This document shows, piece by piece, positions 1 to 64,000 of a stretch of 64,000 nucleotides of DNA; the first letter of the stretch is position 1; each line of letters begins with the position of its first letter. The notes below the pieces were generated by a model. That model saw only the letters and a program-made list of their open reading frames with translations. It did no database searches and was not told the DNA's origin. Origin of the DNA: Streptomyces diastaticus subsp. diastaticus (GTDB lineage Bacteria > Actinomycetota > Actinomycetes > Streptomycetales > Streptomycetaceae); assembly GCF_011170125.1 (NCBI RefSeq), contig NZ_BLLN01000006.1, positions 1-64,000 of the forward strand, in the 5' to 3' direction. Position numbers and translations under genes: made by a program.

Positions 1-941
1 CGTGGGCCGCGGGCCTGCGCGAGTTTCGCGAAGGACAGGACCTTGGGGCTGGCGACGTGCTTGGCCCGTTCGTACGCTCCTTCGGCCATGTCGACGGCCT
101 CGCCGGGATGCCCGCGGAGGAACGCGGACAGGGACATGGTGGAGAGTACGTACGCGCCGACCTGGACGTCGCCGGCAGCGCGCGCCATGGCCAGGGCCTG
201 GATGAGGTAGCGCTGGGCGGCGTCGTGCTGGCCGTTGTCGAACGCGGACCAGCCGACGACGCGGGACAGCTCGGCCGTCACCCGGAGCAGATCCTGGCGG
301 ACCTTCTCGCTGCAACTGCCCTGGAGCATGGGCGCGGCGCGGTCCCGCAAACAGACGGTGACGGAGGACGCTTTCCAGTTGCCGCCGCCGAACTTCGAGT
401 CCCAGATGCGCGCGTCTTCGACGGCCTCCCACAGCTCGTCCAGTTCGCCCTGGCCCACGCGCCGGGCGCCGCGGTGCTCGGCGGGTGGAACGGCAGCGGC
501 AGCGGGGACAGCGAGCCACCGGGTGGTCGGGAGGGCGAAGGCTCCAACGGCGAAGGAGCCGTGAAGGAAGTTGCGGCGGTCCACAAGTCTCCAGAAGGCG
601 ATGGCGCCGCGCACGGCGTCTGACGGGCTACGAGGAAAATCCAACCCGATCATGCCGGTCTCGCGGCGCGATCTCGTCATGGCGATCTCGCTCAAGTCGA
701 CGCGCCGCCCCAGGCGTTCGCCCAGCGCAGCGGCTATGCAAGCTGGTGCGGGGGCTCGCGGGATCATGCCTCGTTGTACCCAGTTGGTAACACTCGTATG
801 GGTGTACTCGGTCGGTCTGCCTGCTTGTTCTGCGAGCACATTGACCCGCTTCGCGAGCGATTCGTAGCTAGCGCCAGACGCCGCCACGAGCCGTTCTAAG
901 TCTTCGTTCGGCTGCCAGTCCCGCTCCTGCCACCGTGCCAC
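1..941 (-). CDS. Helix-turn-helix regulator with TPR-like C-terminus (3' end outside window)
   Basis: The frame is open from GTG 941 to the window edge, about 313 codons. The start follows GGAGG with a 5-nt gap, and the protein begins ARWQERDWQPNED. The N-terminal third looks like an XRE-type DNA-binding domain (NWVQRGMIP). An RRNFLHGSFAVGAF stretch near the middle resembles a twin-arginine motif followed by a hydrophobic run, as is common in this Streptomyces regulator family. The visible C-terminal part is helical and TPR-like (FDNGQHDAAQRYLIQALAMAR). It is divergent from the radical SAM cassette, so it could control it; that is inference. The C-terminus is missing. Confidence 0.8.
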   Translation of the reverse strand, partial: MARWQERDWQPNEDLERLVAASGASYESLAKRVNVLAEQAGRPTEYTHTSVTNWVQRGMIPRAPAPACIAAALGERLGRRVDLSEIAMTRSRRETGMIGLDFPRSPSDAVRGAIAFWRLVDRRNFLHGSFAVGAFALPTTRWLAVPAAAAVPPAEHRGARRVGQGELDELWEAVEDARIWDSKFGGGNWKASSVTVCLRDRAAPMLQGSCSEKVRQDLLRVTAELSRVVGWSAFDNGQHDAAQRYLIQALAMARAAGDVQVGAYVLSTMSLSAFLRGHPGEAVDMAEGAYERAKHVASPKVLSFAKLAQARGP

Positions 942-1013
942 GCGCACCTCCTTCGCCGGGCCCTCTGCACCCGTGCGTCCGCTCGCCCGGGAGCCTTCCG
1001 TGCGGCCGTGAGG

Positions 1014-1064
1014 GGGGGCTCACAAACGGGCTGAGTTTGTGATGTGTGAGCCCCCATTGTGAGC
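1014..1064. promoter_or_regulatory. Nested inverted repeats between divergent genes
   Basis: An 8-bp perfect inverted repeat, TCACAAAC (1020-1027) and GTTTGTGA (1035-1042), sits inside a larger dyad of GGGGGCTCACA (1014-1024) and TGTGAGCCCCC (1045-1055). A further TGTGAGC follows at 1058-1064. CTCACA/TGTGAG recurs again near 1184. Its place between the regulator start (941) and the radical SAM gene (1218) fits an operator cluster; binding is inferred. Confidence 0.5.
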
Positions 1065-1098
1065 TGTCGGCGGCCGTCCTGACAGAGCTTTACTCAGT

Positions 1099-1150
1099 GC
1101 AGAAGGGCCGATCACGGCATCACCTCGGCGACCGGGGGCCTCCCTTCTGC
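1099..1150 (+). promoter_or_regulatory. Hairpin in the leader of the radical SAM operon
   Basis: GCAGAAGGG at 1099-1107 is complementary to CCCTTCTGC at 1142-1150, with more GGCC pairing inside. It ends 67 nt before the radical SAM start. It may be an attenuator or an RNA stability element. No run of T follows, so a simple terminator is unlikely. Confidence 0.4.
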
Positions 1151-1217
1151 CGACAGGGATACGGCGTTGCCCCGCCGAGACACTCACAACGTCACCGCCT
1201 CTCTTCAGGAGAGCATC

Positions 1218-2237
1218 ATGGCCGTTCCGCTTGACCACAGCTCCGCTGTCGACTACACCGCCCTGCGCAACTTCGCGGCCCTCCGCGGACAGCTGCGCGT
1301 CTCTCTCACCCCCCGCTGCAACATCGCCTGCTGGTTCTGCCACAACGAGGGCGACATCCCGCCGCCGGTCACCCGGGCGAACCGGTCACTTCAGCCGCGG
1401 ATGAAGCAGTTCTCCGCCGAGAACTACCTGACCTCGATCGAGGCACTGGCCGGTGCGGGACTCAAACGGGTGTACTTCACCGGCGGGGAGCCGTTGACGT
1501 CACCGCTGGCCCGCCCTGTCCTGGAGAACCTGCCGGACCTGGGGGCCGACGGCTCCTACACCCTCATCACCAACGGCACCCGTGTGCGCTATCACCGGTC
1601 GTGGCTGGCCGGCACCCGCCTGGACAAGGTGAAGGTGTCGCTGCACTACTTCTCGGACGAGTCGATACGCGCCATCGCCAATACCCGTATCAGCATTGAT
1701 GCCGTTCTGGACGGCATCGAGCAGGCCCGGGGCATCTTCCCGCAGGTGGAGCTGAACTGCTTGCTCCAGCGGGAGAACGAGCATGAGATCGGCTCCATCC
1801 TGGAGTTCTCGCTGAACCGGCGCCTGCCCGTGCAGTTCATCGAACTGGTCAGCACCGACTTCAACGAATCCCGCGCCTCCTCGGCCGTCTCTGCGGACGC
1901 GCTGATCGCCCATCTGCGGACGCTCACGGCCGACGAACGCACCGAGGTCACCGGGGTCGGCCAGGGGCGGCGGGTGTTCCGCGTCGACGGAGTCGAGATC
2001 GACGTCATTCACCGCAACCTCGGCCGCCACCACGTCGGGCAGTGCGGAGCCTGCCCGAAGCGCACGCACTGCGTCGAGGGATTCTGGGCCCTGCGCCTGG
2101 ACCACACCGGCAGCCTCCAGCCGTGCCTGCTCCGCGACGACCTACGCCTTGACGTCACCTCGCTCGTGAACCACCCCGGGCACCTTGCCGAGACCACCGC
2201 GAGCCACGTCAGCGCCTTCACCGAGGGGTCCCTGTGA
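1218..2237 (+). CDS. MoaA-like radical SAM protein
   Basis: The 339-residue protein has the radical SAM cluster motif CNIACWFC (Cys 34, 38 and 41) and a TGGEPL motif for S-adenosylmethionine binding. Near the C-terminus it has further cysteines, CGACPKRTHC and later QPCL, arranged like the auxiliary 4Fe-4S site of MoaA. ATG 1218 is preferred over an upstream in-frame GTG because AGGAGA lies 5 nt before it. The stop overlaps the next start (GTGA), so translation is probably coupled. The substrate is unknown. No other molybdopterin genes are present, so molybdopterin synthesis is unlikely; a peptide or nucleotide substrate is inferred from the neighbours. Confidence 0.85.
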   Translation: MAVPLDHSSAVDYTALRNFAALRGQLRVSLTPRCNIACWFCHNEGDIPPPVTRANRSLQPRMKQFSAENYLTSIEALAGAGLKRVYFTGGEPLTSPLARPVLENLPDLGADGSYTLITNGTRVRYHRSWLAGTRLDKVKVSLHYFSDESIRAIANTRISIDAVLDGIEQARGIFPQVELNCLLQRENEHEIGSILEFSLNRRLPVQFIELVSTDFNESRASSAVSADALIAHLRTLTADERTEVTGVGQGRRVFRVDGVEIDVIHRNLGRHHVGQCGACPKRTHCVEGFWALRLDHTGSLQPCLLRDDLRLDVTSLVNHPGHLAETTASHVSAFTEGSL

Positions 2238-2869
2238 ACAGTATCGGCACGCCCTACCTGCCGACCCAGAACGACGGAAACGGCCCCTTCATCGTCCTGG
2301 AAGGCGTTTCGGGCATCGGTAAAACAACGCTCGCGGCCGTCCTGCGCGACCGCCTGAGCGCCACCACCCTCCACACTCTGCCCGCGCCCCACAACGGCTG
2401 GTCCGTCACAGTCAACGCGGTCCTGCGTCCCCTGCCTCAGTTCGCCTTCTACCTCTCCGGGCTGCTCCACGCCTCGGACCTGATCCGGCAGGCCCGCACC
2501 CTGGGCCCGGTCGTAGCCGACCGGTACGTCTCCTCCGTGACAGCGTGCCACGCCGCAGTGCACCAAGTGCCGATTGAGGCGGTCGTCGAGCGACTCCTCC
2601 CCTTCCGCGAGTACCTGGTCAATCCAACCCGTACCTTCTACCTCACCTGCACCGAGCAGAGGCTGCGCGAGCGCCTGACCACCAAGCAGGACATCAAAGC
2701 GGACGATCACGAACTCCTCTCCGTCCCCGGCCGGCTGACCAGCTTGCTGGCGAACTTCGAGCGCGTCGCGGCCCAGGACACAAGTGCGGTGTGCCTCGAC
2801 ACCAGCGAGGCGACCCCCGAAGACCTGGTCGACATCATCCTCAGCCACCTGGAGCACCCGCGTGCTTAA
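2234..2869 (+). CDS. Thymidylate-kinase-like P-loop protein
   Basis: The 211-residue protein has a Walker A motif GVSGIGKTT (residues 24-32) and the thymidylate kinase signature DRYVSSVTA, so the fold is that of dTMP kinases. A LID-like basic region follows (RLRERLTTKQD). The known activity is phosphoryl transfer from ATP to dTMP. The cassette context, with radical SAM, sulfatase-fold and Nudix proteins, suggests a specialised nucleotide or other small substrate rather than the housekeeping reaction. It overlaps the radical SAM gene by 4 nt and the next gene by 8 nt. Confidence 0.8.
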   Translation: MNSIGTPYLPTQNDGNGPFIVLEGVSGIGKTTLAAVLRDRLSATTLHTLPAPHNGWSVTVNAVLRPLPQFAFYLSGLLHASDLIRQARTLGPVVADRYVSSVTACHAAVHQVPIEAVVERLLPFREYLVNPTRTFYLTCTEQRLRERLTTKQDIKADDHELLSVPGRLTSLLANFERVAAQDTSAVCLDTSEATPEDLVDIILSHLEHPRA

Positions 2870-3341
2870 CCCGATCGACACCGCATCGGTGATCCGCGAA
2901 GGCGGCGCCGTCGGCATCCACCGTTCCGACCTGCACGAAGGCGTCGCCTGGTGGCTGGGCTCATGCCTGGTCGTGACTCACCAGGTGCGCCGTCTGCTCG
3001 TCGCCCACAGCGGCAGCCCTCTGATCGCCGCCTACGCCGACCGCCTGTGCAGAGGAGCCGTCAACGCCCGGCACTACGCCTGCGAGGTCACCACTATGGG
3101 CGCCCGAACCGAGGAGGAGTTCCTCTCCGCGCTGCAAGAGGCGCCGGTGGCCGGGGCGTGGCTGTCCGACTCCGACGGGCACGTACGCATCCGGCTCCAC
3201 GGCCCCGGCGGTGAAGCCCTCCAGGAGGCCGGCCTCGCGACCATCCGCGACATGATCAGCGGTGACCTGGTGCCCATCCCGGTCAACGACCGCGCGAGGG
3301 GCACGATCAGCCCCTGGCAGCCGAAGGAGGGCCGGACGTGA
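2862..3341 (+). CDS. Unrecognised protein of the radical SAM cassette
   Basis: GTG 2862 gives a 159-residue soluble protein of mixed helix and strand. It overlaps the kinase stop by 8 nt and the sulfatase-like start by 4 nt, so it belongs to the same transcript. I recognise no motif. It has few cysteines, no signal peptide and no membrane segment. The segment GEALQEAGLATIRDMISGD resembles a small ligand-binding or regulatory fold, but this is not enough for a call. Its fixed place between two enzymes suggests an enzyme partner. Confidence 0.7.
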   Translation: MLNPIDTASVIREGGAVGIHRSDLHEGVAWWLGSCLVVTHQVRRLLVAHSGSPLIAAYADRLCRGAVNARHYACEVTTMGARTEEEFLSALQEAPVAGAWLSDSDGHVRIRLHGPGGEALQEAGLATIRDMISGDLVPIPVNDRARGTISPWQPKEGRT

Positions 3342-4132
3342 TCGACGCCGCCGAGATCATCTCCGCAGGGCACGGCATCCTCTTCGTCACCCTCGACTCG
3401 CTGCGCTACGACGTTGCCCAAGACGCGCTCGGCTCCGGGCTCACGCCGCGGCTCGCCGCTCATCTGCCGGGCGGCCGGTGGGAGCGCAGGCAGACGCCGG
3501 GAACGTTCACCCTTCCGGCCCACATGGCGTTCTTCTCGGGCTTCCTTCCCAAGCTGCCCCAGCCCGTCCAGCCAACCCGCCTCTGGGAGTGCCGCCCACC
3601 GGCCTTCAAAACTGTGCCGGCCGAGACGTTCCTGTTCGACGCCCCGAACCTCCTGGCCGGCCTCAAGGCGCACGGCTACCGCACCCTGTGCGTCGGTGGC
3701 GTCACCTACTTCTCCCGAGAAACCCCGCTGGGCTCCGTCCTGCCGGACATGTTCGACGTGGACCGCTGGCGGCCGGAGTTCTGCTCCCCTCACAGCGACT
3801 CCACCCGCCACCAGGTGGACGAAGCCCTCGCCCTTGCCGACGCGTGCAACAAGCAGCCGCCGTTTCTCTTCGTCAACGTCTCGGCGACCCACGTCCCCCA
3901 CGGGCATTACCTGGGCTCCAGTACGGACACGGCCGCCTCGCAAAGAGCAGCGCTCGCGTACGCGGACACCCACCTCGGGCGCCTCCTCGACGGCCTCAAG
4001 CAGCACGGAACCTGGCTGGTGATCATGTGCGCCGACCACGGGGACGCCTACGGAGACGACGGCTTCAACGGGCGAGGCATCGCCCACCCGGCCGTGTTCA
4101 ACGTCCCCTACGCCGCGTGGGTCCATCGCTAG
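3338..4132 (+). CDS. Sulfatase-like (alkaline phosphatase superfamily) protein
   Basis: The 264-residue protein has the metal-binding start FVTLDSLRYD, a nucleophile-region motif TFTLPAHMAFFSG, an ATHVPHG motif and CADHGDAYGDDG near the C-terminus. These are the usual metal and active-site positions of the sulfatase/phosphatase fold. Thr or Ser, not the Cys of true sulfatases, sits at the nucleophile position, so phosphatase, phosphodiesterase or phosphotransfer chemistry is more likely. It is short for a sulfatase (usually 400-500 residues). It has no signal peptide and so acts in the cytoplasm. GTG 3338 overlaps the previous stop. Confidence 0.75.
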   Translation: MIDAAEIISAGHGILFVTLDSLRYDVAQDALGSGLTPRLAAHLPGGRWERRQTPGTFTLPAHMAFFSGFLPKLPQPVQPTRLWECRPPAFKTVPAETFLFDAPNLLAGLKAHGYRTLCVGGVTYFSRETPLGSVLPDMFDVDRWRPEFCSPHSDSTRHQVDEALALADACNKQPPFLFVNVSATHVPHGHYLGSSTDTAASQRAALAYADTHLGRLLDGLKQHGTWLVIMCADHGDAYGDDGFNGRGIAHPAVFNVPYAAWVHR

Positions 4133-4148
4133 GCGCTACCATCCCGCG

Positions 4149-4673
4149 ATGGCCAACACCCCGCATGCATCCGTCATCGTGGCCCGGGACGCCCAGGGCA
4201 ACATCGCACTCCTCAGCTCACACTTCCCCCAGCATGGTGGCGAGTACCTGTTCCTGCCCGGCGGGCGGTTCGAGAACGACGAGACGCCCCTGGAGTGCGC
4301 TCAGCGGGAACTCCTGGAGGAAGCGGGCGTGACCGGCGCACGCTGGGAGCCGCTTGGCTCCTTCACTCCCACCCTCGCCTCCCCGGCGAGGGTGCACCTG
4401 TTCCTCGCCGAGGAACTGACCCTGGGGCCCCAGCAGCTCACCCCGAGCGAGGCCGACTTCAAACTCACCTGGTGGCCGATGCACGAGGCCCTGGCCGCAG
4501 TGCAACGCGGCCAGTTCCTGCTCCCCGCGGGCCCCCTCGCCCTCTTCCTGGCAGCCCAGCACTCATCCACCGCCCCGCAGGGAACTGGAACGGGCAACGA
4601 GATAGAGCAGAACATCACACAGAACGACGCGGTGCGTTCCCGGCCAACTCTGACGCCAGTCGACCTCACGTGA
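4149..4673 (+). CDS. Nudix hydrolase
   Basis: A complete Nudix box is present: Gly, five residues, Glu, seven residues, then RELLEEAGV (about residues 38-60). Family members hydrolyse nucleoside diphosphates linked to another moiety and need Mg. The domain ends near FLAAQ. The last 40 residues (STAPQGTGTG onward) look unlike the family and run into a decayed PqqD-like reading, so the natural stop may have been lost. It starts 17 nt after the sulfatase-like gene and belongs to the same operon. The substrate could be the nucleotide handled by the kinase; this is inference. Confidence 0.85.
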   Translation: MANTPHASVIVARDAQGNIALLSSHFPQHGGEYLFLPGGRFENDETPLECAQRELLEEAGVTGARWEPLGSFTPTLASPARVHLFLAEELTLGPQQLTPSEADFKLTWWPMHEALAAVQRGQFLLPAGPLALFLAAQHSSTAPQGTGTGNEIEQNITQNDAVRSRPTLTPVDLT

Positions 4674-4884
4674 TGGCGGTCCGGTGCCACGGCCTGGGCC
4701 CTCGTCGCGACGCTCGCCGCCGAAGGCCACGGCGAGAAGGCCGAGCACACCATCCGGACCACCATCGACCAGCTCGTCACGTCGGGTACCTCACCATCGC
4801 CGGGCCGGAGCTCCAGACACTGCCTGAGCAGATGCCCGATGTGGCGGCGCCGGCCCCGGACACCGAACGGCCCCCTCCCGTCCG
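4632..4884 (+). pseudogene. Decayed PqqD-like (lasso B1/RRE) segment
   Basis: After the Nudix stop (4671) the same frame reads SGATAWALVATLAAEGHGE and then TIRTTIDQLVTSG. The neighbouring frame continues YLTIAGPELQTLPEQ up to the B2-like gene. Together these resemble the helical half of PqqD-like RiPP recognition elements, which bind leader peptides. At least two frame changes and one stop are needed, so no intact protein can be made in the standard way. The position directly before a B2-like gene matches lasso peptide B1. The identification rests on pattern only. Confidence 0.45.
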
Positions 4885-5268
4885 GTGCGCTGGCTGGCCC
4901 GGACCTGGCTGGCGCTCTCTGATGCTGATGACCGGGCCCTGGCGCCTCTGCGGGTGCTGCCCGCTGCCTCACCCGCTCTGGCCGGCGCCGTCTCGGCCGC
5001 CGTACTGCAGATCCACCCGGCCTGGTACCGGGGCCGCATCGCCTGCATGGAAATCTCGCTCGCGACGGTCCTCGCCCTGGCGCTCTGCGGCCGACAGGCC
5101 CACTGGGTGCTGGGCGCACGGCAGTTGCCCGCCGAGGCACATGCGTGGGTGTGGACCGAGAACGGCGCATTCGGGCTGTCCGGCCGCGACCGCCCCGACC
5201 CCCGCCGCCCCTGGGTCGGCACCCTCGCCACACCTCCCGTACCGCACCCCCGAAAGGGTGAGCCGTAA
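4885..5268 (+). CDS. Lasso-peptide-B2-like transglutaminase-fold protein
   Basis: The 127-residue protein contains CMEISLATVLAL and, about 35 residues later, EAHAWVW. These match the Cys and His blocks of lasso peptide B2 leader peptidases (usual forms CxxRS and HAWVE). The usual Arg of the Cys block is Ile here and the trailing acidic segment is altered, so activity is uncertain. The N-terminal half (RWLARTWLALSDADD) resembles the start of B2 proteins. GTG 4885 is taken as the start, but the true protein may have been fused to the decayed PqqD segment. It ends 6 nt before the ABC transporter frame. Confidence 0.6.
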   Translation: MRWLARTWLALSDADDRALAPLRVLPAASPALAGAVSAAVLQIHPAWYRGRIACMEISLATVLALALCGRQAHWVLGARQLPAEAHAWVWTENGAFGLSGRDRPDPRRPWVGTLATPPVPHPRKGEP

Positions 5269-5274
5269 GGCGCC

Positions 5275-7254
5275 ATGTTGACGCCCTCAGGGGTTGACCT
5301 GCTGATCTGCACAACACCGCAGGCAATCCCCGTGCGCCGGAGCCACGGCCCGCCATACACCGGAGGAGTGACAACACCCACCCCGCCCGACGTCCCCGTC
5401 ATGCGCCTGGCCGATGACAGCCGCCCCACCACCGGCATAGGCCGAACCGCCCGGCGGATGCCCGCCGTCCTGGCCCGCACCGCCCGCCTCGCCTGGCGCG
5501 CCGACCGCCCAGCCGTGGTCTGCATGGTCGTCGCACAAGTCACGGCCGCCGCCCTCGCGGCGCTCGCCCTGACCGCGACAACCGCCGTACTCGCAGCCGG
5601 CCTCGACATGGCCACCGCCCACTCCACAGGCCGGCCCGTTGCACCCCTGCTCTCGGCAGCAACCACGCCCTGCGTCACCCTGGTCCTCGCGCTCGCCGGA
5701 GCCGCCCTCGCGGACGCGGCCGCCCGCGCGGCCGCAGCCCGACTCGGCCCGAAGTGCTCACGCGAAGCCGACCTCCAGGTCCTCGACGCCGCCGCCCGCG
5801 TCGAGCTGATCGCCTACGAGCACCCCGGCTTCGAAGACGCTCTCGACGCCGCCGGCAAGGGCGCCGAAAGCGCCCGCGACCTCGTCGCGGACGCCCAGAG
5901 CCTCATCTCGACCACCGCCCGCCTCGCAGCCGTCGCACTCGTCCTCGCCACGCTCGACCCGTCCCTCCTCGCCCTGCTCCTCCTCGCGGCAGCACCCCGC
6001 GCCGTCGCCTCCCTGCGCGCCGCCCGCCTCGAACACGCCGCCGTCCACGCCTCCCGCGCGGACTCCCGCCTCCGGCAGTCCCTGCGCGGCTACAGCACCG
6101 ACCGCAACACCGCCGCCGAAATCCGCGCCTCCGCCATGGGCCCCTTCCTCAGCACCCGCTACCGGCAGGTCTCCGACCGCCTCGAACACGACGTGCTCAC
6201 CGCCGCCCTCCGCTCCCTGCGCGTGCAGCTCACCGGCGACGCCGCCTCCTCCCTGGCCCTCGCCGGCTGCTTCGCCGCCCTCGCCTGGATGGTCACCGCC
6301 GGCCGCATCGACCTCGCCGCCGCAGGAACCGCCCTCTTCGCCCTCCGTACCGCCTCAGCCGCCCTGACCACACTCACCCGCGCCGCCGCCCGCGTCTTCC
6401 GCACCGGCCTCTACCTGGACGACTGGTCCGCATTCCTCACCGACGCCGACCACCACCGCACCCGCAGAGGAACCCTCCAGCTCCCCGCCGGACCACCCAC
6501 GCTCATCACCGCCCGCAACATCACCTTCACCTACCCGGGGGCCGACCGGCCCGCCCTGGACCAACTTGACTTCGACCTCCGCTCCGGCGAACTCGTCGCC
6601 GTCATCGGGGAAAACGGCGCCGGCAAATCCACCCTCGTCCAGCTCCTCACCGGCCTCTACCTCCCAGACACCGGTACCGTGCGCTGGGACGGCCTCGACC
6701 TGGCCGACATCGACCCGGCAAGCGTCTGGGCAAAACTAGCCCTCACCCCCCAGGACTACACCCGCTGGCCCCTCACCGCACGGGAGAACATCCACCTCGG
6801 AACACCCCGGCCAGAAGGCGACCAAGCCGTCATGGAAGCCGCCCGCGCCTCCGGCGCCGACACCGTCCTCGCAGCACTCCCCCAGGGCCTGGACACCTCC
6901 CTGGCACGCTCATGGTGGGGCGGACACGACCTCTCCGGCGGCCAATGGCAACGCCTCGCCCTCGCCCGCTCCTTCCACGCCGACGCCCCCGTCCACATCC
7001 TCGACGAACCCACAGCAGCCCTCGACGCCCGCGCCGAACACCAAGTCCTCCAGCGATTCCGCGCCCTCACCGACGCACGCGCCGGCCTCTTCGTCACCCA
7101 CCGCCTCGCCTCAGCCCGCATCGCCGACCGCGTAGTGGTCCTCCACCACGGCCGCGTCACCGAATCCGGAACCTACGACGAGTTGCTACACCAGCCCGGC
7201 AGCCGCTTCGCCGAGCTACACCAACTCCAAAGCGGAACCGAACTGGTCCAGTGA
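5275..7254 (+). CDS. ABC exporter with fused membrane and ATPase domains
   Basis: The protein has up to 659 residues. The N-terminal half has about six hydrophobic segments and the C-terminal half is an ABC ATPase. The ATPase has Walker A GENGAGKST, signature LSGGQ, Walker B VHILDEPTAALD and switch His in FVTHR. The layout is that of half-size exporters that secrete peptides, including lasso peptides. The start is uncertain: ATG 5275 has a weak AAGG; GTG 5368 has GGAGG only 1 nt away; ATG 5401 has none. It follows the B2-like gene directly and is the last gene before the terminator at 7362. Confidence 0.85.
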   Translation: MLTPSGVDLLICTTPQAIPVRRSHGPPYTGGVTTPTPPDVPVMRLADDSRPTTGIGRTARRMPAVLARTARLAWRADRPAVVCMVVAQVTAAALAALALTATTAVLAAGLDMATAHSTGRPVAPLLSAATTPCVTLVLALAGAALADAAARAAAARLGPKCSREADLQVLDAAARVELIAYEHPGFEDALDAAGKGAESARDLVADAQSLISTTARLAAVALVLATLDPSLLALLLLAAAPRAVASLRAARLEHAAVHASRADSRLRQSLRGYSTDRNTAAEIRASAMGPFLSTRYRQVSDRLEHDVLTAALRSLRVQLTGDAASSLALAGCFAALAWMVTAGRIDLAAAGTALFALRTASAALTTLTRAAARVFRTGLYLDDWSAFLTDADHHRTRRGTLQLPAGPPTLITARNITFTYPGADRPALDQLDFDLRSGELVAVIGENGAGKSTLVQLLTGLYLPDTGTVRWDGLDLADIDPASVWAKLALTPQDYTRWPLTARENIHLGTPRPEGDQAVMEAARASGADTVLAALPQGLDTSLARSWWGGHDLSGGQWQRLALARSFHADAPVHILDEPTAALDARAEHQVLQRFRALTDARAGLFVTHRLASARIADRVVVLHHGRVTESGTYDELLHQPGSRFAELHQLQSGTELVQ

Positions 7255-7361
7255 CCAGCGTTCGGTGTTCAACGTCCCCTGCTGAGGGGCCGCTGATCGA
7301 TTCCGCGCGTTCCCGGCCGGGCCGGATCACCCCAGCCCTAGAATCGGACCGTGCACGTAGG

Positions 7362-7400
7362 CCAGCGGGCCCCCTCAACGCCTCTGAGGGGGCCCGCTGG
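7362..7400. terminator. Perfect 16-bp hairpin between convergent genes
   Basis: A 16-nt arm (7362-7377) is exactly complementary to 7385-7400 with a 7-nt loop. It lies between the ABC exporter (ends 7254) and the DUF397 gene on the other strand (ends 7453), so it can serve both. Confidence 0.85.
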
Positions 7401-7452
7401 ATTCGCTGGTGGTTCCGTGATCTCCGATTTCCTCGTTCAGTGATGCCCGCGG

Positions 7453-7644
7453 CTATTCCGCAGGAACATCGCCCAGGAAGGCGCTCCAGGCATCGCCGCT
7501 GACGGCGAACCCCCGGATGCTCGTGTCCTTGGAGTCGCGAACGCGGACGCTGCCTGGCGTGGCGGCAACCTCTACGCAGTTGCCGGAGCCTCCGCTGCTG
7601 TAGGAACTCTTCCGCCACTCGATGTGGTCTGCGGTGTTGGTCAC
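7453..7644 (-). CDS. DUF397 protein
   Basis: The 63-residue protein has the family pattern WRKSSYSSGGSGNCVEVA, then VRVRDSKD and SGDAWSAFLGD, which covers the whole DUF397 domain. GTG 7644 overlaps the stop of the XRE gene (GTGA). Such small proteins are the usual partners of XRE/DUF5753 regulators in Streptomyces; some pairs behave like toxin-antitoxin or developmental control modules. The start of the longer open frame is excluded because it runs through the regulator gene. Confidence 0.9.
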   Translation of the reverse strand: MTNTADHIEWRKSSYSSGGSGNCVEVAATPGSVRVRDSKDTSIRGFAVSGDAWSAFLGDVPAE

Positions 7645-8555
7645 GGGGTGACCCCTTCGTTTCCGAGTTTGTACAGGTATTCCGGAGTCTCCTCCGGGGC
7701 CAGCGCAAAGCTGGACATCGTGGAGAACGCTCGGGCGAAGCGTTCGATCTGGGCAGGCTTGTCGCTGGTGCTGAGGGCTCCCCAGGCGGTGTCCGTCTGG
7801 ACCACCGGCCGCAGAGGTTTCCTCAGGTTCAGGACTGCGAAGTCGTGCGTGGCGCGGTAGCCGCCACTGTTGAGGGGGAGGACCTGGATGCTGACGTGCG
7901 GAAGGCGGGAGAGCATCGCAAGTTCGTCCCACTGCTTGCGCATGATGTCTTGCCCTCCGACTCTCGCTCGTAGAGCTGCCTCACTGAGGATGGCGTGGAT
8001 GTACACGGGTTTCGGCTGTCTTTGCAGGACTCGCCGCTTGCGCTCGGCGCGGAGTTGGACGTGGGTGCGGATGAAGGTGTTCGTGGTGTCCGCAACATTC
8101 TGCTCCGCCTCGTAGAGGGCCTTGGCGTAGTCCTCGTGCTGAAGCAGTCCGTGCACGATCCCGGGGTGGTAGAGGTTGATCGATTCGGCGTCGGCCTCCA
8201 GGCCGACGAAGGCCGTCATGCTGGGCGACATCACGGGCCTGAAGGCCGTGGTCCAGTCCTCGTTGCTCCTGTCCTTCGACCAGAGCTCCATCACCCGTTC
8301 CTGCTGTTCCAGGTCATCGATTCCGTAGAGCTCTATCAGGGCTTTGAGCACAGGCTTCGTGCGGATACGGGCCTGACCGTTCTCGATCCGGACGAGGGTG
8401 TGCTCAGAAATCTTGAAGGGCTTGATGGACGGATGCGCCACGACGAACTTCCGTGTCATGGGCCGGCCGTCCACGAAGACCCGCTCGCGGGCCCCCTTGA
8501 GGTACAGGCCCAGCTCCGCACGGTTGGCTCCGCCGCTGCGCTCTTGACGACCCAT
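7641..8555 (-). CDS. XRE regulator with DUF5753-type domain
   Basis: ATG 8555, with AGGGGAAG about 8 nt upstream, gives 304 residues beginning MGRQERSGGANRAELG. The N-terminal region (about 5-70) is a helix-turn-helix containing SEHTLVRIENGQARI. The rest matches the DUF5753 ligand-type domain (YHPGIVHGLLQHEDYAKAL, then SIQVLPLNSGGYRA). It is translationally coupled to the DUF397 gene. It probably represses or activates its own promoter through the repeats at 8650-8690; that is inference. Confidence 0.9.
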   Translation of the reverse strand: MGRQERSGGANRAELGLYLKGARERVFVDGRPMTRKFVVAHPSIKPFKISEHTLVRIENGQARIRTKPVLKALIELYGIDDLEQQERVMELWSKDRSNEDWTTAFRPVMSPSMTAFVGLEADAESINLYHPGIVHGLLQHEDYAKALYEAEQNVADTTNTFIRTHVQLRAERKRRVLQRQPKPVYIHAILSEAALRARVGGQDIMRKQWDELAMLSRLPHVSIQVLPLNSGGYRATHDFAVLNLRKPLRPVVQTDTAWGALSTSDKPAQIERFARAFSTMSSFALAPEETPEYLYKLGNEGVTP

Positions 8556-8649
8556 GGCCCGAACTTCCCCTCTCAGTGACGCCCAGACAGATTGTGGCAT
8601 CGCGCTGCACATTGAGCGCCAGCCCAGCACATTCGCGCATATGCCATCT

Positions 8650-8690
8650 CAACTGCAAGCGCAATTGCGGTTGCAGTTTCGGTTGCAGCT
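8650..8690. promoter_or_regulatory. Clustered TTGCAG/CTGCAA repeats upstream of the XRE gene
   Basis: CAACTGCAA, an AATTGCGGTTGCAG segment and a second GGTTGCAGC occur within 41 nt, giving direct and inverted copies of one hexamer. The cluster is 95 nt upstream of the XRE start and 130 nt upstream of the divergent gene at 8821. It fits an operator for the adjacent regulator. Confidence 0.45.
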
Positions 8691-8820
8691 CACTGGCCGC
8701 GCCGCCCACGGTAGTTCAACAGGCGCTCAACACGTACCGGGACCGGCATAAGTCTTGGACTGCCGCATAGCGTCTGCTTTCACTTCATTCCGTGCGCATT
8801 CCCCGGCCCTGGAGGCTCCG

Positions 8821-9483
8821 ATGGGTACTGAGCAGGTGGCCGCCTGGCCGAGCTGCCGCGAGGCGGCCTGGGACGCCATCCCGTCGTACGAGCCGCCCGC
8901 GCTCTCGGAGGCGGACGAGCAGTTGGTCGACGCGCTCCTGAGCAGAGCACGGGTCGAGCTAGTCGACGGTGAGGCCGGCGCCGGGCCTGGTGACGGCTGG
9001 AAGCCCCGGCTGCCGGTACCGTCGCCTCCGGCACCGGTGCTGACCCGGCCGACCGCCGTGGCGGAGAGGATCGGCCCGCAGAGCTGGGGCGAGTGCGGGC
9101 CCGTCGAGCACTGGCACCTGCGTCGGCGCCGGGCCCGGATGTACGAGAACCGTGCGGGCGAGTTCGCGCGCCCGCCGGTCGTGCTCTACGCCCAGGCCAG
9201 CGTCGCGAGCGCGATGAACCGACCGACCAGGACGCTGGCTCACGTGCGGATGTGGTCGGAGGGCCGGTTCGGGGTCGTCGGCAACCTGTGGGACCAGCCC
9301 GGCTCCCGAGTCCAGCTCGACGAAGCGGTGCGCTGGTGCAGGCGTGGTCTCGCCCACGGCATCGTGGCGCTCTCCCCTCAGAGCGTCGCGGACACCCCCG
9401 CCGCGTACGAAGCCTGCCTCGACCGGCTCGAAGGGCCGGGCCACTTCATGCAGCACCCGCCGGTCGACTGGCGGCTGATGTGA
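8821..9483 (+). CDS. Hypothetical protein, first gene of an unknown operon
   Basis: ATG 8821, with CTGGAGG 6 nt upstream, gives 220 residues. An acidic N-terminal helix region (SEADEQLVDALLSRARVEL) precedes a basic middle and a C-terminal domain with RMWSEGRFGVVGNLWDQPG. I recognise no family. There are no membrane segments. It overlaps the next gene by 4 nt and opens a run of eight co-oriented genes. Confidence 0.7.
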   Translation: MGTEQVAAWPSCREAAWDAIPSYEPPALSEADEQLVDALLSRARVELVDGEAGAGPGDGWKPRLPVPSPPAPVLTRPTAVAERIGPQSWGECGPVEHWHLRRRRARMYENRAGEFARPPVVLYAQASVASAMNRPTRTLAHVRMWSEGRFGVVGNLWDQPGSRVQLDEAVRWCRRGLAHGIVALSPQSVADTPAAYEACLDRLEGPGHFMQHPPVDWRLM

Positions 9484-10013
9484 CAGCGCTCACGGCCGAC
9501 CCCAAGGCCATCGCCGCGATTGCCGCCGACCAGCCGCCGTCCGAGGAACCAGCGGACCGGCACCTCCTCGCACTGATCCGGGCCCTGCTGGCGACCGAGA
9601 AGGCGGGAGGGGAGGCGCGGGCCGCGATGCCCCTCGGCGGGACCTTCGACCTGGTGGTCACCAGCGACGGCATGGCCGCCGCGCGGGCTCTGCGCGCGAT
9701 GGACGAGGTCCAGGGCGTCACGGCCGGCGTGGTCCGGCTGCCGGCGCCGGGCCTGCTGCTGTGGTGCGTGCCGCCCGGTACCGCCGCCGGCTGGGCCGGG
9801 CACCCGGCGGCGCTGTGCGTCGGGGCTCCGTACGCGGTGCCGCTGCCCGGCCCCGGCGCGGACTCGGGCCCCGGCCCCTACTGGGCGCGGCCCTTCGCCG
9901 CCGCGCAGCGGGTGCCGCCCGGGCCGCTGCGGGCGCTGCTCACCGAGTACGGGCCGCCGCCGCCCCACGACCGCGTCGCCGCCAGCGGGCTGATCACCAT
10001 CAGCCCCTCCTGA
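9480..10013 (+). CDS. Hypothetical protein
   Basis: GTG 9480 overlaps the previous stop and gives 177 residues. The protein starts with an alanine-rich helical region and continues with a domain containing LGGTFDLVVTSDGM and a Gly/Pro-rich end (GPGADSGPGPYWARPF). The family is not recognised. A longer upstream frame overlapping the previous gene is ignored. Confidence 0.65.
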   Translation: MTALTADPKAIAAIAADQPPSEEPADRHLLALIRALLATEKAGGEARAAMPLGGTFDLVVTSDGMAAARALRAMDEVQGVTAGVVRLPAPGLLLWCVPPGTAAGWAGHPAALCVGAPYAVPLPGPGADSGPGPYWARPFAAAQRVPPGPLRALLTEYGPPPPHDRVAASGLITISPS

Positions 10014-10101
10014 TCCTCCCGGCCCCCGGGTCGACCGCCTCCGTCCCCCCGTCGGAGCGTCCCCGGCGGGCCGGGAGTCCCAACTCGAAAGGCCCACCCC
10101 C

Positions 10102-10719
10102 ATGGACCACCCGCCCCTTTTCCTCCTCGGCAGGGCTCTGAGAGCCGCCCGCCTCGGCAACAGCGACATGCGCGGGTTCGGAACGCCGAACGTCGTGGCG
10201 CGCCTCGACCGGACCGCGCTGGCGGCGTACGTCCGGGCCCCGGTGAAGACCCCTCCCGAGGTGCTGCTGGAGCTGCTGGGTGTGGAGCCGGTCGCCGTGG
10301 TGCGTGTGATGGCCTGGGACCGCGGCGGCGTGCCGTGGGTGACCTGCGCCCTGCGGAGCGACGCCGCCCGGGCCCTGGCGCGCCGTGTGCTGGACGCGCT
10401 CACCGACGCGCAGGCCGCCGCGCTTCGTCTGGGCGACGCTATCGACGCCCTTGCGCCGGTGGGGGGCCCGGAAGAGGCCGACGTCAGCGCCACGTCGTAC
10501 CGGCCGGGCGCCGTCACCGTGGACATCCCGCCCGCGTCCATGCACTTCCTCCCGCGCATCGTCACGGCCACGGAACCCGACCGGGTCGAGATCAGCCAGC
10601 ACCCCCTCGGGGGGCTTCACGTCGAGTTGACGGTCGACCAGGCTGACCGGCTCACCACGGCGCTGCTGTCGGCCGCGGCGCCCTCGGCCGAGCCCGGGGA
10701 GCAGGGGACGGCCTCGTGA
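10102..10719 (+). CDS. Hypothetical protein
   Basis: ATG 10102, with GAAAGG about 9 nt upstream, gives 205 residues. Strand-rich segments are seen (VLLELLGVEPVAVVRVMAW, GGLHVELTVDQADRL). No motif is recognised and there is no signal or membrane segment. The stop overlaps the next gene by 4 nt (GTGA), so the two are coupled. Confidence 0.65.
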   Translation: MDHPPLFLLGRALRAARLGNSDMRGFGTPNVVARLDRTALAAYVRAPVKTPPEVLLELLGVEPVAVVRVMAWDRGGVPWVTCALRSDAARALARRVLDALTDAQAAALRLGDAIDALAPVGGPEEADVSATSYRPGAVTVDIPPASMHFLPRIVTATEPDRVEISQHPLGGLHVELTVDQADRLTTALLSAAAPSAEPGEQGTAS

Positions 10720-11294
10720 GCGCCGCCAGCATGATTGCCGTCGAACAGGCCGTGCCGTGGCCGGCCGTGCAGCGGGTGGAACGGGCTGCGGTGCGGATCG
10801 ACACCGTGCAGGTCTGTCTGCCCCCGCCGGCGATGTGCCTGCCCGACTTCCGGTCCTGGGCCGCGCACCGGATGAACCGGACGCCCCCCGCCGGCCGTGT
10901 GTACGAGGTCCCGGAGGCGGTGGTGCACTGGTACGCGCCGGTGTCGGTCCTCAAGCGCGGCTGCCTGGCGCCGGGTACGGACGCCGACCGGTACATGATC
11001 GCCGGCCAGCTCAGGTTCATGCTCTGGCAGATACGCCGTGAGCGGCTGGTCTTCCACCTGGTGCCCGAACCGACCGCCGGCGCCGGCCACCTCGACGGGC
11101 TCACGGCCTACTACGAGGCAGGCGACGCGGACCCGCTCCTGGTCTACGACCGCCTCCACGAGGTCACCGCCGTGTCCCCGGCATCCCGCACCACCGCCGC
11201 CGGCGCCTTCACCGAGTTCGAACGCGCCGCCCTTCCCGACTTCACCGGCGCGGTCATGCTCCAAAGCCACCTCAACAGCGTCTCCCCGGAGTAA
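10716..11294 (+). CDS. Hypothetical protein with VHWYA motif (paralogue 1)
   Basis: The 192-residue protein contains AVVHWYAPVSVL, a long helix RYMIAGQLRFMLWQIRRERL and DPLLVYDRLHEVTAVS. The next gene has the same blocks in the same order (VVHWYAHPATL, LLLLRQIDHLRHL, QSVLAHDIGPSVREIADVS), so the two are paralogues from a tandem duplication. The family is not recognised. The helical block and acidic ends suggest a small regulatory or sensor protein, without proof. Confidence 0.7.
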   Translation: MSAASMIAVEQAVPWPAVQRVERAAVRIDTVQVCLPPPAMCLPDFRSWAAHRMNRTPPAGRVYEVPEAVVHWYAPVSVLKRGCLAPGTDADRYMIAGQLRFMLWQIRRERLVFHLVPEPTAGAGHLDGLTAYYEAGDADPLLVYDRLHEVTAVSPASRTTAAGAFTEFERAALPDFTGAVMLQSHLNSVSPE

Positions 11295-11297
11295 CCC

Positions 11298-12140
11298 ATG
11301 GCCCTCACTGCCCCGTTCGGCCCCGGCCCCAGTCGTCCCCTGCCCGCGGTGAAGACGACGCTCAGCCTGGCCGAGGCGCGGGACCTGGACACCGGCTCCC
11401 CCAAGATCGAGGTGGTGAGCCTGACGGTCCCGCCGCCGATGATCCGCCAGCCGGCGTACCACACCTGGGCGCGCTCACGCGTCGCCTCGCCCTGGCCGAT
11501 GCGCACCCACCAGCCGGTCGGCGTCGTCCACTGGTACGCCCACCCCGCGACCCTCGCCCACGCGTTCTCCCTGCACAAGGAGACCGGCGACCCGTCGCAC
11601 TACCTGCCCAGGCCCGAGCCGGAGCAGCGGCTGCTCCTCCTGCGGCAGATCGACCACCTGCGGCACCTGATCACGCTCGGCAAACTGGGCATCCGCCTCT
11701 TCCCTGCCGGGACCGAAGCCTCGCCGGACGCTGACGGGGTCACCCTCTACCACCGCCACCAGGGCCAGTCGGTCCTGGCGCACGACATCGGGCCGTCGGT
11801 CCGCGAGATCGCCGACGTCTCGCGGCCCGACGTCCTCGGCTGGCTGAATCAGATCCGCGAAGCCGCCGGGCCCCCCGAGGAGGGCGCCGAACTACTGGCC
11901 GAGCAGTACCGGGCGATGGCCAAAGCGGTGTGCGGGCCGGGCTGGCGGTGCCCGCACACGCCCTGCTGCCCGGACCCGTCCGCCCCCGACGCCGAGGCCG
12001 CAGAGCTGCTGATCGTCCACGACGAGCAGGGGTGGGGACGCCGCTGTAACGGCGTCTTCAGCTTCGCCGACTCCGGACGCCTCGGGCCCGGTGGCCAGGT
12101 CGTCGCGCCGCACCGCCCTCTCCCCCGCACCACCCGCTGA
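11298..12140 (+). CDS. Hypothetical protein with VHWYA motif (paralogue 2)
   Basis: ATG 11298 has GGAG 6 nt upstream; the protein is 280 residues. It shares the VHWYA block, helix and DIGPSVREIADVS block with the upstream gene. It adds a C-terminal extension containing CGPGWRCPHTPCCPD, a Cys/His-rich cluster that could bind zinc, followed by SADAEAAELLIVHDEQG-like acidic sequence. The function is unknown. It starts 3 nt after the previous stop. Confidence 0.7.
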   Translation: MALTAPFGPGPSRPLPAVKTTLSLAEARDLDTGSPKIEVVSLTVPPPMIRQPAYHTWARSRVASPWPMRTHQPVGVVHWYAHPATLAHAFSLHKETGDPSHYLPRPEPEQRLLLLRQIDHLRHLITLGKLGIRLFPAGTEASPDADGVTLYHRHQGQSVLAHDIGPSVREIADVSRPDVLGWLNQIREAAGPPEEGAELLAEQYRAMAKAVCGPGWRCPHTPCCPDPSAPDAEAAELLIVHDEQGWGRRCNGVFSFADSGRLGPGGQVVAPHRPLPRTTR

Positions 12141-12154
12141 CAGGAATGCCGTAC

Positions 12155-12877
12155 ATGAAGCCGATGACCGCCACCGACGTCCTTCCGGCGTCCGTCCCGC
12201 CCGACGGCCTCCAGAGCTGCGCCGGGGACGGCCAGTTCACCAGGGTCCGCGCCGGAACGCGGAGCCTGCTGCGGGCCCTGTTCGGAGTGGGTGACTCGGA
12301 CAGTCCCGGCGAGGAGCTGAGCAGGCTGCTCGCCACCGAGATTCCCCGGGCGAAGCTGCGGCCGATGGACCGGGAGGCGTCCACGGTCGAGCTCACCGTG
12401 CCCGCGGGCGATGACGCGCGGCTCGCGCAGCTCGCCTACACGCACCTGGACGAACCCCGCCGCGCGCTGCTCTGTCTCCAGGTCGCCCTGCGCACCGTGG
12501 GGCTGGCCGTGCCCACCGAGGCCCGTCCCGCGGAGAAGGTCCGGGTCGGCGCCCTCGACACCCGGGGCCTGCTCTCCCTTCTCCCTCCTCGGCATCAGCA
12601 CGCCTGCGCCGTCCAGGTGGCGACCAGCCACGGCTGGTCGCGGGAGAGCTGCATCGCGGCTGCGGACTTCCTCGCCGACGGCGACCAGGGCGTCGTCTCC
12701 GCTCTCGCGGCCGCCGTCGACCAGCTCCTGGCCGAAGCCGGCGTGAGGGCGGTCACCGACGCCACCCCCGCAGGCGCATGCACCACGGCCACGTACGAGA
12801 CCGTCCTCCCCTCGGAAGCGGCCCGGGCCCTCGCCGGGAGCCTGGAACTGCGCGAGGTCCAGCGCGATGCCCGGTAG
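12155..12877 (+). CDS. Hypothetical protein
   Basis: ATG 12155 is preferred over ATG 12146 because AGGA at 12142-12145 is well spaced only for the former. The protein has 240 residues. The C-terminal half shows two similar segments with SRESCIAAADFLADGDQG and TYETVLPSEAARALAGSLE. No known motif is recognised. The 3' end overlaps a small membrane-protein gene by 11 nt. Confidence 0.65.
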   Translation: MKPMTATDVLPASVPPDGLQSCAGDGQFTRVRAGTRSLLRALFGVGDSDSPGEELSRLLATEIPRAKLRPMDREASTVELTVPAGDDARLAQLAYTHLDEPRRALLCLQVALRTVGLAVPTEARPAEKVRVGALDTRGLLSLLPPRHQHACAVQVATSHGWSRESCIAAADFLADGDQGVVSALAAAVDQLLAEAGVRAVTDATPAGACTTATYETVLPSEAARALAGSLELREVQRDAR

Positions 12878-13022
12878 CGCGAAGACCGCCCTGGTCCTCG
12901 GCCTGGGCATCGGCGGCACGATCGCCCTGGCGCTGCTGGGCGCGTTCGCCTCGCTCGTGCGCGCCGTGGCCCGCGCGGAGAACGAGGAAGACCCCGGCCG
13001 CCAGGAAGGGCTGCGGAGATGA
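12867..13022 (+). CDS. Small single-pass membrane protein (51 residues)
   Basis: ATG 12867 opens a 51-codon frame inside the end of the previous gene, with AGGTCC upstream. Residues about 6-30 form one hydrophobic segment (TALVLGLGIGGTIALALLG), followed by a charged tail (RAVARAENEEDPGRQ). The stop overlaps the next ATG (ATGA). Both overlaps and the clear membrane segment support a real gene. Confidence 0.65.
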   Translation: MPGSAKTALVLGLGIGGTIALALLGAFASLVRAVARAENEEDPGRQEGLRR

Positions 13023-13597
13023 CGTACGCCGCCCGGCGCGCCGGAGAGACACCACTGCCCCTCGCCATCACGGTCGACGATGACGGCGTCCGCTACACCG
13101 ACGCCTTTCACAACGCCGTGATGCGCGACATCGACAGCGTCCTGTGGCAGGCGACCGGACCCGCCGACGGCCCGCCCGTGCACGGCGACCCGCTCCACCC
13201 CGGGCGGCAGCGCGACGCCATGGAACACCTGTGGTGCGCAGAGTGCGGCCGCCCGCCCGGGCGGACCGGCGACGGCGTGCCGTGGGTCCTCGCCGCCCCC
13301 ACGCCCGCGCCCACCTGGGAGGGCGTCTATGCCGAGGTGCCGCCCATCTGCGACACCTGCCTCGACCGTGTTCTGGGCACCTGCCCCTCCCTTCGTGCCG
13401 GCCACGTCGTGCTGCGCGTCCACGAGGCGCCCGTCGTCGGCTACCGCGGCACGCTCCACCCCCGCCCCAAGCAGACCGGCCAGCCCGAGGCCGACACCTT
13501 CGTCCCCCTCATCAGCGACGACTGCCGCTACCTCATCGCAACCTCTCTCGTGCGCCAGCTGTTCGGCTGCACGGTGATCACCAGCCACCACCCCTAG
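13019..13597 (+). CDS. Hypothetical protein with paired CxxC motifs
   Basis: The 192-residue protein contains WCAECGRPPG and, about 40 residues on, ICDTCLDR, a likely zinc-ribbon site. The C-terminus has SDDCRYLIATSLVRQLFGC. It is translationally coupled to the small membrane protein and ends the unknown operon. The family is not recognised. Confidence 0.7.
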   Translation: MTYAARRAGETPLPLAITVDDDGVRYTDAFHNAVMRDIDSVLWQATGPADGPPVHGDPLHPGRQRDAMEHLWCAECGRPPGRTGDGVPWVLAAPTPAPTWEGVYAEVPPICDTCLDRVLGTCPSLRAGHVVLRVHEAPVVGYRGTLHPRPKQTGQPEADTFVPLISDDCRYLIATSLVRQLFGCTVITSHHP

Positions 13598-13758
13598 ACC
13601 ATCCCGGGCCGCCCCCTCCCTTCGTGCCGCGGCCCGGGAACCGAGGGCACCGCACCCTGGCAGGGGCGCGGTACCCGCACGGCCGCCGCGCCCTGGCCGG
13701 GGCGCGGCGGCCGCCACCCCGCCGAGTCCCCGTCAACCCGCCCGAGGAACGCCTTCCC

Positions 13759-14649
13759 GTGTCCGACTTCACCACCGACGCCGCCCGGGCCACCGCGCTG
13801 GGCCGCGTCCTCGGCGCCCGCCTGCGCCACCTGCGCACCGACGCGGGCACCAGCCTCGACGCTGTCGCCCGCCGCCTCGGCGTCAGCAGCCACACCATCG
13901 GCCGGATCGAGCGGGGCCTCCACCCGCCGCGCGAGGACCAGATCGCGCGCCTCCTCGACCACTACCAGGTCCCGGACGACGAACAACGCGCGGCCGCCGA
14001 GCTGCTCAGGCAGGACCAGACCAGCGAGGGGCAGTACCAGGTGGCCGACGCGCTCCCCGGCTGGCTCGCCCGGGCCACCGGCGTCGAGCGGACCGCCTCC
14101 CACCTCCACGCCTACACCCTCCACCACTTCCCCGCGCCCGTGCAGACCCCGGAGTACGCCCGGGCCCTCGCCGGCGCCGCCTACCCGGAACGGTCCCTGG
14201 CCGCCAACGCGGACCACATCCTCCGGCGCGTCGACCGGTCCCGCCTCCTCAAGCTCAGCCCGCGCGCCACCTGCGTCGTCATCATCGACGAAGCCCTCCT
14301 CCTTCGCGCCCCCGCGGATGCCGCGGTGCACCGCCGGCAGCTCCAGCACCTCCACGCGCTGACCGCCGACAACCACAACGTCCACATCGGCATACGCCGG
14401 CTCTCCGCTCCCGCGCCCATCCCGCTGCCCTCCCACGGCTCCGTCACCTACTGCGCGCGGGGCCGCGGCCCGGACGACGACCTGGTCCTCGCGGAGACCC
14501 TCCACGGCGCCCACCACTTCGCCGCCAGCGTGGCCGCCGAGTACCGCGAAACCCTGTTCCAGCTCACCCGGTGCGCCACCGACCGCCCCAAGACCCTCGC
14601 CATCCTCCAGCGGCACATCGACCACCTGCCCGCACCGGCCCGCATCTGA
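13759..14649 (+). CDS. XRE regulator with DUF5753-type domain
   Basis: GTG 13759, with GAGGAA about 8 nt upstream, gives 296 residues; the longer open frame is not coding upstream. Residues about 15-75 form a helix-turn-helix (LDAVARRLGVSSHTIGRIE). The remainder has DUF5753 features (PAPVQTPEYARALAGAAYPE and a strand-rich core). It has no DUF397 partner next to it, unlike the regulator at 7641. It probably senses an unknown signal and controls the unknown operon or the genes that follow. Confidence 0.85.
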   Translation: MSDFTTDAARATALGRVLGARLRHLRTDAGTSLDAVARRLGVSSHTIGRIERGLHPPREDQIARLLDHYQVPDDEQRAAAELLRQDQTSEGQYQVADALPGWLARATGVERTASHLHAYTLHHFPAPVQTPEYARALAGAAYPERSLAANADHILRRVDRSRLLKLSPRATCVVIIDEALLLRAPADAAVHRRQLQHLHALTADNHNVHIGIRRLSAPAPIPLPSHGSVTYCARGRGPDDDLVLAETLHGAHHFAASVAAEYRETLFQLTRCATDRPKTLAILQRHIDHLPAPARI

Positions 14650-14705
14650 CCCCGGACCGCCCAGCACCGGCTGCTCCACTCCCCCTGACCAGGAAGGACC
14701 ACCGC

Positions 14706-15542
14706 ATGGACGACACCCTGACGATCATGTCCATGAACATCCGGGACGGCGCCCATGGGCACCTCGCCGAACTCGCCGCCCTGATCGCCGCGCAGGACCC
14801 CGACATCGTCGGGCTCCAGGAGGCCAAGGGCTGGCGGCGCCCCTGGTACTCCCCCCTTCGCCACGGAAAGGCACTGCGCACCGTGATGGAGGCGACTGGC
14901 CTGCGGGTGGCCATCTACACGCCCAGCCGCACCCACGGCTGCGACCTCGTCACCCTCGTCAGCCCCCGCATCCAGCCCACCGGATACCGGCGAAACGTCG
15001 GCGAAGGGCACCTTCACCACGGGGCGTCCCGGTTCCGGTTCACGCTCGAAGGGCGGCCGAAGGAGGAGGTCTGGGAGCACCTGAACACCCACTTCTCCCC
15101 CTTCTCGGGAGCCCACCGGCTGATCGAGGCCAGTTGGCTGACCGAGTACGCCGGGGCCCCGCGCCGCCTCCTGACCGGCGACCTGAACTCGGACCTCCCC
15201 GAAAAGTGGGGCGGCATCGCCGACCCGCTGAACTGGGACGGACTGATCCCCCCGAACCTGCGCTCACGGCACCTGCGACCCGGCCCCGGACACCAGCCGT
15301 CCGACCGAGACGCCACGGCCCTGCTGATCGAAGCCGGCTGGCGCAGCGCACACCTCGACCACGTCCGCCAGGCCACCGTGGGCCACTGGCACGGCAGCGA
15401 GAGCTGGGAGCACGCGCCGGACCACATACTTGTCAGCTCCGACCTCGCCGCCGATGTCCTGCGCCACGAGACGCTCAGGCCCCCTCCGGGCGTGGAACCC
15501 TTCAGCGACCACCACGCCATCGTCGCCACCCTCGCCATCTGA
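14706..15542 (+). CDS. Endonuclease/exonuclease/phosphatase-fold protein
   Basis: ATG 14706, after AGGAAGGA, gives 278 residues. Motifs in order are MSMNIRDG, DPDIVGLQEA with the metal-binding Glu, TGDLNSD, and the C-terminal SDHHAIV with catalytic Asp and His. This is the complete EEP active-site set. Family members cleave phosphodiesters in DNA, RNA or lipids. No signal peptide is seen. It follows the XRE gene by 56 nt and may share its transcript. Confidence 0.85.
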   Translation: MDDTLTIMSMNIRDGAHGHLAELAALIAAQDPDIVGLQEAKGWRRPWYSPLRHGKALRTVMEATGLRVAIYTPSRTHGCDLVTLVSPRIQPTGYRRNVGEGHLHHGASRFRFTLEGRPKEEVWEHLNTHFSPFSGAHRLIEASWLTEYAGAPRRLLTGDLNSDLPEKWGGIADPLNWDGLIPPNLRSRHLRPGPGHQPSDRDATALLIEAGWRSAHLDHVRQATVGHWHGSESWEHAPDHILVSSDLAADVLRHETLRPPPGVEPFSDHHAIVATLAI

Positions 15543-15655
15543 ACACGCCCCGTCGGGGCAGAGCGCTCGCGCAGCGTTCGCCCCGGCGCCACGACCGAGT
15601 CCTTGCTACCGCGCCCAGCGGGACGCCCGGCTCGACACCACCGGGAGAACCGCAC

Positions 15656-16333
15656 GTGACCACCGCCCGCATCGCGCTCTTCAGCATCGACCACGCCCTC
15701 ACCGACCGACAGACCGCCTTCGAACTGTGGGCCGGGGAGTTCGCCGCCGAGTACGCCGATGAGGTCGCTGCCAACTGCCCCGAGATCGAGCCGACCTGGC
15801 TGCGGGTCGCTGACCGCGCCTGTGCCGACCGCGTCGAGTACTTCACGCTGCTCCGCGCCCGCTATGGCCTGGACCGATCCGTCGACCACCTCCACGCCGG
15901 CTACCGGCGCCGCCTCGCGGAGCTGGTCCCCCACCGGCCCGAGGTCACCGCTGCCCTCACCGACCTGAAGGAGGCGGGATGGACTCTGGGGGCCATCACC
16001 GGCGGCGAGCGCGCCACCCAGATCCGCAAACTGCACACCGCACAGCTCGATCACCTCGTCGACGCGGTGATCACCACCGGTGACTCCGACCTCTGCGAAG
16101 CCAGGGGCGATCTGATGCGCAAGGCCGTCGAGGACCTCGATGCCGCCCCCCATGCTGAGGTCTGGCTGGTCAGCGATTTCGCGACCGATGTCGTCGGGGC
16201 GCACACCGCCGGGCTCGGCTCTGTCTGGATCAGCCGCGGCCGGACGCTCGCCCCCGGCGATCCGCAGCCCGAACGCGTCTGCGAAACCGTCGTGGAGGCA
16301 ACCCGCTGGCTCGCCGCCGCATGCCCCAGGTGA
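15656..16333 (+). CDS. HAD-superfamily hydrolase-like protein
   Basis: GTG 15656 gives 225 residues. Motif I is FSIDHALTD: the nucleophile Asp is present but the +2 Asp used by phosphatases is Ala. Motif II (AITGG), Lys in MRKAVED and motif IV (LVSDFATDVVGAHTAG) are present. Loss of the +2 Asp argues against a standard phosphatase and allows a dehalogenase-like or non-catalytic role. It lies 113 nt after the EEP gene, with a short GCCCC/GGGGC hairpin between them. Confidence 0.8.
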   Translation: MTTARIALFSIDHALTDRQTAFELWAGEFAAEYADEVAANCPEIEPTWLRVADRACADRVEYFTLLRARYGLDRSVDHLHAGYRRRLAELVPHRPEVTAALTDLKEAGWTLGAITGGERATQIRKLHTAQLDHLVDAVITTGDSDLCEARGDLMRKAVEDLDAAPHAEVWLVSDFATDVVGAHTAGLGSVWISRGRTLAPGDPQPERVCETVVEATRWLAAACPR

Positions 16334-16627
16334 CCAAGCAGGCGGACCTCCTCGAACTGCTCCCCCTCACACTCCGGCATCGACCAGCGGCCCCCATGCC
16401 CGTCTTCTGTTCTCGACCGCATCGAAGTCATCGTCCTGCTCGTCCCCGGCGTGCACCGGGGCGCTCACTCCTCGGCCGTCGCCGCGCACCTCGACGTGGT
16501 GGAGGCCCTGACCTCGCGGGCCGGTCGCGCCCGACCCGAAGGCGTACTGGAGCTGGTTGTCGCGCGCAACGGCGTCCGCTGGCCGCGGAGATGAGGGGGT
16601 TGGTGCGGCAATGACGTCTCGGAGGGG
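16334..16627. other. Gap without intact gene
   Basis: One plus-strand stretch (about 16420-16595) reads like protein (VIVLLVPGVHRGAHSSAVAAH, then EGVLELVVARNGVRW before a stop) but has no start. It is probably the tail of a lost gene. Nothing else is visible. Confidence 0.4.
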
Positions 16628-16995
16628 TCATCGGGCGTTCCCGTTGACCGAGGGCTCGGCCGCCGGGTCCTCGGTCGCAGGCCCGAGGCGGTCGTCCGCC
16701 GCATCCGCGCTGGCGACCTCACCCTGGTAGGACTCGTTGTGGGCCGGTACGGCCGGTGTCGGCGCGGGCCGGGCGCGGCCGACGAGTTCCAGGGCGGCCT
16801 GGGGGCCCCGGTCGCGGCGGACGGCCGCGACATCGTCGAGGTTCCAGACGGTCAGGCCGACGACGGTGCGCCGGGGTCCGCGGGCTTCGACGGTGCCGGC
16901 GACGAGGAGGAGCCCGGAATGGAAGACAGTGTGGGCGCAGGTTGCGTGGGTGTCGTCGAAGAAGGCGAGGTCGAGGAGGCCGGTGCCGCGGTAAT
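16628..16995 (-). pseudogene. DnaE2/DnaE polymerase C-terminal fragment
   Basis: The frame reads [18 protein letters not shown], then [17 protein letters not shown] and [19 protein letters not shown]. These are the OB-fold and tail blocks of DnaE-type DNA polymerases, closest to the error-prone DnaE2 (ImuC). The whole N-terminal 1000 residues are missing. It is joined directly to a P-type ATPase fragment at about 16993. The downstream tail is not typical and ends at 16628. Confidence 0.7.
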
Positions 16996-17298
16996 GAAGA
17001 TGCCGGCGATCACCAGGTTCTGGATGACGAGGCGGCGGGCCCGGCGCGAGAGGCCGACGACGGCGGGGATGGTAGCGAGTTCGTCGCGTACGACGACGAC
17101 GTCGGCGGTCTCCAGGGCGAGGTCGGAGCCGGCCTGACCCATGGCGATGCCGGTGTGGGCGGCGGCCAGAGCCGGGGCGTCGTTGACGCCGTCGCCGACC
17201 ACCAGCACCTTGCGGCCCTCGCCCTCCCACTCCTTGACGGCGGCGGCCTTGTCCTGGGGAAGCAGCCCCCTCGTGGAGTTCTGGCGTAGGTCGGCCAA
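16993..17298 (-). pseudogene. Heavy-metal P-type ATPase C-terminal fragment
   Basis: The frame reads [45 protein letters not shown] and [12 protein letters not shown]. This is the P-domain hinge and start of the last membrane pair of heavy-metal ATPases. The nucleotide-binding and transport parts are absent, and the last helices are replaced by the DnaE2 fragment. It cannot transport metal. Confidence 0.75.
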
Positions 17299-17343
17299 GG
17301 TCAGACCTATGAGGGTGCGGTCACGGGCCGTTGGGGGGAGCCT

Positions 17344-17721
17344 TCAACGCCGCTTCACGCAGGTGAGGGGGACCTGCCCGCCCTTCGGTCCCCGGACGAT
17401 GAGCCAGTCCGTGCCGCGCCGTCCACATTTCGTGTAGGAGGACGCGCTCGATCCGCGGTTGTGGGTGGTGAGGCAGCTCTTGATCCGGTCACCGCGGTGA
17501 AGGTAGCGGACGACGGGGCTGGAAGGCGTCGCGCTCGTACGGTCGGGCGCCGAGCGCCGGACCGCGACCTTCTTGCCGGTGACGGTCCACCAGGTTGAGC
17601 ACTGGACGGCGTGGGCGGCGCCGCTGGCTCCCTCCTTGCCGGGGCCCGGACCGAGGCCGAATACCAGGCTGGTCAGGGCGGTCGGGACAACGAAAAGGAG
17701 GGGCCATTTTCTGATCAACAT
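17344..17721 (-). CDS. Small secreted SH3-like protein
   Basis: ATG 17721 gives 125 residues beginning MLIRKWPLLFVVPTAL, an N-terminal signal-like hydrophobic segment. The mature part has paired cysteines (CSTWW, KSCLTTHN, TKCGRRG, LTCVK) and short strands as in bacterial SH3 proteins (VAVRRSAPDRTS, VVRYLHRGDRI, DWLIV). The role is probably extracellular ligand or wall binding. A longer upstream frame is rejected as low complexity. Confidence 0.65.
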   Translation of the reverse strand: MLIRKWPLLFVVPTALTSLVFGLGPGPGKEGASGAAHAVQCSTWWTVTGKKVAVRRSAPDRTSATPSSPVVRYLHRGDRIKSCLTTHNRGSSASSYTKCGRRGTDWLIVRGPKGGQVPLTCVKRR

Positions 17722-17959
17722 GCCTGGGTAACAGCTCGGCCCCGCACAGGGGCACGGTCCCGTTCGGGAGGAGGAGGCCAGGCCCGCCCCGGCGCCCGGC
17801 AATTCGATGCCACCACGGCAACGCCCCGAGGCCCGGCACTGGCCACCGCCAGGGACCAGCCACCTGGCGGTGGCCCGCTTACACCGCCAGGGGCGCGTTC
17901 GGCGGTCCCGGCGATGAGGGCCCGGAGCGCAGGCGGAGACGGCGCGGAGCCGACTGCGG

Positions 17960-18616
17960 CTACGGGGCGGGCTCGTAGTCGATCTGCTCGCCGCAGCCGC
18001 CGGAGAGGTCGACCAGCGCGGCCCTTTCTGCGTCGTCAACGGCCAGGCGCCAGCGGAGCTTCGTGCCCACCCAGTCGGCGAGGTAGGTGCAACGGGCGTC
18101 AGCGAGGGGCGGCATCCAGTCCGCAGGGTCCTGGTCGGCCTTCGAACGGTTGGTGCGGGCGGTGACCGCGGCGAGGGATGCCTCTACAGTCAAGTCGTTG
18201 GCGTACGCCTCACGGCGGGCGGCGTCCCATTTGGAGGCCCCGCTGTCCCACGCCTCAGCGAGCGGCACCACGTGGTCGATATCGAGGCCACCGGGGTCGG
18301 TGACGGTCACGCCGTCGTAGTAGGAGAACCACTCGCCGGCGACCACGCGGCAGCGAGCCTCGATGGTGGGCCTCACCTGGGACTCTGCGACCAGCACCTC
18401 GGCCCTGGTGTTGCAGCCGTTACGGTCGGCGTCGACCCAGTGCTTGAAGCTTGTGCGCTGGTACCCCTCCCGGTTCTCCGGTGCGCTCGGCAGCTGCTCG
18501 ATGGCCTCGGCGAGCGTGAGTACGGCGACGGGCTCAGGGGCGGCGCCGGCCGGAGCTGTGGCCAACGGAAGGGCGAGAAGGGCGCCGGCCAGGACAGCCG
18601 CGGTCTTAGTGATCAT
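17960..18616 (-). CDS. Secreted HNH-family nuclease (GmrSD C-terminal-like)
   Basis: The 218-residue protein has a signal peptide (MITKTAAVLAGALLALPLA, cleavage near APAGAAP). The catalytic block is DIDHVVPLAEAW and the second block is NRSKADQDPADWMPP, both typical of secreted actinobacterial HNH nucleases. Paired cysteines (CNTRAE with RCRVV; ARCTYL with GGCGEQ) probably form disulfides. It is likely to degrade extracellular DNA. Confidence 0.9.
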   Translation of the reverse strand: MITKTAAVLAGALLALPLATAPAGAAPEPVAVLTLAEAIEQLPSAPENREGYQRTSFKHWVDADRNGCNTRAEVLVAESQVRPTIEARCRVVAGEWFSYYDGVTVTDPGGLDIDHVVPLAEAWDSGASKWDAARREAYANDLTVEASLAAVTARTNRSKADQDPADWMPPLADARCTYLADWVGTKLRWRLAVDDAERAALVDLSGGCGEQIDYEPAP

Positions 18617-18803
18617 GCTGCAGTGATATCGGGTTCGGCCGCGCTCCTGGCGGCGATACGCCGGAAGATCACCCAGACGAGAGGGCGCGGTGGGGCGGCG
18701 CTGGAACTGAGGCGACGGGCTGCTCCTCGGTACGGCTGCATCCGCCCGAGGCGGTCACCGACAGGTACGGCGAACCCGGACCCTGCCCGGCGCCCGGGCT
18801 GGC

Positions 18804-19316
18804 TCAAGGCCCGAGCCCTCGCGGCGGCCGGCGACGTCGAGGCAGTGCTCGTCCGGTGGCCCGCCGCCATCGCCCCGAATGCCGTCCGCGAGTACCAGAA
18901 CCGCGAGACCCGTGGCGGCAGGCGTCAATGACGGCGAAGGCCTGGGTGCGGGAGAGGTTGCGCAGAAGACCGGTCAGGGGCCAGTGGTCGACGGCGTCGT
19001 CCTGGGGGCTTCCTGCCCGGCCGAGTTGGCACTCGCCGTCTTCCTGCGTATCGGCATGCCGGGTGCGGTTGTTCTTCTTGGGGTTAGCGGGCGTCGTCGC
19101 CGCGGCATGGGCGGGCTGGCCGACCGCCAACCGGTGTCGCAGCGTGCTCTCGGTGACGACACACTTCGGGTGCCTGGCGATCTCCGCGGCTGTCAACTGC
19201 TGGCCGAACACGTCGTAGGTCATGCTCTTGTGCTTCGGCAGGCCGGCGTCCCTGGCCCAACGCCCGATGAGGCGGGGGTCCGCCCCGACCGCGATCCCGG
19301 TCTCCTTTTGAGACAA
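18804..19316 (-). CDS. Putative small DNA-binding protein, perhaps decayed
   Basis: A 170-codon frame starts at TTG 19316 after AAAAGGAG-like sequence. The N-terminal 80 residues look like real protein with two helix-turn-helix-like stretches (VGADPRLIGRWARDAGLPK and LTAAEIARHPKCVVTESTL). The last 60 residues are arginine-rich and atypical. It could be a truncated regulator or element-encoded protein; the family is not recognised. Confidence 0.4.
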   Translation of the reverse strand: MSQKETGIAVGADPRLIGRWARDAGLPKHKSMTYDVFGQQLTAAEIARHPKCVVTESTLRHRLAVGQPAHAAATTPANPKKNNRTRHADTQEDGECQLGRAGSPQDDAVDHWPLTGLLRNLSRTQAFAVIDACRHGSRGSGTRGRHSGRWRRATGRALPRRRRPPRGLGP

Positions 19317-19328
19317 GCCTGGTTGTTC

Positions 19329-19532
19329 TCAGAGGGTGGTCAGCTTGGCCAGTTCCTCGGAGGTCGGCTGGCGGTACCGAACCTGCTTACCCTGCCTCGC
19401 CCTGGCGGGGCGAGGTGAGGGGGCAAGGGCTGGCGGAGCGCCGGCGAGGGCGCCGAGTTGGGCCGTGAGGGCGACGACGGTCGCCTTGAGTTCCTCGACG
19501 ACCACGGCCGGGTCGGGCGCGGGGTGAGTCAC
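19329..19532 (-). CDS. Small protein with predicted coiled coil
   Basis: GTG 19532 gives 67 residues: an acidic N-terminus, a heptad-like helix (VVVEELKATVVALTAQLGAL), a Pro/Ala linker and a basic tail (KQVRYRQPTSEELAKL). The start overlaps the stop of a gene fragment cut by CRISPR array 1, so it was the second gene of an older operon. It ends 12 nt before the putative gene at 19316. Confidence 0.5.
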   Translation of the reverse strand: MTHPAPDPAVVVEELKATVVALTAQLGALAGAPPALAPSPRPARARQGKQVRYRQPTSEELAKLTTL

Positions 19533-19591
19533 AGGCGTGCCACCTCCCGCTGTTCCCAGACGGCGACGGCGCGCTTGGTGATGGCCTTCTC
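19529..19591 (-). pseudogene. Gene tail cut by CRISPR array 1
   Basis: A reading AITKRAVAVWEQREVARL runs out of the truncated last repeat and stops at 19529, overlapping the next GTG. About 20 residues remain of a gene whose upstream part is replaced by the array. Confidence 0.4.
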
Positions 19592-21310
19592 CTCGGCCGC
19601 CCCGGAGGACGACCGCCACGACGGGTCGTCCGGTGCGCTCGGTGCAGAGCTTGTCGTTGCGATCCTCGGTCGCCCCGGAGGACGACCGCCACGGCCGAGG
19701 TCGTTGTCCTCCTGCTCCATGTCCTCGTAGTTGCGATCCTCGGTCGCCCCGGAGGACGACCGCCACCGAGTACGCGTACCGGGCCCGCCGCGAGGCGGAG
19801 ATGTTGCGATCCTCGGTCGCCCCGGAGGACGACCGCCACACCCAGGTCACCGCTCCGGTGCCCGCCAACGCGGCGTTGCGATCCTCGGCCGCCCCGGAGG
19901 ACGACCGCCACGAGATCGACACCCAGTCGGCGGTCTGCGAAGTGTAGTTGCGATCCTCGGCCGCCCCGGAGGACGACCGCCACTCTTGCCGAGGACAAGG
20001 GACTGCGCCCCACGTGGGGGTTGCGATCCTCGGCCGCCCCGGAGGACGACCGCCACCACACGGCACGACGACTGGGACCACGGCGGCCCCGACGTTGCGA
20101 TCCTCGGCCGCCCCGGAGGACGACCGCCACTGGACGTCGGTGCTCGTCGGGAGGATGTAGCGCTTTGAGTTGCGATCCTCGGCCGCCCCGGAGGACGACC
20201 GCCACCACACGGCACGACGACTGGGACCACGGCGGCCCCGACGTTGCGATCCTCGGCCGCCCCGGAGGACGACCGCCACCCGTGGAACCGGGCCAACACC
20301 ATCCTGGGTACGTACGGGTTGCGATCCTCGGCCGCCCCGGAGGACGACCGCCACCCGCAGGTCATGGAGGCGGCATCCGACACGAACGGCGTTGCGATCC
20401 TCGGCCGCCCCGGAGGACGACCGCCACACCGGAGGGGTCGCCGTCTCGTACGCTCTGCACAGAGGTTGCGATCCTCGGCCGCCCCGGAGGACGACCGCCA
20501 CGCTGATGGACGCCCTTCAAGGGCTGCTCGCCCCGAAGTTGCGATCCTCGGCCGCCCCGGAGGACGACCGCCACAGCCGGTCGCTACGGTGGACTTCGCC
20601 CGCCCAGCGCTGTTGCGATCCTCGGCCGCCCCGGAGGACGACCGCCACCGGACCGGCCCGCGATCAGCAGCCGCTCGCCGAGCGGTTGCGATCCTCGGCC
20701 GCCCCGGAGGACGACCGCCACCGTGGCGGCGGCGTGCGGTTGGGTTGCGCACGTGCAGTTGCGATCCTCGGCCGCCCCGGAGGACGACCGCCACACCCGT
20801 CCGCAGGCCGAGAGCCGCTTGACCGAAGTGTTGCGATCCTCGGCCGCCCCGGAGGACGACCGCCACGCCGGGCCGCCCACAGGCTGATCCGCACGTAGCG
20901 CACGTTGCGATCCTCGGCCGCCCCGGAGGACGACCGCCACACCCAGCGGCTCTGAGTCTCGGGTGGTGACGACCGTGACGTTGCGATCCTCGGCCGCCCC
21001 GGAGGACGACCGCCACCTTCTGGTTGGCGGCCTCGGGGTTGTCGCCGACGACGTTGCGATCCTCGGCCGCCCCGGAGGACGACCGCCACTCGCGTGGGTG
21101 TCCGAGCGCCGCAACGAGGCGCTGGCGTTGCGATCCTCGGCCGCCCCGGAGGACGACCGCCACCGGCGGACGCCGACCTCGACGCCTTCGAGGCGGAGTG
21201 GTTGCGATCCTCGGCCGCCCCGGAGGACGACCGCCACCGTGCGGAGCTTGGTCCGGCGGTCCGCCTCAGCGTCGTTGCGATCCTCGGCCGCCCCGGAGGA
21301 CGACCGCCAC
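19590..21310 (-). CRISPR. CRISPR array 1 (type I-C, 23 full repeats plus a truncated one)
   Basis: 37-nt repeats start on the plus strand at 19656, 19730, 19803, 19875 and so on to 21274. There are 23 full copies plus a truncated one at 19590-19619. The 23 spacers are 35-39 nt. On the minus strand the repeat starts GTGGCGGTCGTCC and ends GAGGATCGCAAC, the usual I-C orientation, so crRNAs are made leftward from the leader at 21311. The three most distal full repeats share a C-to-T change in the core (CGGTCGCC), as expected for old repeats. The spacer at 20057-20093 is repeated exactly at 20206-20242. Confidence 0.98.
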
Positions 21311-21441
21311 CCTGGTTGGTCAGGGGTTTTGGCCATCTGAGTACTCACGAGAGCCAGCTGAAGAATGCCCATTAGCGCACATATCCGGCATTCTCCTTAG
21401 GTGTGATGGGCGTGTCGCGTGTGTGCTTGAGGTTCCGAAGC
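21311..21441 (-). promoter_or_regulatory. Leader of CRISPR array 1
   Basis: Reading leftward, the segment begins GCTTCGGAACCT and ends CCAACCAGG against the first repeat. It aligns with the leader of array 2 over its whole length, most strongly in the first 60 nt (including CACACCTAAGGA) and the last 20 nt. It should hold the array promoter and the Cas1-Cas2 integration signal. It starts only 15 nt after the cas2 stop. Confidence 0.8.
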
Positions 21442-21456
21442 GGAGCGTGCCGTCGC

Positions 21457-21747
21457 CTACAGGATCAGGTCGCTGCGATGTGGGTGAGGTGCTGCCGCTC
21501 CGAGAGTTTGGACGGTTTCTGTGCCTGAGGGGGGCAGTCGGTAGATCCGTACACTGTCGGTTTCGGTGTTGATCAGGTCCTCGATGTCGTATGTGAGCTG
21601 CAGCAGGGTTTGGTCGTCCGTGATGATCTCGAAGACGGATTTTTGCACGCGGATGCCGTGTCCCTCGCAGAGCTTGGCTACGCGGCGGAGTCTGCGGCGG
21701 CCTTCGGGCGTGGTGGTGTCGACGTCGTAGGTGAGGAGGAGTTCCAT
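21457..21747 (-). CDS. cas2: Cas2
   Basis: The 96-residue protein has the ferredoxin-like start MELLLTYDVDTTTPEGRRRL with the conserved Asp after Tyr, and VQKSVFEI in the second strand. It forms the adaptation complex with Cas1, which integrates new spacers. It is the last gene of the cas operon, overlaps cas1 by 1 nt and sits next to the array 1 leader. Confidence 0.97.
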   Translation of the reverse strand: MELLLTYDVDTTTPEGRRRLRRVAKLCEGHGIRVQKSVFEIITDDQTLLQLTYDIEDLINTETDSVRIYRLPPSGTETVQTLGAAAPHPHRSDLIL

Positions 21748-22781
21748 CAGGCTGCGGCCCAGGGCAGGTAGGCGGGGAGGTCTCCTCGGAGGTGTCGGGC
21801 CAGGATGCGTGCTTGGACGACTGGTAGGAGGCCGGCGGGGATGTCGCGGCCAACGATGGGGTGTTCCCAGGGCTGTGTCTTCCAGTCCTGCCAGGCTGTG
21901 ATGACGGCTTTCCGGGCGTCGTCGGTCAGGTGGACGGCGCCTCCGGGGTTGGTTTGGAAGTGGGTTGGGCGGAGTTGCCGGCGGTTGAGCAGGGTCAGGG
22001 CGAACCGGTCGGCCAGTGCGGGGCGGAACTCTTCCATGAGGTCCAGGGCGAGAGCCGGTTTGGCAGGGCGGATTCCGTGAAGGAAGCCGATGTAGGGGTC
22101 AAGGCCGACTTGTTCGGCGGCTCCGTGGACGAGTCCTCGGAGTAGTCCGTAGGTGTAGGAGAGCAGAGCGTTGACCGGGTCGGTGGGCGGCCGGCGGTTG
22201 CGATGAGAGAAGGCCGGAACTCCGTCGGTGGGCCGGATGGCGAAGGCCAGGGCGGCGAAGTGGGTGCGGGCGGCGTTTCCTTCCACGCCCATAAGGATGT
22301 CGAGGGATTCAGCGGTGCTGGTGGCCGCGATGCCCTCTGCCAGTGAGGCGGCTGCTTCGCGTAGGCGGGTTCTTGATGTGGGGGTGGCATCTCTGGCGGC
22401 TCGCAGAAGGACCCAGCGGCTGTTGCGGATCTTCCCGGCGACGAGGTTGCGGGCGATGCCGAGTCGGGCTTCGGCATCTGCGTGGCATTGGTGTTGGGCA
22501 TGGCGGAGGAGAACGTTGCCGTGGATGGCTCCGTCGAGGCGAGCGAGGTAGCGGCCTCCTCTGGTCATCCAGGTGACCGGTCTGCGGTCTTGGGCGCAGC
22601 GGGTGATCAGTTCCGTGGAGAGGTTGATGTGGCCGTACAGGACGATGGCGTCGATGCGGCGCAGTGGAAGTATCTGGCGTCCGGGAGTGTCGGGTAGGTG
22701 GACGCGCAGGCTGTCCTGTTCGAGACGGAGGTCGGCACCCTGGGTCTGTACGTAGAGGGTGTTGAGGAGTTCGGTGGTCAC
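21747..22781 (-). CDS. cas1: Cas1 integrase
   Basis: The 344-residue protein is of normal I-C length. Metal-binding residues are visible at Glu 167 (GVEGNAARTHF), His 235 (IGFLHG) and Asp 247/Glu 250 (ALDLMEEFRP). It catalyses spacer integration at the leader end of the arrays. GTG 22781 overlaps the cas4 stop. Confidence 0.97.
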   Translation of the reverse strand: MTTELLNTLYVQTQGADLRLEQDSLRVHLPDTPGRQILPLRRIDAIVLYGHINLSTELITRCAQDRRPVTWMTRGGRYLARLDGAIHGNVLLRHAQHQCHADAEARLGIARNLVAGKIRNSRWVLLRAARDATPTSRTRLREAAASLAEGIAATSTAESLDILMGVEGNAARTHFAALAFAIRPTDGVPAFSHRNRRPPTDPVNALLSYTYGLLRGLVHGAAEQVGLDPYIGFLHGIRPAKPALALDLMEEFRPALADRFALTLLNRRQLRPTHFQTNPGGAVHLTDDARKAVITAWQDWKTQPWEHPIVGRDIPAGLLPVVQARILARHLRGDLPAYLPWAAA

Positions 22782-23443
22782 GCTGGGTTGTCCTGGTGGT
22801 CAGGGGTGTGGAGTGCGGTGAGAGCTTGTTGGTAGCGGCGGGTGTCGGCGAGGGCTTGGGGCATGCAGTGGGTGGCCATGGAGCAGCGTCGGCATCGGGT
22901 ATCGGCTGCAGGGGCGGGGAGGTGGCCGCTGTCGAGGAGAGTTCGGACAGCATGTGCGGTGTGAAGGACGCGGCTTCGCAGGGTGTCGTCGATGGTGATG
23001 AGGTGGCGTCTGCGGTCGGCGGCGGAGAAGATGGCGGCCTCGGGGACGGGGCGCTGGAACATGGATTGCAGGCAGAGGGCCTGTGCTGCGGCTTGGACGT
23101 CGGCAGGGCCGCCGGGGATGTAGCGGCCGGACTTGTGTTCGATGGGCAGGATGCGGCCGTCGTGGTGCAGTTCGACGGTGTCGCATGTACCGGTGAGGCC
23201 GTAGTCGTCGTGCCAGACGGGCAGGGCGTGCAGGGTGCGGATGGTGCCGCGTCCTTTGTTGCCTGGGGTGTCGACGCGTTGGTGCAGGTGGGTGCCGCGG
23301 ATCGTGGCGGCATCGTCGGTGAAGGCGTCTTCGAGCAGGATGAGGCCGCACTGGCGTGGGCAGTAGGCGTGGTGCTCCAGGGCGGAGAGCGTGATCTGGG
23401 TGGGTTCGCGCTCTCCGCCTGGGCTGGTGTGTGGGGTGGTCAT
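22778..23443 (-). CDS. cas4: Cas4 exonuclease
   Basis: ATG 23443 gives 221 residues. Iron-sulfur cysteines are seen at the N-terminus (CPRQC, Cys 28 and 32) and C-terminus (CRRCSMATHC). RecB-type nuclease residues include TGTCDTVE and IEHKSG (Glu 102, Lys 104). Cas4 trims prespacers and selects the PAM. A longer open frame upstream lies inside cas7 and is rejected. It overlaps cas7 and cas1 by 4 nt each. Confidence 0.96.
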   Translation of the reverse strand: MTTPHTSPGGEREPTQITLSALEHHAYCPRQCGLILLEDAFTDDAATIRGTHLHQRVDTPGNKGRGTIRTLHALPVWHDDYGLTGTCDTVELHHDGRILPIEHKSGRYIPGGPADVQAAAQALCLQSMFQRPVPEAAIFSAADRRRHLITIDDTLRSRVLHTAHAVRTLLDSGHLPAPAADTRCRRCSMATHCMPQALADTRRYQQALTALHTPDHQDNPA

Positions 23444-24363
23444 CCGGTGGTGCGCGGGAGGAGGGTGGTCAGGGTGATGCCGGGCGGGAGGTCGGTATCG
23501 CGGATTTCGACGGTTCCGTAGTCGGTGAAGGTTCGGGCGTTGACGTCGCCGCGAGCTTTGACGGTGATGCGGTCGAAGAGTTCGTGGGAGGGGGCGCGGC
23601 CGAAGGCGTCGTCGTGGGTGAAGACGTACAGACCGCGCAGGGCGAGGTTGGCGCGGGCGGCGGCGCGGTCGTGTTCGAGCATGATCTCGAAGGCGCGCCA
23701 GAAGAGGGCGAGGTCGTCGCTGGTGACGCCGGTGCGGTGGGCGAGGGGGGCGCTGAAGTGTCCGGTGCCGCGGTAGAGGGCGTAGGGGACGACGTACTTG
23801 GAGCCCATCTCGGTCTCTTTGCCCTTGGCGTCGCTGTCGTCGGCTTTGCTGCGCTCGCGCCACGCCTTGGCGTCTTCTTCTTTGGTGGGGGTGACGCGGG
23901 TGATGCCGATGTCGAGGGGGGTGATGGGGTCGATGGTGCGGGAGAAGCCGATCTGGACGGGGCCCTGGACGCGGCCGGCCTGCTTGGTGGGCTTGCCCGT
24001 GGTCATGACGGCGCCGAACATCCGCACGTCGAAGAAGTTGCGGCACATCCATTCCTGGGCGGACTTCTGGTCCGTGACCTGGCTGTCGGTGTAGGCGCGT
24101 TCGTGCTGGCTGTTGAGGGCGGTGCCGGCTTCGACGTAGATCTCGCGGCCTTCGCGCGGTTCGAGGGTGTTGATGAGGGCGACGGTGTTGCGGATCTTGC
24201 GCTTGATGGCGACGTCGGTGATCAGGCCTTGGCCGCTGACCAGGTCGGTGCGGGGCATGCCGGCGTTGTCGGGGTCGCCGTTGGGGTTGGAGTCGATGGC
24301 CTCGATGAGGAAGACGAAGTCGTGCTTGCGGGTGGGGTCCAGGTGAGCGTCGCTCATGGTCAT
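23440..24363 (-). CDS. cas7: Cas7 (Csd2) Cascade backbone
   Basis: The 307-residue protein has the I-C Cas7 start FLIEAIDSNPNGDPDNAG, the block ITDVAIKRKIRN and NFFDVRMFGAVMTTGK. Several copies coat the crRNA spacer in the Cascade complex. A charged insert (AWRERSKADDSDAKGKETE) is normal in this family. It is preceded by a 44-nt gap after cas8c. Confidence 0.97.
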   Translation of the reverse strand: MTMSDAHLDPTRKHDFVFLIEAIDSNPNGDPDNAGMPRTDLVSGQGLITDVAIKRKIRNTVALINTLEPREGREIYVEAGTALNSQHERAYTDSQVTDQKSAQEWMCRNFFDVRMFGAVMTTGKPTKQAGRVQGPVQIGFSRTIDPITPLDIGITRVTPTKEEDAKAWRERSKADDSDAKGKETEMGSKYVVPYALYRGTGHFSAPLAHRTGVTSDDLALFWRAFEIMLEHDRAAARANLALRGLYVFTHDDAFGRAPSHELFDRITVKARGDVNARTFTDYGTVEIRDTDLPPGITLTTLLPRTTG

Positions 24364-24407
24364 GATGTGACTTTCGTTGTGCTGTCGGGGTTGGTGGGTG
24401 TGGTGCG

Positions 24408-26234
24408 TCAGCTGGCGGACAGCTGCGGGGCGTCGGCCTGGGCGGGCACGTCGGCCGTCTTCGCCTCTCGCTGGGCCTTCTCCTTGGCCTCCTTGGCGGC
24501 CCGGCGTCGGGCCCGGTCCTCGGCGCGCTGGTGGGAGTAGCCGATGATGAAGCGGCCCTGCTGGACGTCGTCGAGGTGGCCGGGAAGGTCGTCGCAGACC
24601 TTCTCGTAGATCTCGTCCAGCCGGGCTTCCAGGGCGTGGGCGGCGGCGGGCTTGTCCCGGCGCAGGCGCTTGAGGTGGGCTCTGGCGTCCCTGTAGAGCC
24701 GGGGCATGGTGCTGGCGGGCGCGGTGGAGGCGGCGCTGAAGAACTTGTCGCGCAGCGTGGTGTTGATGTCCGGGAGCGCCTCGTACTGCACGGCTTCCAG
24801 GACGGCGAAGAGGCGGCCCCAGCGGTAGGCGGGGTCGGTGCTGTCCTTGTCGAGCTGGGGCATCAGGTGGTCCTGGGGGTTGTGGGAACGGTTGAGGAGC
24901 AGCCTCAGCAGGGCGAGGCGGGGCAGGTCGATGCGGCGGTCGGCGTGGACGCGCTGCAGCAGCAGAGGCAGGGCGCGGGCGGGCGGCCGGATCTGGTGCA
25001 GGGCGCTGCGGAGCAGCTCCGGCTCCAGGCCGTGGGGCGCGCTTTTAGGTGCGTAGCGCTCGCCGAGCCAGCGGCCGCAGGACAGGGCCATCTGCCACAG
25101 CGGGACGTAGCGGGTCCGGCCCTCCCAGCCGTCCCAGACGCCGTGGTCCTCGTACCAGGCCGCCAGGTTCCGGCGGGCGGCCGGCAGGGGGATGTCGATC
25201 CAGTCCCGTACGACCAGGCGGGCGTTGTTCAGGCCCAGGGACAGCGCGTAGAAGGCGTCCGTGTCCAGCCCGCCGCCGGCGGTGGGCGCGGGGCGGGTGT
25301 GGACGGAGTCGAGGAGGCGCTCGACCTCGGCGGGGTCGGGCTGGTCGTCGAAGAACATGGCGAGCGCGGAGTCGTCCTGGCCGTGGCGGGTCCACCACAG
25401 CAGGACGCCGTCGTCGCGGAAGCGGCGCCGGTGCCGGTCCGAGGCGAGCAGGTGGTTGAGGACGGCCATGGACCGTCCGCCGCACTGGTGACACACCGGG
25501 GTGTTCACCAGCTGCGTGGCGCCGCCGCGGCCCTGGGCGGGGGCGTTGATGCTGATGAGCTGGCCCTCGTTGCTGCCGCCCGTTGTCGGGACGGCCCCCT
25601 TCTTGACCGGCTCCGGGATCGTCGCCAGCAGCGCACGGTGCTCGCCGCACACCAGGCACAGTCCGGACCGCTCCTCGGCACCTCCCTTGCGGGCGCGGAC
25701 CTCCTGGGCCCACAGCCGCTGCGCCGAGTCCAGGTCGTGCAGCCAGCGCGTGCCGGCCATGACCGCGACCGTGTCCTTCGCCTCGACCTGCTTGGCGTCG
25801 ACGCCCTCCGGCAAGGAGAACGTCACCGGCCCGGCCGAGAAGAACCGCTGCGCGGCCGCGGCTGAGGGCTCGTCCGAGGTGCCGGCCCAGCGCAGGACGA
25901 GTTCCCGGTACGCCTCGTGACGGCGTTCCGCCTCGTCCTTCGCCTTGTCCGTGACCTCGCCGTCCTTGTCCGCCTTCGCGATGCCGAGGGCGAACTCGGC
26001 CGTGTCCACCAGCAGGTAGGGCGGCACCTTCGTCCCCGAACGCTGCACGTAGGGGACGGGCTTGCTCACCACCTGGTCGCGCTGACGGCCCGACACCTTG
26101 CGGCGCAGGAGCCTTCCCTGCTGGCCGTCCTCGCCGATGTCCAGCACCCAGTGGATCTGCTTCTCCCGGTAGAACTCCGCCGGCAGCTTGCCGGCGATCC
26201 GCTCCCCGTACTCCGTCAGCCGTTGCAGCAGCAC
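24408..26234 (-). CDS. cas8c: Cas8c (Csd1) large subunit
   Basis: GTG 26234, one nt after the cas5 stop, gives 608 residues beginning VLLQRLTEYGERI. A CLVCGEH and CHQCGGR pair forms the central zinc site seen in Cas8c. The C-terminal region is helical and charged. The subunit recognises the PAM and recruits Cas3; in I-C systems an internal start also makes a Cas11-like small subunit from the C-terminal part, which is possible here but not shown. The open frame upstream of 26234 is cas5 antisense noise. Confidence 0.95.
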   Translation of the reverse strand: MLLQRLTEYGERIAGKLPAEFYREKQIHWVLDIGEDGQQGRLLRRKVSGRQRDQVVSKPVPYVQRSGTKVPPYLLVDTAEFALGIAKADKDGEVTDKAKDEAERRHEAYRELVLRWAGTSDEPSAAAAQRFFSAGPVTFSLPEGVDAKQVEAKDTVAVMAGTRWLHDLDSAQRLWAQEVRARKGGAEERSGLCLVCGEHRALLATIPEPVKKGAVPTTGGSNEGQLISINAPAQGRGGATQLVNTPVCHQCGGRSMAVLNHLLASDRHRRRFRDDGVLLWWTRHGQDDSALAMFFDDQPDPAEVERLLDSVHTRPAPTAGGGLDTDAFYALSLGLNNARLVVRDWIDIPLPAARRNLAAWYEDHGVWDGWEGRTRYVPLWQMALSCGRWLGERYAPKSAPHGLEPELLRSALHQIRPPARALPLLLQRVHADRRIDLPRLALLRLLLNRSHNPQDHLMPQLDKDSTDPAYRWGRLFAVLEAVQYEALPDINTTLRDKFFSAASTAPASTMPRLYRDARAHLKRLRRDKPAAAHALEARLDEIYEKVCDDLPGHLDDVQQGRFIIGYSHQRAEDRARRRAAKEAKEKAQREAKTADVPAQADAPQLSAS

Positions 26235-26235
26235 C

Positions 26236-27000
26236 TCAGCCCTCCGCCCCGTCCGCACGCCACCCGGGCGAGACGATCGCGACCGCACCCTCGGGCAACG
26301 GCTCCAGGGGGATCTCCATCACCCCGTCGGTGACCGAGGCGCGGAACCACCGGTACCGCTCCCCGCCGGGCCCGTACTCGATGGAGTGCAGCATCACCCC
26401 GAGCTCGTCGCTGAAGTCCACCGCCCGCTGCCCGGGGTCAGGCTTCCCGAACGACGCGGAGAACTCCCGGCACCCCAGGAACGGCTCCGAGAAACACGCC
26501 CCGCGCTCGACCCGGCGCCGCAACTGCTCGCGGTACTTCTCCTCCGATGCCGGGGGGAACTTCGCCGACCCCGCCAGCGCCTCGGGCGACACCACGATCT
26601 GCGCGTGAATCCGGTAGCGGACATCCCTCAACGCCAGCGTGCTGCGCTGGTCCCGGTCCGCCTCCACGTCGTACCGGTGCCGCCGGTCAGCCTGGAGCTT
26701 CTTCACCTCCTGGACGCTGATGACCGACTTCACCTCGTTGCGGCGCACCCGCATCCAGCTCACCGGACGCAGCACCTCGATCTTCCGCACCACGTAGTGG
26801 AACTGCGGCTTCCAGAAGATCGCCTCCAGCACCCCACGAGCCGCCGACGGCGTCATCAACGGATAGCTCACCCGCTCCGTCTTCAGCTCCGGCCGCGTGA
26901 AGCAGGCAGCATCCCCCCACACTTCCACCACCAGGTCCGGAAACGCCCACCCCTCATTGCCCCGGGCCGCTCTACGCCTCGCCGGCACCGTCGCCCTCAT
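26236..27000 (-). CDS. cas5: Cas5c crRNA-processing subunit
   Basis: ATG 27000 gives 254 residues. The RAMP core is seen in FPDLVVEVWGDAACFTRPE, YPLMTPSAARGVLEAIFWKP and ERYRWFRASVTDGVMEI. In type I-C systems, which lack Cas6, Cas5 cuts the repeats to make crRNA and stays on the 5' handle. The start is uncertain because an upstream GTG is also in frame. A 197-nt gap separates it from cas3. Confidence 0.93.
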   Translation of the reverse strand: MRATVPARRRAARGNEGWAFPDLVVEVWGDAACFTRPELKTERVSYPLMTPSAARGVLEAIFWKPQFHYVVRKIEVLRPVSWMRVRRNEVKSVISVQEVKKLQADRRHRYDVEADRDQRSTLALRDVRYRIHAQIVVSPEALAGSAKFPPASEEKYREQLRRRVERGACFSEPFLGCREFSASFGKPDPGQRAVDFSDELGVMLHSIEYGPGGERYRWFRASVTDGVMEIPLEPLPEGAVAIVSPGWRADGAEG

Positions 27001-27197
27001 CACAACCGCTCTCTGCCGAGCACCACCTCGTGCAGGGCCGCCGAAGGGCGGGCCCCGCACGGGCAGCACGGAACCACGAGACACGTCGTCACCGACTGTC
27101 CCCTACTGATCCCGCACTGTAGGCAGAGGCACTGACAATCAGCCCCCGGAACCCCCAACTCCGGTCCCCGCCACCTGGAACAGGCCCCCGCGGCGGC

Positions 27198-29450
27198 TCA
27201 GAGCACGAAACCGCCACGGTCCTCCGGACGGTCCGCATCCAGGCCCCGCACCGGGTCGTAGAACCCCCGCCACACCACCAGGTCACCCACGACCGGCTCG
27301 GCCAGCCCCGCCCCCAACGCCCGGGCAACCTCGTGGCGCGGCAACGTCGCCATGTGCGGCTGCAGCCGCCGCAACGGCTCCGGCCCACACGGATACGGCG
27401 ACCGCAACGCAGCGATGTCCGCCTCGACCTCCGGCCTGCCCGGGCGGACCACGACGACCGACTGCGCGTACGCGTTGTCGATCATCTGGAACGCGTCCGC
27501 CACCGCCGGGAAGTCCCACCGCCGCCGCATCTCCTGAATCTCCTCCCCCATCGCCCTGCTGCCGGCCCCCTGCAAAGCCCACCGCTTCCGGTAGTAGGCC
27601 CCCAACGCCTCCAGGTCGTCCGGGAACTTCAGGCCTGGGCCGAAGAACTCGGCGGTGGCGTCCATCGCCGCCCGGTAGGACAGATCCTTCGGCATATGGC
27701 CGCCGGCCGGCCGGAACACCACCACACGCCCCTCGCCCAGCCGGCCGTCGCGGTTGCAGCGGCCCGCCGCCTGCTGCAACGACTCCGCCGGAGCCCACGC
27801 CCGGTACACCCGCGGAAAGTCCACATCGACCCCCGCCTCGATCAACGACGTCGACACCACATGAACCGGCCGCCCCGCCTTCAGCTCCCCACGCACATGC
27901 TCGATCACCTCACGCCGGTGCCCGGACGTCATCCGCGTCGACAGATGCCACACCGGCACCCCCACCCCCACCACGCCCGGCTCCTCACCCGTCAGCAACC
28001 GGTGCAGCCGCGCCGAATCCCGCGTCGTGTTCACCACCGCCAGAACCTGCTCCCCGCCCTCCTCCGCGATCTCGCGGGCCACGGACTCCCACGTCACCCC
28101 CTCCCCCATCCGCCACTCGTACCCGACCCGCCGCAACTCCTCGAACAGGTTCGACACGTCCCCCACCACCATCCGCCGTGGCACCCCCTCCAACTGCGAC
28201 AACGACCAGAACGCCGGCTGCGTCGCCGACGCCAGCACCAACGACACCCCGAAGTGCTCCACCAGCTCCCGCAACACACTCAAGATCGGCACCAGCAACC
28301 GGTCCGGCAGCGCCTGCACCTCATCCAGCACGATCACCGACCCCGCCAGCCGGTGCAGCTTCCGCATCGCCGACGGCTTCCGCGAGAACAGCGACTGGAA
28401 CAACTGCACCGTCGTCGTCACCACCACCGGTGCATCCCAGTTCTCCGCCGCCAGCCGACCCCACGCCCCCTCGGCGCCCTCGCCCTCCAGCTGCACCGCA
28501 CTGTGATGCTCCAGCACCACCCCCAGCCCCTCCTCCGACCGCTCCTCCGGGTCGAGAAGGTCCCGGTACACCTGAGCCGTCTGCTCGGTCACGCTGATGA
28601 ACGGAACAGCCACCACCACCCGCCGCAACCCGTGCCGCACCGCATGCCGCAAAGCGAACCCCGCCCCCGCCATCGTCTTCGCCCCACCCGTCGGCACATG
28701 CAGCACGTGCCACCCCCGCTCCCCCTCACCCGAAGCCACCGCCTCCTCGAACACCCGCCCCCGCACCCCATCCACCGGCGACACCCCCCGCGCCGCCAGC
28801 ACCCCCTCCCGCCGCACCCGAAACCGCTCCCACAACGCCCCCATGTCCACCGGCCCGGCCACCCGCGGCACTCCGCCGGCGAAGTGCGCCGCCGTATCCA
28901 GGTAATCGGCGTCCACCACACAGCTGAACACCATCCGCGTATACAGATCCAAGGCCTCAGCCCGACGCTCCGCCGACCCGACCCCCGCCAACCACGACGG
29001 CGGGGCAATCCGCTCCGCCCTCACCGCCTCCGGCACCAGCCGCGCCACAGCCGCCGTCGCCTCCCGCGCCTGCTCAGCCACCACCGAGCTCCCCCGAAGC
29101 TCCGCCACCACCTCCTTGACCTTCACCTGATCCGGCAGACCCCCGTGATGCCCCTGCACCACTGCGGCCAACTGACGGCCCGCCACCCGAGCCGCCAGCA
29201 CCGTCCCCGCCTCCTTGTGCGGCACCCCCACCCGGCCACCCGAGCCCTCAACCACCCCCAACCGCTCCTGCCAGGCACAACACCCCTTCCCCACGTCATG
29301 CACCAACCCCAGAAACTCCGCCGCCTCCCCAGCCCCGAACACCTCACCGAACCCCCGCGCCAGAGCAGCCGAACCCCTCAGGTGATCCACCAGCAGATGC
29401 CGCACACCCCACGGATTCTGGCTGTGCGCGAACAACTCACGACCCGACAT
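27198..29450 (-). CDS. cas3: Cas3 nuclease-helicase
   Basis: ATG 29450, preceded by TGAGGGGG, gives 750 residues; the longer open frame is array 2 read backwards. The HD nuclease domain has LVHDVGKG (His 51, Asp 52) and QGHHGG near 100. The helicase has Walker A PTGGAKT near 253, DEVQ near 377 and SAT at 409. Cas3 unwinds and degrades the target strand once Cascade has bound. The Walker A differs slightly from the common GxGKT form (Gly-Gly-Ala-Lys-Thr). It is the first gene of the operon, 229 nt from array 2. Confidence 0.97.
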   Translation of the reverse strand: MSGRELFAHSQNPWGVRHLLVDHLRGSAALARGFGEVFGAGEAAEFLGLVHDVGKGCCAWQERLGVVEGSGGRVGVPHKEAGTVLAARVAGRQLAAVVQGHHGGLPDQVKVKEVVAELRGSSVVAEQAREATAAVARLVPEAVRAERIAPPSWLAGVGSAERRAEALDLYTRMVFSCVVDADYLDTAAHFAGGVPRVAGPVDMGALWERFRVRREGVLAARGVSPVDGVRGRVFEEAVASGEGERGWHVLHVPTGGAKTMAGAGFALRHAVRHGLRRVVVAVPFISVTEQTAQVYRDLLDPEERSEEGLGVVLEHHSAVQLEGEGAEGAWGRLAAENWDAPVVVTTTVQLFQSLFSRKPSAMRKLHRLAGSVIVLDEVQALPDRLLVPILSVLRELVEHFGVSLVLASATQPAFWSLSQLEGVPRRMVVGDVSNLFEELRRVGYEWRMGEGVTWESVAREIAEEGGEQVLAVVNTTRDSARLHRLLTGEEPGVVGVGVPVWHLSTRMTSGHRREVIEHVRGELKAGRPVHVVSTSLIEAGVDVDFPRVYRAWAPAESLQQAAGRCNRDGRLGEGRVVVFRPAGGHMPKDLSYRAAMDATAEFFGPGLKFPDDLEALGAYYRKRWALQGAGSRAMGEEIQEMRRRWDFPAVADAFQMIDNAYAQSVVVVRPGRPEVEADIAALRSPYPCGPEPLRRLQPHMATLPRHEVARALGAGLAEPVVGDLVVWRGFYDPVRGLDADRPEDRGGFVL

Positions 29451-29549
29451 CCCGGCCCCCTCACCGATCGACCACCCACCGAAGGCAGCCACCGTAAAGT
29501 GGGCCACCGACACCACAACCCAGACCACATCGAAGCGACCAGCCAGGCT

Positions 29550-29679
29550 GCTTCGGAACCTGAAGCGCACACACGACACGCCAATCACACCTAAGGAAAA
29601 TGTCAGATTTGCTCGCAATTGGGCCTTGCTTAACTGGTGGTCGAGAGCACGCAGACAGACAAACCCCTGGCCAACCAGG
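29550..29679 (+). promoter_or_regulatory. Leader of CRISPR array 2
   Basis: It begins GCTTCGGAACCTGAAGC, contains CACACCTAAGGA and ends CCTGGCCAACCAGG against the first repeat. It is homologous to the array 1 leader in inverse orientation. It should drive array 2 rightward. The cas3 promoter must lie in or next to it on the other strand. Confidence 0.8.
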
Positions 29680-31979
<2,300 letters not shown>

Positions 31980-31980
<1 letters not shown>

Positions 31981-32228
31981 TCGACGCGGCCTCGCTCGCC
32001 CCTCAGCTCGTCCTCGCCGGGCACCCGGTCACCGACGTGGCTGCCCTGCTTCGCGACCACGCCGCGACCGCCACCAGCCCCGCCACCACCACGGCGTACC
32101 TGGCGGCGCTCACCGGGCACTGGCACCGCAACGCCCGGCGGCCGGCGGCTGCCGGCGCCCCTGGCCTGCGGACCTACCAGCACCGTGCCGCCGCAGCAGG
32201 TCTCGCCCTCCTCATGACCCGCCTCTGA
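31980..32228 (+). pseudogene. C-terminal gene fragment after array 2
   Basis: The frame reads IDAASLAPQLVLAGHP, then VTDVAALLRDHAATATSP and GLALLMTRL before the stop. It has good codon use but no start, and its 5' side is the last degenerate repeat. The array end therefore abuts a truncated gene of unknown family. Confidence 0.5.
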
Positions 32229-32279
32229 CCACCGTCTCCGTGAACTCGCTCTCGGCGTGACCGGGTTCAGCCGAGATGG

Positions 32280-32312
32280 CGGCGAGGCGAGGAGGTACTT
32301 GCCTCGCCTCGC
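32280..32312. terminator. 12-bp perfect hairpin
   Basis: GGCGAGGCGAGG (32280-32291) pairs with CCTCGCCTCGCC (32301-32312) across a 9-nt loop, 52 nt after the gene fragment. It is the likely end of transcripts from array 2 and the fragment. Confidence 0.6.
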
Positions 32313-32835
32313 CCGCGAAGGGGAACCAGCGCGCTCGTCGGAGGGCTCCGCTGGTCGAACCTTGTACGCCGCCTGACAGCGTCCGGCGGGCGGCACGCAG
32401 CCACCGCCGGGCCCTCGCCCGCGCCGCAACGAACGCGCACTGCTCGTCCCGGGGCACTTCGGCGGCCCGGTCGCGTTGGAGGTGCGCCGGGCGGGGCGGA
32501 GGTTTCGGGCTCGGCGCGTGGGCCGCCTTCGGCCCCGGCGCCGGGTGACGCTCACTCGCGCCTCAGGGCACGAGGCGTTCGACGCGACAGCGGTGCACGT
32601 ACCGAAGGTGCGGCCTCGGCCTGGACCCGGACCGCGCCGGGTTCAGCACCAGTACCCGCAGGACCGCGGCTGGTACGTCCAGCACGGCATCCCACCGCAC
32701 CCGGCCCTCCAGGCGACGCCTCCCTTCGATCGCTGGCCTGCATCGGTTTCAGAAACCGGAACTCGGCTGAGGCGCTGCCGGCGTAGGGCCCGGTACCGCG
32801 GCGTGCTGTCTGCGCCGGCTGCTCGTTGAGCGGGC
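32313..32835. other. Gap with no recognisable gene
   Basis: Frames on both strands are arginine-rich and match no family. No repeats or RNA genes are seen. Confidence 0.4.
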
Positions 32836-33282
32836 ATGAGCGACTTTGAGCAGTGGATGGCCGCCGTCACGGCGTCCCCCGGCCCCGGCGAGGACCGCCT
32901 CGACCTGCTGCGGGACGGCGAGGGCATCGAGGGCCTGGACGAGAGCGAGCAGGCGGCGTGGGTGCTGCGCGTGATGGTCGACTACACCCGCGAGCCCCAG
33001 GGCTGGCACACTCGCGTCCTGGTCGGCCGCGCCGGACCGGAGTGCGCGGGGCCGGCCACCGGCTTCGGCCGGTTCAATGACACCCTCGTCGCGGTGATGG
33101 ACCAGGCGCAGGCCCTCGCCGACGCCACCCGGCGACCGGTGAAGGTCATCCACGGCGTCAACGGCAGGCCGGACCGCTTCCTGCCCACCCTGGCCAAGCA
33201 CGTCCCCGACCTGGGCGACGACATCGACACGCCCGTGTGGGTCGCCTTCCCCGCACCCCTCACCGCCGCAGCGACGCCCTAG
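32836..33282 (+). CDS. Hypothetical protein
   Basis: ATG 32836 gives 148 residues, acidic and soluble. It starts MSDFEQWMAAVTASPG and contains EQAAWVLRVMVDYTREP and VMDQAQALADATRRPVKVI. There is no signal or membrane segment and no family is recognised. It is convergent with the gene at 33328 across a strong terminator. Confidence 0.65.
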   Translation: MSDFEQWMAAVTASPGPGEDRLDLLRDGEGIEGLDESEQAAWVLRVMVDYTREPQGWHTRVLVGRAGPECAGPATGFGRFNDTLVAVMDQAQALADATRRPVKVIHGVNGRPDRFLPTLAKHVPDLGDDIDTPVWVAFPAPLTAAATP

Positions 33283-33285
33283 ACC

Positions 33286-33321
33286 GGGCCTGCCACCGGC
33301 CGGTGAGCCGGTGGCAGGCCC
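33286..33321. terminator. Perfect 15-bp hairpin between convergent genes
   Basis: A 15-nt arm (33286-33300) is exactly complementary to 33307-33321 with a 6-nt loop. It begins 3 nt after the stop of the gene at 32836 and ends 6 nt before the 3' end of the convergent gene, so it serves both strands. Confidence 0.85.
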
Positions 33322-33327
33322 CCCGGC

Positions 33328-34161
33328 TCACGAGTGGGGACTCGGGGTGGCGGACACGTTCCGCAGCAGTGCTGCGGTCATCGCCAAGAGCGTCTCCGCC
33401 TCGGCGCGGTCGTAGGCGAAGTCGGCGGTGACCGGGTCGTTGTGCATGGCTCCGGATGTTTGGCTGTAGAGGGCGTCCTGGATGCGCCACCAGCGCTCGG
33501 TCTGGTTGCACTGGGCGGCGAGCTTCTTCGACCCGGGCCTGTCCCAGTCCACGTGGTGCTGAATCCACTCCAGCGCCCGCCGGATCTCCAGGATCGACGC
33601 CCGGATCTCCCCCGTGGTCAGCAGCCGCTGGGCTTCCCGCAGCAGCAGGCCGACCTCGGCGCGCTGCGGGTCGCCGAGCGGGAAGGGCACGGCCATCTCG
33701 AAGGCCGCGGACGGTCCGAGCTGTGCGATCTGCTGTTCCCAGGTGCTCTTGGCGACGGTGATGTGTTCCCTGACCTGGGCGCACCCCGGGTATCCGGCCG
33801 CCTGCGGCAGGGTGGCGTCGAGGTCGATCTCGAACCGGACGTCCCCGGTGCGGGCCTCCTCGATCGCGTGGACCTGCAGCGATGTCAGCGGGAACACCAG
33901 GTTCACCCGGTGGACCGTCACGAGGGGGGTGTACGCGAGGTTCGCCGTGATGCGGCCAAGCCGGGACCGCTGCGCAGGAGCGGCGCCGAAGCCGAACAGC
34001 TCCGCCTCCAGGGCGAGGATCTTCCCGGCCTCGGCGAACGGCGAGACCCCGACGGCGAGCTGAACGCTCAGCTCGTGGCCGCCCAGCGTGCGGCGCAGCC
34101 ACGTCTGGTCACCGTCGGCCGCCGTGGTGAACCGGATGTCGTCGAAGCGGAGTTCCTGCAT
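33328..34161 (-). CDS. Hypothetical protein with helical C-terminus
   Basis: ATG 34161, with GGGGGAG just upstream, gives 277 residues; the longer frame upstream is low complexity. The N-terminal half is strand-rich (VHRVNLVFPLTSLQVHAIEE). The C-terminal half is helical (GEIRASILEIRRALEWIQ) and ends with RIQDALYSQTSGAMHNDP followed by another helix, which resembles HEPN-like domains without a clear RxxxxH. The function is unknown. Confidence 0.7.
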   Translation of the reverse strand: MQELRFDDIRFTTAADGDQTWLRRTLGGHELSVQLAVGVSPFAEAGKILALEAELFGFGAAPAQRSRLGRITANLAYTPLVTVHRVNLVFPLTSLQVHAIEEARTGDVRFEIDLDATLPQAAGYPGCAQVREHITVAKSTWEQQIAQLGPSAAFEMAVPFPLGDPQRAEVGLLLREAQRLLTTGEIRASILEIRRALEWIQHHVDWDRPGSKKLAAQCNQTERWWRIQDALYSQTSGAMHNDPVTADFAYDRAEAETLLAMTAALLRNVSATPSPHS

Positions 34162-34854
34162 GGCTCCCCCAAGGGCGTGAACGAACCGCTGATTCTGCCG
34201 GGCCGAGCGCCGGCCCGCCGCCGGTTCTCCGTGGGACTCGTCTTGCGCGGCCTTCTCGGCGTCGTGCGGGGGGGGCGACCCGGGGTGAAGCCCGGGGGCG
34301 CTGCACCGCGGTGCAGCTCCTCCGTCCGCCACGCGGCCGCCGAACGCTGGCCGCGCGAGCTCGGCGAACTCCCCCGAACCGGACCGGCCGGGATCGTCCA
34401 CCCGCTTGCCGTCGCCAAGGCGCGCGCCGGCGCCTCAGTCGAACAGGCGCTCACTTTCGCCCGGATTCGTTGCCAGTTTCCACGAGGCGTACGAGCCAGA
34501 GAGGGGCGCACGCTCGGGCGCGCCATGGGGTCGCACCGCCCGCCCCCAGGGAAGCCAGATTGAGTGATTCGACACCTGATGGGCGTATTGCCCTTTCATT
34601 TGCGACCGATTCCGCTCAAAACTGCACGGATCTCGCGGAAGCGTTCAACTCGCCGATCGGCGTTGACTGATGGGCATCGACGCCCGCACCGCTACGCACC
34701 GGCGTCGAGCGAGCGCGTTAGGTAGTACATTCCGATCCCCGGTTCTTCGCCGGGGAACGGCAAAGACCCCGGCTGCTCGTTGGCTGACTCGCTCACCGGG
34801 GTCTCTTGTCGCTCTGCAACGCCAGCTCCAACCGAAGACCGAAAGAGGACCCTC
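34162..34854 (+). promoter_or_regulatory. Long leader with two tandem hairpins
   Basis: No gene is seen in about 690 nt. At 34737-34755 CCCCGG and CCGGGG flank a 7-nt loop. At 34765-34803 GACCCCGG and CCGGGGTC enclose a 23-nt loop and are followed by TCTTG. They lie 50-120 nt before the small gene at 34855 and look like an attenuator pair. A TAGTAC at 34722 could be part of a promoter. Confidence 0.45.
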
Positions 34855-35133
34855 ATGTTGCGCTGCCGTCTTGCCGGTCTCCTTGCACGCTCCGAAGTGC
34901 GTGCCGGGAAACTCAGCGGCGAACGTATCATCCCTGCTCCGCGCGCAGTTCAAACGTCCCAGTGGGATGCCACGGCTGTCACGCTGCGCGGGAGCATGAT
35001 CGTCGTCGCGCTTTTCGCGCCTCTTCTCGCCGCCGCGGACGCTCTCGGCCCCCGGGAGCTGCCCTACCTGACCCTGGGCGTGACAGCCGCGCACGGATCG
35101 TCGCTGGTCCACCGGCGGGTCCGCCGCCGCTGA
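34855..35133 (+). CDS. Small membrane protein
   Basis: ATG 34855, 5 nt after GAAAGAGGA, gives 92 residues. A basic N-terminal half precedes one hydrophobic segment (SMIVVALFAPLLAAADALG) and a short basic tail. It sits downstream of the hairpin leader and upstream of the DNA-binding gene at 35263. The function is unknown. Confidence 0.6.
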   Translation: MLRCRLAGLLARSEVRAGKLSGERIIPAPRAVQTSQWDATAVTLRGSMIVVALFAPLLAAADALGPRELPYLTLGVTAAHGSSLVHRRVRRR

Positions 35134-35217
35134 CCCGCCAGGACGGGGTGGCGGGCCTTCCCGCCTCCCCCGCCAAGCCCCGGCCCCACCCCGGCTCCAG
35201 CACGCCGTCGCTGCCCG

Positions 35218-35243
35218 CTGGGCGGGCAAAGATGCCCGCCCAG
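35218..35243 (+). terminator. Hairpin between small membrane gene and XRE gene
   Basis: CTGGGCGGGC (35218-35227) pairs with GCCCGCCCAG (35234-35243) across a 6-nt loop, 20 nt before GTG 35263. It may terminate or attenuate read-through. Confidence 0.6.
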
Positions 35244-35262
35244 CACCCCGAAAGAGGTCAAA

Positions 35263-36189
35263 GTGTCCACCCGTTCGCACCCCGAGCCCCAGCCGCCCCG
35301 GCCGGGACCCGCAGTCGACGGCGCCCGCGCCACCCGCTGCAAAGCGGCCCTCCGCGAGATCGCCGAGGACCACGCCGCACTCGGCGCCGAGCTCGCCCGC
35401 ATGATGTCCATCGACGCCCCCACCACCGACCAGGCCACCGTCGTCCTGGAGATGGAACGCCTCAGCCAGAAGGCTCTCGGCATCCTCGTGGTGCGCCAGC
35501 GCTCCGAGGGCAAGTCGCTCACCGAACTCGCGCCCCTCTTCGGGCTGAGCACCGACCGGCTCCGCAAGAAGTACAACCCCAGAACGGTCGACAAGAACCT
35601 CCAGTCCCACAAGCCCCGCCGCCGGAGGCCCACGAGTCCGCAGCCGACCACCGAGGAGCTGCCCGTCCCGGACAACCCGCTGTACCTGCCGCTTCAGCGC
35701 CTGGCCTCTGCCCTCACCCGCATGAAAGCAGAGGCGGGCGTGTCCCAGCGGGAACTGGCCGCCGGCATGCACGTCCACCCCTCCTACGTTTCGCGCATGC
35801 TCTCCGGCAACCGCCAGCCCACCTGGCAGCACGTCCAGGTCATCGCGGGCCTGTGCGGTAAAGACCCGGCCCGGATCAGGCCGCTGTGGGACGCGGCCAC
35901 CAGCACCCAGCCCCGCCACAAAGACGCTGCTCTCTACCTGCGCACCTACCTGCAAGCCCTGCGGTACGCAGCCGGAGAGCCCACGATCGCCGACATCCTC
36001 AACTCCGCGGGGCAGTCCCTCACCGAGCCCGAACTACGCCAGGCCCTGCACGGCCCCGGCGTCCCTTCGCGGAACGCCGTCAGCCGGGTCACCACGGTGC
36101 TCCACGGCCTCCCCGAGTTCGCGCTCCCGGTGTGGACCCGCGCACGCTCAGCCGGTGAAACCATGCTCTCCGCGGAGGCGTTCGGATGA
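35263..36189 (+). CDS. XRE-type DNA-binding protein with N-terminal HTH-like region
   Basis: GTG 35263, after GAAAGAGG, gives 308 residues. The first 110 residues hold a sigma- or resolvase-like helix pattern (EGKSLTELAPLFGLSTDRL). Residues about 145-205 are a clear XRE domain (GVSQRELAAGMHVHPSYV, then SRMLSGNRQPTW). The C-terminal 90 residues are helical (ALYLRTYLQALRYAAGEPT). It is coupled to the next gene (ATGA). Confidence 0.8.
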   Translation: MSTRSHPEPQPPRPGPAVDGARATRCKAALREIAEDHAALGAELARMMSIDAPTTDQATVVLEMERLSQKALGILVVRQRSEGKSLTELAPLFGLSTDRLRKKYNPRTVDKNLQSHKPRRRRPTSPQPTTEELPVPDNPLYLPLQRLASALTRMKAEAGVSQRELAAGMHVHPSYVSRMLSGNRQPTWQHVQVIAGLCGKDPARIRPLWDAATSTQPRHKDAALYLRTYLQALRYAAGEPTIADILNSAGQSLTEPELRQALHGPGVPSRNAVSRVTTVLHGLPEFALPVWTRARSAGETMLSAEAFG

Positions 36190-36665
36190 CCACCCCAGAC
36201 AGGATCAAGTCCGTGAAGGTCCTCACCAACGGCTACTACGCCTTCTACGACCTTCACCGCCCCGTCTACCACGCCTACGCCGCCGCGCATCTGCCGCCCG
36301 AGGAAGCGCAGATCGCCGTCGGCATGACCTTTGCCGTCGTCGTGGAGAACTGGACGAGCGTGGTCACCGAACGGCACCCGGCCCGCTGGGCGTGGAGCCA
36401 CCACACTCGCACCGTCGCCCGCCGCTGCGGTCACACCCCCACCGCCATCGAGGTCACACGCCTCCTCCACGACGACCTGCACATGACCATCGACCAGATC
36501 GCCACCGTCACCGGAACAGACCGTGCGGCCGTCCTTGCGCACCTGGTCGCCGCCGACCGGGCGGTCGCGCCGCACAGGCGCCGTCCCCGGCCCCGCGCCC
36601 GACCGTCCGTCTCGCCGGAAGAGCGCTGGCGCAACGCATTCCGGCTTCGCACGGCCACAGCGTGA
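36186..36665 (+). CDS. Hypothetical protein with HTH-like C-terminal half
   Basis: The 159-residue protein contains VTRLLHDDLHMTIDQIATVT followed by GTDRAAVLAHLVAADRA, spaced like a helix-turn-helix, and a basic Arg/Pro tail. The N-terminal half is aromatic-rich (GYYAFYDLHRPVYHAYAAAH). It overlaps the XRE gene by 4 nt, so the two probably act together in transcription control. Confidence 0.65.
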   Translation: MTTPDRIKSVKVLTNGYYAFYDLHRPVYHAYAAAHLPPEEAQIAVGMTFAVVVENWTSVVTERHPARWAWSHHTRTVARRCGHTPTAIEVTRLLHDDLHMTIDQIATVTGTDRAAVLAHLVAADRAVAPHRRRPRPRARPSVSPEERWRNAFRLRTATA

Positions 36666-36670
36666 ACATC

Positions 36671-36704
36671 TGCCTCCCGTCAGCGGGCCCCCTGACGGGA
36701 GGCA
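36671..36704 (+). terminator. 13-bp perfect hairpin
   Basis: A 13-nt arm (36671-36683, TGCCTCCCGTCAG) pairs with CTGACGGGAGGCA (36692-36704), 5 nt after the stop of the gene at 36186. Confidence 0.85.
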
Positions 36705-37025
36705 GGCCAGCGCCTCGCCCGCGGTCTCACACCAAGGCTCCGCCGGTCGACGCGCTGGTCCCGGGCGGCCTGGGGGTCGGCCCGCGATGCGGACGTCGCG
36801 CGGTTGGGCGGGTAGCACGGCGGGTCAGGGGTCTCATGGTGTGTAAGAGCTTCGCCGTGGCGTCCACGGCCGCCACTTCGGCGGGGACGTTGGGTTTCTT
36901 GGCGGCGGGCGGTGGCCTGCACCGGGCCCGGAAAAAGTCTTAGCCCCGGCGACTTGACCACAAGGGTCAGCGGTCCACCGGGGCTTCTCACCGAGAACTA
37001 TACCCGAATCCGAAGGAGGAACAAC
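36705..37025 (+). promoter_or_regulatory. Leader of the Abi-like gene with hairpin 36942-36985
   Basis: No gene is seen. AGCCCCGG (36942-36949) pairs with CCGGGGCT (36978-36985), with an inner TGACC/GGTCA dyad, and is followed by TCTC and AAGGAGGA before GTG 37026. The outer stem resembles the second hairpin at 34765-34803. It is probably an attenuator or 5' regulatory RNA. Confidence 0.45.
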
Positions 37026-37724
37026 GTGACGCACGTTTCCCCGGCCCCCGGCGCCGGCCCGTGGGTGGAGGCCTGGCTGAGCCCGGCCCGCTTCGGGGTG
37101 TACCTGTACGAGACCGGCGGCGACCGCGCTCGGGCGCTGGAGCTCTACCAGTGGAACAGCGAGCTGTCGTGCGCGGTGCTTCGCGACCTCGGGCACTTCG
37201 AGGTGGCGCTGCGCAACGCCTACGCCACGGCGCTGGACGCGACCTGGTCGGGGCCCTGGCACTGGCTCGACGACCCGGCGAGTCCGCTGCGGGCCCCGCT
37301 GCTGCGTACCAAGCGCGGCGGGCCGCGCGGTCCGCGGCAGGTCGACATCAACGACAAGCCCCGGCGGGCCATCGACGCCGCGCGCAGCCGGTACGGCGTC
37401 CAGGCGCTGCCGGGGAAGATCATCGCGGATCTGTCGCTGGGCCTGTGGCGGTACCTGTCCTCCTCGGCTCACGAGAAGACGTTGTGGGTGCCGCACCTCC
37501 ACCGGGCCTTCCCGGCGGGAACCAACCGCGCCACGGTCGACCGGAAGATCGGCGATCTGCACGGGCTGCGCAACCGTGCCGCGCACTGGGAGCCGCTGCT
37601 GGCGGCGCCGCTGGCCCGCCGTATGGGGGACCTGGTGTGGGTGGCTGGGCTGCTCAGTCCGGAGCTGGCCGACTTCGTCCAGCATCACAGCGAGGTCGCC
37701 GTGTTGCTGGCGAAGCGCCCGTGA
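37026..37724 (+). CDS. Abi_2/HEPN-like protein
   Basis: GTG 37026 has AAGGAGGA 5 nt upstream and gives 232 residues. The N-terminus reads WLSPARFGVYLYETGGDRA and YQWNSELSCAVLRDLGHFEV, followed by ALRNAYA. The C-terminal block LHGLRNRAAHWEPLL carries the RxxxxH pattern of HEPN RNases. Together these match the Abi-like family known from phage abortive infection. Cleavage of RNA on infection is the expected role. It is preceded by a hairpin leader and followed after 200 nt by a Ser/Thr kinase gene. Confidence 0.75.
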   Translation: MTHVSPAPGAGPWVEAWLSPARFGVYLYETGGDRARALELYQWNSELSCAVLRDLGHFEVALRNAYATALDATWSGPWHWLDDPASPLRAPLLRTKRGGPRGPRQVDINDKPRRAIDAARSRYGVQALPGKIIADLSLGLWRYLSSSAHEKTLWVPHLHRAFPAGTNRATVDRKIGDLHGLRNRAAHWEPLLAAPLARRMGDLVWVAGLLSPELADFVQHHSEVAVLLAKRP

Positions 37725-37924
37725 CGCTGGTCGGGCCGCTGTCCGGCGCGGAGCGCTCGGGCGCGGCCTCCTCCGGCGTCGCCGCACCGCGCGCCGGTTC
37801 CGTCCCAGGTCAGCGGGGGGCCGGGGGTGTTTTCGTAGGCTGTGCCCTGACGCCGGCCCGCTCGCGGTTCCGGCGCGTCGAGCGGACCGCCCCTTGCAGA
37901 GGGGTCGGCCGGAAGGAGGGCGTC

Positions 37925-39433
37925 ATGCACGGCACCACGCTCGCGGGCCGTTACCGGCTGGTCGGTCTCCTGGGCGCTGGCGGGATGGGCCAGGTCTGGC
38001 GGGCGGTCGACGAGCGTCTCGGCCGCACGGTGGCGGTGAAGGTGCTGGCCCGGCCCGAGGACGAGGCCCTGGTGCTGCGGCTGGACAGTGAAGCGCGGGC
38101 CGCGGCGGCCCTGAGCGATCCGCATGTGGTGGCCGTCCACGATGTCGGCGAGGCGCCGGTGGACGGCAGCCGGGTCGTCTACCTGGTGATGGAGCTGGTC
38201 GAGGGACGTTCACTGGGCGAGGTCCTGGCCGAAGGCCTCCCGGCGGTCGGCGACGTCATGGCGTGGGGAGGGCAGATCTGCCGCGGCCTTCACGCCGCCC
38301 ACCGGGCCGGGGTGGTGCACCGCGACATCAAGCCCGCGAACATCCTGCTCACCGCGGACGGGCGGGTGAAGGTCTGCGACTTCGGGATCGCGCGACGCGC
38401 CGACGCGCTCGGGCACCCGCTCACCGGAACCGGCGCGGTGATCGGCACTCCCTCGTACATGTCTCCGGAGCAGGCCCGTGGCGACGCGGTGATCGGTGCG
38501 GGCAGCGACCTGTACTCGCTGGGGTGCCTGCTCTACGAGCTGCTGACTGGCGAGCCGCCGTTCCCCGGCGGCGGGTGGCCGGTGCTGGCGCAGCATCTGA
38601 ATCAGGTCCCGGCCCCCGTCCGCTCCCGCCGGCCTGAAGTACCCGCCGAGCTCGACCGACTGGTGGCGGAGCTGCTGCGCAAGGACCCGCGGCGCCGGCC
38701 CGCGGACGCGTCCGAGGTCGCACGGCGCCTTCACGCCCTGCGGACGCCAGCCGCCGCGGCCACCGTGCCGGCGACCGCCGTCGTGACGCCGCCCGCCCAC
38801 CTCCGCACGGTCCCCGCCGCCACCTCCCCGCCAGCGTCGACGGCGCCCTCCGCTGGTACGGAGAGTGCGGCCAGCGGGCCCGGGCGCTCGGCGGCCTGGC
38901 GGGCCGGGGCGCTGACCGGCGTCCTGGTCGGCGGGCAGCTGACGTTGCTCACCGCCGTTCCCGGCCTCCTCGCCGGTCTGCTGGGCCTGCTGGCCGGCGT
39001 ATGCGTCGCGGTCGGCTCGCGTATGGAGGCGCGGACATCCGACGGTGATCAGCCGGACGGGCAGGGAAGCGTCGTCGGGGTGTTCGCGGCGATGCTGATC
39101 GCCGCGGCCTTGATGGTCGCTCTGCTGGTGTGGAGCCCGGCGCCCTGGTGGGCGGCGGTGCTGGCCGGCACGGTGACCGGGCCAGTGATCGTGGCGGCCA
39201 CGGCCGGCGTGCGGGCCCTGGTCGAGCAGGTGCTGCGCCGGGGTGGGGCGGAGGCAGAGCTCGCCGCCACCGCGGGCCTGTTCAGCGGCGCCGTGGGGTG
39301 CGCGCTGACCGCTGCCTCAGTGCACGGGTCCGTCGCGGGCGCCGTCGCGATCGGGGCCGGTTCCTGGGTGGCGAGCAGCCTGGCCGTTGGAGCGCTCCTT
39401 CCCGCGCCCCACCCGCGCCCCCGGCACCTGTAG
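37925..39433 (+). CDS. Membrane-anchored Ser/Thr protein kinase
   Basis: ATG 37925 gives 502 residues. The kinase domain (about 10-270) has GLLGAGGMGQVW, Lys 39 in AVKV, HRDIKPAN at 132-139, CDFGIAR at 151-157 and GTPSYMSPEQ. A Pro/Ala/Thr linker (about 275-330) precedes five or so hydrophobic segments (LTGVLVGGQLTLLTAVPG onward) instead of the usual single helix and PASTA repeats. All catalytic residues are present. A TAGGCT-type -10 lies about 90 nt upstream. Confidence 0.92.
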   Translation: MHGTTLAGRYRLVGLLGAGGMGQVWRAVDERLGRTVAVKVLARPEDEALVLRLDSEARAAAALSDPHVVAVHDVGEAPVDGSRVVYLVMELVEGRSLGEVLAEGLPAVGDVMAWGGQICRGLHAAHRAGVVHRDIKPANILLTADGRVKVCDFGIARRADALGHPLTGTGAVIGTPSYMSPEQARGDAVIGAGSDLYSLGCLLYELLTGEPPFPGGGWPVLAQHLNQVPAPVRSRRPEVPAELDRLVAELLRKDPRRRPADASEVARRLHALRTPAAAATVPATAVVTPPAHLRTVPAATSPPASTAPSAGTESAASGPGRSAAWRAGALTGVLVGGQLTLLTAVPGLLAGLLGLLAGVCVAVGSRMEARTSDGDQPDGQGSVVGVFAAMLIAAALMVALLVWSPAPWWAAVLAGTVTGPVIVAATAGVRALVEQVLRRGGAEAELAATAGLFSGAVGCALTAASVHGSVAGAVAIGAGSWVASSLAVGALLPAPHPRPRHL

Positions 39434-39589
39434 GCCGCGCCTCGACCAGTGCGCCAGTCATGTGCCGGAACTGGGTAAGACCGCGTTACCGCCGACCGTC
39501 CCTGGCGGAGGCTAGCGGTCTTCGTCGTCCGGAGTGTCGGGCTCCTCGTCCGAAGAGGCTTCCGCCGGGTCGATGCCCACCACAGGGCT

Positions 39590-39841
39590 CCCTCCGCCCA
39601 CCGGCGCCTCGCAGCCAGCCACTTCCTGCGCGGCCTGCCCTACGGCGGCGGCCCCCTCGTCATCACCCTCCTCGGAGGCCGGGAGTGCCGAGCCGAACCC
39701 GGCTTGACCCGCGCCCTCTACTCGGCCAGGCGCCGACAGGGTGGTGTGCTGGGCCTCGGCGGGAGGGGTTTCCGCCGCGGCCTGGCGTACGGCGCCAGCA
39801 CCCTCGTCATCACCCTCCTCGGCATCTGGCTCCAGCGCTAA
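39590..39841 (+). pseudogene. Remnant of a small membrane protein with duplicated C-terminus
   Basis: One frame ending at 39841 reads FLRGLPYGGGPLVITLLGG and later FRRGLAYGASTLVITLLGIW before the stop. Both resemble the C-terminal hydrophobic segment of small actinobacterial membrane proteins. The repeated end and lack of a good start suggest a decayed gene. Confidence 0.4.
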
Positions 39842-39909
39842 CGGCGACCGCAGGCTGGGGGCCGGGAGCGCCGAGCCGGCTTGACCCGCGCCCTCTGCTC
39901 GGCCAGGCG
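39629..39909. repeat. Imperfect tandem duplication (two copies, one with a deletion)
   Basis: Copy A (about 39629-39732) and copy B (about 39777-39909) share CCCTCGTCATCACCCTCCTC, GCCGGGAG, GCCGAGCC and the shared TTGACCCGCGCCCTCT then CTCGGCCAGGCG. Copy A lacks about 40 nt that copy B has between the two shared blocks. Confidence 0.7.
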
Positions 39910-39949
39910 GGGGCGTCGGCCTTGCTCTGCTCGCGGTGCGGGGTTCCTC

Positions 39950-40438
39950 TCAGTCGCGTGAGCCGGGACGGCGCGGGGGGTGACCGACATCGGTGCTCGT
40001 CCGTGTCGCCAGGGCGTCGGCGGGGCCGAAGTCGCCCAGCTCGATGGCCAGCAGTGCACGGACGAACGCGGTGGGAGTGATCCAGTCGGTGCGGGCCTGG
40101 AAGGTTCGGTAGACGTTGCCGATGGAGTACCGGGCGCGGTGGGCGCAGCCCGCCAGGACGCATTTTCCTTCGGAGGCGAGCGCGAGCCGCTTGAAGGCTT
40201 CTTCCTTGGGCGGGGTCGTCTGGGCGTCGCAGCCGAGGTGGTCCAGGGTGATGTGGTGGTGAGCGGTGCTCGTCTCGATGGTGAGGCGGCCGCCGCCGGG
40301 AGTGATGTAGCGGCCCGGGGCCGCAGTGTCGTACGGGTGGATGCGAGGGAGGCTTAGTTCCCTGCGGTGCAGCGGCGGAAGGCCATCGAACCTTGTGTAT
40401 GGGCCTGCCGCCCCGTGCGGGTTGTTCTCGGTGCTCAC
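39950..40438 (-). CDS. Hypothetical protein
   Basis: GTG 40438 gives 162 residues. A Pro/Arg-rich N-terminus precedes RLTIETSTAHHHITLDHLGC, EEAFKRLALASEGKCVLAGC and ARYSIGNVYRTFQARTDW. His and Cys residues are clustered but I recognise no family. It lies downstream of the SWIM protein gene on the same strand. Confidence 0.6.
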   Translation of the reverse strand: MSTENNPHGAAGPYTRFDGLPPLHRRELSLPRIHPYDTAAPGRYITPGGGRLTIETSTAHHHITLDHLGCDAQTTPPKEEAFKRLALASEGKCVLAGCAHRARYSIGNVYRTFQARTDWITPTAFVRALLAIELGDFGPADALATRTSTDVGHPPRRPGSRD

Positions 40439-40575
40439 TGCGTCTCGTCCTTATTACGGTCTCGGGATCAGATGTCACGTTCGGCGGGCTGGCCAGCTGC
40501 GGCCCGTCGAGCAAGACCTGTCCGCGATCAGGTCGCGCGGCAGCCCAGGGGATGCTGGCGAGGGGGGACGGGTGT

Positions 40576-41775
40576 CTATCGGGTTCGGCGGTGAGGGCGG
40601 GCTGCGGCCCGGGCTGCCTGGTAGGCCAGTGCGGGGTCCGGGGATGGGCCGGGTGCTGGTTGCCACGTTCCGTACGGCGCGAAGTACGGGTGCCAGCGGC
40701 CGTCGGGTCCGTAGCGGAGCTGGACGCCGGCGGCCTGGTCGGTGAGCCGGTTGTCCTCGCATTCGACGATGGCGGTGGGGGCCGGCCGCAGAGGCTGGAT
40801 GGCGGCCTGGGCTCGGGCGAGGCCGTCGTGGTCGAGGTCGTAGCGATGGAGGTATGCGGCGGCTCCGGCGGTACCGCCGTGGGTGTGGGCGAGGGAGAGG
40901 TGTCCCATGGCGACGGTGTCGAGGCCGAGCTGTTCCATGGCGGCCTGGCGGTAGGGGGCGCCATGTTCGAGGGCGGTGAAGCGCGCGAGGTCGGTTCCTG
41001 CGTCGGGGCCGGCTGGCTGTTCGGAGCGGTCCAGGAGCGCCTGAGCGCGGTGAGCGGCGTCGTCGACCAGGGCGCCGAGGGCGGCAAGGCCGGGCAGCGG
41101 CGCGGGAGGCGGCGGTGGCCCGGCGGGCAAGACCGGGTGTGCGGCGGTGAGGTCGAGGTCGACGGGGTCGGGCATGGGCGTGCGGGGTTGCTGCTGTGCG
41201 GGGACGAGGACGGCCGGGGCGGGGGCAAGGTGGTTGGACTGCGGGTCCGCGCCCGGGGAGGCGGCGAGAAAGGCGTCGCCGGACTTGGCGGTGCGCACGG
41301 CCTTCCTGATGCGGTGGTAGGCGCGGCCGCGGAAGGTGAAGAGCGGTTCGACGGCCGAGCGGAGCCGTTCGGCGAGGAGGAGTCCGACGGCGACGGTGTG
41401 CGGGCACGGCCCGGTGGCTGGGGTGCAGGGGCAGGTGTGGGAGAAGTCCTGTGCTGAGGGGATCAGCGGGATGCCGGCGGTGTGGGCGGGGTCGGTGAGC
41501 TCGTCGCTGAGGCCGTGGTCGGAGGGGCGGGCGGCGAGGGCGGTTTCGATGCGCTTCCACTGCTCGGCGGAGAGTTCCTCGACGAGAAGGCGGGGGCGCA
41601 CGGGCCGGCCGGTGGGCAGGTGGAACTTCGCGGTGGCGAAGCCCTGGTTGACGTTGAGCTGGGTGGCTTCTGCCGCGAGGAGGCGGCGCGCGGCGTGAAC
41701 GGTCCCGGTGTCGGGGACGGTGGTGACGGCGGCGGTCAGGGCGCGGGCCCAGGCGTCGGTGGCGCGGGGGCTCAT
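40576..41775 (-). CDS. SWIM zinc-finger protein
   Basis: The 399-residue protein has the SWIM signature HTCPCTPATGPCPHTVAVGL (CxC, then CxH). SWIM domains bind nucleic acid or protein and often accompany SNF2-type helicases; none is adjacent here. A Pro-rich linker separates the SWIM part from a C-terminal region with APTAIVECEDNRLTD. ATG 41775 overlaps the stop of a frameshifted small reading frame. Confidence 0.8.
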   Translation of the reverse strand: MSPRATDAWARALTAAVTTVPDTGTVHAARRLLAAEATQLNVNQGFATAKFHLPTGRPVRPRLLVEELSAEQWKRIETALAARPSDHGLSDELTDPAHTAGIPLIPSAQDFSHTCPCTPATGPCPHTVAVGLLLAERLRSAVEPLFTFRGRAYHRIRKAVRTAKSGDAFLAASPGADPQSNHLAPAPAVLVPAQQQPRTPMPDPVDLDLTAAHPVLPAGPPPPPAPLPGLAALGALVDDAAHRAQALLDRSEQPAGPDAGTDLARFTALEHGAPYRQAAMEQLGLDTVAMGHLSLAHTHGGTAGAAAYLHRYDLDHDGLARAQAAIQPLRPAPTAIVECEDNRLTDQAAGVQLRYGPDGRWHPYFAPYGTWQPAPGPSPDPALAYQAARAAARPHRRTR

Positions 41776-41883
41776 CGGTGGGCTCCGAGGGTGACGAGCT
41801 CGGCGAGTTCGCGGTCGGTGAGGTTGGCGAAGGCGCGGTCACCGCCGCCGCGGCGCGTATCGCCTCTTCCGAGACTTCAGCCA
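41773..41883 (-). pseudogene. Frameshifted small gene upstream of the SWIM gene
   Basis: From ATG 41883 the frame reads MAEVSEEAIRAAAA. A +2 frame then reads GGDRAFANLTDRELAELVTL and stops across the SWIM start (ATGA). The second part looks like real protein and is perfectly placed for coupling, so one indel in the GCGGCGGCGG run at about 41840 may have split a gene of about 37 residues. Confidence 0.35.
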
Positions 41884-41964
41884 TGAGACAACTCCCGCAT
41901 CCCAGACGCCCGCCGGTCACTCGGTTCGCATCGGCGAGCCCCTCAGTAGTGGAGACACCGTAGC

Positions 41965-43082
41965 GTGAGAATCTTCGTCAGCAGTGTTCGCAAGGGACTT
42001 GAAGAGGAGCGGGACGCGCTACTGGCCTCATTCGGGCGCTTGGGCATACCCCGGTGCGGTTCGAGGACTTCTCCGCGCAGCCCACGCCCAGCCGGGAAGC
42101 GTGCCTGGCAGCTCTCGACTCTGCAAATGTCTGCGTCTTCCTGCTCGGACCGTCCTACGGCCACGTCTTCCCCGAGACAGGGCAGTCGGCAACACACGAC
42201 GAGTGGGTGGCGGCCAAGACGGCGGGTAAGCCACGCTGGGTCTATCGCAAGCTGGGCGTCACGTTCGAAGACGCCCAGCAGTCGTTCGCCCGGGACGTGG
42301 AGGCCTACGCCACCGGAGTGTTCCGTGACTCGTTCCAGGACACTGCCGAGCTGTTGACCAAGGTGGTGCGAAAAGTGAAGGAGCTGGAGGCGGGGCCGTC
42401 CTCGCTGTCCTTCGCACCGCTGACACAACCCGTTTCGCTGCGTCGGAGCCTCGATGAAGGAGGTGTCCAAGGCGGCGTCAGCGTCCCTCTGCTGGAACTG
42501 CACGTTCTCCCAGTGGGATTCGCCGGCTACTCGGCCCGTCAGCTGGAGGAGCTCAGCACATCACTGGCGGACCGGATCCGCCGGTCCGGGGCGGTCAAGA
42601 GCGACACTGCTCTGACGGCGTCCAGTTCCCAGGCACATGCAATTGTCAGCATGCCCCTCAGTCGGCCTCCTCGGTGGGACGCCACCCGGCCTGGGGAACT
42701 GGTGGAAGTACGCCTACACAAGACCGGACAGGTCTCCCTGCGGGCCACACTCCCCCGAGACGCCATGGGTTCCATCCTCGATCAGGACGCGCTGCCTCAG
42801 CAGATCACCGCCCTGCTGAGGCTCATCGGCGCGCTGAATCTGATCCAGCATGAACGCATCGTCGTGGCGGTCGGCGTCTCGGATCCCCAGCTGACCCAGA
42901 TCGACAGGTTCAACCCGCACCAATCGCGTACGCGTGCCGAACTCGGCGGCTTCATGCGCTCGTTCGCACTGCAAACCGAGCCGGACGAGTCCGCCAGCCT
43001 GGCTGCGCTGGACGCCGGTGCAGAGGAGGTCGCACGGACCCTCTCAAGAGTACTGATCAAGCAGCACCCCTCAGCCACCTGA
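41965..43082 (+). pseudogene. DUF4062 protein gene with internal frameshift
   Basis: GTG 41965 opens RIFVSSVRKGLEEERDALL, the exact start of DUF4062 domains. After about 42025 homology continues in another frame as ALGHTPVRFEDFSAQPTPS, then FLLGPSYGHV and PTHDEWVA-like THDEWVAAK. The second frame runs to 43082 and adds a C-terminal domain of about 220 residues with VRLHKTGQVSLRATLP and NLIQHERIVVAVGVSD. A single indel in GGGCGCTTGGG explains it. DUF4062 is found in NTPase or TIR-like signalling proteins. It may be a sequencing error, a true mutation, or a frameshifting signal. Confidence 0.7.
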
Positions 43083-43583
43083 GACGGTGCCGTCATGACA
43101 ACGGTTCACGGTCACCCGGCGTGAGGCGCTGCGCTCTACCTCCGGAAGCCTCGCCTGGGATCCCTGACACCGTGGCTGCCGAACGGCGCGACCCAGGCGG
43201 TCGCTCGTAGGTCACCCACGTCCATGGACTGGTTCGCCGGGTCCTCGGGATCTGCGATGCGGAACAAGCCTGCCCGACTAAGGGCCTCACACCTCTGACC
43301 AGCACAACCCCGCGCCAGCTATAGCAGTCGGCATGAGAATGACCTGGCCTTTCGCCACCCATGTCAGCAACAGGTGATCACCATCCGTCAGTACCCACTA
43401 CCAGGTCACTGAGGCTGCGTCACTGACATTCAGATGACGATGCCCAGCTGACACTTCCTTGCAGACTGTCACTTGGCAGTCCGGGCAGGTGCTCGTTCAG
43501 TCTGGTCGCGGAAGTGGGGGTTCTCGGCTGCTGCTGGCGGGGGGCTCCGTCCCGGGGTGGCCGGTGTGGAGGGAAGGGCGGGG
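43083..43583. other. Gap with no recognisable gene
   Basis: The lower-GC stretch between the convergent DUF4062 and VWA genes has no frame of coding quality and no strong hairpin. Confidence 0.4.
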
Positions 43584-44624
43584 TCAGAGCATGAGGAGGA
43601 CCCTGGTGTTCGTGAGGAGTTTGCGGTTCACGCTGGTGCTCTGGACGAAGATGGTGAAGTCGTCGTTGTGGTCGGGCTTGATGCGGATCTCGACGTCGGG
43701 CAGGCCGAGCAGGGCGCGGGCTTCGGGGCCGGTGTAGATGCGGTCGGTTGTCTTCTCCAGGACCGCGATCTGCTTGCGTGGCTGGATCTTCTCGGACTTG
43801 GTCAGCTGGTAGAAGGCGCCGCCGGTGCGGTAGGTGTGGCCGGATTCGGTGATCCAGTCGCGGATCGCGGCGTCACGTGTGACGGGGAGCAGTGCGTAGG
43901 AGGTGGGGTCGGCTGCTGTGAGGCCGGCTGCCTTGATGGTGTCCTTGTTGACTGCTTCGGCGCCCACGGAGAAGACCGCTCGGGAGCCGCGGATGCCCTT
44001 GGTGCGGCCCACCATGAATTTTTCGGTGGCTTCCTGGATGACTTGGCCGGCTTCGTGCAGGCCTTGGGTGCTGGTGGCGTCCCAGATGGCGATGTTGTCC
44101 TTGGGGAAGCCGTACTGCATGGCTTCGCGCTTGCCCATCTGGTCGGGGACGAGGACGGCCAGTGTCCAGTTGTCCTGCTGGGTCTCGATCATCTGGGCCA
44201 CTGCCTTGACCAGTTCTGCGGGCTTCCTGGAGGGGGTGCCGGGGCAGCGGTGGCTGGCGTTCTCCTGGCCGTCGGTGAGGACGAACGTGAGGAAGCTGTG
44301 GTCTCCGTAGAGCTGGGCGGTCTGGGCGAGTTCGCGTTGCGAGGTGAGGGTGGCTGCCAGGAGGGCCGTCATGCCGCCGACTCGGTAGAGCTGCTTGAGG
44401 GAGGGCATGCGCAGGACGTCTTTGTCGTAGATGACGCACTCGACGTTGTTCGCGAAGACGTACACCGTGACGCGGGTTTCCTGGTCCAGTTCGCGTGACC
44501 GGCGGGCCAGGTAGGTGATCTGCTGGTCGGCGACTTCGATCACCTTGGCGCTCAGGCGGGACATGGAGGAACTTGCGTCCAGGACGAGCGCGACGTGGTT
44601 GATGTAGTTCTGGTTTCCGGACAT
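43584..44624 (-). CDS. VWA-domain protein
   Basis: ATG 44624, with GGGGGAG 6 nt upstream, gives 346 residues. The MIDAS metal site is complete: DASSSMS at 16-22, GGMTALLAA and LTDGQENASH. The C-terminal half (VLEKTTDRIYTGPEARALL, then IKPDHNDDFTIFVQSTSV) is shared by actinobacterial VWA proteins. No signal or membrane segment is seen. It could be a scaffold for a complex; no AAA+ partner is adjacent. Confidence 0.85.
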   Translation of the reverse strand: MSGNQNYINHVALVLDASSSMSRLSAKVIEVADQQITYLARRSRELDQETRVTVYVFANNVECVIYDKDVLRMPSLKQLYRVGGMTALLAATLTSQRELAQTAQLYGDHSFLTFVLTDGQENASHRCPGTPSRKPAELVKAVAQMIETQQDNWTLAVLVPDQMGKREAMQYGFPKDNIAIWDATSTQGLHEAGQVIQEATEKFMVGRTKGIRGSRAVFSVGAEAVNKDTIKAAGLTAADPTSYALLPVTRDAAIRDWITESGHTYRTGGAFYQLTKSEKIQPRKQIAVLEKTTDRIYTGPEARALLGLPDVEIRIKPDHNDDFTIFVQSTSVNRKLLTNTRVLLML

Positions 44625-44952
44625 GGGAACTCCCCCTCGTTTCCGACTCGGTGGCCCTACGTTCCCATCTGGCACTGACAATCGATCATGGTTCGTCGGG
44701 GGTGGGGCCACGTCGGGCTGGGGCCGGGCGGTCGGGGTCGTGCCATGTTGCGTTTTTTGCGTGGCCTGCCGGTACCGCGTCGGTTTTGTATGGGGGCGAC
44801 TGGGTCGTGGAGGCGCTGGACGGGGGCTTCGCCGCCGGTTCCGTGCACCGTCACCGGTGACGGTGACGGTTTCGCGCTGCGTGGGGTGCCGGTGGTCGCG
44901 CTTTTCGTGTCTGCCCGCGGGCAGGTGTGGCTGTGTTGCGGGGGGGGCTGGT
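44625..44952. other. Gap between GntR and VWA genes
   Basis: No gene is seen. GTGACGGTGACGG repeats occur near 44855. The VWA promoter must lie here. Confidence 0.35.
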
Positions 44953-45711
44953 TCAGCGGCGCAGGAGGAGGGAGGTGACGCGTAGGCGGCCGCTGTGGAT
45001 CCAGACGTCGGAGTATTCGACGGGGCGGCCGTCGTCGAGGTAGGTGACCTGTTGGAGGTACTGGACGGGGTCGCCCTGGCCGAGGTCGAGTTCGGTGGCG
45101 ACGTCTGTGGTGGCTGCCTCGGCGCTGAAGGTCCGGCGGGCGGTGGCGATCTTGAGTCCGTAGGTGTCTTCCAGGACGCCGAAGAGGCTGGCTGTGGTGA
45201 AGTCGGTCTTCTCGATGCCGGGGGCGAGGTCGGTGCGGACGAAGTTGGAGAGGAGGGCGACGGGGCCTTGGTCGGTTCTGCGGACGCGGGTCAGGCGCAG
45301 GACGCGGGTGTCGGGTGTGACGTCGAGCAGGGCGGCGACGGGGCGGGGTGGGGCGATGAGTGTGCATTCGCCGACGGTGGTGGTGGTGACCACTCCTTGG
45401 CTGGCGAAGTCTTCGGAGAGGGTGCTGAGTTTTTGGGCGATCGCTGGTTCGATGGTGGTCGAGGTGACGAAGGTGCCGCGGCCGCGGACCTGTCGTAGGA
45501 GGCCTTCTTCGATGAGGGTGGTCAGGGCGCGGCGGAGGGTGCCGCGGCTGACGCCGTATTCCTGGGCGAGTTCGGGTTCGCTTTTGAGGCGGTAGTGGGC
45601 GGGCCAGGCGCCGCTGGCGATGCGCAGTCGGATGTGTTCCGAGATCTGGACGTGGATCGCCGTGGGGACGTCCCGCTTGATGTCCGGCAGGCCTGGCTTG
45701 TCGCCCGTCAC
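44953..45711 (-). CDS. GntR-family (UTRA) regulator
   Basis: The 252-residue protein has an N-terminal winged helix (SEHIRLRIASGAW, SEPELAQEYGVSRGTLRRAL, LLRQVRGRGTFV). It also has a C-terminal UTRA effector domain (VLRLTRVRRTDQGPVALLS, PVQYLQQVTYLDDGRPVEYS). It is the last gene of the ribose operon and should bind a sugar phosphate and control the promoter before rbsK; this is inference. GTG 45711 follows AAGGAGA and a direct repeat of CAAGACCACC. Confidence 0.9.
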   Translation of the reverse strand: MTGDKPGLPDIKRDVPTAIHVQISEHIRLRIASGAWPAHYRLKSEPELAQEYGVSRGTLRRALTTLIEEGLLRQVRGRGTFVTSTTIEPAIAQKLSTLSEDFASQGVVTTTTVGECTLIAPPRPVAALLDVTPDTRVLRLTRVRRTDQGPVALLSNFVRTDLAPGIEKTDFTTASLFGVLEDTYGLKIATARRTFSAEAATTDVATELDLGQGDPVQYLQQVTYLDDGRPVEYSDVWIHSGRLRVTSLLLRR

Positions 45712-45816
45712 GGTGGTCTTGTCTCCTTGTGGTGGTCTTGCCGGAGGACGGGTGTCGTTCCGGCCCGGTGCCCGTGCCCCCGGGCGGGGCCGGGGGCATG
45801 GGCGCCGGTGGTGCTG

Positions 45817-46530
45817 TCAGTAGCTGGCGGTGGTTTCGTCGCCGGTGTCGGTGATGATCGACAGTCCGGCGCTGGTTCCCAGCAGGCTGGCTCCGGCGCG
45901 CAGGAGTTGCAGGGCCTGCCGGTAGGTCTTGATGGATCCGGAGGCCTTGACCTGGACGCCGTTGCGGGCCCGGTCAACAAGGTAGCGAACGCTTGCGGGG
46001 TGTGCGGTCTCGATCTGTCCGCTGCTGGCGTTCTTGAGGAAGGAGGCGCCTGCTTCGATGGCGAGTTCGACGGCTGTTTCGCGTTCGGTCTCGGTGAGGA
46101 GCGGCAGTTCCAGCATGACCTTGACGGGGAGGCCGCTGGCTCGTACGACGCCGGCGATGTCTTCGCGGAAGTCGTCGTAGCGGCCGCTCTTGAGCCAGCC
46201 GATCTGGACGCCGATGTCGAGTTGGGTGGCGCCGAGGCGGGCTATTTCGGCGGCTTCGGCGGCCTTTCCGGCGCTGGTCATGACGCCGACGGTGGGGAAG
46301 TCGAGGGCGGAGGCGACTTCGATTCCGGTGCCGCTGAGTTCGGTGACGACCTCGGGCAGCCAGGAGGCGGGCACCATGGCTGCGTTGAAGCCGTGTGTGG
46401 CGGCTTCCTGGGCGTGGGCGATGATCTGCTCGCGGGTGGTGTCCGGGTCGATCCTGGTGTGCTGGATGTAGGGGGCGAGTTGGGCCGGGGTGAGGGTGAG
46501 TTCGGTGGCGGCGGTGGTGGTTTCGGACAC
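45817..46530 (-). CDS. deoC: Deoxyribose-phosphate aldolase (DeoC family)
   Basis: The 237-residue protein contains the class I aldolase blocks ALDFPTVGVMTSAGKAAEA, LPVKVMLELPLLTE with a catalytic Lys, SFLKNASS and VQVKASGSIKTYRQA with the Schiff-base Lys. The family splits deoxyribose-5-phosphate into acetaldehyde and glyceraldehyde-3-phosphate. Its place in a ribose operon is unusual and suggests that the operon also handles deoxyribose or a related sugar. Confidence 0.88.
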   Translation of the reverse strand: MSETTTAATELTLTPAQLAPYIQHTRIDPDTTREQIIAHAQEAATHGFNAAMVPASWLPEVVTELSGTGIEVASALDFPTVGVMTSAGKAAEAAEIARLGATQLDIGVQIGWLKSGRYDDFREDIAGVVRASGLPVKVMLELPLLTETERETAVELAIEAGASFLKNASSGQIETAHPASVRYLVDRARNGVQVKASGSIKTYRQALQLLRAGASLLGTSAGLSIITDTGDETTASY

Positions 46531-46612
46531 GGTGTGGTCTCCCTGGGAGGTGGTGTGGGGGTGTGGGCGGGTGGGCCGCCGGGGTGTTTTTCGGGTGCGG
46601 GGCGGGGTGGGG

Positions 46613-47068
46613 TCAGAGGCGGGAGGCGTACTCGGGTGGTGTGATGATGTCTTCGCCGCCGAACCAGTGGGGGGCGTCGACGCCGCAGTAGAGGCCGATG
46701 TTGCCCCAGGGTTCGAAGGCGCCGGTGCGGACGATGACCTTTGCCTGGCGGGCCAGGGCGCCGAGCATCTCGGTGTGGGGGCGGGTGGTGAACTCGGCGT
46801 CGGTGAAGCGCTCGTGGAGCCAGGTGTCCAGGCGGGGGTTGTTGTGGGGGACGTTCTCGGCGCGGACGACGCCTTCGACGACGAGTTCGTCGGCGATCAG
46901 TGTGAGTACCGTGCGCAGGTCGGGCAGGTTCTGGGCGAGGGCCAGGTCGATGCGGTGGGCGTCGCGGGGGATGGGGAAGCCGGCGTCGACGACGAGCAGC
47001 AGGTCGGTGTGGCCGAGGGTGGCGAGGGCGCCGCTCAGTTCGGCGTTGAGGATGCCGGAGCGTTTCAT
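46613..47068 (-). CDS. rbsD: D-ribose pyranase
   Basis: The 151-residue protein starts MKRSGILNAELSGALATLGH, then VVDAGFPIP and ends DAPHWFGGEDIITPPEYA, with GAFEPWGNIGLYCGV before it. This is the RbsD/FucU fold with the N-terminal KxSGILN typical of RbsD. It interconverts pyranose and furanose ribose for RbsK. ATG 47068 follows AAAGGAACC. Confidence 0.93.
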   Translation of the reverse strand: MKRSGILNAELSGALATLGHTDLLLVVDAGFPIPRDAHRIDLALAQNLPDLRTVLTLIADELVVEGVVRAENVPHNNPRLDTWLHERFTDAEFTTRPHTEMLGALARQAKVIVRTGAFEPWGNIGLYCGVDAPHWFGGEDIITPPEYASRL

Positions 47069-47126
47069 GGTGGTTCCTTTCGTGGTGTGGGGGTGGGTGG
47101 GGGTGGGGCGGGGTTTGTGTGGTGCT

Positions 47127-48677
47127 TCAGGCGGCTGTGGGTTCTGTGCCGGTGGCGAGGGTCATGACGGATTCCTCGGTGGCGTCGGCGGAGTCGACGA
47201 CCGCTGCGAGGCGTCCTTGGCTCATCACCGCGATGCGGTCGGTCAGGGTGAGGAGTTCGGGCAGGTCGGAGGAGGAGCAGAGGATTGCCAGGCCTTGGTC
47301 GGCGAGGGTGGTGAGCTGGGCGTAGATTTCGGCTTTGGCGCCGATGTCCACGCCGCGGGTGGGTTCGTCGAGGATGAGGACCTGGGGGTTGATGGCGAGC
47401 CAGCGTGCCAGTACGGCTTTTTGCTGGTTGCCGCCGGAGAGGCTGGTGATGGGCTGGGTCATGGTGGCGGTCTTCACCCGGAGCTGTCGTGCCTGTGTGG
47501 TGGCGGCTTCGTTGAAGGGGCGGCGTCGGAGGAGGCCGAGGCGGCTGAAGGTGCGGGTGGTGAGGGCGCCGATGTTCTCGCCGACGCTCATCGTGGTCAG
47601 TAGTCCTTGGGCGCGGCGTTCGCCGGGGACGAACGCCAGCCGTCGTTCGACGCTGGTGATGGGGTTGCGTCGGTCGTAGGGTTCGCCGCCCAGTTCGACG
47701 GTGCCGCCGTTGCCGGGGTCGGCGCCGAAGATGTTGTGGAGGAGTTCGATGCGGCCGGAGTCGGGGAGTCCGGCGATGCCGAGGATCTCGCCGGGGCGTA
47801 GTTCGAGGGAGATGTCGTGGTGTCTGCGGCCGCTGAGTTGCCGGACGGTCAGGGCGGGGCGGGTGGCGGGTGGGGGTGTGTCGGTGGTGCGGCGGGTGAA
47901 CTGGCCGAGTTCTCGGCCGACCATGGCGGCGACTGCTTGCTCGGGTGTGGTTTCGTCGCGGCGCCAGGAGGCGACGTGGGCGCCGTCGCGCAGTACCTGG
48001 ATGTGGTCGGCCAGGCGGAAGACTTCGGGCATGCGGTGGGAGACGTAGAGCATGGTGGTGCCCTCGGTCTTGAGGTGGTCCATGAGGGTGAAGAGCCGGT
48101 CGGCCTCGGCGGGGGTGAGCATCGCGGTGGGTTCGTCGAGGATGAGGACGCGGCAGCCGCGGGCCAGGGAGCGGGCGACGACGATGAGTTGCTGGGTGGC
48201 CAGGTCCAGGGTGCGTACGGGGGCGTCGGGGTCGAGGTGGAGGTCGAGTCCGGCGAGGAGTTCGGTGGTGCGGTGGATCATCTGGCGGCGGGAGGGGAAC
48301 CAGCGGTTGCCTGGTTCGACGCCGCTGAGGACGTTTTCGGCGACGGTGCGGTCGGGGAGCAGGGAGAGTTCCTGGGGGACGATCGCCACGCCGTGCCGGC
48401 TGAGCATGGTGGCCGGTTCGAAGGAGGTGACGTCTTGTCCGAAGACGGTGATGTCGCCGTCGCTGGGTGGCTGGAGGCCGGCGAGGATTTTCAGCAGGGT
48501 GGATTTTCCGGCGCCGTTCTCGCCGAGGAGGGCGGTGATCTCGCCTGCGGGGACGTCGAAGGAGACGTCGCGCAGGGCGCGGACCGGGCCGAAGTTGCGG
48601 GTGAGGTTGCGGACGCGTACGGCGGGTGTGGTGCCGGCCGGGCTGGGGGTGTCGGGGTGCGGGGGTGCGGGGGTCAT
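47127..48677 (-). CDS. rbsA: Ribose ABC transporter ATPase
   Basis: ATG 48677 overlaps the rbsB stop by 1 nt and gives 516 residues with two ABC domains. The first has GENGAGKST and DEPTAMLTP. The second has SLSGGNQQKAVLARWLA and DEPTRGVDIGAKAEIY, with a degenerate Walker A (GLPDSGR), as usual for sugar importers of this type. It energises RbsC. Confidence 0.93.
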   Translation of the reverse strand: MTPAPPHPDTPSPAGTTPAVRVRNLTRNFGPVRALRDVSFDVPAGEITALLGENGAGKSTLLKILAGLQPPSDGDITVFGQDVTSFEPATMLSRHGVAIVPQELSLLPDRTVAENVLSGVEPGNRWFPSRRQMIHRTTELLAGLDLHLDPDAPVRTLDLATQQLIVVARSLARGCRVLILDEPTAMLTPAEADRLFTLMDHLKTEGTTMLYVSHRMPEVFRLADHIQVLRDGAHVASWRRDETTPEQAVAAMVGRELGQFTRRTTDTPPPATRPALTVRQLSGRRHHDISLELRPGEILGIAGLPDSGRIELLHNIFGADPGNGGTVELGGEPYDRRNPITSVERRLAFVPGERRAQGLLTTMSVGENIGALTTRTFSRLGLLRRRPFNEAATTQARQLRVKTATMTQPITSLSGGNQQKAVLARWLAINPQVLILDEPTRGVDIGAKAEIYAQLTTLADQGLAILCSSSDLPELLTLTDRIAVMSQGRLAAVVDSADATEESVMTLATGTEPTAA

Positions 48678-49702
48678 CAGTCCTCCACGGTGGCGTCGGC
48701 GAGGTTGTCGCGGGTGATGATCTGGGCTCCAGTGTCGACGCCGGTGATCTTGGTTTCCTCGGTGAGGAAGTCGTGCAGTGTCTTGACGGCCTGGTAGCCC
48801 TGTTCGGCCGGGTTCTGGCTGACGGTGAAGTCGAGGACGCCGCGGTCGATGTATTCGGAGGTCTGGGTGAGCAGGTCGAAGCCGCCCATGGCGATGGAGT
48901 CCTGTTTGCCGGACTGGGCGACCCATTTGGCGGCGGCGGTGGTGGAGCAGCAGTCCAGTCCGGCGACGGCGGCGACGTCGGGCTGGCCGGACATGGTGGA
49001 TTCGACGGTGTTGTATGCGCTGTTGGGTTCGTTGCCGACGTTGACTGGTCCGACGATCTTCAGTCCGCTGTCCTTCATGCCTTTCTTGAAGCCGTTGAAG
49101 CGGTCGTGGGACCATCCGGCTCCGGTGTCGACGGAGAAGACGATGACGGATTTGCCGTTGGTGTCGCCCTTGATCTTCTTGCGTAGTTCCTTCGCCTGGT
49201 TTTTTCCGGAGGCTTCGAGGTCCTGGCCGACGAAGCCCATCTGCTGGGAGTCGGGGTTGTCGGTGTTGAAGGAGATGACGGGGATGCCGGCCTTGTAGGC
49301 CTGGCTGATGACGGGCTTGAGGGCGTCGCTGGAGGCGGAGGAGACGGCGAGGCCGTCCACGGCCTGCTGCTGGATGAGTGTCTGGATCTCGGAGACCTGT
49401 TTGCCGGCGTCGCCGCCGGTGGGTCCGATGAGGGAGACGTCGTCGCCGAGTTCCTTGCCGGCCTTCTTCATGCCGGAGCCGATCGGCTTGGCGAAGGCGA
49501 GGGAGGGGTCGTGGTAGCTGAGCTTGATGCGCAGCGGCTTGTCGTCGTCCAGCCGCTGCTGGATGTAGGGGGCGAGGGTGAAGGAGTCGTCGCCGGTGCC
49601 GTTGGTGCCGTCGGCGGTGATGGCGCCGCAGGCGCTGAGGGAGAGGGCGGCGACGGCCGTGGTGGCGGCGGTCAGGGTTCTCAGGTGGGTACGCGGGGAC
49701 AT
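48677..49702 (-). CDS. rbsB: Ribose-binding lipoprotein
   Basis: The 341-residue protein has a lipoprotein signal peptide (TAVAALSLSACGAITADG; Cys in LSAC). The type 1 periplasmic-binding core has SLIGPTGGDAGKQVSEIQTL, AYKAGIPVISFNTDNPDSQ and AAVAGLDCCSTTAAAKWV. It is anchored outside and delivers sugar to RbsC. A 368-nt gap separates it from rbsC. Confidence 0.92.
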   Translation of the reverse strand: MSPRTHLRTLTAATTAVAALSLSACGAITADGTNGTGDDSFTLAPYIQQRLDDDKPLRIKLSYHDPSLAFAKPIGSGMKKAGKELGDDVSLIGPTGGDAGKQVSEIQTLIQQQAVDGLAVSSASSDALKPVISQAYKAGIPVISFNTDNPDSQQMGFVGQDLEASGKNQAKELRKKIKGDTNGKSVIVFSVDTGAGWSHDRFNGFKKGMKDSGLKIVGPVNVGNEPNSAYNTVESTMSGQPDVAAVAGLDCCSTTAAAKWVAQSGKQDSIAMGGFDLLTQTSEYIDRGVLDFTVSQNPAEQGYQAVKTLHDFLTEETKITGVDTGAQIITRDNLADATVED

Positions 49703-50070
49703 CGGGGGCTCCTTCGGCGGGTCCGCGGTTCTCGGGGACAGGGGGGCGGGTGGGGCCGGTGGGGCGGCGTGTGAGCGGTTCGCGGTGCGGCCGGTGGCCT
49801 GGGGTGGGCTGGTGTCCGTGTCCGCGAGGTGGCGGGGGTGGGGCCCGGGTCGGGTGCGGGTTCTGGGGCTTGCGCTGCCGGGTGCCGGGCCGCGGGCGAC
49901 GGGGGGCGGGGGTGGCTGGTGGCGTGCGTGTGGCGGGCCGGGTGCGGGTCCTGGGGCTGGGCTGCCGGACTGGTTCCTGGGGTTGGGCTGACCGGGTGCG
50001 GGTCCTGGTTGGGCTGACCGGGTGCCGGGCCGTGGTGGTGGTGTCCGGGTCGGTGTCGTGGGCGGCCGGG
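49703..50070 (-). repeat. G/T-rich intergenic tract with degenerate repeats between rbsC and rbsB
   Basis: Variants of CGGGTGCGGGT(T/C)CTGG followed by a CTGCCGG or CTGACCGGG segment recur at about 49852, 49938 and 49991. No coding frame is credible. It lies inside the operon and could form RNA structure that separates rbsC from rbsB expression. Confidence 0.5.
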
Positions 50071-51111
50071 TCAGGCGCGGGTCTTGCGCTTGCGCTGCCA
50101 GGTGTCGGCGGCGACGGCGGCGACGATGACCAGGCCGGTGACGACGGTCTGCCAGAAGGACGAGATGCCCTTGATGTTGAGGATGTTCTGGAGCAGGCCG
50201 ATGAAGGCGACGCCGATGACGGTGCCCCACATGGTGCCGGAGCCGCCGAAGAGGGCGGCGCCGCCGATGATGACGGCTGAGATGACGGTGAGTTCGAGTC
50301 CCTGGCCCGTGACTCCCTGTACGTAGGAGAGGAAGGACAGGCCGAGGACGCCGGCGAGCCCGGCGGTGAATCCGGAGAGGACGAACGCGGTGAGTTTGAC
50401 CCGCTTGACGTTGACGCCGACGAGCCGGGCGGCTTCCTGGTTGCCGCCGACCGCGTAGGTGTTGAAGCCGAAGCGGGAGCGGGCGAGCAGGACCACGCCG
50501 ATGGCGGCGACGGCGGCGAAGAAGACGAACTGCATGGGGATCACGCCGAACAGCCGTCCCTGGCCCAGGAGGCTGAACTCGGCGACGCCCGGCTGGGAGG
50601 AGCTGAGTGAGATCGGGGCGCCGTCGGAGATGAGCAGGGCGATGCCGCGGAAGACGCTGAGGGTGCCGAGGGTGACGATGAAGGACGGTACGCCGAGCAG
50701 TACCACGGCCAGGCCGTTGAAGAGTCCGGCGAGGACGCCGACGGCCAGTCCCACGGCCATGGCCGCGGCCCAGCTCCAGCCGTCCGATATGAGCATGCCG
50801 GTGGAGATCGCGGACAGGGCGTAGGTGGAGCCGACGGAGAGGTCGATCTCGCCGTTGAGGATGACGAAGGTCGCTCCGACGGCCATGATGCCGAGCTGGG
50901 CGATCTGCTGGCCGACCGAGAGCAGGTTGCCGGACTGGGCGAAGGTCGGTGAGAGCACTGTGCCCAGCAGGAAGAGCAGGACGAGGGCGGCGAACACGCC
51001 GGCTTCCCGGGCGTGCAGCAGTCTGTGCAGCGTGAGTGGGAGCCGGCGGGAGGAGGCGTCGGGGGGTGCCGCCGGGGCGGTCTGCGGCTTGGGGGAGGTG
51101 GTCGGGGTCAC
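50071..51111 (-). CDS. rbsC: Ribose ABC transporter permease
   Basis: The 346-residue protein has about nine hydrophobic segments and the conserved blocks NGEIDLSVGSTYALSA, GVPSFIVTLGTLSVFRGIAL, TYAVGGNQEAARLVGVNV and ISAVIIGGAALFGGSGTMWG. This matches the RbsC/BPD_transp_2 family. It overlaps rbsK by 4 nt and works with RbsA and RbsB. Confidence 0.94.
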   Translation of the reverse strand: MTPTTSPKPQTAPAAPPDASSRRLPLTLHRLLHAREAGVFAALVLLFLLGTVLSPTFAQSGNLLSVGQQIAQLGIMAVGATFVILNGEIDLSVGSTYALSAISTGMLISDGWSWAAAMAVGLAVGVLAGLFNGLAVVLLGVPSFIVTLGTLSVFRGIALLISDGAPISLSSSQPGVAEFSLLGQGRLFGVIPMQFVFFAAVAAIGVVLLARSRFGFNTYAVGGNQEAARLVGVNVKRVKLTAFVLSGFTAGLAGVLGLSFLSYVQGVTGQGLELTVISAVIIGGAALFGGSGTMWGTVIGVAFIGLLQNILNIKGISSFWQTVVTGLVIVAAVAADTWQRKRKTRA

Positions 51112-52025
51112 GAGTCGTCTCCAATCAGGGCGGTCAGCTGGGCTCTGGTGGGCAGGGCGGGGATGACGCCGGCGATCGACACCGTGTGGGAGCCGGCGGC
51201 GGCGGCGAACTCCACGGCCTGCTCGAGGGGGCGTTGCTCGGCCAGGGCGACGGCGAAGGCGGCGGTGAAGGAGTCACCGGCGCCGGTGGTGTCGACGACG
51301 GCCGGGGCCGGGTGCGGGTCGACCTGGGTGACGCCGTGGGTGCCGGCGATCAGGGCGCCCTGTGCGCCGCGGGTGATGACGACCGTGCCTGCGGTGCGCT
51401 GCTGCAGGGCGCGGGCCAGTTCCTCCTCGCTCATGCCGTGCCCGTCGTCCAGGCCGAGGAGGACGGGGGCCTCGGTCTGGTTGGGGGTGAGGACGTCGAT
51501 GAGGGGCCAGCTCTCCTGGGGCAGTGGGCGGGCGGGCGCGGGGTTGAGCAGCGTCCGGGTGCCCGTCTCACGGCCGGCTCGCAGGGCGGCGAGCACGGCC
51601 TCCTCGGGGATCTCCATGGAGACGATCAGGATGTCGGCCGAGGCGATCTCGGCGCGGAAGGATGCCACCGCCGCCGCGTCCAGTTCGTCCAGCGCGCCCG
51701 GGGCGATGGCGATGCGGTTCTCACCGGACGGTTCGACCAGGATGAAGCCCACCATCGTGGGTGCTCCGGCGGTCACCACGTGCTGGTGGGCGACGCCCTC
51801 GTGTTGCCACAGCTGTCGTGCGCGGCGTCCGAAGTCGTCGTTTCCGACGGCCGTCAGGAGAGAGACTTCGGCGCCCAGCCGGGCGGCGGCGACGGCCTGG
51901 TTGCTGCCTTTGCCGCCCGCTCCCGAGTGGAAACGGCCACCCGAGACGGTCTCCCCCGCGGCGGGCGCCTTGGGAATCCGCATGGTCAGACCGGCTCCAT
52001 AGCTACCGACAACCGCGATCTTCAT
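51108..52025 (-). CDS. rbsK: Ribokinase
   Basis: ATG 52025 gives 305 residues. PfkB-family signatures are GGKGSNQAVAAARLGA near the start and DTTGAGDSFTAAFAVAL near the end with catalytic Asp. The substrate block AAGETVSGGRFHSGAGGKG matches ribokinases. It phosphorylates ribose to ribose-5-phosphate. It is the first gene of the operon. Confidence 0.93.
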   Translation of the reverse strand: MKIAVVGSYGAGLTMRIPKAPAAGETVSGGRFHSGAGGKGSNQAVAAARLGAEVSLLTAVGNDDFGRRARQLWQHEGVAHQHVVTAGAPTMVGFILVEPSGENRIAIAPGALDELDAAAVASFRAEIASADILIVSMEIPEEAVLAALRAGRETGTRTLLNPAPARPLPQESWPLIDVLTPNQTEAPVLLGLDDGHGMSEEELARALQQRTAGTVVITRGAQGALIAGTHGVTQVDPHPAPAVVDTTGAGDSFTAAFAVALAEQRPLEQAVEFAAAAGSHTVSIAGVIPALPTRAQLTALIGDDS

Positions 52026-52046
52026 CGACCCACCACCGCTTTGTGT

Positions 52047-52098
52047 ATGGACAACCATGAACAAGCGCGATCGTAGGTACAGGGATGTCCACAGTCAA
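52047..52098 (-). promoter_or_regulatory. Promoter and operator-like palindrome of the rbs operon
   Basis: On the minus strand TTGACT (52098-52093) and TACGAT (52075-52070) are separated by exactly 17 nt, a near-consensus vegetative promoter. The dyad ATGG-ACAA-CCAT (52047-52058) lies about 10-15 nt downstream of the expected start point, a repressor-type position. The GntR regulator at the operon end is the likely binder. Confidence 0.65.
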
Positions 52099-52245
52099 TG
52101 GGTTGTTCACCCGCGTATGGCACCACCCACCACAGACCAGAACGCGCGACACGCGTGCGGGGAACGCATACGGTGCCCGCCGCGCTCCTGGACCGCCCGC
52201 AGGCCCGGCCGGCCGGTCGGCACCGCACCGCTCGCCGCCCGCCGC

Positions 52246-52305
52246 GCTCCCGCTTCCGCTCCCGCTCCCGCTCCCGCTCCCGCTCCCGCTCCCGCTCCCG
52301 CTCCA
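52246..52305. repeat. GCTCCC hexanucleotide microsatellite
   Basis: Ten head-to-tail units of GCTCCC fill 60 nt; the second unit is GCTTCC and the last GCTCCA. A minus-strand frame would read it as alternating Gly-Ser, but its context is not coding-like. Confidence 0.95.
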
Positions 52306-52850
52306 CGAAACCCTGACTCCGGAAGGCGCCTCCCGGGGAGGCGTCTCTTTCCTCAGGGTGCTCGCCGCCGCGCAAGCGGCCCCGCCCCTCCCCCGCCGAA
52401 GCCCGCCCAGCACCTGCGGCAGACACCGCGCACCCAGGGCCCAGCCCGCTACACGCACACTCCGCCCGGCGCCTCCGGGAGCGGGAGAAGACAGGAGGCG
52501 GGCGTCCACGCCCCTCTCCGGCATCCGGTGAAGCGTGAGCACGCACCGTACGGAGCCGGGAGCCAGGCGGTCTCCTCTGCATCCTCTGGCGAGGAGACGC
52601 GTGGCAACACTCCTGACCAGCCGCCAGAGACAGAGACAGAGACGCGCAACGAAACACCTGACCGGACACCAGGCGCGGGACGCGCGGCGAAACTCCTGAC
52701 CACCCGACAGGCGACGTCCCCCGCACAGGCGTGTTCCTGATCAGCTGTCAGCAGTAGTGGCACTCGGCCGTACCATCGCCACGTTCCGCAAGCCGTCCAG
52801 GTCCCCGTACGCGACCCGGCCCTGACCCTCGCCGGCACGCGTGACGCCCC

Positions 52851-52899
52851 CGCTGTCCGCTGTCCGCTGTCCGCTGTCCGCTGTCCGCTGTCCGCTGTC
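52851..52899. repeat. CGCTGTC heptanucleotide repeat
   Basis: Seven perfect head-to-tail copies of CGCTGTC occupy 49 nt. The unit is not a multiple of three, so copy changes would shift any frame across it. Confidence 0.95.
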
Positions 52900-54084
52900 C
52901 GGACGCTACGGCAACCTCCACGCCGCCCTCCACCCACTCGACATGCGGGTGGCCGGTGCTCTGGCGCATCGATGCCCCGGCAGCAGTCACCGGCCCGGCC
53001 GGCAGCCGGTGGAGCGGGGGCTCGGCCGCCCTCACGCCCGACGAACTTCTGGCACGGACTCCCGGGCCGGTGGCGCTGCGACGCCTTCCCCACGGCGAGC
53101 GTCAGGACATGTCCTGCCGGTGCCCCTCACCAGCCGCACCGCAGCTCTCCTGACCGATGAGCACACTCACGTGATGGACATCCGCGACTGCTACGCCTTT
53201 CCCCCAGGCGCGCCTGGCCGGACACGTCACCGGCCTCACCCGTTCCCGCGAAAGGCGTCACCACCACCCGGCACGCCCGCGGCCCGGCGGCACCCCTTCC
53301 CCGGCAGCCGGCCGCCCGCCCACGCCCCGCGGCGCCACGCCCACGCCCGCACCCAGGCACAGCCCCCTCCCCGGACGAAGATCTGGCGGCACCCGGCACC
53401 ACCCTCCCCGGACCCGCTGCCCCTCAAGGACCAGCCTGCGTGTCCGCAAGGGCCTGTCGCTCAAGGGCTGGTGGCGTCCGCTGGACCAGGCCGACAGGGC
53501 CGGAGGCCGGCGACGCGGCCGCCGGGCCATCCTGGCCCAGCGCATGGCACCGGCGCCGAGCCATGCTCCGCAGCCGTTCATCACCCAGCAGGGCGGGCAC
53601 CGGACACAGGGGGCGTGCACCGCGGCTCCCGGAACACTCTCGCCTCCGTCGCCGTGCTGCCCTCTGCCGCCGGCACACACGGCAGGCGCGCCGGACGTCA
53701 GCCGGGCCCTCCCCCTCTCCCCCGCCGGCACAGCGCTGGAAGACCCGGACACGCCACGGCACCCGAACCGCGCAAGGCTCGCCCCCCGCTCCGCCGCGGC
53801 GAGCAGCGCCGGACCGAAGCGACGCCGGGCAGCGGCCACCGCGGGAACGGTGACCGCCCGAACGCCGAGGACAAAGAGCAGGGGGACCGGCCCAGCCGCT
53901 GTCCCACCGGCACGGCGTGATCCCACGAGCTGCTCCCCCGCACCGGCTCCCCCGTGCCGCGATGCCCTCCCGACGCCCCTCGGGCACGGGAAACACGGCA
54001 GACGCCGGGCGCTGGGACCACCAAGCACGTCGAGACACCTCCCGGCCCGGGCGGCTCGGCCAGTACGGGCCGGGCGGCCCAGGC

Positions 54085-54192
54085 GGCCCGTGCGAGCCAT
54101 GCAGCCCGTGCGAGCCACGCGGGCCGTGCAGCCCGTGCGAGCCGGGCGGGCCATGCGGCCATGCAGCCCGTGCGAGCTGTGCGAGCCGGAAG
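54085..54192. repeat. Tandem repeats of a GCAGCCCGTGCGAGCC unit
   Basis: GCCCGTGCGAGCC recurs four times with spacing of 15-35 nt, with GCGGGCC and CATGCAG variants between. It is a degenerate minisatellite in the gene-poor stretch before the methyltransferase terminator side. Confidence 0.7.
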
Positions 54193-54532
54193 CTGCCGGT
54201 ACGGGCAGAACTCACCGAGGTCAGCTCCCCACAGGCGGTCGGTGGAGTCCACTCCCGCTCCGGCGACGGGCTCCGGGAAGGGCGCACCGCCCGCCCGTCC
54301 CAGGGAAGAGCCCGTGCCCGGCCGGGCGGCGGAACCGGCTGGAGGAGGAGAGGGCCGGCGAAGGTGCCGGCACCGCCGCGCGGGCCGGCGAGGCGACACC
54401 CGGAGGGAGACGCTGCCCCCGAAGGCATGGCCGCGGACCGGATGCGGGCAGCCCCTCGTGGGGCCGGCAGGCCCCACGAGGGGCTCACGGAAGGGCCGCC
54501 GGGAAGCACGGGGGCGGCGGGCTCTGCCCTTG

Positions 54533-55336
54533 TCAGCTGGGCTTGTAGGCGATGTAGCCCCACTGCTGGGTGTCCGGGCCGGGACCGGACGCGTCCGGGA
54601 GCCAGCGGCTGACCGGGCCCAGCCCCGGCTCCGCGATGGTCAGGCCCTCGGCCATCGCCAGCATCGTCTCCGCGCTGCTCGCCACGTACGGCTGGGTGCC
54701 GGAGTCCGCGTACGACCGGTTCGCCGCGTCGATCTCCGGCGAGGCCAGCGTCGTACACATCACCAGCGCGCTGCCCGGCGCCAGCCGGGAGGTGTAGTCC
54801 CGCACCAGGGCGACGGCCTCCGCCGGATCGGTCACATGCCCGATCACCGCCATCAGCATCAAGGCGACGGGCTGGTCGAGGTCGAGAGTCCGGGCAGCCT
54901 CGGCGACGATCTTGCCGGGGTCGTTGAGGTCACCGTCGATGTAGTCGGTGTCCCCCTCCGGCGTACTGGTCAGCAGAGCACGGGCATGTGCCAGGACGAT
55001 GGGATCGTTGTCGACGTAGACGATCCGGGCGTCCGGAGCCGCGCGCTGAGCCACCTCGTGCGTGTTGTCGGCAGTGGGCAGACCGGTGCCGATGTCGAGG
55101 AACTGCCGGTACCCCTTCTCGGCGGCCAGGTACCGCACCGACCGCCGCAGAAAACCCCGCGTGGCCAGAGCGAGCTCGACCGCCGCGGGAAACTCCCGCT
55201 TCATCCGCTCACCCAGCTCCTGGTCCGCCGGGTAGTTGTCCTTCCCCCCGAGCAGGTAGTTCCAGAACCTCGCCGAGTGAGGTTTGCTCGGCTGGAGATC
55301 GACGCCCAGGTTCGGGTACTGCGGGCCGGCATTCAT
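54533..55336 (-). CDS. SAV2177-family SAM-dependent methyltransferase
   Basis: ATG 55336, with AAGGAAG about 8 nt upstream, gives 267 residues. The start pattern SKPHSARFWNYLLGGKDNYP and the block QFLDIGTGLPTADNTHEVAQ are diagnostic of this actinobacterial family (Methyltransf_19). RIVYVDNDPIVLAHARALL supplies the SAM-binding acidic residue. The natural substrate is generally unknown. It stands alone. Confidence 0.92.
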   Translation of the reverse strand: MNAGPQYPNLGVDLQPSKPHSARFWNYLLGGKDNYPADQELGERMKREFPAAVELALATRGFLRRSVRYLAAEKGYRQFLDIGTGLPTADNTHEVAQRAAPDARIVYVDNDPIVLAHARALLTSTPEGDTDYIDGDLNDPGKIVAEAARTLDLDQPVALMLMAVIGHVTDPAEAVALVRDYTSRLAPGSALVMCTTLASPEIDAANRSYADSGTQPYVASSAETMLAMAEGLTIAEPGLGPVSRWLPDASGPGPDTQQWGYIAYKPS

Positions 55337-55555
55337 CAGCGCGCTTCCTTCCAGGTGACAGGACAGGTCAGAGGCAGGCCCAAGGGGCGGGCGGCGGCCG
55401 GTGCCGCGGACCGGGACCAGACGCATGTCGTCCCCGCGGGCGGCCCGGACCGGCAGCGTATCGCTGTCAGGCATGAGACGCCGTCAGGTACGGCCCACGC
55501 GCAGGCGGCGCACCTGACACACCGCCACCACGAGACGCCTCCCGCCGGCACGGTC

Positions 55556-56236
55556 CTACTGGCGGGAGCCCGCCAGGCCGCACTCGTAGGCGACGATGAC
55601 GGCCTGGACGCGGTCCCGCACGCCCAGCTTCGCGAGGATGTTGCCGACGTGGGTCTTGACCGTCGTCACCGACAGCACGAGACGCTCCGCGATCTCCACG
55701 TTGGACAGTCCCTGCGCCACCGCGCGCAGCACATCGGTCTCCCGCGGGGTGAGGGCACGCAGCCTCGGATCGAGGGCATCGTCGCGCGGCGGGTCCGCGT
55801 CCGGGCTGTGCGGAAGGTGGTGCGCGAAGAGATCGAGCATGCGCCGTACGACACGAGGCGCGACCACGGAGCTGCCCGAGGCGACGGTGCGGATCGCCTC
55901 GGCGAGTTCCTCGGGCCGGGCGCTCTTGAGGAGAAACCCGCTCGCGCCGCCGCGCAGCGCGGCGAACGCGTACTCGTCGACGTCGAACGTGGTCACCACC
56001 AGCACCCGGGCGGCGGGGTGCTCCGCGGCGATCCGGCGGGTGGCCTCGATACCGTCCATGCCCGGCATCCGCACGTCCATGACGACGACGTCCGGAGCGA
56101 GGGCGGCGACCTGTTCGAGCGCCACCTTGCCGTCCGCGGCCTCGCCGACGACGGCAAGGTCCGGTTCGGAATCGATCGCGAGCCGGAACCCCATGCGCAG
56201 CAGCGCCTGGTCGTCCACGAGCAGGACCGTGATCAT
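55556..56236 (-). CDS. NarL/LuxR-type response regulator
   Basis: ATG 56236 gives 226 residues beginning MITVLLVDDQALLRMGFRLA. The receiver phosphorylation site is Asp in VVVMDVRMPGMDG, with FLLKSARPEEL at the conserved Lys. The C-terminal LuxR helix-turn-helix reads LTPRETDVLRAVAQGLSN and TVKTHVGNILAKLGVRDR. It is coupled to the kinase gene (4-nt overlap) and should control the adjacent transporter operon. Confidence 0.95.
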   Translation of the reverse strand: MITVLLVDDQALLRMGFRLAIDSEPDLAVVGEAADGKVALEQVAALAPDVVVMDVRMPGMDGIEATRRIAAEHPAARVLVVTTFDVDEYAFAALRGGASGFLLKSARPEELAEAIRTVASGSSVVAPRVVRRMLDLFAHHLPHSPDADPPRDDALDPRLRALTPRETDVLRAVAQGLSNVEIAERLVLSVTTVKTHVGNILAKLGVRDRVQAVIVAYECGLAGSRQ

Positions 56237-57612
56237 CGGGGGCCCTCCTCCACGGCCGTACCGGACCCCGCGTCGGGGCACGGCAACGTCACCTGCACCT
56301 GCCAGCCGCCCCCGGCGCGCGGGCCCGCCATCATATGCCCGCCCAGCAGAGCCACCCGCTCCCGCATACCGACGATGCCGCGTTCCGTGCCACTGCCCGT
56401 GCCCGGACCGGTGCCGGCCTCGTTGACGACGGCGACCTCGACCGCCGGCCCGGTCCGCCGCACGACGACCGACACGGCAGACGTGCCAGGCGCGTGTCGC
56501 AGCACGTTCGTGAGCGCCTCCGTGACAATACGTTTCACCGCCAGCCGCAACGCCGTGTCCGGCGGCAGGGGCGTGTCCAGCCCGGCCGCCGACACGGGCA
56601 TCCCCGCGGTGCGGAAGCGGCGCACGACAGCGTCCAGGCCGGCCCCTTGCGGAGTGGCGTCCGCGGTGTCGAGCGCGCCGAGCACGCGTTGCATGTCGGC
56701 GAGGGCTTCACGGCCGGTGCGGGACAGTTCACCCAGCGCCTCCCGTGAAGCGTCCGGGGCCCGGTCGAACGCGGCCGCCGCACCGTCGCAGAGCGCGATC
56801 ATCACGGACACGGAGTGCGCCACGACGTCATGCATCTCGCGGGCGAGGCGCTCGCGTTCCGCCGTACGCACGAGCGCCGCGGACGTGTCGCGTTCCCGGG
56901 CGACCGCCCGGTAACGCTCCTCGATGTCGTGGGCATGCCGGCGGCGGTCCCGGGAGGCGAACCCGACCAGCACCCCGGCCAGCAGAGTACCCACCAGCAG
57001 AACGACCGACACGATCCGGCGCTCCGGCGAGAACGGCGGCTCCGTCAGATGCCAGTACGGCTCCTCGGCGTAGTAGCCGGTCCACAGCAGCATCTCGAGG
57101 ATGCCGATCTGCTGGAACCACCACATGGCCGCCGACACCGTCACAGCCGCAGCCGTCACCAGCAGCCAGGTGGAGCGGGCGTCCCGCGACGAGGCGACCG
57201 CGGCCGCCGCCATCCCCAGACACAGGCCGAAAACGCCCGTGACGCCTCCCGTCATGAGCGAGGCCACAGCGCCGGCAGTCAGCACGGCCAGCACAACGAC
57301 CGGCCAACGCCGCCGCACGAGCAGCGCCCCCGCTCCCAGAACAGCACCGGCGAGCCAGACCGACGGGACCACCCAGTGTTCGGCACCGCCGCGCGGATAG
57401 TAGCCCAGAGCGACGATGCCGTTGACGGTGTCCCTGACCACAGCAGCACCCACGACACCGAACGCCCCCACGACCACAACGACCAACGCCACGTCCCCGA
57501 GACGAGGATGCGCGGCCCAGAACCTGCGCACCGGCCCGATCCGCCGCACCTGCACCCCACCCAGCAACCGGATGTCGTCCACAGCGGACGACGAGACCAC
57601 CGACGACGTCAC
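56233..57612 (-). CDS. Sensor histidine kinase (HisKA_3 type)
   Basis: GTG 57612, with GGAGGTGGGG upstream, gives 459 residues. About five membrane segments fill residues 30-220. The phosphoacceptor block is RLAREMHDVVAHSVSVMIA. The ATPase part has ALTNVLRHAPGTSAV and RGIVGMRERVALLGG. The open frame continues upstream to 58272 through the minisatellite without a stop, but that sequence is Gly/Arg low complexity and unlikely to be part of the normal protein. It signals to the response regulator encoded next. Confidence 0.93.
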   Translation of the reverse strand: MTSSVVSSSAVDDIRLLGGVQVRRIGPVRRFWAAHPRLGDVALVVVVVGAFGVVGAAVVRDTVNGIVALGYYPRGGAEHWVVPSVWLAGAVLGAGALLVRRRWPVVVLAVLTAGAVASLMTGGVTGVFGLCLGMAAAAVASSRDARSTWLLVTAAAVTVSAAMWWFQQIGILEMLLWTGYYAEEPYWHLTEPPFSPERRIVSVVLLVGTLLAGVLVGFASRDRRRHAHDIEERYRAVARERDTSAALVRTAERERLAREMHDVVAHSVSVMIALCDGAAAAFDRAPDASREALGELSRTGREALADMQRVLGALDTADATPQGAGLDAVVRRFRTAGMPVSAAGLDTPLPPDTALRLAVKRIVTEALTNVLRHAPGTSAVSVVVRRTGPAVEVAVVNEAGTGPGTGSGTERGIVGMRERVALLGGHMMAGPRAGGGWQVQVTLPCPDAGSGTAVEEGPR

Positions 57613-57639
57613 CACTGCCCCACCTCCGCCCTCACCCGA

Positions 57640-58440
57640 CACGCACCCGGCGCCTCCACCCGCACCCGGCGCTCTCTCGACGCATCCACCCGCACCCGAT
57701 GTTCCCTCGACGCATCCGCCCGCACGCCAGGCCCTCCCGGCGCACCTGCCGTCACGCGGTGTTCCCTCGTCACGTCTGCCTTCACCCGACGCTCCCTCGC
57801 CACGACCAGCCTCACGCGACATTCCCTCGACGCGTCTGCCTTCACCCGACGTTCCCTCGCCACGACTAGCCTCACGCGGTGTTCTTCTGGCGAAGGCGAG
57901 CCGCCGCCTCCACCGGCACGACCGTCGCCCACCCGGCCACCACGAACCCCACGACCCTGGCCTCCAACCCCCACTTCCGCCTTCACCCGGCATCTCCCCG
58001 ACACCTCTGTCCACACCCAACGCGCACCCGGCCTCACCCGGTGTCCTCCCGACGCACCTGCCGTCACGCGACATTCCCTCGACGCGTCTGCCTTCACCCG
58101 ATGTCCCCTCGACGCATCTAGCCTCACGCGGTGTTCCCCCGGCGAAGGCAAGCCGCCGCCCCCACCGGCACGACCGTCGCCCACCCGGCCACCACGAACC
58201 CCACGACCCTGGCCTCCAACCCCCACTTCCGCCTCCACCCGGCATCTCCCCGACACCTCTGCCCACACCCAACGCGCACCCGGCCTCCCGCGACGTCCTC
58301 CCGACACGTCTGGCCTCACCCGATGTCCCCTCGACACGTCTGGCCTCACCCGATGTCCCCTCGACACGTCCGGCCTCACCCGATGTCCCCTCGACACGTC
58401 CGGCCTCACCCGATGTCCCCTCGACGCAGACGAGTCGCCG
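57640..58440. repeat. Minisatellite and two 180-bp copies derived from the permease 3' end
   Basis: At about 58290-58435 a 30-bp unit (CCTCACCCGATGTCCCCTCG then ACACGTCTGG) is repeated about five times. Related units fill 57640-57880 and 58050-58120. Two near-identical 180-bp copies (about 57871-58050 and 58121-58300) lie 250 bp apart. On the minus strand each reads VVAGWATVV and CLRRGNTA or RLRQKNTA before a stop, which mirrors VAGWATALL and RLRRGDIG at the end of the permease. Confidence 0.8.
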
Positions 58441-59191
58441 CCGCCAGCAGCAGAGCTGTCGCCCACCCGGCCACCAGGAGCCCCACGGCCCAGGTCTCCA
58501 GGTGGGGTCCCGATGACGCGGCGTCGAGCGCGGCGAGCCGGCCGTCGCCGGTCAGCAGGCGTACCCCGGTACCGGGCAGGAACGCCCGCAAGGTGTCGGT
58601 GAACCTGCCGGGGTTCATGGCGAGGAACTGATCAAGCACGACCACCCCCACCACGGCGGTCACCAGCGCGCCCGCGGGGCGACGCAGCAGCGCCCCGAGT
58701 CCCAGACCCACCAACGCGATCGCCGTCTGGTACAGCACGAACCCGGCCAGCATCCGCACCGTCTCACCCTCGGCGAGATCCAGCGGAACCCCGAGGGCCT
58801 CACGTGGCCCCGACGTCACCGCGACCGACGCTACCAGCGCGGCAACAGCAGCGACCAGTGCCACCACCGCCGTCACCACCACCTGGGCGGCGAGCACCGG
58901 AAGCCTGCGCGGCACGGCCGCGAACGTCACGTACGCGAGCCGGGTACGGAACTCCTGCGATCCGGCCGTCACCCCCAGAGCGAGGAAACCCACCTGGGCC
59001 GGTACGTACCCCGCGACCGCCAGCGACGCAGCGCTCACCCCGCTGCCCGGCCGGGCGAACAGGCCCAGCCCGAAAGCCGTCCCCGCCGCCGCGGCCACAC
59101 ACCCCAGCACCGTCCACCACAGTGTCCGCACGCTGGTCGCCTTGTCGGCCTCCGAGGCGAGCACACGAAGGAAGGCCACGGAACTGTTCAC
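58406..59191 (-). CDS. ABC-2-type permease (second)
   Basis: GTG 59191 overlaps the first permease stop by 4 nt and gives 261 residues. Six hydrophobic segments are visible (for example LWWTVLGCVAAAAGTAFGLG, PAQVGFLALGVTAG, ALVTAVVGVVVLDQFLA). It ends RLRRGDIG, the sequence that the downstream minisatellite repeats. It forms a transporter with the ATPase and the other permease. Confidence 0.88.
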   Translation of the reverse strand: MNSSVAFLRVLASEADKATSVRTLWWTVLGCVAAAAGTAFGLGLFARPGSGVSAASLAVAGYVPAQVGFLALGVTAGSQEFRTRLAYVTFAAVPRRLPVLAAQVVVTAVVALVAAVAALVASVAVTSGPREALGVPLDLAEGETVRMLAGFVLYQTAIALVGLGLGALLRRPAGALVTAVVGVVVLDQFLAMNPGRFTDTLRAFLPGTGVRLLTGDGRLAALDAASSGPHLETWAVGLLVAGWATALLLAAATRLRRGDIG

Positions 59192-60015
59192 GTCACATCC
59201 CGCAGACGCAGACGCACCACGGCCGCACCGAACGGGACAAGAGCCCAGGCGGCGAACACCAGCCCGCCACCGACAGCACCAAGGTCCGGCCCGCCGGCCA
59301 CCGGAAGGGCGTCGGACGGCATCACCAACAGCCCGCCCGCACCCGAAGGCAGCAGCGTCATCACCGTGTTCGCCGCCCGCTCCTGCGGCGTGACCTCCCC
59401 CGCGAACGCGGCCCCGCCGGACTCGACAGCCAGCGTCAGCACCACGGGAAGCACCAGCGTCAGACAACAGACCACCACCAGCGCGGGAACCACACGACGC
59501 ACCAGCGCCCCGACCGCGAACCCGAACAACGCCAGCCCCGTCAGGAACACCACCATCCCGGCCAGCTCCCACGGCACCGACCCCCCGCCCAGATCCACCG
59601 GCAGACCCCGCGACGACGCCGCCGGAAAGACCGCGAGAACAGCCGCGGCCACACACCCCACGGCCAGCGGCAACGCGAACCCGGCCACCGCGACCGCCTG
59701 AGCGGCCGGCACCAGCCAGCGCCTCGGCACAGCGACAAACGCCGAACGGAAACCACCCGTGCTGAACTCACCGGTCCCCACCAGAACACCGAGCACCAAC
59801 GGCCCGAGCTGCGTCAGCACGAGCCCGGCCGTCAGATCACCCAACGGCTCATAGCCCGGATCCCCCGACGACGCCTCGGCCGACACATACGTCAGCGCCC
59901 CGGACACCACCACCGACACCAGCGCGGCCCACCACGTCGAACGCAGCCCCGTCAGCTTCCCCCACTCCCCAGCCACCACACCCGCGAACGTCACACCACG
60001 ACCACGCCCGCTCAC
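59188..60015 (-). CDS. ABC-2-type permease (first)
   Basis: The 275-residue protein has a cytoplasmic N-terminus with GEWGKLTGLRSTWWAALV, the usual start of these permeases. Six membrane segments follow (LGPLVLGVLVGTGEFSTG, LPLAVGCVAAAVLAVFPA, ELAGMVVFLTGLALFGFAVG and others). It overlaps the ATPase and second permease genes by 4 nt each. Confidence 0.9.
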   Translation of the reverse strand: MSGRGRGVTFAGVVAGEWGKLTGLRSTWWAALVSVVVSGALTYVSAEASSGDPGYEPLGDLTAGLVLTQLGPLVLGVLVGTGEFSTGGFRSAFVAVPRRWLVPAAQAVAVAGFALPLAVGCVAAAVLAVFPAASSRGLPVDLGGGSVPWELAGMVVFLTGLALFGFAVGALVRRVVPALVVVCCLTLVLPVVLTLAVESGGAAFAGEVTPQERAANTVMTLLPSGAGGLLVMPSDALPVAGGPDLGAVGGGLVFAAWALVPFGAAVVRLRLRDVT

Positions 60016-60749
60016 CGGACCCCTCCCCGCGCAGCACCGGACCGGAACTCCACCGAACCCGCCGTCAACCGCAGATAGGCATCCTCCAGCGACCCCTCGC
60101 CGAGCGCGGGATCACCCAGAGCCGCATCAGCGAGCAGCCGGCCCTTACCGATGACCACGACACGATCGGCACACAACGCCAACTCATGCACCAGATGCGA
60201 GGACAACAACACGGCACGGCCCTCGGCCGCCAACTCCCTGACAAGGTGACGCATCCACAACACACCATCCGGATCCAGACCGTTGACCGGCTCATCCAGA
60301 ATCAACGTGCCCGGATCACCCAGCAGCGCACCAGCGATACCCAACCGCTGCCCCATACCCAGCGAAAACGTCCCCGCACGACGCCCGGCCACCGACTCCA
60401 GACCAGCCAGACCGATCACCTCCTGCACACGAGACCGCGGAATACCGTGCGTACGCGCCACCGCCATCAAATGCCGGAACGCCGTCCGCCCCGGATGGAC
60501 CGAACGGGCATCGAGCATCGTCCCCACCGAACGCAACGGAGCACGCAGATCCGCGTAACGGACACCATCCACCATCGCCGTCCCCGACGCCGGCCGCTCC
60601 AACCCGACGATCAACCGCATCGTCGTCGACTTCCCAGCCCCATTCGGACCCAGAAACCCCGTCACCACCCCCGGCGGCGCCGTGAACGTCAGCCCGTCCA
60701 CCACCACACGCCCCCCATAACACTTCGTCAACTCCCGTACCTGAATCAC
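60012..60749 (-). CDS. ABC transporter ATPase
   Basis: GTG 60749, with GGAGG 4 nt upstream, gives 245 residues. Walker A is GPNGAGKSTTM, the signature is FSLGMGQRLGIAGAL (SLGMGQ rather than LSGGQ, normal for this subgroup), and Walker B is LILDEPVNGLD with switch His in SSHLVHE. It pairs with two ABC-2 permeases, as in antibiotic or lipid exporters of the BcrA/NatA kind, and with a two-component system, as in bacitracin-type stress modules. Confidence 0.95.
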   Translation of the reverse strand: MIQVRELTKCYGGRVVVDGLTFTAPPGVVTGFLGPNGAGKSTTMRLIVGLERPASGTAMVDGVRYADLRAPLRSVGTMLDARSVHPGRTAFRHLMAVARTHGIPRSRVQEVIGLAGLESVAGRRAGTFSLGMGQRLGIAGALLGDPGTLILDEPVNGLDPDGVLWMRHLVRELAAEGRAVLLSSHLVHELALCADRVVVIGKGRLLADAALGDPALGEGSLEDAYLRLTAGSVEFRSGAARGGVR

Positions 60750-60879
60750 ACGACCTCCCAGCCCCTCCGGAGCCCTGCACCCCGGAACCGACCACGACGG
60801 TACGAACCCGTACCCCGCCACCCCACCTCCCAACGAACGAACCCCACCACCCACCCACCTCCTCCCAAAGAACGACCCC

Positions 60880-61262
<383 letters not shown>

Positions 61263-61337
61263 TCCACCTCGGGACTGCTGCACGGATAGGTGACACCTGA
61301 CCTGGCTTGCTGAGAGGCGGCCTGGAAGGATGTTGCA

Positions 61338-61697
61338 GTGCCCAAGCCGTATCCCGAGGAGTTCCGCGAGGACGTCGTGCGGGTCGCGCGCAACCGCGAG
61401 CCCGGCGTCACGCTGGAACAGATCGCCGCCGACTTCGGAGTCCACCCGGTCACGCTGTCGAAGTGGCTGCGCCGCGCCGAAACCGACGAGGGCGGCGCCA
61501 AGTCCGCAACGGCGTCGGGCGAGTCGGCCGAACTGCGCGAGGCCCGCAAGCACATCCGGCTCCTGGAGCAGGAGAACGAAGTACTGCGGAGGGCTGCGGC
61601 ATATCTGTCGCAGGCGAACCTGCCGCCAAAATCATGTACCCGCTCGTCCGCTAGCTGGCCGCCGCCGATGCCCCTCACAGGGTGCCGGTGGCGGTGA
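61338..61697 (+). CDS. IS3-family OrfA
   Basis: GTG 61338 gives 119 residues. The helix-turn-helix is YPEEFREDVVRVARNREPG and LEQIAADFGVHPVTLSKWL. A leucine-zipper region follows (LREARKHIRLLEQENEVL, then RRAAAYLSQANLPPK). In active elements the ribosome slips near this AAAA-rich end to make OrfAB. Residues after SQANLPPK are past the normal frame switch. Confidence 0.9.
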   Translation: MPKPYPEEFREDVVRVARNREPGVTLEQIAADFGVHPVTLSKWLRRAETDEGGAKSATASGESAELREARKHIRLLEQENEVLRRAAAYLSQANLPPKSCTRSSASWPPPMPLTGCRWR

Positions 61698-62520
61698 CGT
61701 GCCGGGTGCTCGGGCTGACCCGCCAACCGTATAACCGGTGGCTGGTCTCACCGGTCACCGACGCGGAACTGACCGAGGCCCACCGGGCCAACGCCCTGTT
61801 CGAGGCCCACCGCGACGGTCCCGAGTTCGGCCACCGCTTCCTCGTCGACGAGGCCCCGGCTGCTGCCCAGGTGATGGCCGAGCGGGCCGGATGGAGAATC
61901 TGCCGCGACAACCGCTGGTGGAGCGTGTTCGGCAAACGCAAAGGCCGCGGCAAGAACGCCAAGGCGGGCCCGCCCGTCCACGACGATCGGGTCCGGCGGA
62001 ACTTCACCGCCCCGGCGACGAACCGGCTGTGGCTGACCGACATCACCGAACACGCCGCCGGCGAGGGCAAGCTCTACCTGTGCGCGGTCAAGGACGTGTA
62101 CTCCGGCCGGATCGTGGGCTACTCCATCGACTCGAGGATGAAGTCCAGCCTCACGGTGTCCGCCCTGGAATCCGCCGTCGCCCGCCGCGGCCAGGTCGCC
62201 GGATGCATCGTCCACTCCGATCGCGGATCTCCATTCCGCGCAAGGAAGTACGTGGCCGTTCTCGCACGTCACAGCCTTGTCGGCTCGATGGACAGAGTCG
62301 GTCGGCAGGCGACAACGCGGCCATGGAGAGCTTCTTCGCGCTGCTGCAGAAGAACGTCCTCGACCGCCGGAGCTGGGCCAACCACCAGGAGTTGCGGATC
62401 GCGATCGTGGCCTGGATCGAACGCACCTACCACCGTCGGCGCAGGCAAAGACGTCTGGCCAGACTGACCCCCGTCGACTACGAACCCATCATGACCCCAC
62501 CCGCAGCACTCGCTACGTAA
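61634..62520 (+). pseudogene. IS3-family OrfB transposase, broken
   Basis: ATG 61634 starts MYPLVR and then meets TAG at 61652 where the family has Glu. The same frame continues VPVAVTCRVLGLTRQPYNRW, LWLTDITEHAAGEGKLYLC (first Asp) and CIVHSDRGSPFR (second Asp). Near 62300 it shifts to another frame, GDNAAMESFFALLQKNVLDR (catalytic Glu), and ends at 62520. Two separate lesions make it a pseudogene. Confidence 0.9.
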
Positions 62521-62612
62521 ATCCCAACTGTCACCCGATCACGCAGCAGTCCCAGCCCATCCGGGGAAGCCCCTGCAGTTTCCCCGATCACGGTCGACCC
62601 GAGAACAACAGC

Positions 62613-62648
62613 GGCGGGGCCCGCCGGGAGCTTCCGGCGGGCCCCGCC
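62613..62648. terminator. Perfect 15-bp hairpin after the reductase gene
   Basis: A 15-nt arm (62613-62627) is exactly complementary to 62634-62648 with a 6-nt loop. It lies 12 nt beyond the 3' end of the thioredoxin reductase gene on the minus strand and also faces the IS element. Confidence 0.85.
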
Positions 62649-62660
62649 TGCGAGTGTTAC

Positions 62661-63635
62661 TCAGACCGGGACGGCAGCGGTCACTGGCTCGGTCTCTGTC
62701 GCACCCCGGGCGGCGAGGTAGCGCTCGGCGTCCAAGGCCGCGGCCGCACCTGTGCCGACGGCGGTGATGGCTTGGCGGTAGGTGTGGTCGACGACGTCGC
62801 CGGCGGCGAACACCCCGGGCAGGCTGGTTAGCGTCGTCGGGGCGGCGACGGTGATGTAGCCCTCGGTGTCGAGGTCGAGCTGACCGGTGAACAGCTCGGT
62901 GCGGGGGTCGTGGCCGATGGCGATGAACAGACCCGTGACTTCCAGGTCGCGGGTGGCGCCGGTGAAGACGTCACGCAGAACGACGCCGCCGAGCATGCCG
63001 CCTGTTTCTTTGATCTCGGCGATCTCGCTGTCGAAGGCGAAGGCGATCTTGTCGTCGGCGAAGGCCCGGTCCTGCACAACCTTGGAGGCGCGCAGGGTGG
63101 AGCGGCGGTGGACTACGGTGACGGAGCGGGCGAAGCGGGTGAGGAAGGTAGCTTCCTCCATGGCGGTGTCGCCGCCGCCGACCACGACGATGTCGCGGTC
63201 GCGGAAGAAGAGCCCGTCGCAGGTCGCGCACCAGGACACACCCCGGCCGGACAGCTCGTCCTCGTTCGGCAGGCCGAGCTTGCGGTAGCCGGAGCCGGTC
63301 GCGATGATCACCGCCTTCGCGCGGTGCACCGTGCCCGAGGAGTCGGTGAGGAACTTGATGTCGCCGGTGAGGTCCACTTCGACAATGTCGTCGTCGATCA
63401 TCTCAGCGCCGAACTTCTCGGCCTGAGCCCGCATGTTCTCCATCAGGACGGGGCCGTCGACGCCCTCGGGGAAGCCGGGGAAGTTCTCCACCTCGGTGGT
63501 GGTCGTCAGCGAGCCGCCGACGAAGATGGAGCTGCCGAACAGCAGGGGCCTGAGCTGGGCGCGGGCGGTGTAGAGGGCGGCGGTGCATCCGGCGGGGCCG
63601 GAGCCGATGATGACGACCTCGCGTATCTCGCTCAC
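62661..63635 (-). CDS. trxB: Thioredoxin reductase (arsenic-operon type)
   Basis: The 324-residue protein is of normal length. The FAD motif is IIGSGPAGCTAALYTAR (11-16 core), the redox pair is SWCATCDG (Cys 136 and 139), the NADPH motif is VVVGGGDTAMEEATFL and the second FAD block is GVFAAGDVVDH. It reduces thioredoxin with NADPH. GTG 63635 overlaps the arsC stop, so it is probably the ArsT-type reductase that supplies electrons to arsenate reductase. Confidence 0.95.
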   Translation of the reverse strand: MSEIREVVIIGSGPAGCTAALYTARAQLRPLLFGSSIFVGGSLTTTTEVENFPGFPEGVDGPVLMENMRAQAEKFGAEMIDDDIVEVDLTGDIKFLTDSSGTVHRAKAVIIATGSGYRKLGLPNEDELSGRGVSWCATCDGLFFRDRDIVVVGGGDTAMEEATFLTRFARSVTVVHRRSTLRASKVVQDRAFADDKIAFAFDSEIAEIKETGGMLGGVVLRDVFTGATRDLEVTGLFIAIGHDPRTELFTGQLDLDTEGYITVAAPTTLTSLPGVFAAGDVVDHTYRQAITAVGTGAAAALDAERYLAARGATETEPVTAAVPV

Positions 63636-64000
63636 GCCGTCGCCTCCGGCTTCGCCGGGGCGATCTCGGCGATCAGGCCCTCGACGAGGGTCTTGATCTC
63701 GTCGCGGATGGGGCGAACGGCCTCGACGCCCTGGCCGGCCGGGTCCTCGGGCTTCCAGTCGAGGTAGCGCTTGCCGGGGAAGACGGGGCAGGTGTCGCCG
63801 CAGCCCATGGTGATGCAGACATCCGACTCGCGGACCGCGTCGATGGTGAGGATCTTCGGCGTCTCGGCGGAGATGTCGATGCCGACTTCGGCCATGGCCT
63901 CGACGGCGGCCGGGTTGACCTGGTCGCCAGGGTTGGAGCCGGCGGAGCGGACCTCGATGCGGTCGCCGGCCAGGTGGGTCAGCCAGGCGGCGGCCATCTG
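63632..64000 (-). CDS. arsC: Arsenate reductase, thioredoxin-dependent (5' end outside window)
   Basis: The frame is open to the window edge and reads QMAAAWLTHLAGDRIEVRSA, which is the continuation of the CxxNxGRSQMAAAW block of low-molecular-weight phosphatase-type ArsC. The C-terminal redox cysteines are seen in ITMGCGDTCPVFPGKRY. The catalytic Cys is upstream of the window. It converts arsenate to arsenite with thioredoxin. About 122 residues are visible. An arsenite exporter should lie beyond the edge. Confidence 0.92.
   Translation of the reverse strand, partial: QMAAAWLTHLAGDRIEVRSAGSNPGDQVNPAAVEAMAEVGIDISAETPKILTIDAVRESDVCITMGCGDTCPVFPGKRYLDWKPEDPAGQGVEAVRPIRDEIKTLVEGLIAEIAPAKPEATA

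Follow-up and report, generated by a model that had tools for sequence, protein, structure and literature searches.

A conserved mobile radical SAM–kinase–Nudix operon of Streptomyces, a candidate pathway to a modified nucleotide, next to a lasso cluster remnant

Described counterparts and proposed function

The closest described counterpart of the genes analysed here is the thmA-C operon of Photorhabdus asymbiotica. It is reported to code for a radical SAM enzyme, a nucleoside kinase and a nucleoside triphosphatase, these three genes alone lead to the formation of 4'-thiothymidine in E. coli, thmC confers resistance, and the flanks of the operon vary among species (PMC12691670). Another Nudix hydrolase, TubG, is reported for the tubercidin cluster, where it stands at the end of a nucleoside pathway of Streptomyces. 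This pathway also contains a radical SAM enzyme, which belongs to the 7-deazapurine route and differs from the one described below, as do its partner enzymes (PMC6112128). Furthermore, in prokaryotic viperin systems with a kinase (pVip) a radical SAM enzyme adjoins a nucleotide kinase.

The window analysed here, 64,000 nucleotides of Streptomyces diastaticus subsp. diastaticus (NZ_BLLN01000006.1, positions 1–64,000), carries between positions 1218 and 4673 five genes which combine, by family only, the same set as the thm operon: a radical SAM enzyme, a nucleoside or nucleotide kinase and a nucleotide hydrolase in one operon. Both systems share the minimal three-enzyme set, flanks that are unrelated from species to species and the absence of an exporter from the minimal set. 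On the other hand, the thm operon is gammaproteobacterial, lacks phosphohexomutase-like and STM4013-like proteins, can be likened to the cassette by gene families only, and its ThmC is termed a triphosphatase, the word Nudix being absent from the published text (PMC12691670).

Our best reading is that the cassette works like thmA-C. We suggest, with a probability of about 0.58, that the five-gene mobile operon makes a modified nucleoside or nucleotide of the nucleoside-antibiotic type and curbs its harmful effect on the producer. The kinase would phosphorylate a nucleoside or a nucleoside monophosphate other than dTMP, and the MoaA-like radical SAM enzyme would rearrange the phosphorylated substrate in its sugar or its base. 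Hydrolysis of the di- or triphosphate form could fall to the Nudix enzyme, either for tailoring or for self-protection like ThmC. The hydrolase, with threonine as presumed nucleophile, might remove or transfer a phosphate ester, and the phosphohexomutase domain might bind a sugar-phosphate-like intermediate or scaffold the hydrolase. If this is true, the three-to-five-gene unit of ~3.5 kb could be expressed whole and would give access to new nucleotide chemistry by radical SAM enzymes.

The five proteins of the cassette

The first gene (1218–2237, forward strand as all genes described here; PF04055, 71.1 bits) is predicted from its motifs to code for a MoaA-like radical SAM enzyme with a CX3CX2C motif and an auxiliary CX2CX5CX17C motif; residues C34, C38, C41, C276, C279, C285 and C303 are invariant in 28 aligned sequences. 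The best solved relative is MoaA, the GTP 3',8-cyclase (1tv7, E 6.7e-23), and MoaA models reach 115–122 bits. Nevertheless, we do not name the enzyme MoaA, as it stays far below the cut-off of the equivalog model (TIGR02666, 117.2 versus 284.05 bits) and the auxiliary CX2CX13C motif of MoaA is replaced by the four-cysteine motif, again invariant in 28 sequences. The C-terminal Gly-Gly is missing as well: FTEG(T/S)L is found in the window and in most relatives versus IGG in L139, a separate radical SAM protein with MoaA hallmarks encoded in genome G058. Of the residues R17, R71, R192, R266 and R268, which we take to be the GTP-site arginines of MoaA, the alignment with L139 shows R17 and R268 to be kept (as R27 and R293), whereas R71, R192 and R266 correspond to Y86, Q206 and A291. 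An apparent second copy of the gene on contig C4 was discarded as a contig-end overlap of 1677 bp with 99.94% identity.

The product of the second gene (2234–2869) appears to be a thymidylate-kinase-like P-loop kinase, in line with the initial annotation, as indicated by PF02223 (33.7 bits) and by the match to a solved thymidylate kinase (2plr, E 1.2e-8). It is not classified as a dTMP kinase, since it scores 51 bits versus a cut-off of 83.25 with TIGR00041 and lacks conservation of the ADRA arginine and the AYQ glutamine of typical thymidylate kinases (L148, L149), presumably the residues in contact with the base. These typical kinases are encoded separately in the genomes G047 (L148) and G000 (L149). 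Together with the separate MoaA-type protein of G058 this argues that the cassette enzymes are not housekeeping copies.

The third gene (2862–3341), whose product had been left unassigned, codes for a protein of 159 amino acids with the fold of domain I of the alpha-D-phosphohexomutases. Domains II–IV and the catalytic TASHNP loop with its Ser-His-Asn-Pro are missing, HNP being absent in 24 of 24 sequences, and H25, W30, W31, N68 and H71 are invariant. The protein is thus predicted to be a stand-alone, catalytically dead domain.

The fourth gene (3338–4132) encodes a member of the STM4013/SEN3800 hydrolase family (NF038075, 338.5 bits versus a cut-off of 250), which by its sequence belongs to the alkaline-phosphatase superfamily with a putative threonine at the nucleophile position. 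D20, T58, D233 and H234 are conserved in nine compared sequences, ordinary STM4013 proteins among them, and in a 23-sequence alignment H234 is replaced by glutamine in L023. Formylglycine sulfatases use a cysteine or serine nucleophile in a C/S-x-P-x-R motif. Here, T-L-P-A-H is found at T58, invariant in 23 sequences. The sulfatase fold noted before is confirmed (PF00884, 51.1 bits), but sulfatase was rejected as the family name.

A literature search yielded no stated role for STM4013-family hydrolases; STM4013 is named in a table of sigma54 sites. The STM4011–STM4015 clusters, for example L134, contain a related STM4013-family hydrolase (46% identity) which also adjoins radical SAM enzymes; the numbering follows NCBIfam-style names. 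However, the partners in L134 are an ATP-grasp-like protein, an LRR-like protein, a HemN-like radical SAM enzyme and one protein without Pfam match, and no kinase, Nudix or phosphohexomutase domain was seen there. The neighbours STM4011, STM4012 and STM4014, present in L134, were not found among the window genes searched by profile. L135 resembles the L134 cluster, as judged from its open reading frames alone. If the proposed function is true, the cassette would give a functional context for this hydrolase family.

The fifth gene (4149–4673; PF00293, 60.9 bits) codes for a Nudix hydrolase in which every position of the Nudix box GX5EX7REUXEEXGU is present, as had been noted before, and in which G39, E45, R53, E54, E57, E58 and G60 are invariant in 27 sequences. 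The window protein has 174 amino acids versus 137–159 in 26 relatives and a longer C-terminal tail than the aligned relatives. As the nearest solved enzymes are ADP-ribose pyrophosphatases (1mk1, E 1e-12), the Nudix assignment leaves the substrate unfixed; in fact, membership of the kinase and Nudix families does not fix it.

The properties of the last three proteins could also be explained by a sugar-nucleotide or sugar-phosphate pathway, in which an activated sugar similar to ADP-ribose, an NDP-sugar or a phosphosugar is modified and the type of substrate is indicated by the phosphohexomutase domain. The phosphohexomutase fold and the similarity of the Nudix protein to ADP-ribose pyrophosphatases agree with this, and an STM4013-like relative (L131, 54% identical) adjoins a sugar nucleotidyltransferase, a setting which such a pathway fits equally well. 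Nevertheless, we regard this explanation as rather unlikely, as the phosphohexomutase domain has lost its catalytic loop, three variant loci do without this domain but have the radical SAM enzyme, the kinase and the Nudix hydrolase, and the kinase belongs to the thymidylate-kinase group.

Quite unlikely, in our opinion, is a viperin-like antiphage cassette, in which the radical SAM enzyme would make a chain-terminating nucleotide inside the cell and the kinase would supply the NTP. PADLOC models do match both proteins (pVip on the radical SAM enzyme with 1.5e-10, PDC-M51B with 1.4e-13 and VakA with 3.2e-6 on the kinase), and the distribution of the cassette is mobile and accessory. In contrast, the radical SAM enzyme scores 35.7 versus 180 bits with the viperin model NF038283, far under the cut-off, while MoaA models score much higher as given above, so that viperin was rejected as its family name. 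The cassette is found in no phage record at 1e-20. A defence island was likewise rejected, as the 51 upstream neighbours gave only single PADLOC matches at 1e-8, which stand without a background set for comparison.

Conservation, core and mobility of the operon

As previously proposed, all named parts of the region are present in a single orientation, and the five genes overlap or nearly touch: in the window the radical SAM and kinase genes overlap by 4 bases, the kinase and phosphohexomutase-domain genes by 8 and the latter and the hydrolase gene by 4 bases, followed by a gap of 16 bases before the Nudix gene. With start codons picked by script and the window counted, the −4 overlap of the radical SAM and kinase genes recurs in 26 of the 29 loci with both genes and that of the phosphohexomutase-domain and hydrolase genes in 23/25 loci. 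This recurrence argues against a chance arrangement.

All five genes are found in 24 of 30 distinct loci, namely the window and 29 distinct genome relatives (L013, a duplicate of L035, and the too distant L041 were left out); at least four of these 24 complete loci carry a broken gene. Pairwise distances of the five proteins are correlated in 10/10 comparisons (r 0.42–0.85); in each case no more than one of 2000 permutations reached such a value. Moreover, the genes of the phosphohexomutase domain (at least 209 bits) and the hydrolase (at least 520 bits) occur in an identical set of 13 of 246 Streptomyces genomes, our own counted, and are adjacent in all 13. From this co-occurrence, the shared overlaps and the correlated distances we conclude that the five genes (1218–4673) are one conserved unit that recurs in Streptomyces. 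It is mobile, since no other flanking gene family is found in more than five loci and the cassette is found on linear plasmids in both S. albidoflavus and Kitasatospora. No conserved exporter was seen among the loci of the relatives, which counts against the proposed function.

The core of the operon consists of the radical SAM enzyme, the kinase and the Nudix hydrolase, as L033, L034 and L036 keep these genes without the phosphohexomutase-domain/hydrolase pair and L016 keeps the radical SAM and kinase genes with a different Nudix gene 289 bp downstream. The pair is an add-on that is gained and lost jointly. L015 has no kinase and L012 no Nudix gene; either these two are not indispensable everywhere or the loci are decaying. 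The window cassette may be seen as the five-gene form with two extra phosphoester-related proteins, one of them a dead phosphohexomutase domain.

Nudix hydrolases and kinases are frequent in nucleotide sanitation. A role in nucleotide housecleaning or cofactor salvage, with enzymes that repair or recycle damaged nucleotides, would be in keeping with these families and with the lack of signs of toxicity in the cassette itself. We consider it very unlikely because housekeeping genes would be expected to be kept in more genomes than the sparsely distributed marker genes described above, and the unstable surroundings and the plasmid carriage also speak against it.

The S. albidoflavus plasmid NZ_CP108380.1 (L155) matches the window at positions 1–1108 (L155 6001–7112, 90.8% identity) and 8845–14332 (L155 13120–18615, 93.7% identity) and has other genes in place of the stretch 1109–8844. 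Its slot contains a B12-radical SAM enzyme, a dTMP kinase and a Nudix hydrolase whose genes overlap by four bases. Thus, both cassettes share the plasmid slot, the kinds of kinase and Nudix partners and the gene overlaps. They differ in that the L155 radical SAM enzyme is of the B12-binding class and does not align with that of the window (hhalign probability 2.3), its kinase is above the dTMP-kinase cut-off (TIGR00041, 95.9 versus 83.25 bits) and a DNA-glycosylase-like gene, not seen in the five-gene cassette, precedes the L155 cassette. Among 13 loci of the L155 type, 12 have the kinase gene as a neighbour, 10 a Nudix gene and 11 the DNA-glycosylase-like gene. The L155 cassette thus appears to follow the same logic with unrelated parts. 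If so, nature offers in the exchangeable slot of the linear plasmids a pair of cassettes, perhaps even a series, that differ in the class of the radical SAM enzyme but keep kinase and Nudix hydrolase. The idea of a nucleotide-derived compound, already raised in the initial annotation, gains support from this parallel, from the thm-like gene set and from the core variants.

The adjoining lasso peptide genes

Downstream of the Nudix stop codon, which ends at 4673, a junction of 25 bases (4674–4698) leads to the remnant of a PqqD-like B1 gene without its 5' side (4699–4884), a gene for a B2-like peptidase (4885–5268; NF033537, 43.4 bits versus a cut-off of 33; PF13471, 39.1 bits) and an ABC exporter gene (5401–7254; PF00005, 100.3 bits), whose ATG is at 5401 and whose open frame permits a start at 5275. 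Positions 4699–7257 are 95.4–95.9% identical to the B1–B2 and exporter genes of the lasso clusters L153 and L154 on S. albidoflavus plasmids, and in both the identity starts at 4699. Compared with these clusters the window lacks the Asn-synthase (none among nine window proteins searched by Pfam), the precursor and most of B1. The B1 remnant scores 41 against distant lasso B1 proteins versus a mean of 26 and a maximum of 45 in 300 shuffles; this supports its identity weakly, and it is the DNA match to the sister plasmids which settles it. Both the PqqD-like remnant and the B2-like protein with its Cys/His blocks had thus been recognized correctly.

The 29 relatives contain neither a B2 match nor an exporter match of at least 120 bits in stretches of up to 10 kb on each side. 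In genomes G058 and G047 cassette and exporter are megabases apart, and of seven plasmids with at least 80% of 4699–7254 five lack the cassette by megablast, one has part of it and one the whole. The small open reading frames within 5 kb of the cassette (20–90 amino acids; BLASTP E 1e-6 over 60% of the length, a search that could miss a very short or divergent peptide) form no family found in more than 3 of the 30 loci, so that a peptide product, such as the nucleotide-modified peptide considered before, is not supported.

B2 and the exporter are, as judged from these sequences, the remnant of an unrelated lasso cluster and not parts of the cassette. A RiPP or lasso pathway was rejected on the grounds of the relatives without these genes, the lasso DNA match and the precursor that was not found. 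A single pathway in which the cassette product would be processed by B2 or leave the cell through the exporter, for which the shared strand, the close spacing and the repeated Nudix–B2 neighbourhood in NZ_CP109086.1 and NZ_CP109244.1 could be cited, is barely credible given these same results and the five plasmids without the cassette. The initial annotation had put forward one joint pathway; its own alternative, a nucleotide cassette beside a decaying lasso cluster, proves to be right in view of the relatives and the sister plasmids, and the neighbourhoods of the relatives support two units. B2 and an exporter beside a radical SAM gene alone do not make a lasso or RiPP cluster.

A search with the exporter (query 5398–7254) in 150 Streptomyces genomes gave three top matches beside Asn-synthase-like and B2 genes, with a PqqD match in two. 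Of seven neighbourhoods fetched, L062, L063 and L064 have Asn-synthase and B2 genes (the PqqD match in L062 is marginally below the cut-off, 23.3 versus 23.4) and L066 has the Asn-synthase-like gene only. The exporter of L065 scores 643 bits versus 645 for the third-best. The expectation that the B2 and exporter pair always sits in a lasso cluster did not hold, because L065, L067 and L068 show no lasso partner; this speaks against a clean split of the two units.

Three further observations qualify the split into two units. In L033 an open reading frame upstream of the cassette (9459–9740) looks B2-like by eye, but neither a B2 match (threshold 1e-4) nor a Pfam match (threshold 0.001) was obtained for it. 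Gene clustering assigned ABC fragments from the outer ends of L010 and L015 to the exporter family. Finally, against a clean split, the two S. albidoflavus plasmids named above also carry the Nudix gene followed by a copy of B2, so that this juxtaposition is inherited within that lineage.

A conserved five-gene cassette

The seven genes that the initial annotation had placed at 1218–7254 are present as described. According to family searches the first five (1218–4673) code for a radical SAM protein (PF04055), a thymidylate-kinase-like protein (PF02223), a third protein (2862–3341) without Pfam match at 0.1, a sulfatase-fold hydrolase (PF00884; 338.5 bits to NF038075, STM4013/SEN3800, cut-off 250) and a Nudix protein (PF00293). 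A lasso B2-like peptidase (4885–5268; NF033537, 43.4 bits, cut-off 33) and a protein of the ABC family (5401–7254) follow. This stretch is flanked on the minus strand by an NsdA-family TPR regulator (3–947; NF053720, 254 bits) and a DUF5753 XRE-type regulator (7641–8630; family search).

Using the radical SAM protein as query, 24 loci were retrieved from species genomes and seven more from 100 related genomes, the window's own excluded. After leaving out L013, a duplicate of L035, and the distant locus L041, 29 relatives and the window were compared. With tblastn the complete set of five was detected at 24 of the 30 loci, window counted; at least four of these 24 have a split or stopped gene. 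Reduced forms are radical SAM, kinase and Nudix (L033, L034, L036), radical SAM and Nudix only (L015), a cassette missing its Nudix gene (L012), and a radical SAM–kinase pair whose Nudix gene, 289 bp further on, is a different one (L016).

The genes are tightly coupled. Genes 1 and 2 overlap by four bases at 26 of the 29 loci where both occur, as do genes 3 and 4 in 23 of 25, and any two of the five proteins show correlated distances (ten pairings, r 0.42–0.85). Of 246 Streptomyces genomes, 13 encode the third protein (at least 209 bits), and exactly these 13 also encode the hydrolase (at least 520 bits), always as its neighbour; genome G002 contains broken remnants of both genes. Gene clustering of the fetched loci revealed no flanking family common to more than five loci. 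HTH regulators are often located upstream (HTH_31 match in 13 of 51 upstream proteins). The 1.7-Mb linear Kitasatospora plasmid NZ_CP109408.1 carries two full cassettes (L152, L156) with equal identities to the window, and a third radical SAM place.

The adjacent lasso genes

The initial annotation left open whether all seven genes form one pathway or whether a cassette lies beside a decaying lasso cluster, and proposed to look for the five genes without the B2–exporter pair. This is what we found: none of the 31 fetched relative stretches contains a B2 match (E 1e-4), nor an exporter match scoring 120 bits or more; gene clustering grouped ABC fragments from the outer ends of L010 and L015 with the exporter family. 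The missing B2 gene argues against one pathway, as does shared lasso DNA: in NZ_CP109595.1 and NZ_CP109244.1, DNA matching the window from base 4699 (95–96% identity) ends a cluster with asparagine synthase, a B1–B2 gene and exporter. Since this identity begins at 4699, the junction lies between the Nudix stop codon (4673) and this base. Judged by these comparisons, B2 and exporter do not belong to the cassette, and the decaying lasso cluster is the favored reading.

Window positions 4699–7254 are found at a coverage of at least 80% in seven of 72,556 plasmid records, with the cassette complete in one, partial in one and absent from five (megablast). In NZ_CP109086.1 the five genes are present at 94.4% with a B2 copy behind them; a B2 piece and the exporter lie ∼4 kb further on. 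A cassette remnant in NZ_CP109244.1, made up of a shortened third gene and the hydrolase and Nudix genes, lies beside an IS5 transposase and has a B2 copy; the lasso cluster is ∼18 kb away. Because of these two arrangements we regard the juxtaposition as a lineage-specific rearrangement on linear plasmids of S. albidoflavus, the group to which the window probably belongs. Exporter homologues (E 1e-150) occur in 19 of 150 Streptomyces genomes, own counted. The expectation that the B2–ABC pair always accompanies a lasso cluster held in part: the three best-scoring of seven exporter neighbourhoods contain an asparagine synthase-like gene and B2 (two with a PqqD match), one has the synthase-like gene only, and in three lasso partners are absent. 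On S. albidoflavus plasmids 3′ pieces of B2 are scattered (L153 2433–2681 and 7963–8199; L151 19887–20131; L154 1240–1473), a pattern that would fit recombination at this sequence.

Enzyme features and possible product

The closest relative of the radical SAM protein is MoaA, from which it differs in the auxiliary cysteine motif, three of five arginine positions and the C-terminus. Its scores are far below the cut-offs of both MoaA and viperin. The kinase retains the P-loop and DR(Y/W) motifs; unlike in typical TMK, the positions presumably contacting thymidylate are not kept. Away from the cassette genes, G058 encodes a radical SAM protein that shows the hallmarks of MoaA (L139), and G047 and G000 encode typical TMKs (L148 and L149, respectively). 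The Nudix box is intact, as initially annotated. Hydrolase residues D20, T58 and D233 are present in 23 of 23 sequences and H234 in all except L023; threonine stands where sulfatases have cysteine or serine, and ordinary STM4013 proteins share the same four residues. At L131 (5171–8220) an STM4013-like hydrolase, 54% identical, adjoins a sugar nucleotidyltransferase and a PCMT-type methyltransferase; L132 and L133 encode relatives of it.

A nucleotide-modified peptide, as initially considered, is not favored: 1953 small ORFs (20–90 aa) located up to 5 kb from the 30 loci yielded no family shared by more than three loci, in a search that could miss a precursor of very short length or divergent sequence, and the 12 largest groups listed all lie upstream. 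We suggest instead a nucleoside-type product. An mBio paper on the nucleoside antibiotic 4′-thiothymidine (PMC12691670) shows that radical SAM enzyme, nucleoside kinase and nucleoside triphosphatase together are enough to make it, that the triphosphatase confers resistance and that the flanks of the unit vary between species; the cassette core of radical SAM, kinase and Nudix has the same make-up. The product would be built in ordered enzyme steps, with the Nudix protein possibly serving as protection, and the third protein, a phosphohexomutase domain I lacking the catalytic loop, may have a role as well. Our literature search found no published description of this gene set.

An exchangeable slot and its surroundings

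The flanks of a slot in plasmid NZ_CP108380.1 match window positions 1–1108 and 8845–14332, and other genes replace the stretch between: a B12-binding radical SAM protein, a kinase that exceeds the curated cut-off for dTMP kinase, and a Nudix protein, the genes overlapping by four bases. This radical SAM protein does not align with that of the cassette; the kinases align. The slot may be read as an independent hint that the cassette works like the 4′-thiothymidine unit. Together with a leading DNA-glycosylase-like protein the genes (L155 7309–10697) form a separate conserved Streptomyces cassette, which 12 of 199 genomes contain at a total of 13 loci; the kinase is adjacent at 12 of these loci, the Nudix gene at 10 and the gene of the leading protein at 11. 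This leading protein is similar to 3-methyladenine DNA glycosylases (E 2.5e-5; Pfam HhH-GPD only at 0.025, in two of ten members). As a DNA glycosylase adjoins a nucleotide-modifying set, a product that enters DNA is suggested for this sister cassette only.

The window comprises bases 1–64000 of an 85-kb contig. Within the assembly, contig C4 ends in a stretch that overlaps window positions 1–1677 (1677 bp, 99.94%), and thus both contigs probably join. Low-complexity tandem repeats lie at 57623–58425 and 60823–61156 (units of 30, 60, 252 and 6–56 bp). A type I-C-like CRISPR-Cas locus (19590–31930; cas1, cas4, cas7, cas8c (Csd1), cas5, cas3) has two arrays of ∼37-bp repeats on opposite strands around the cas genes (19590–21310 and 29680–31930); in two sister plasmids type I-E genes are found near the cassette.
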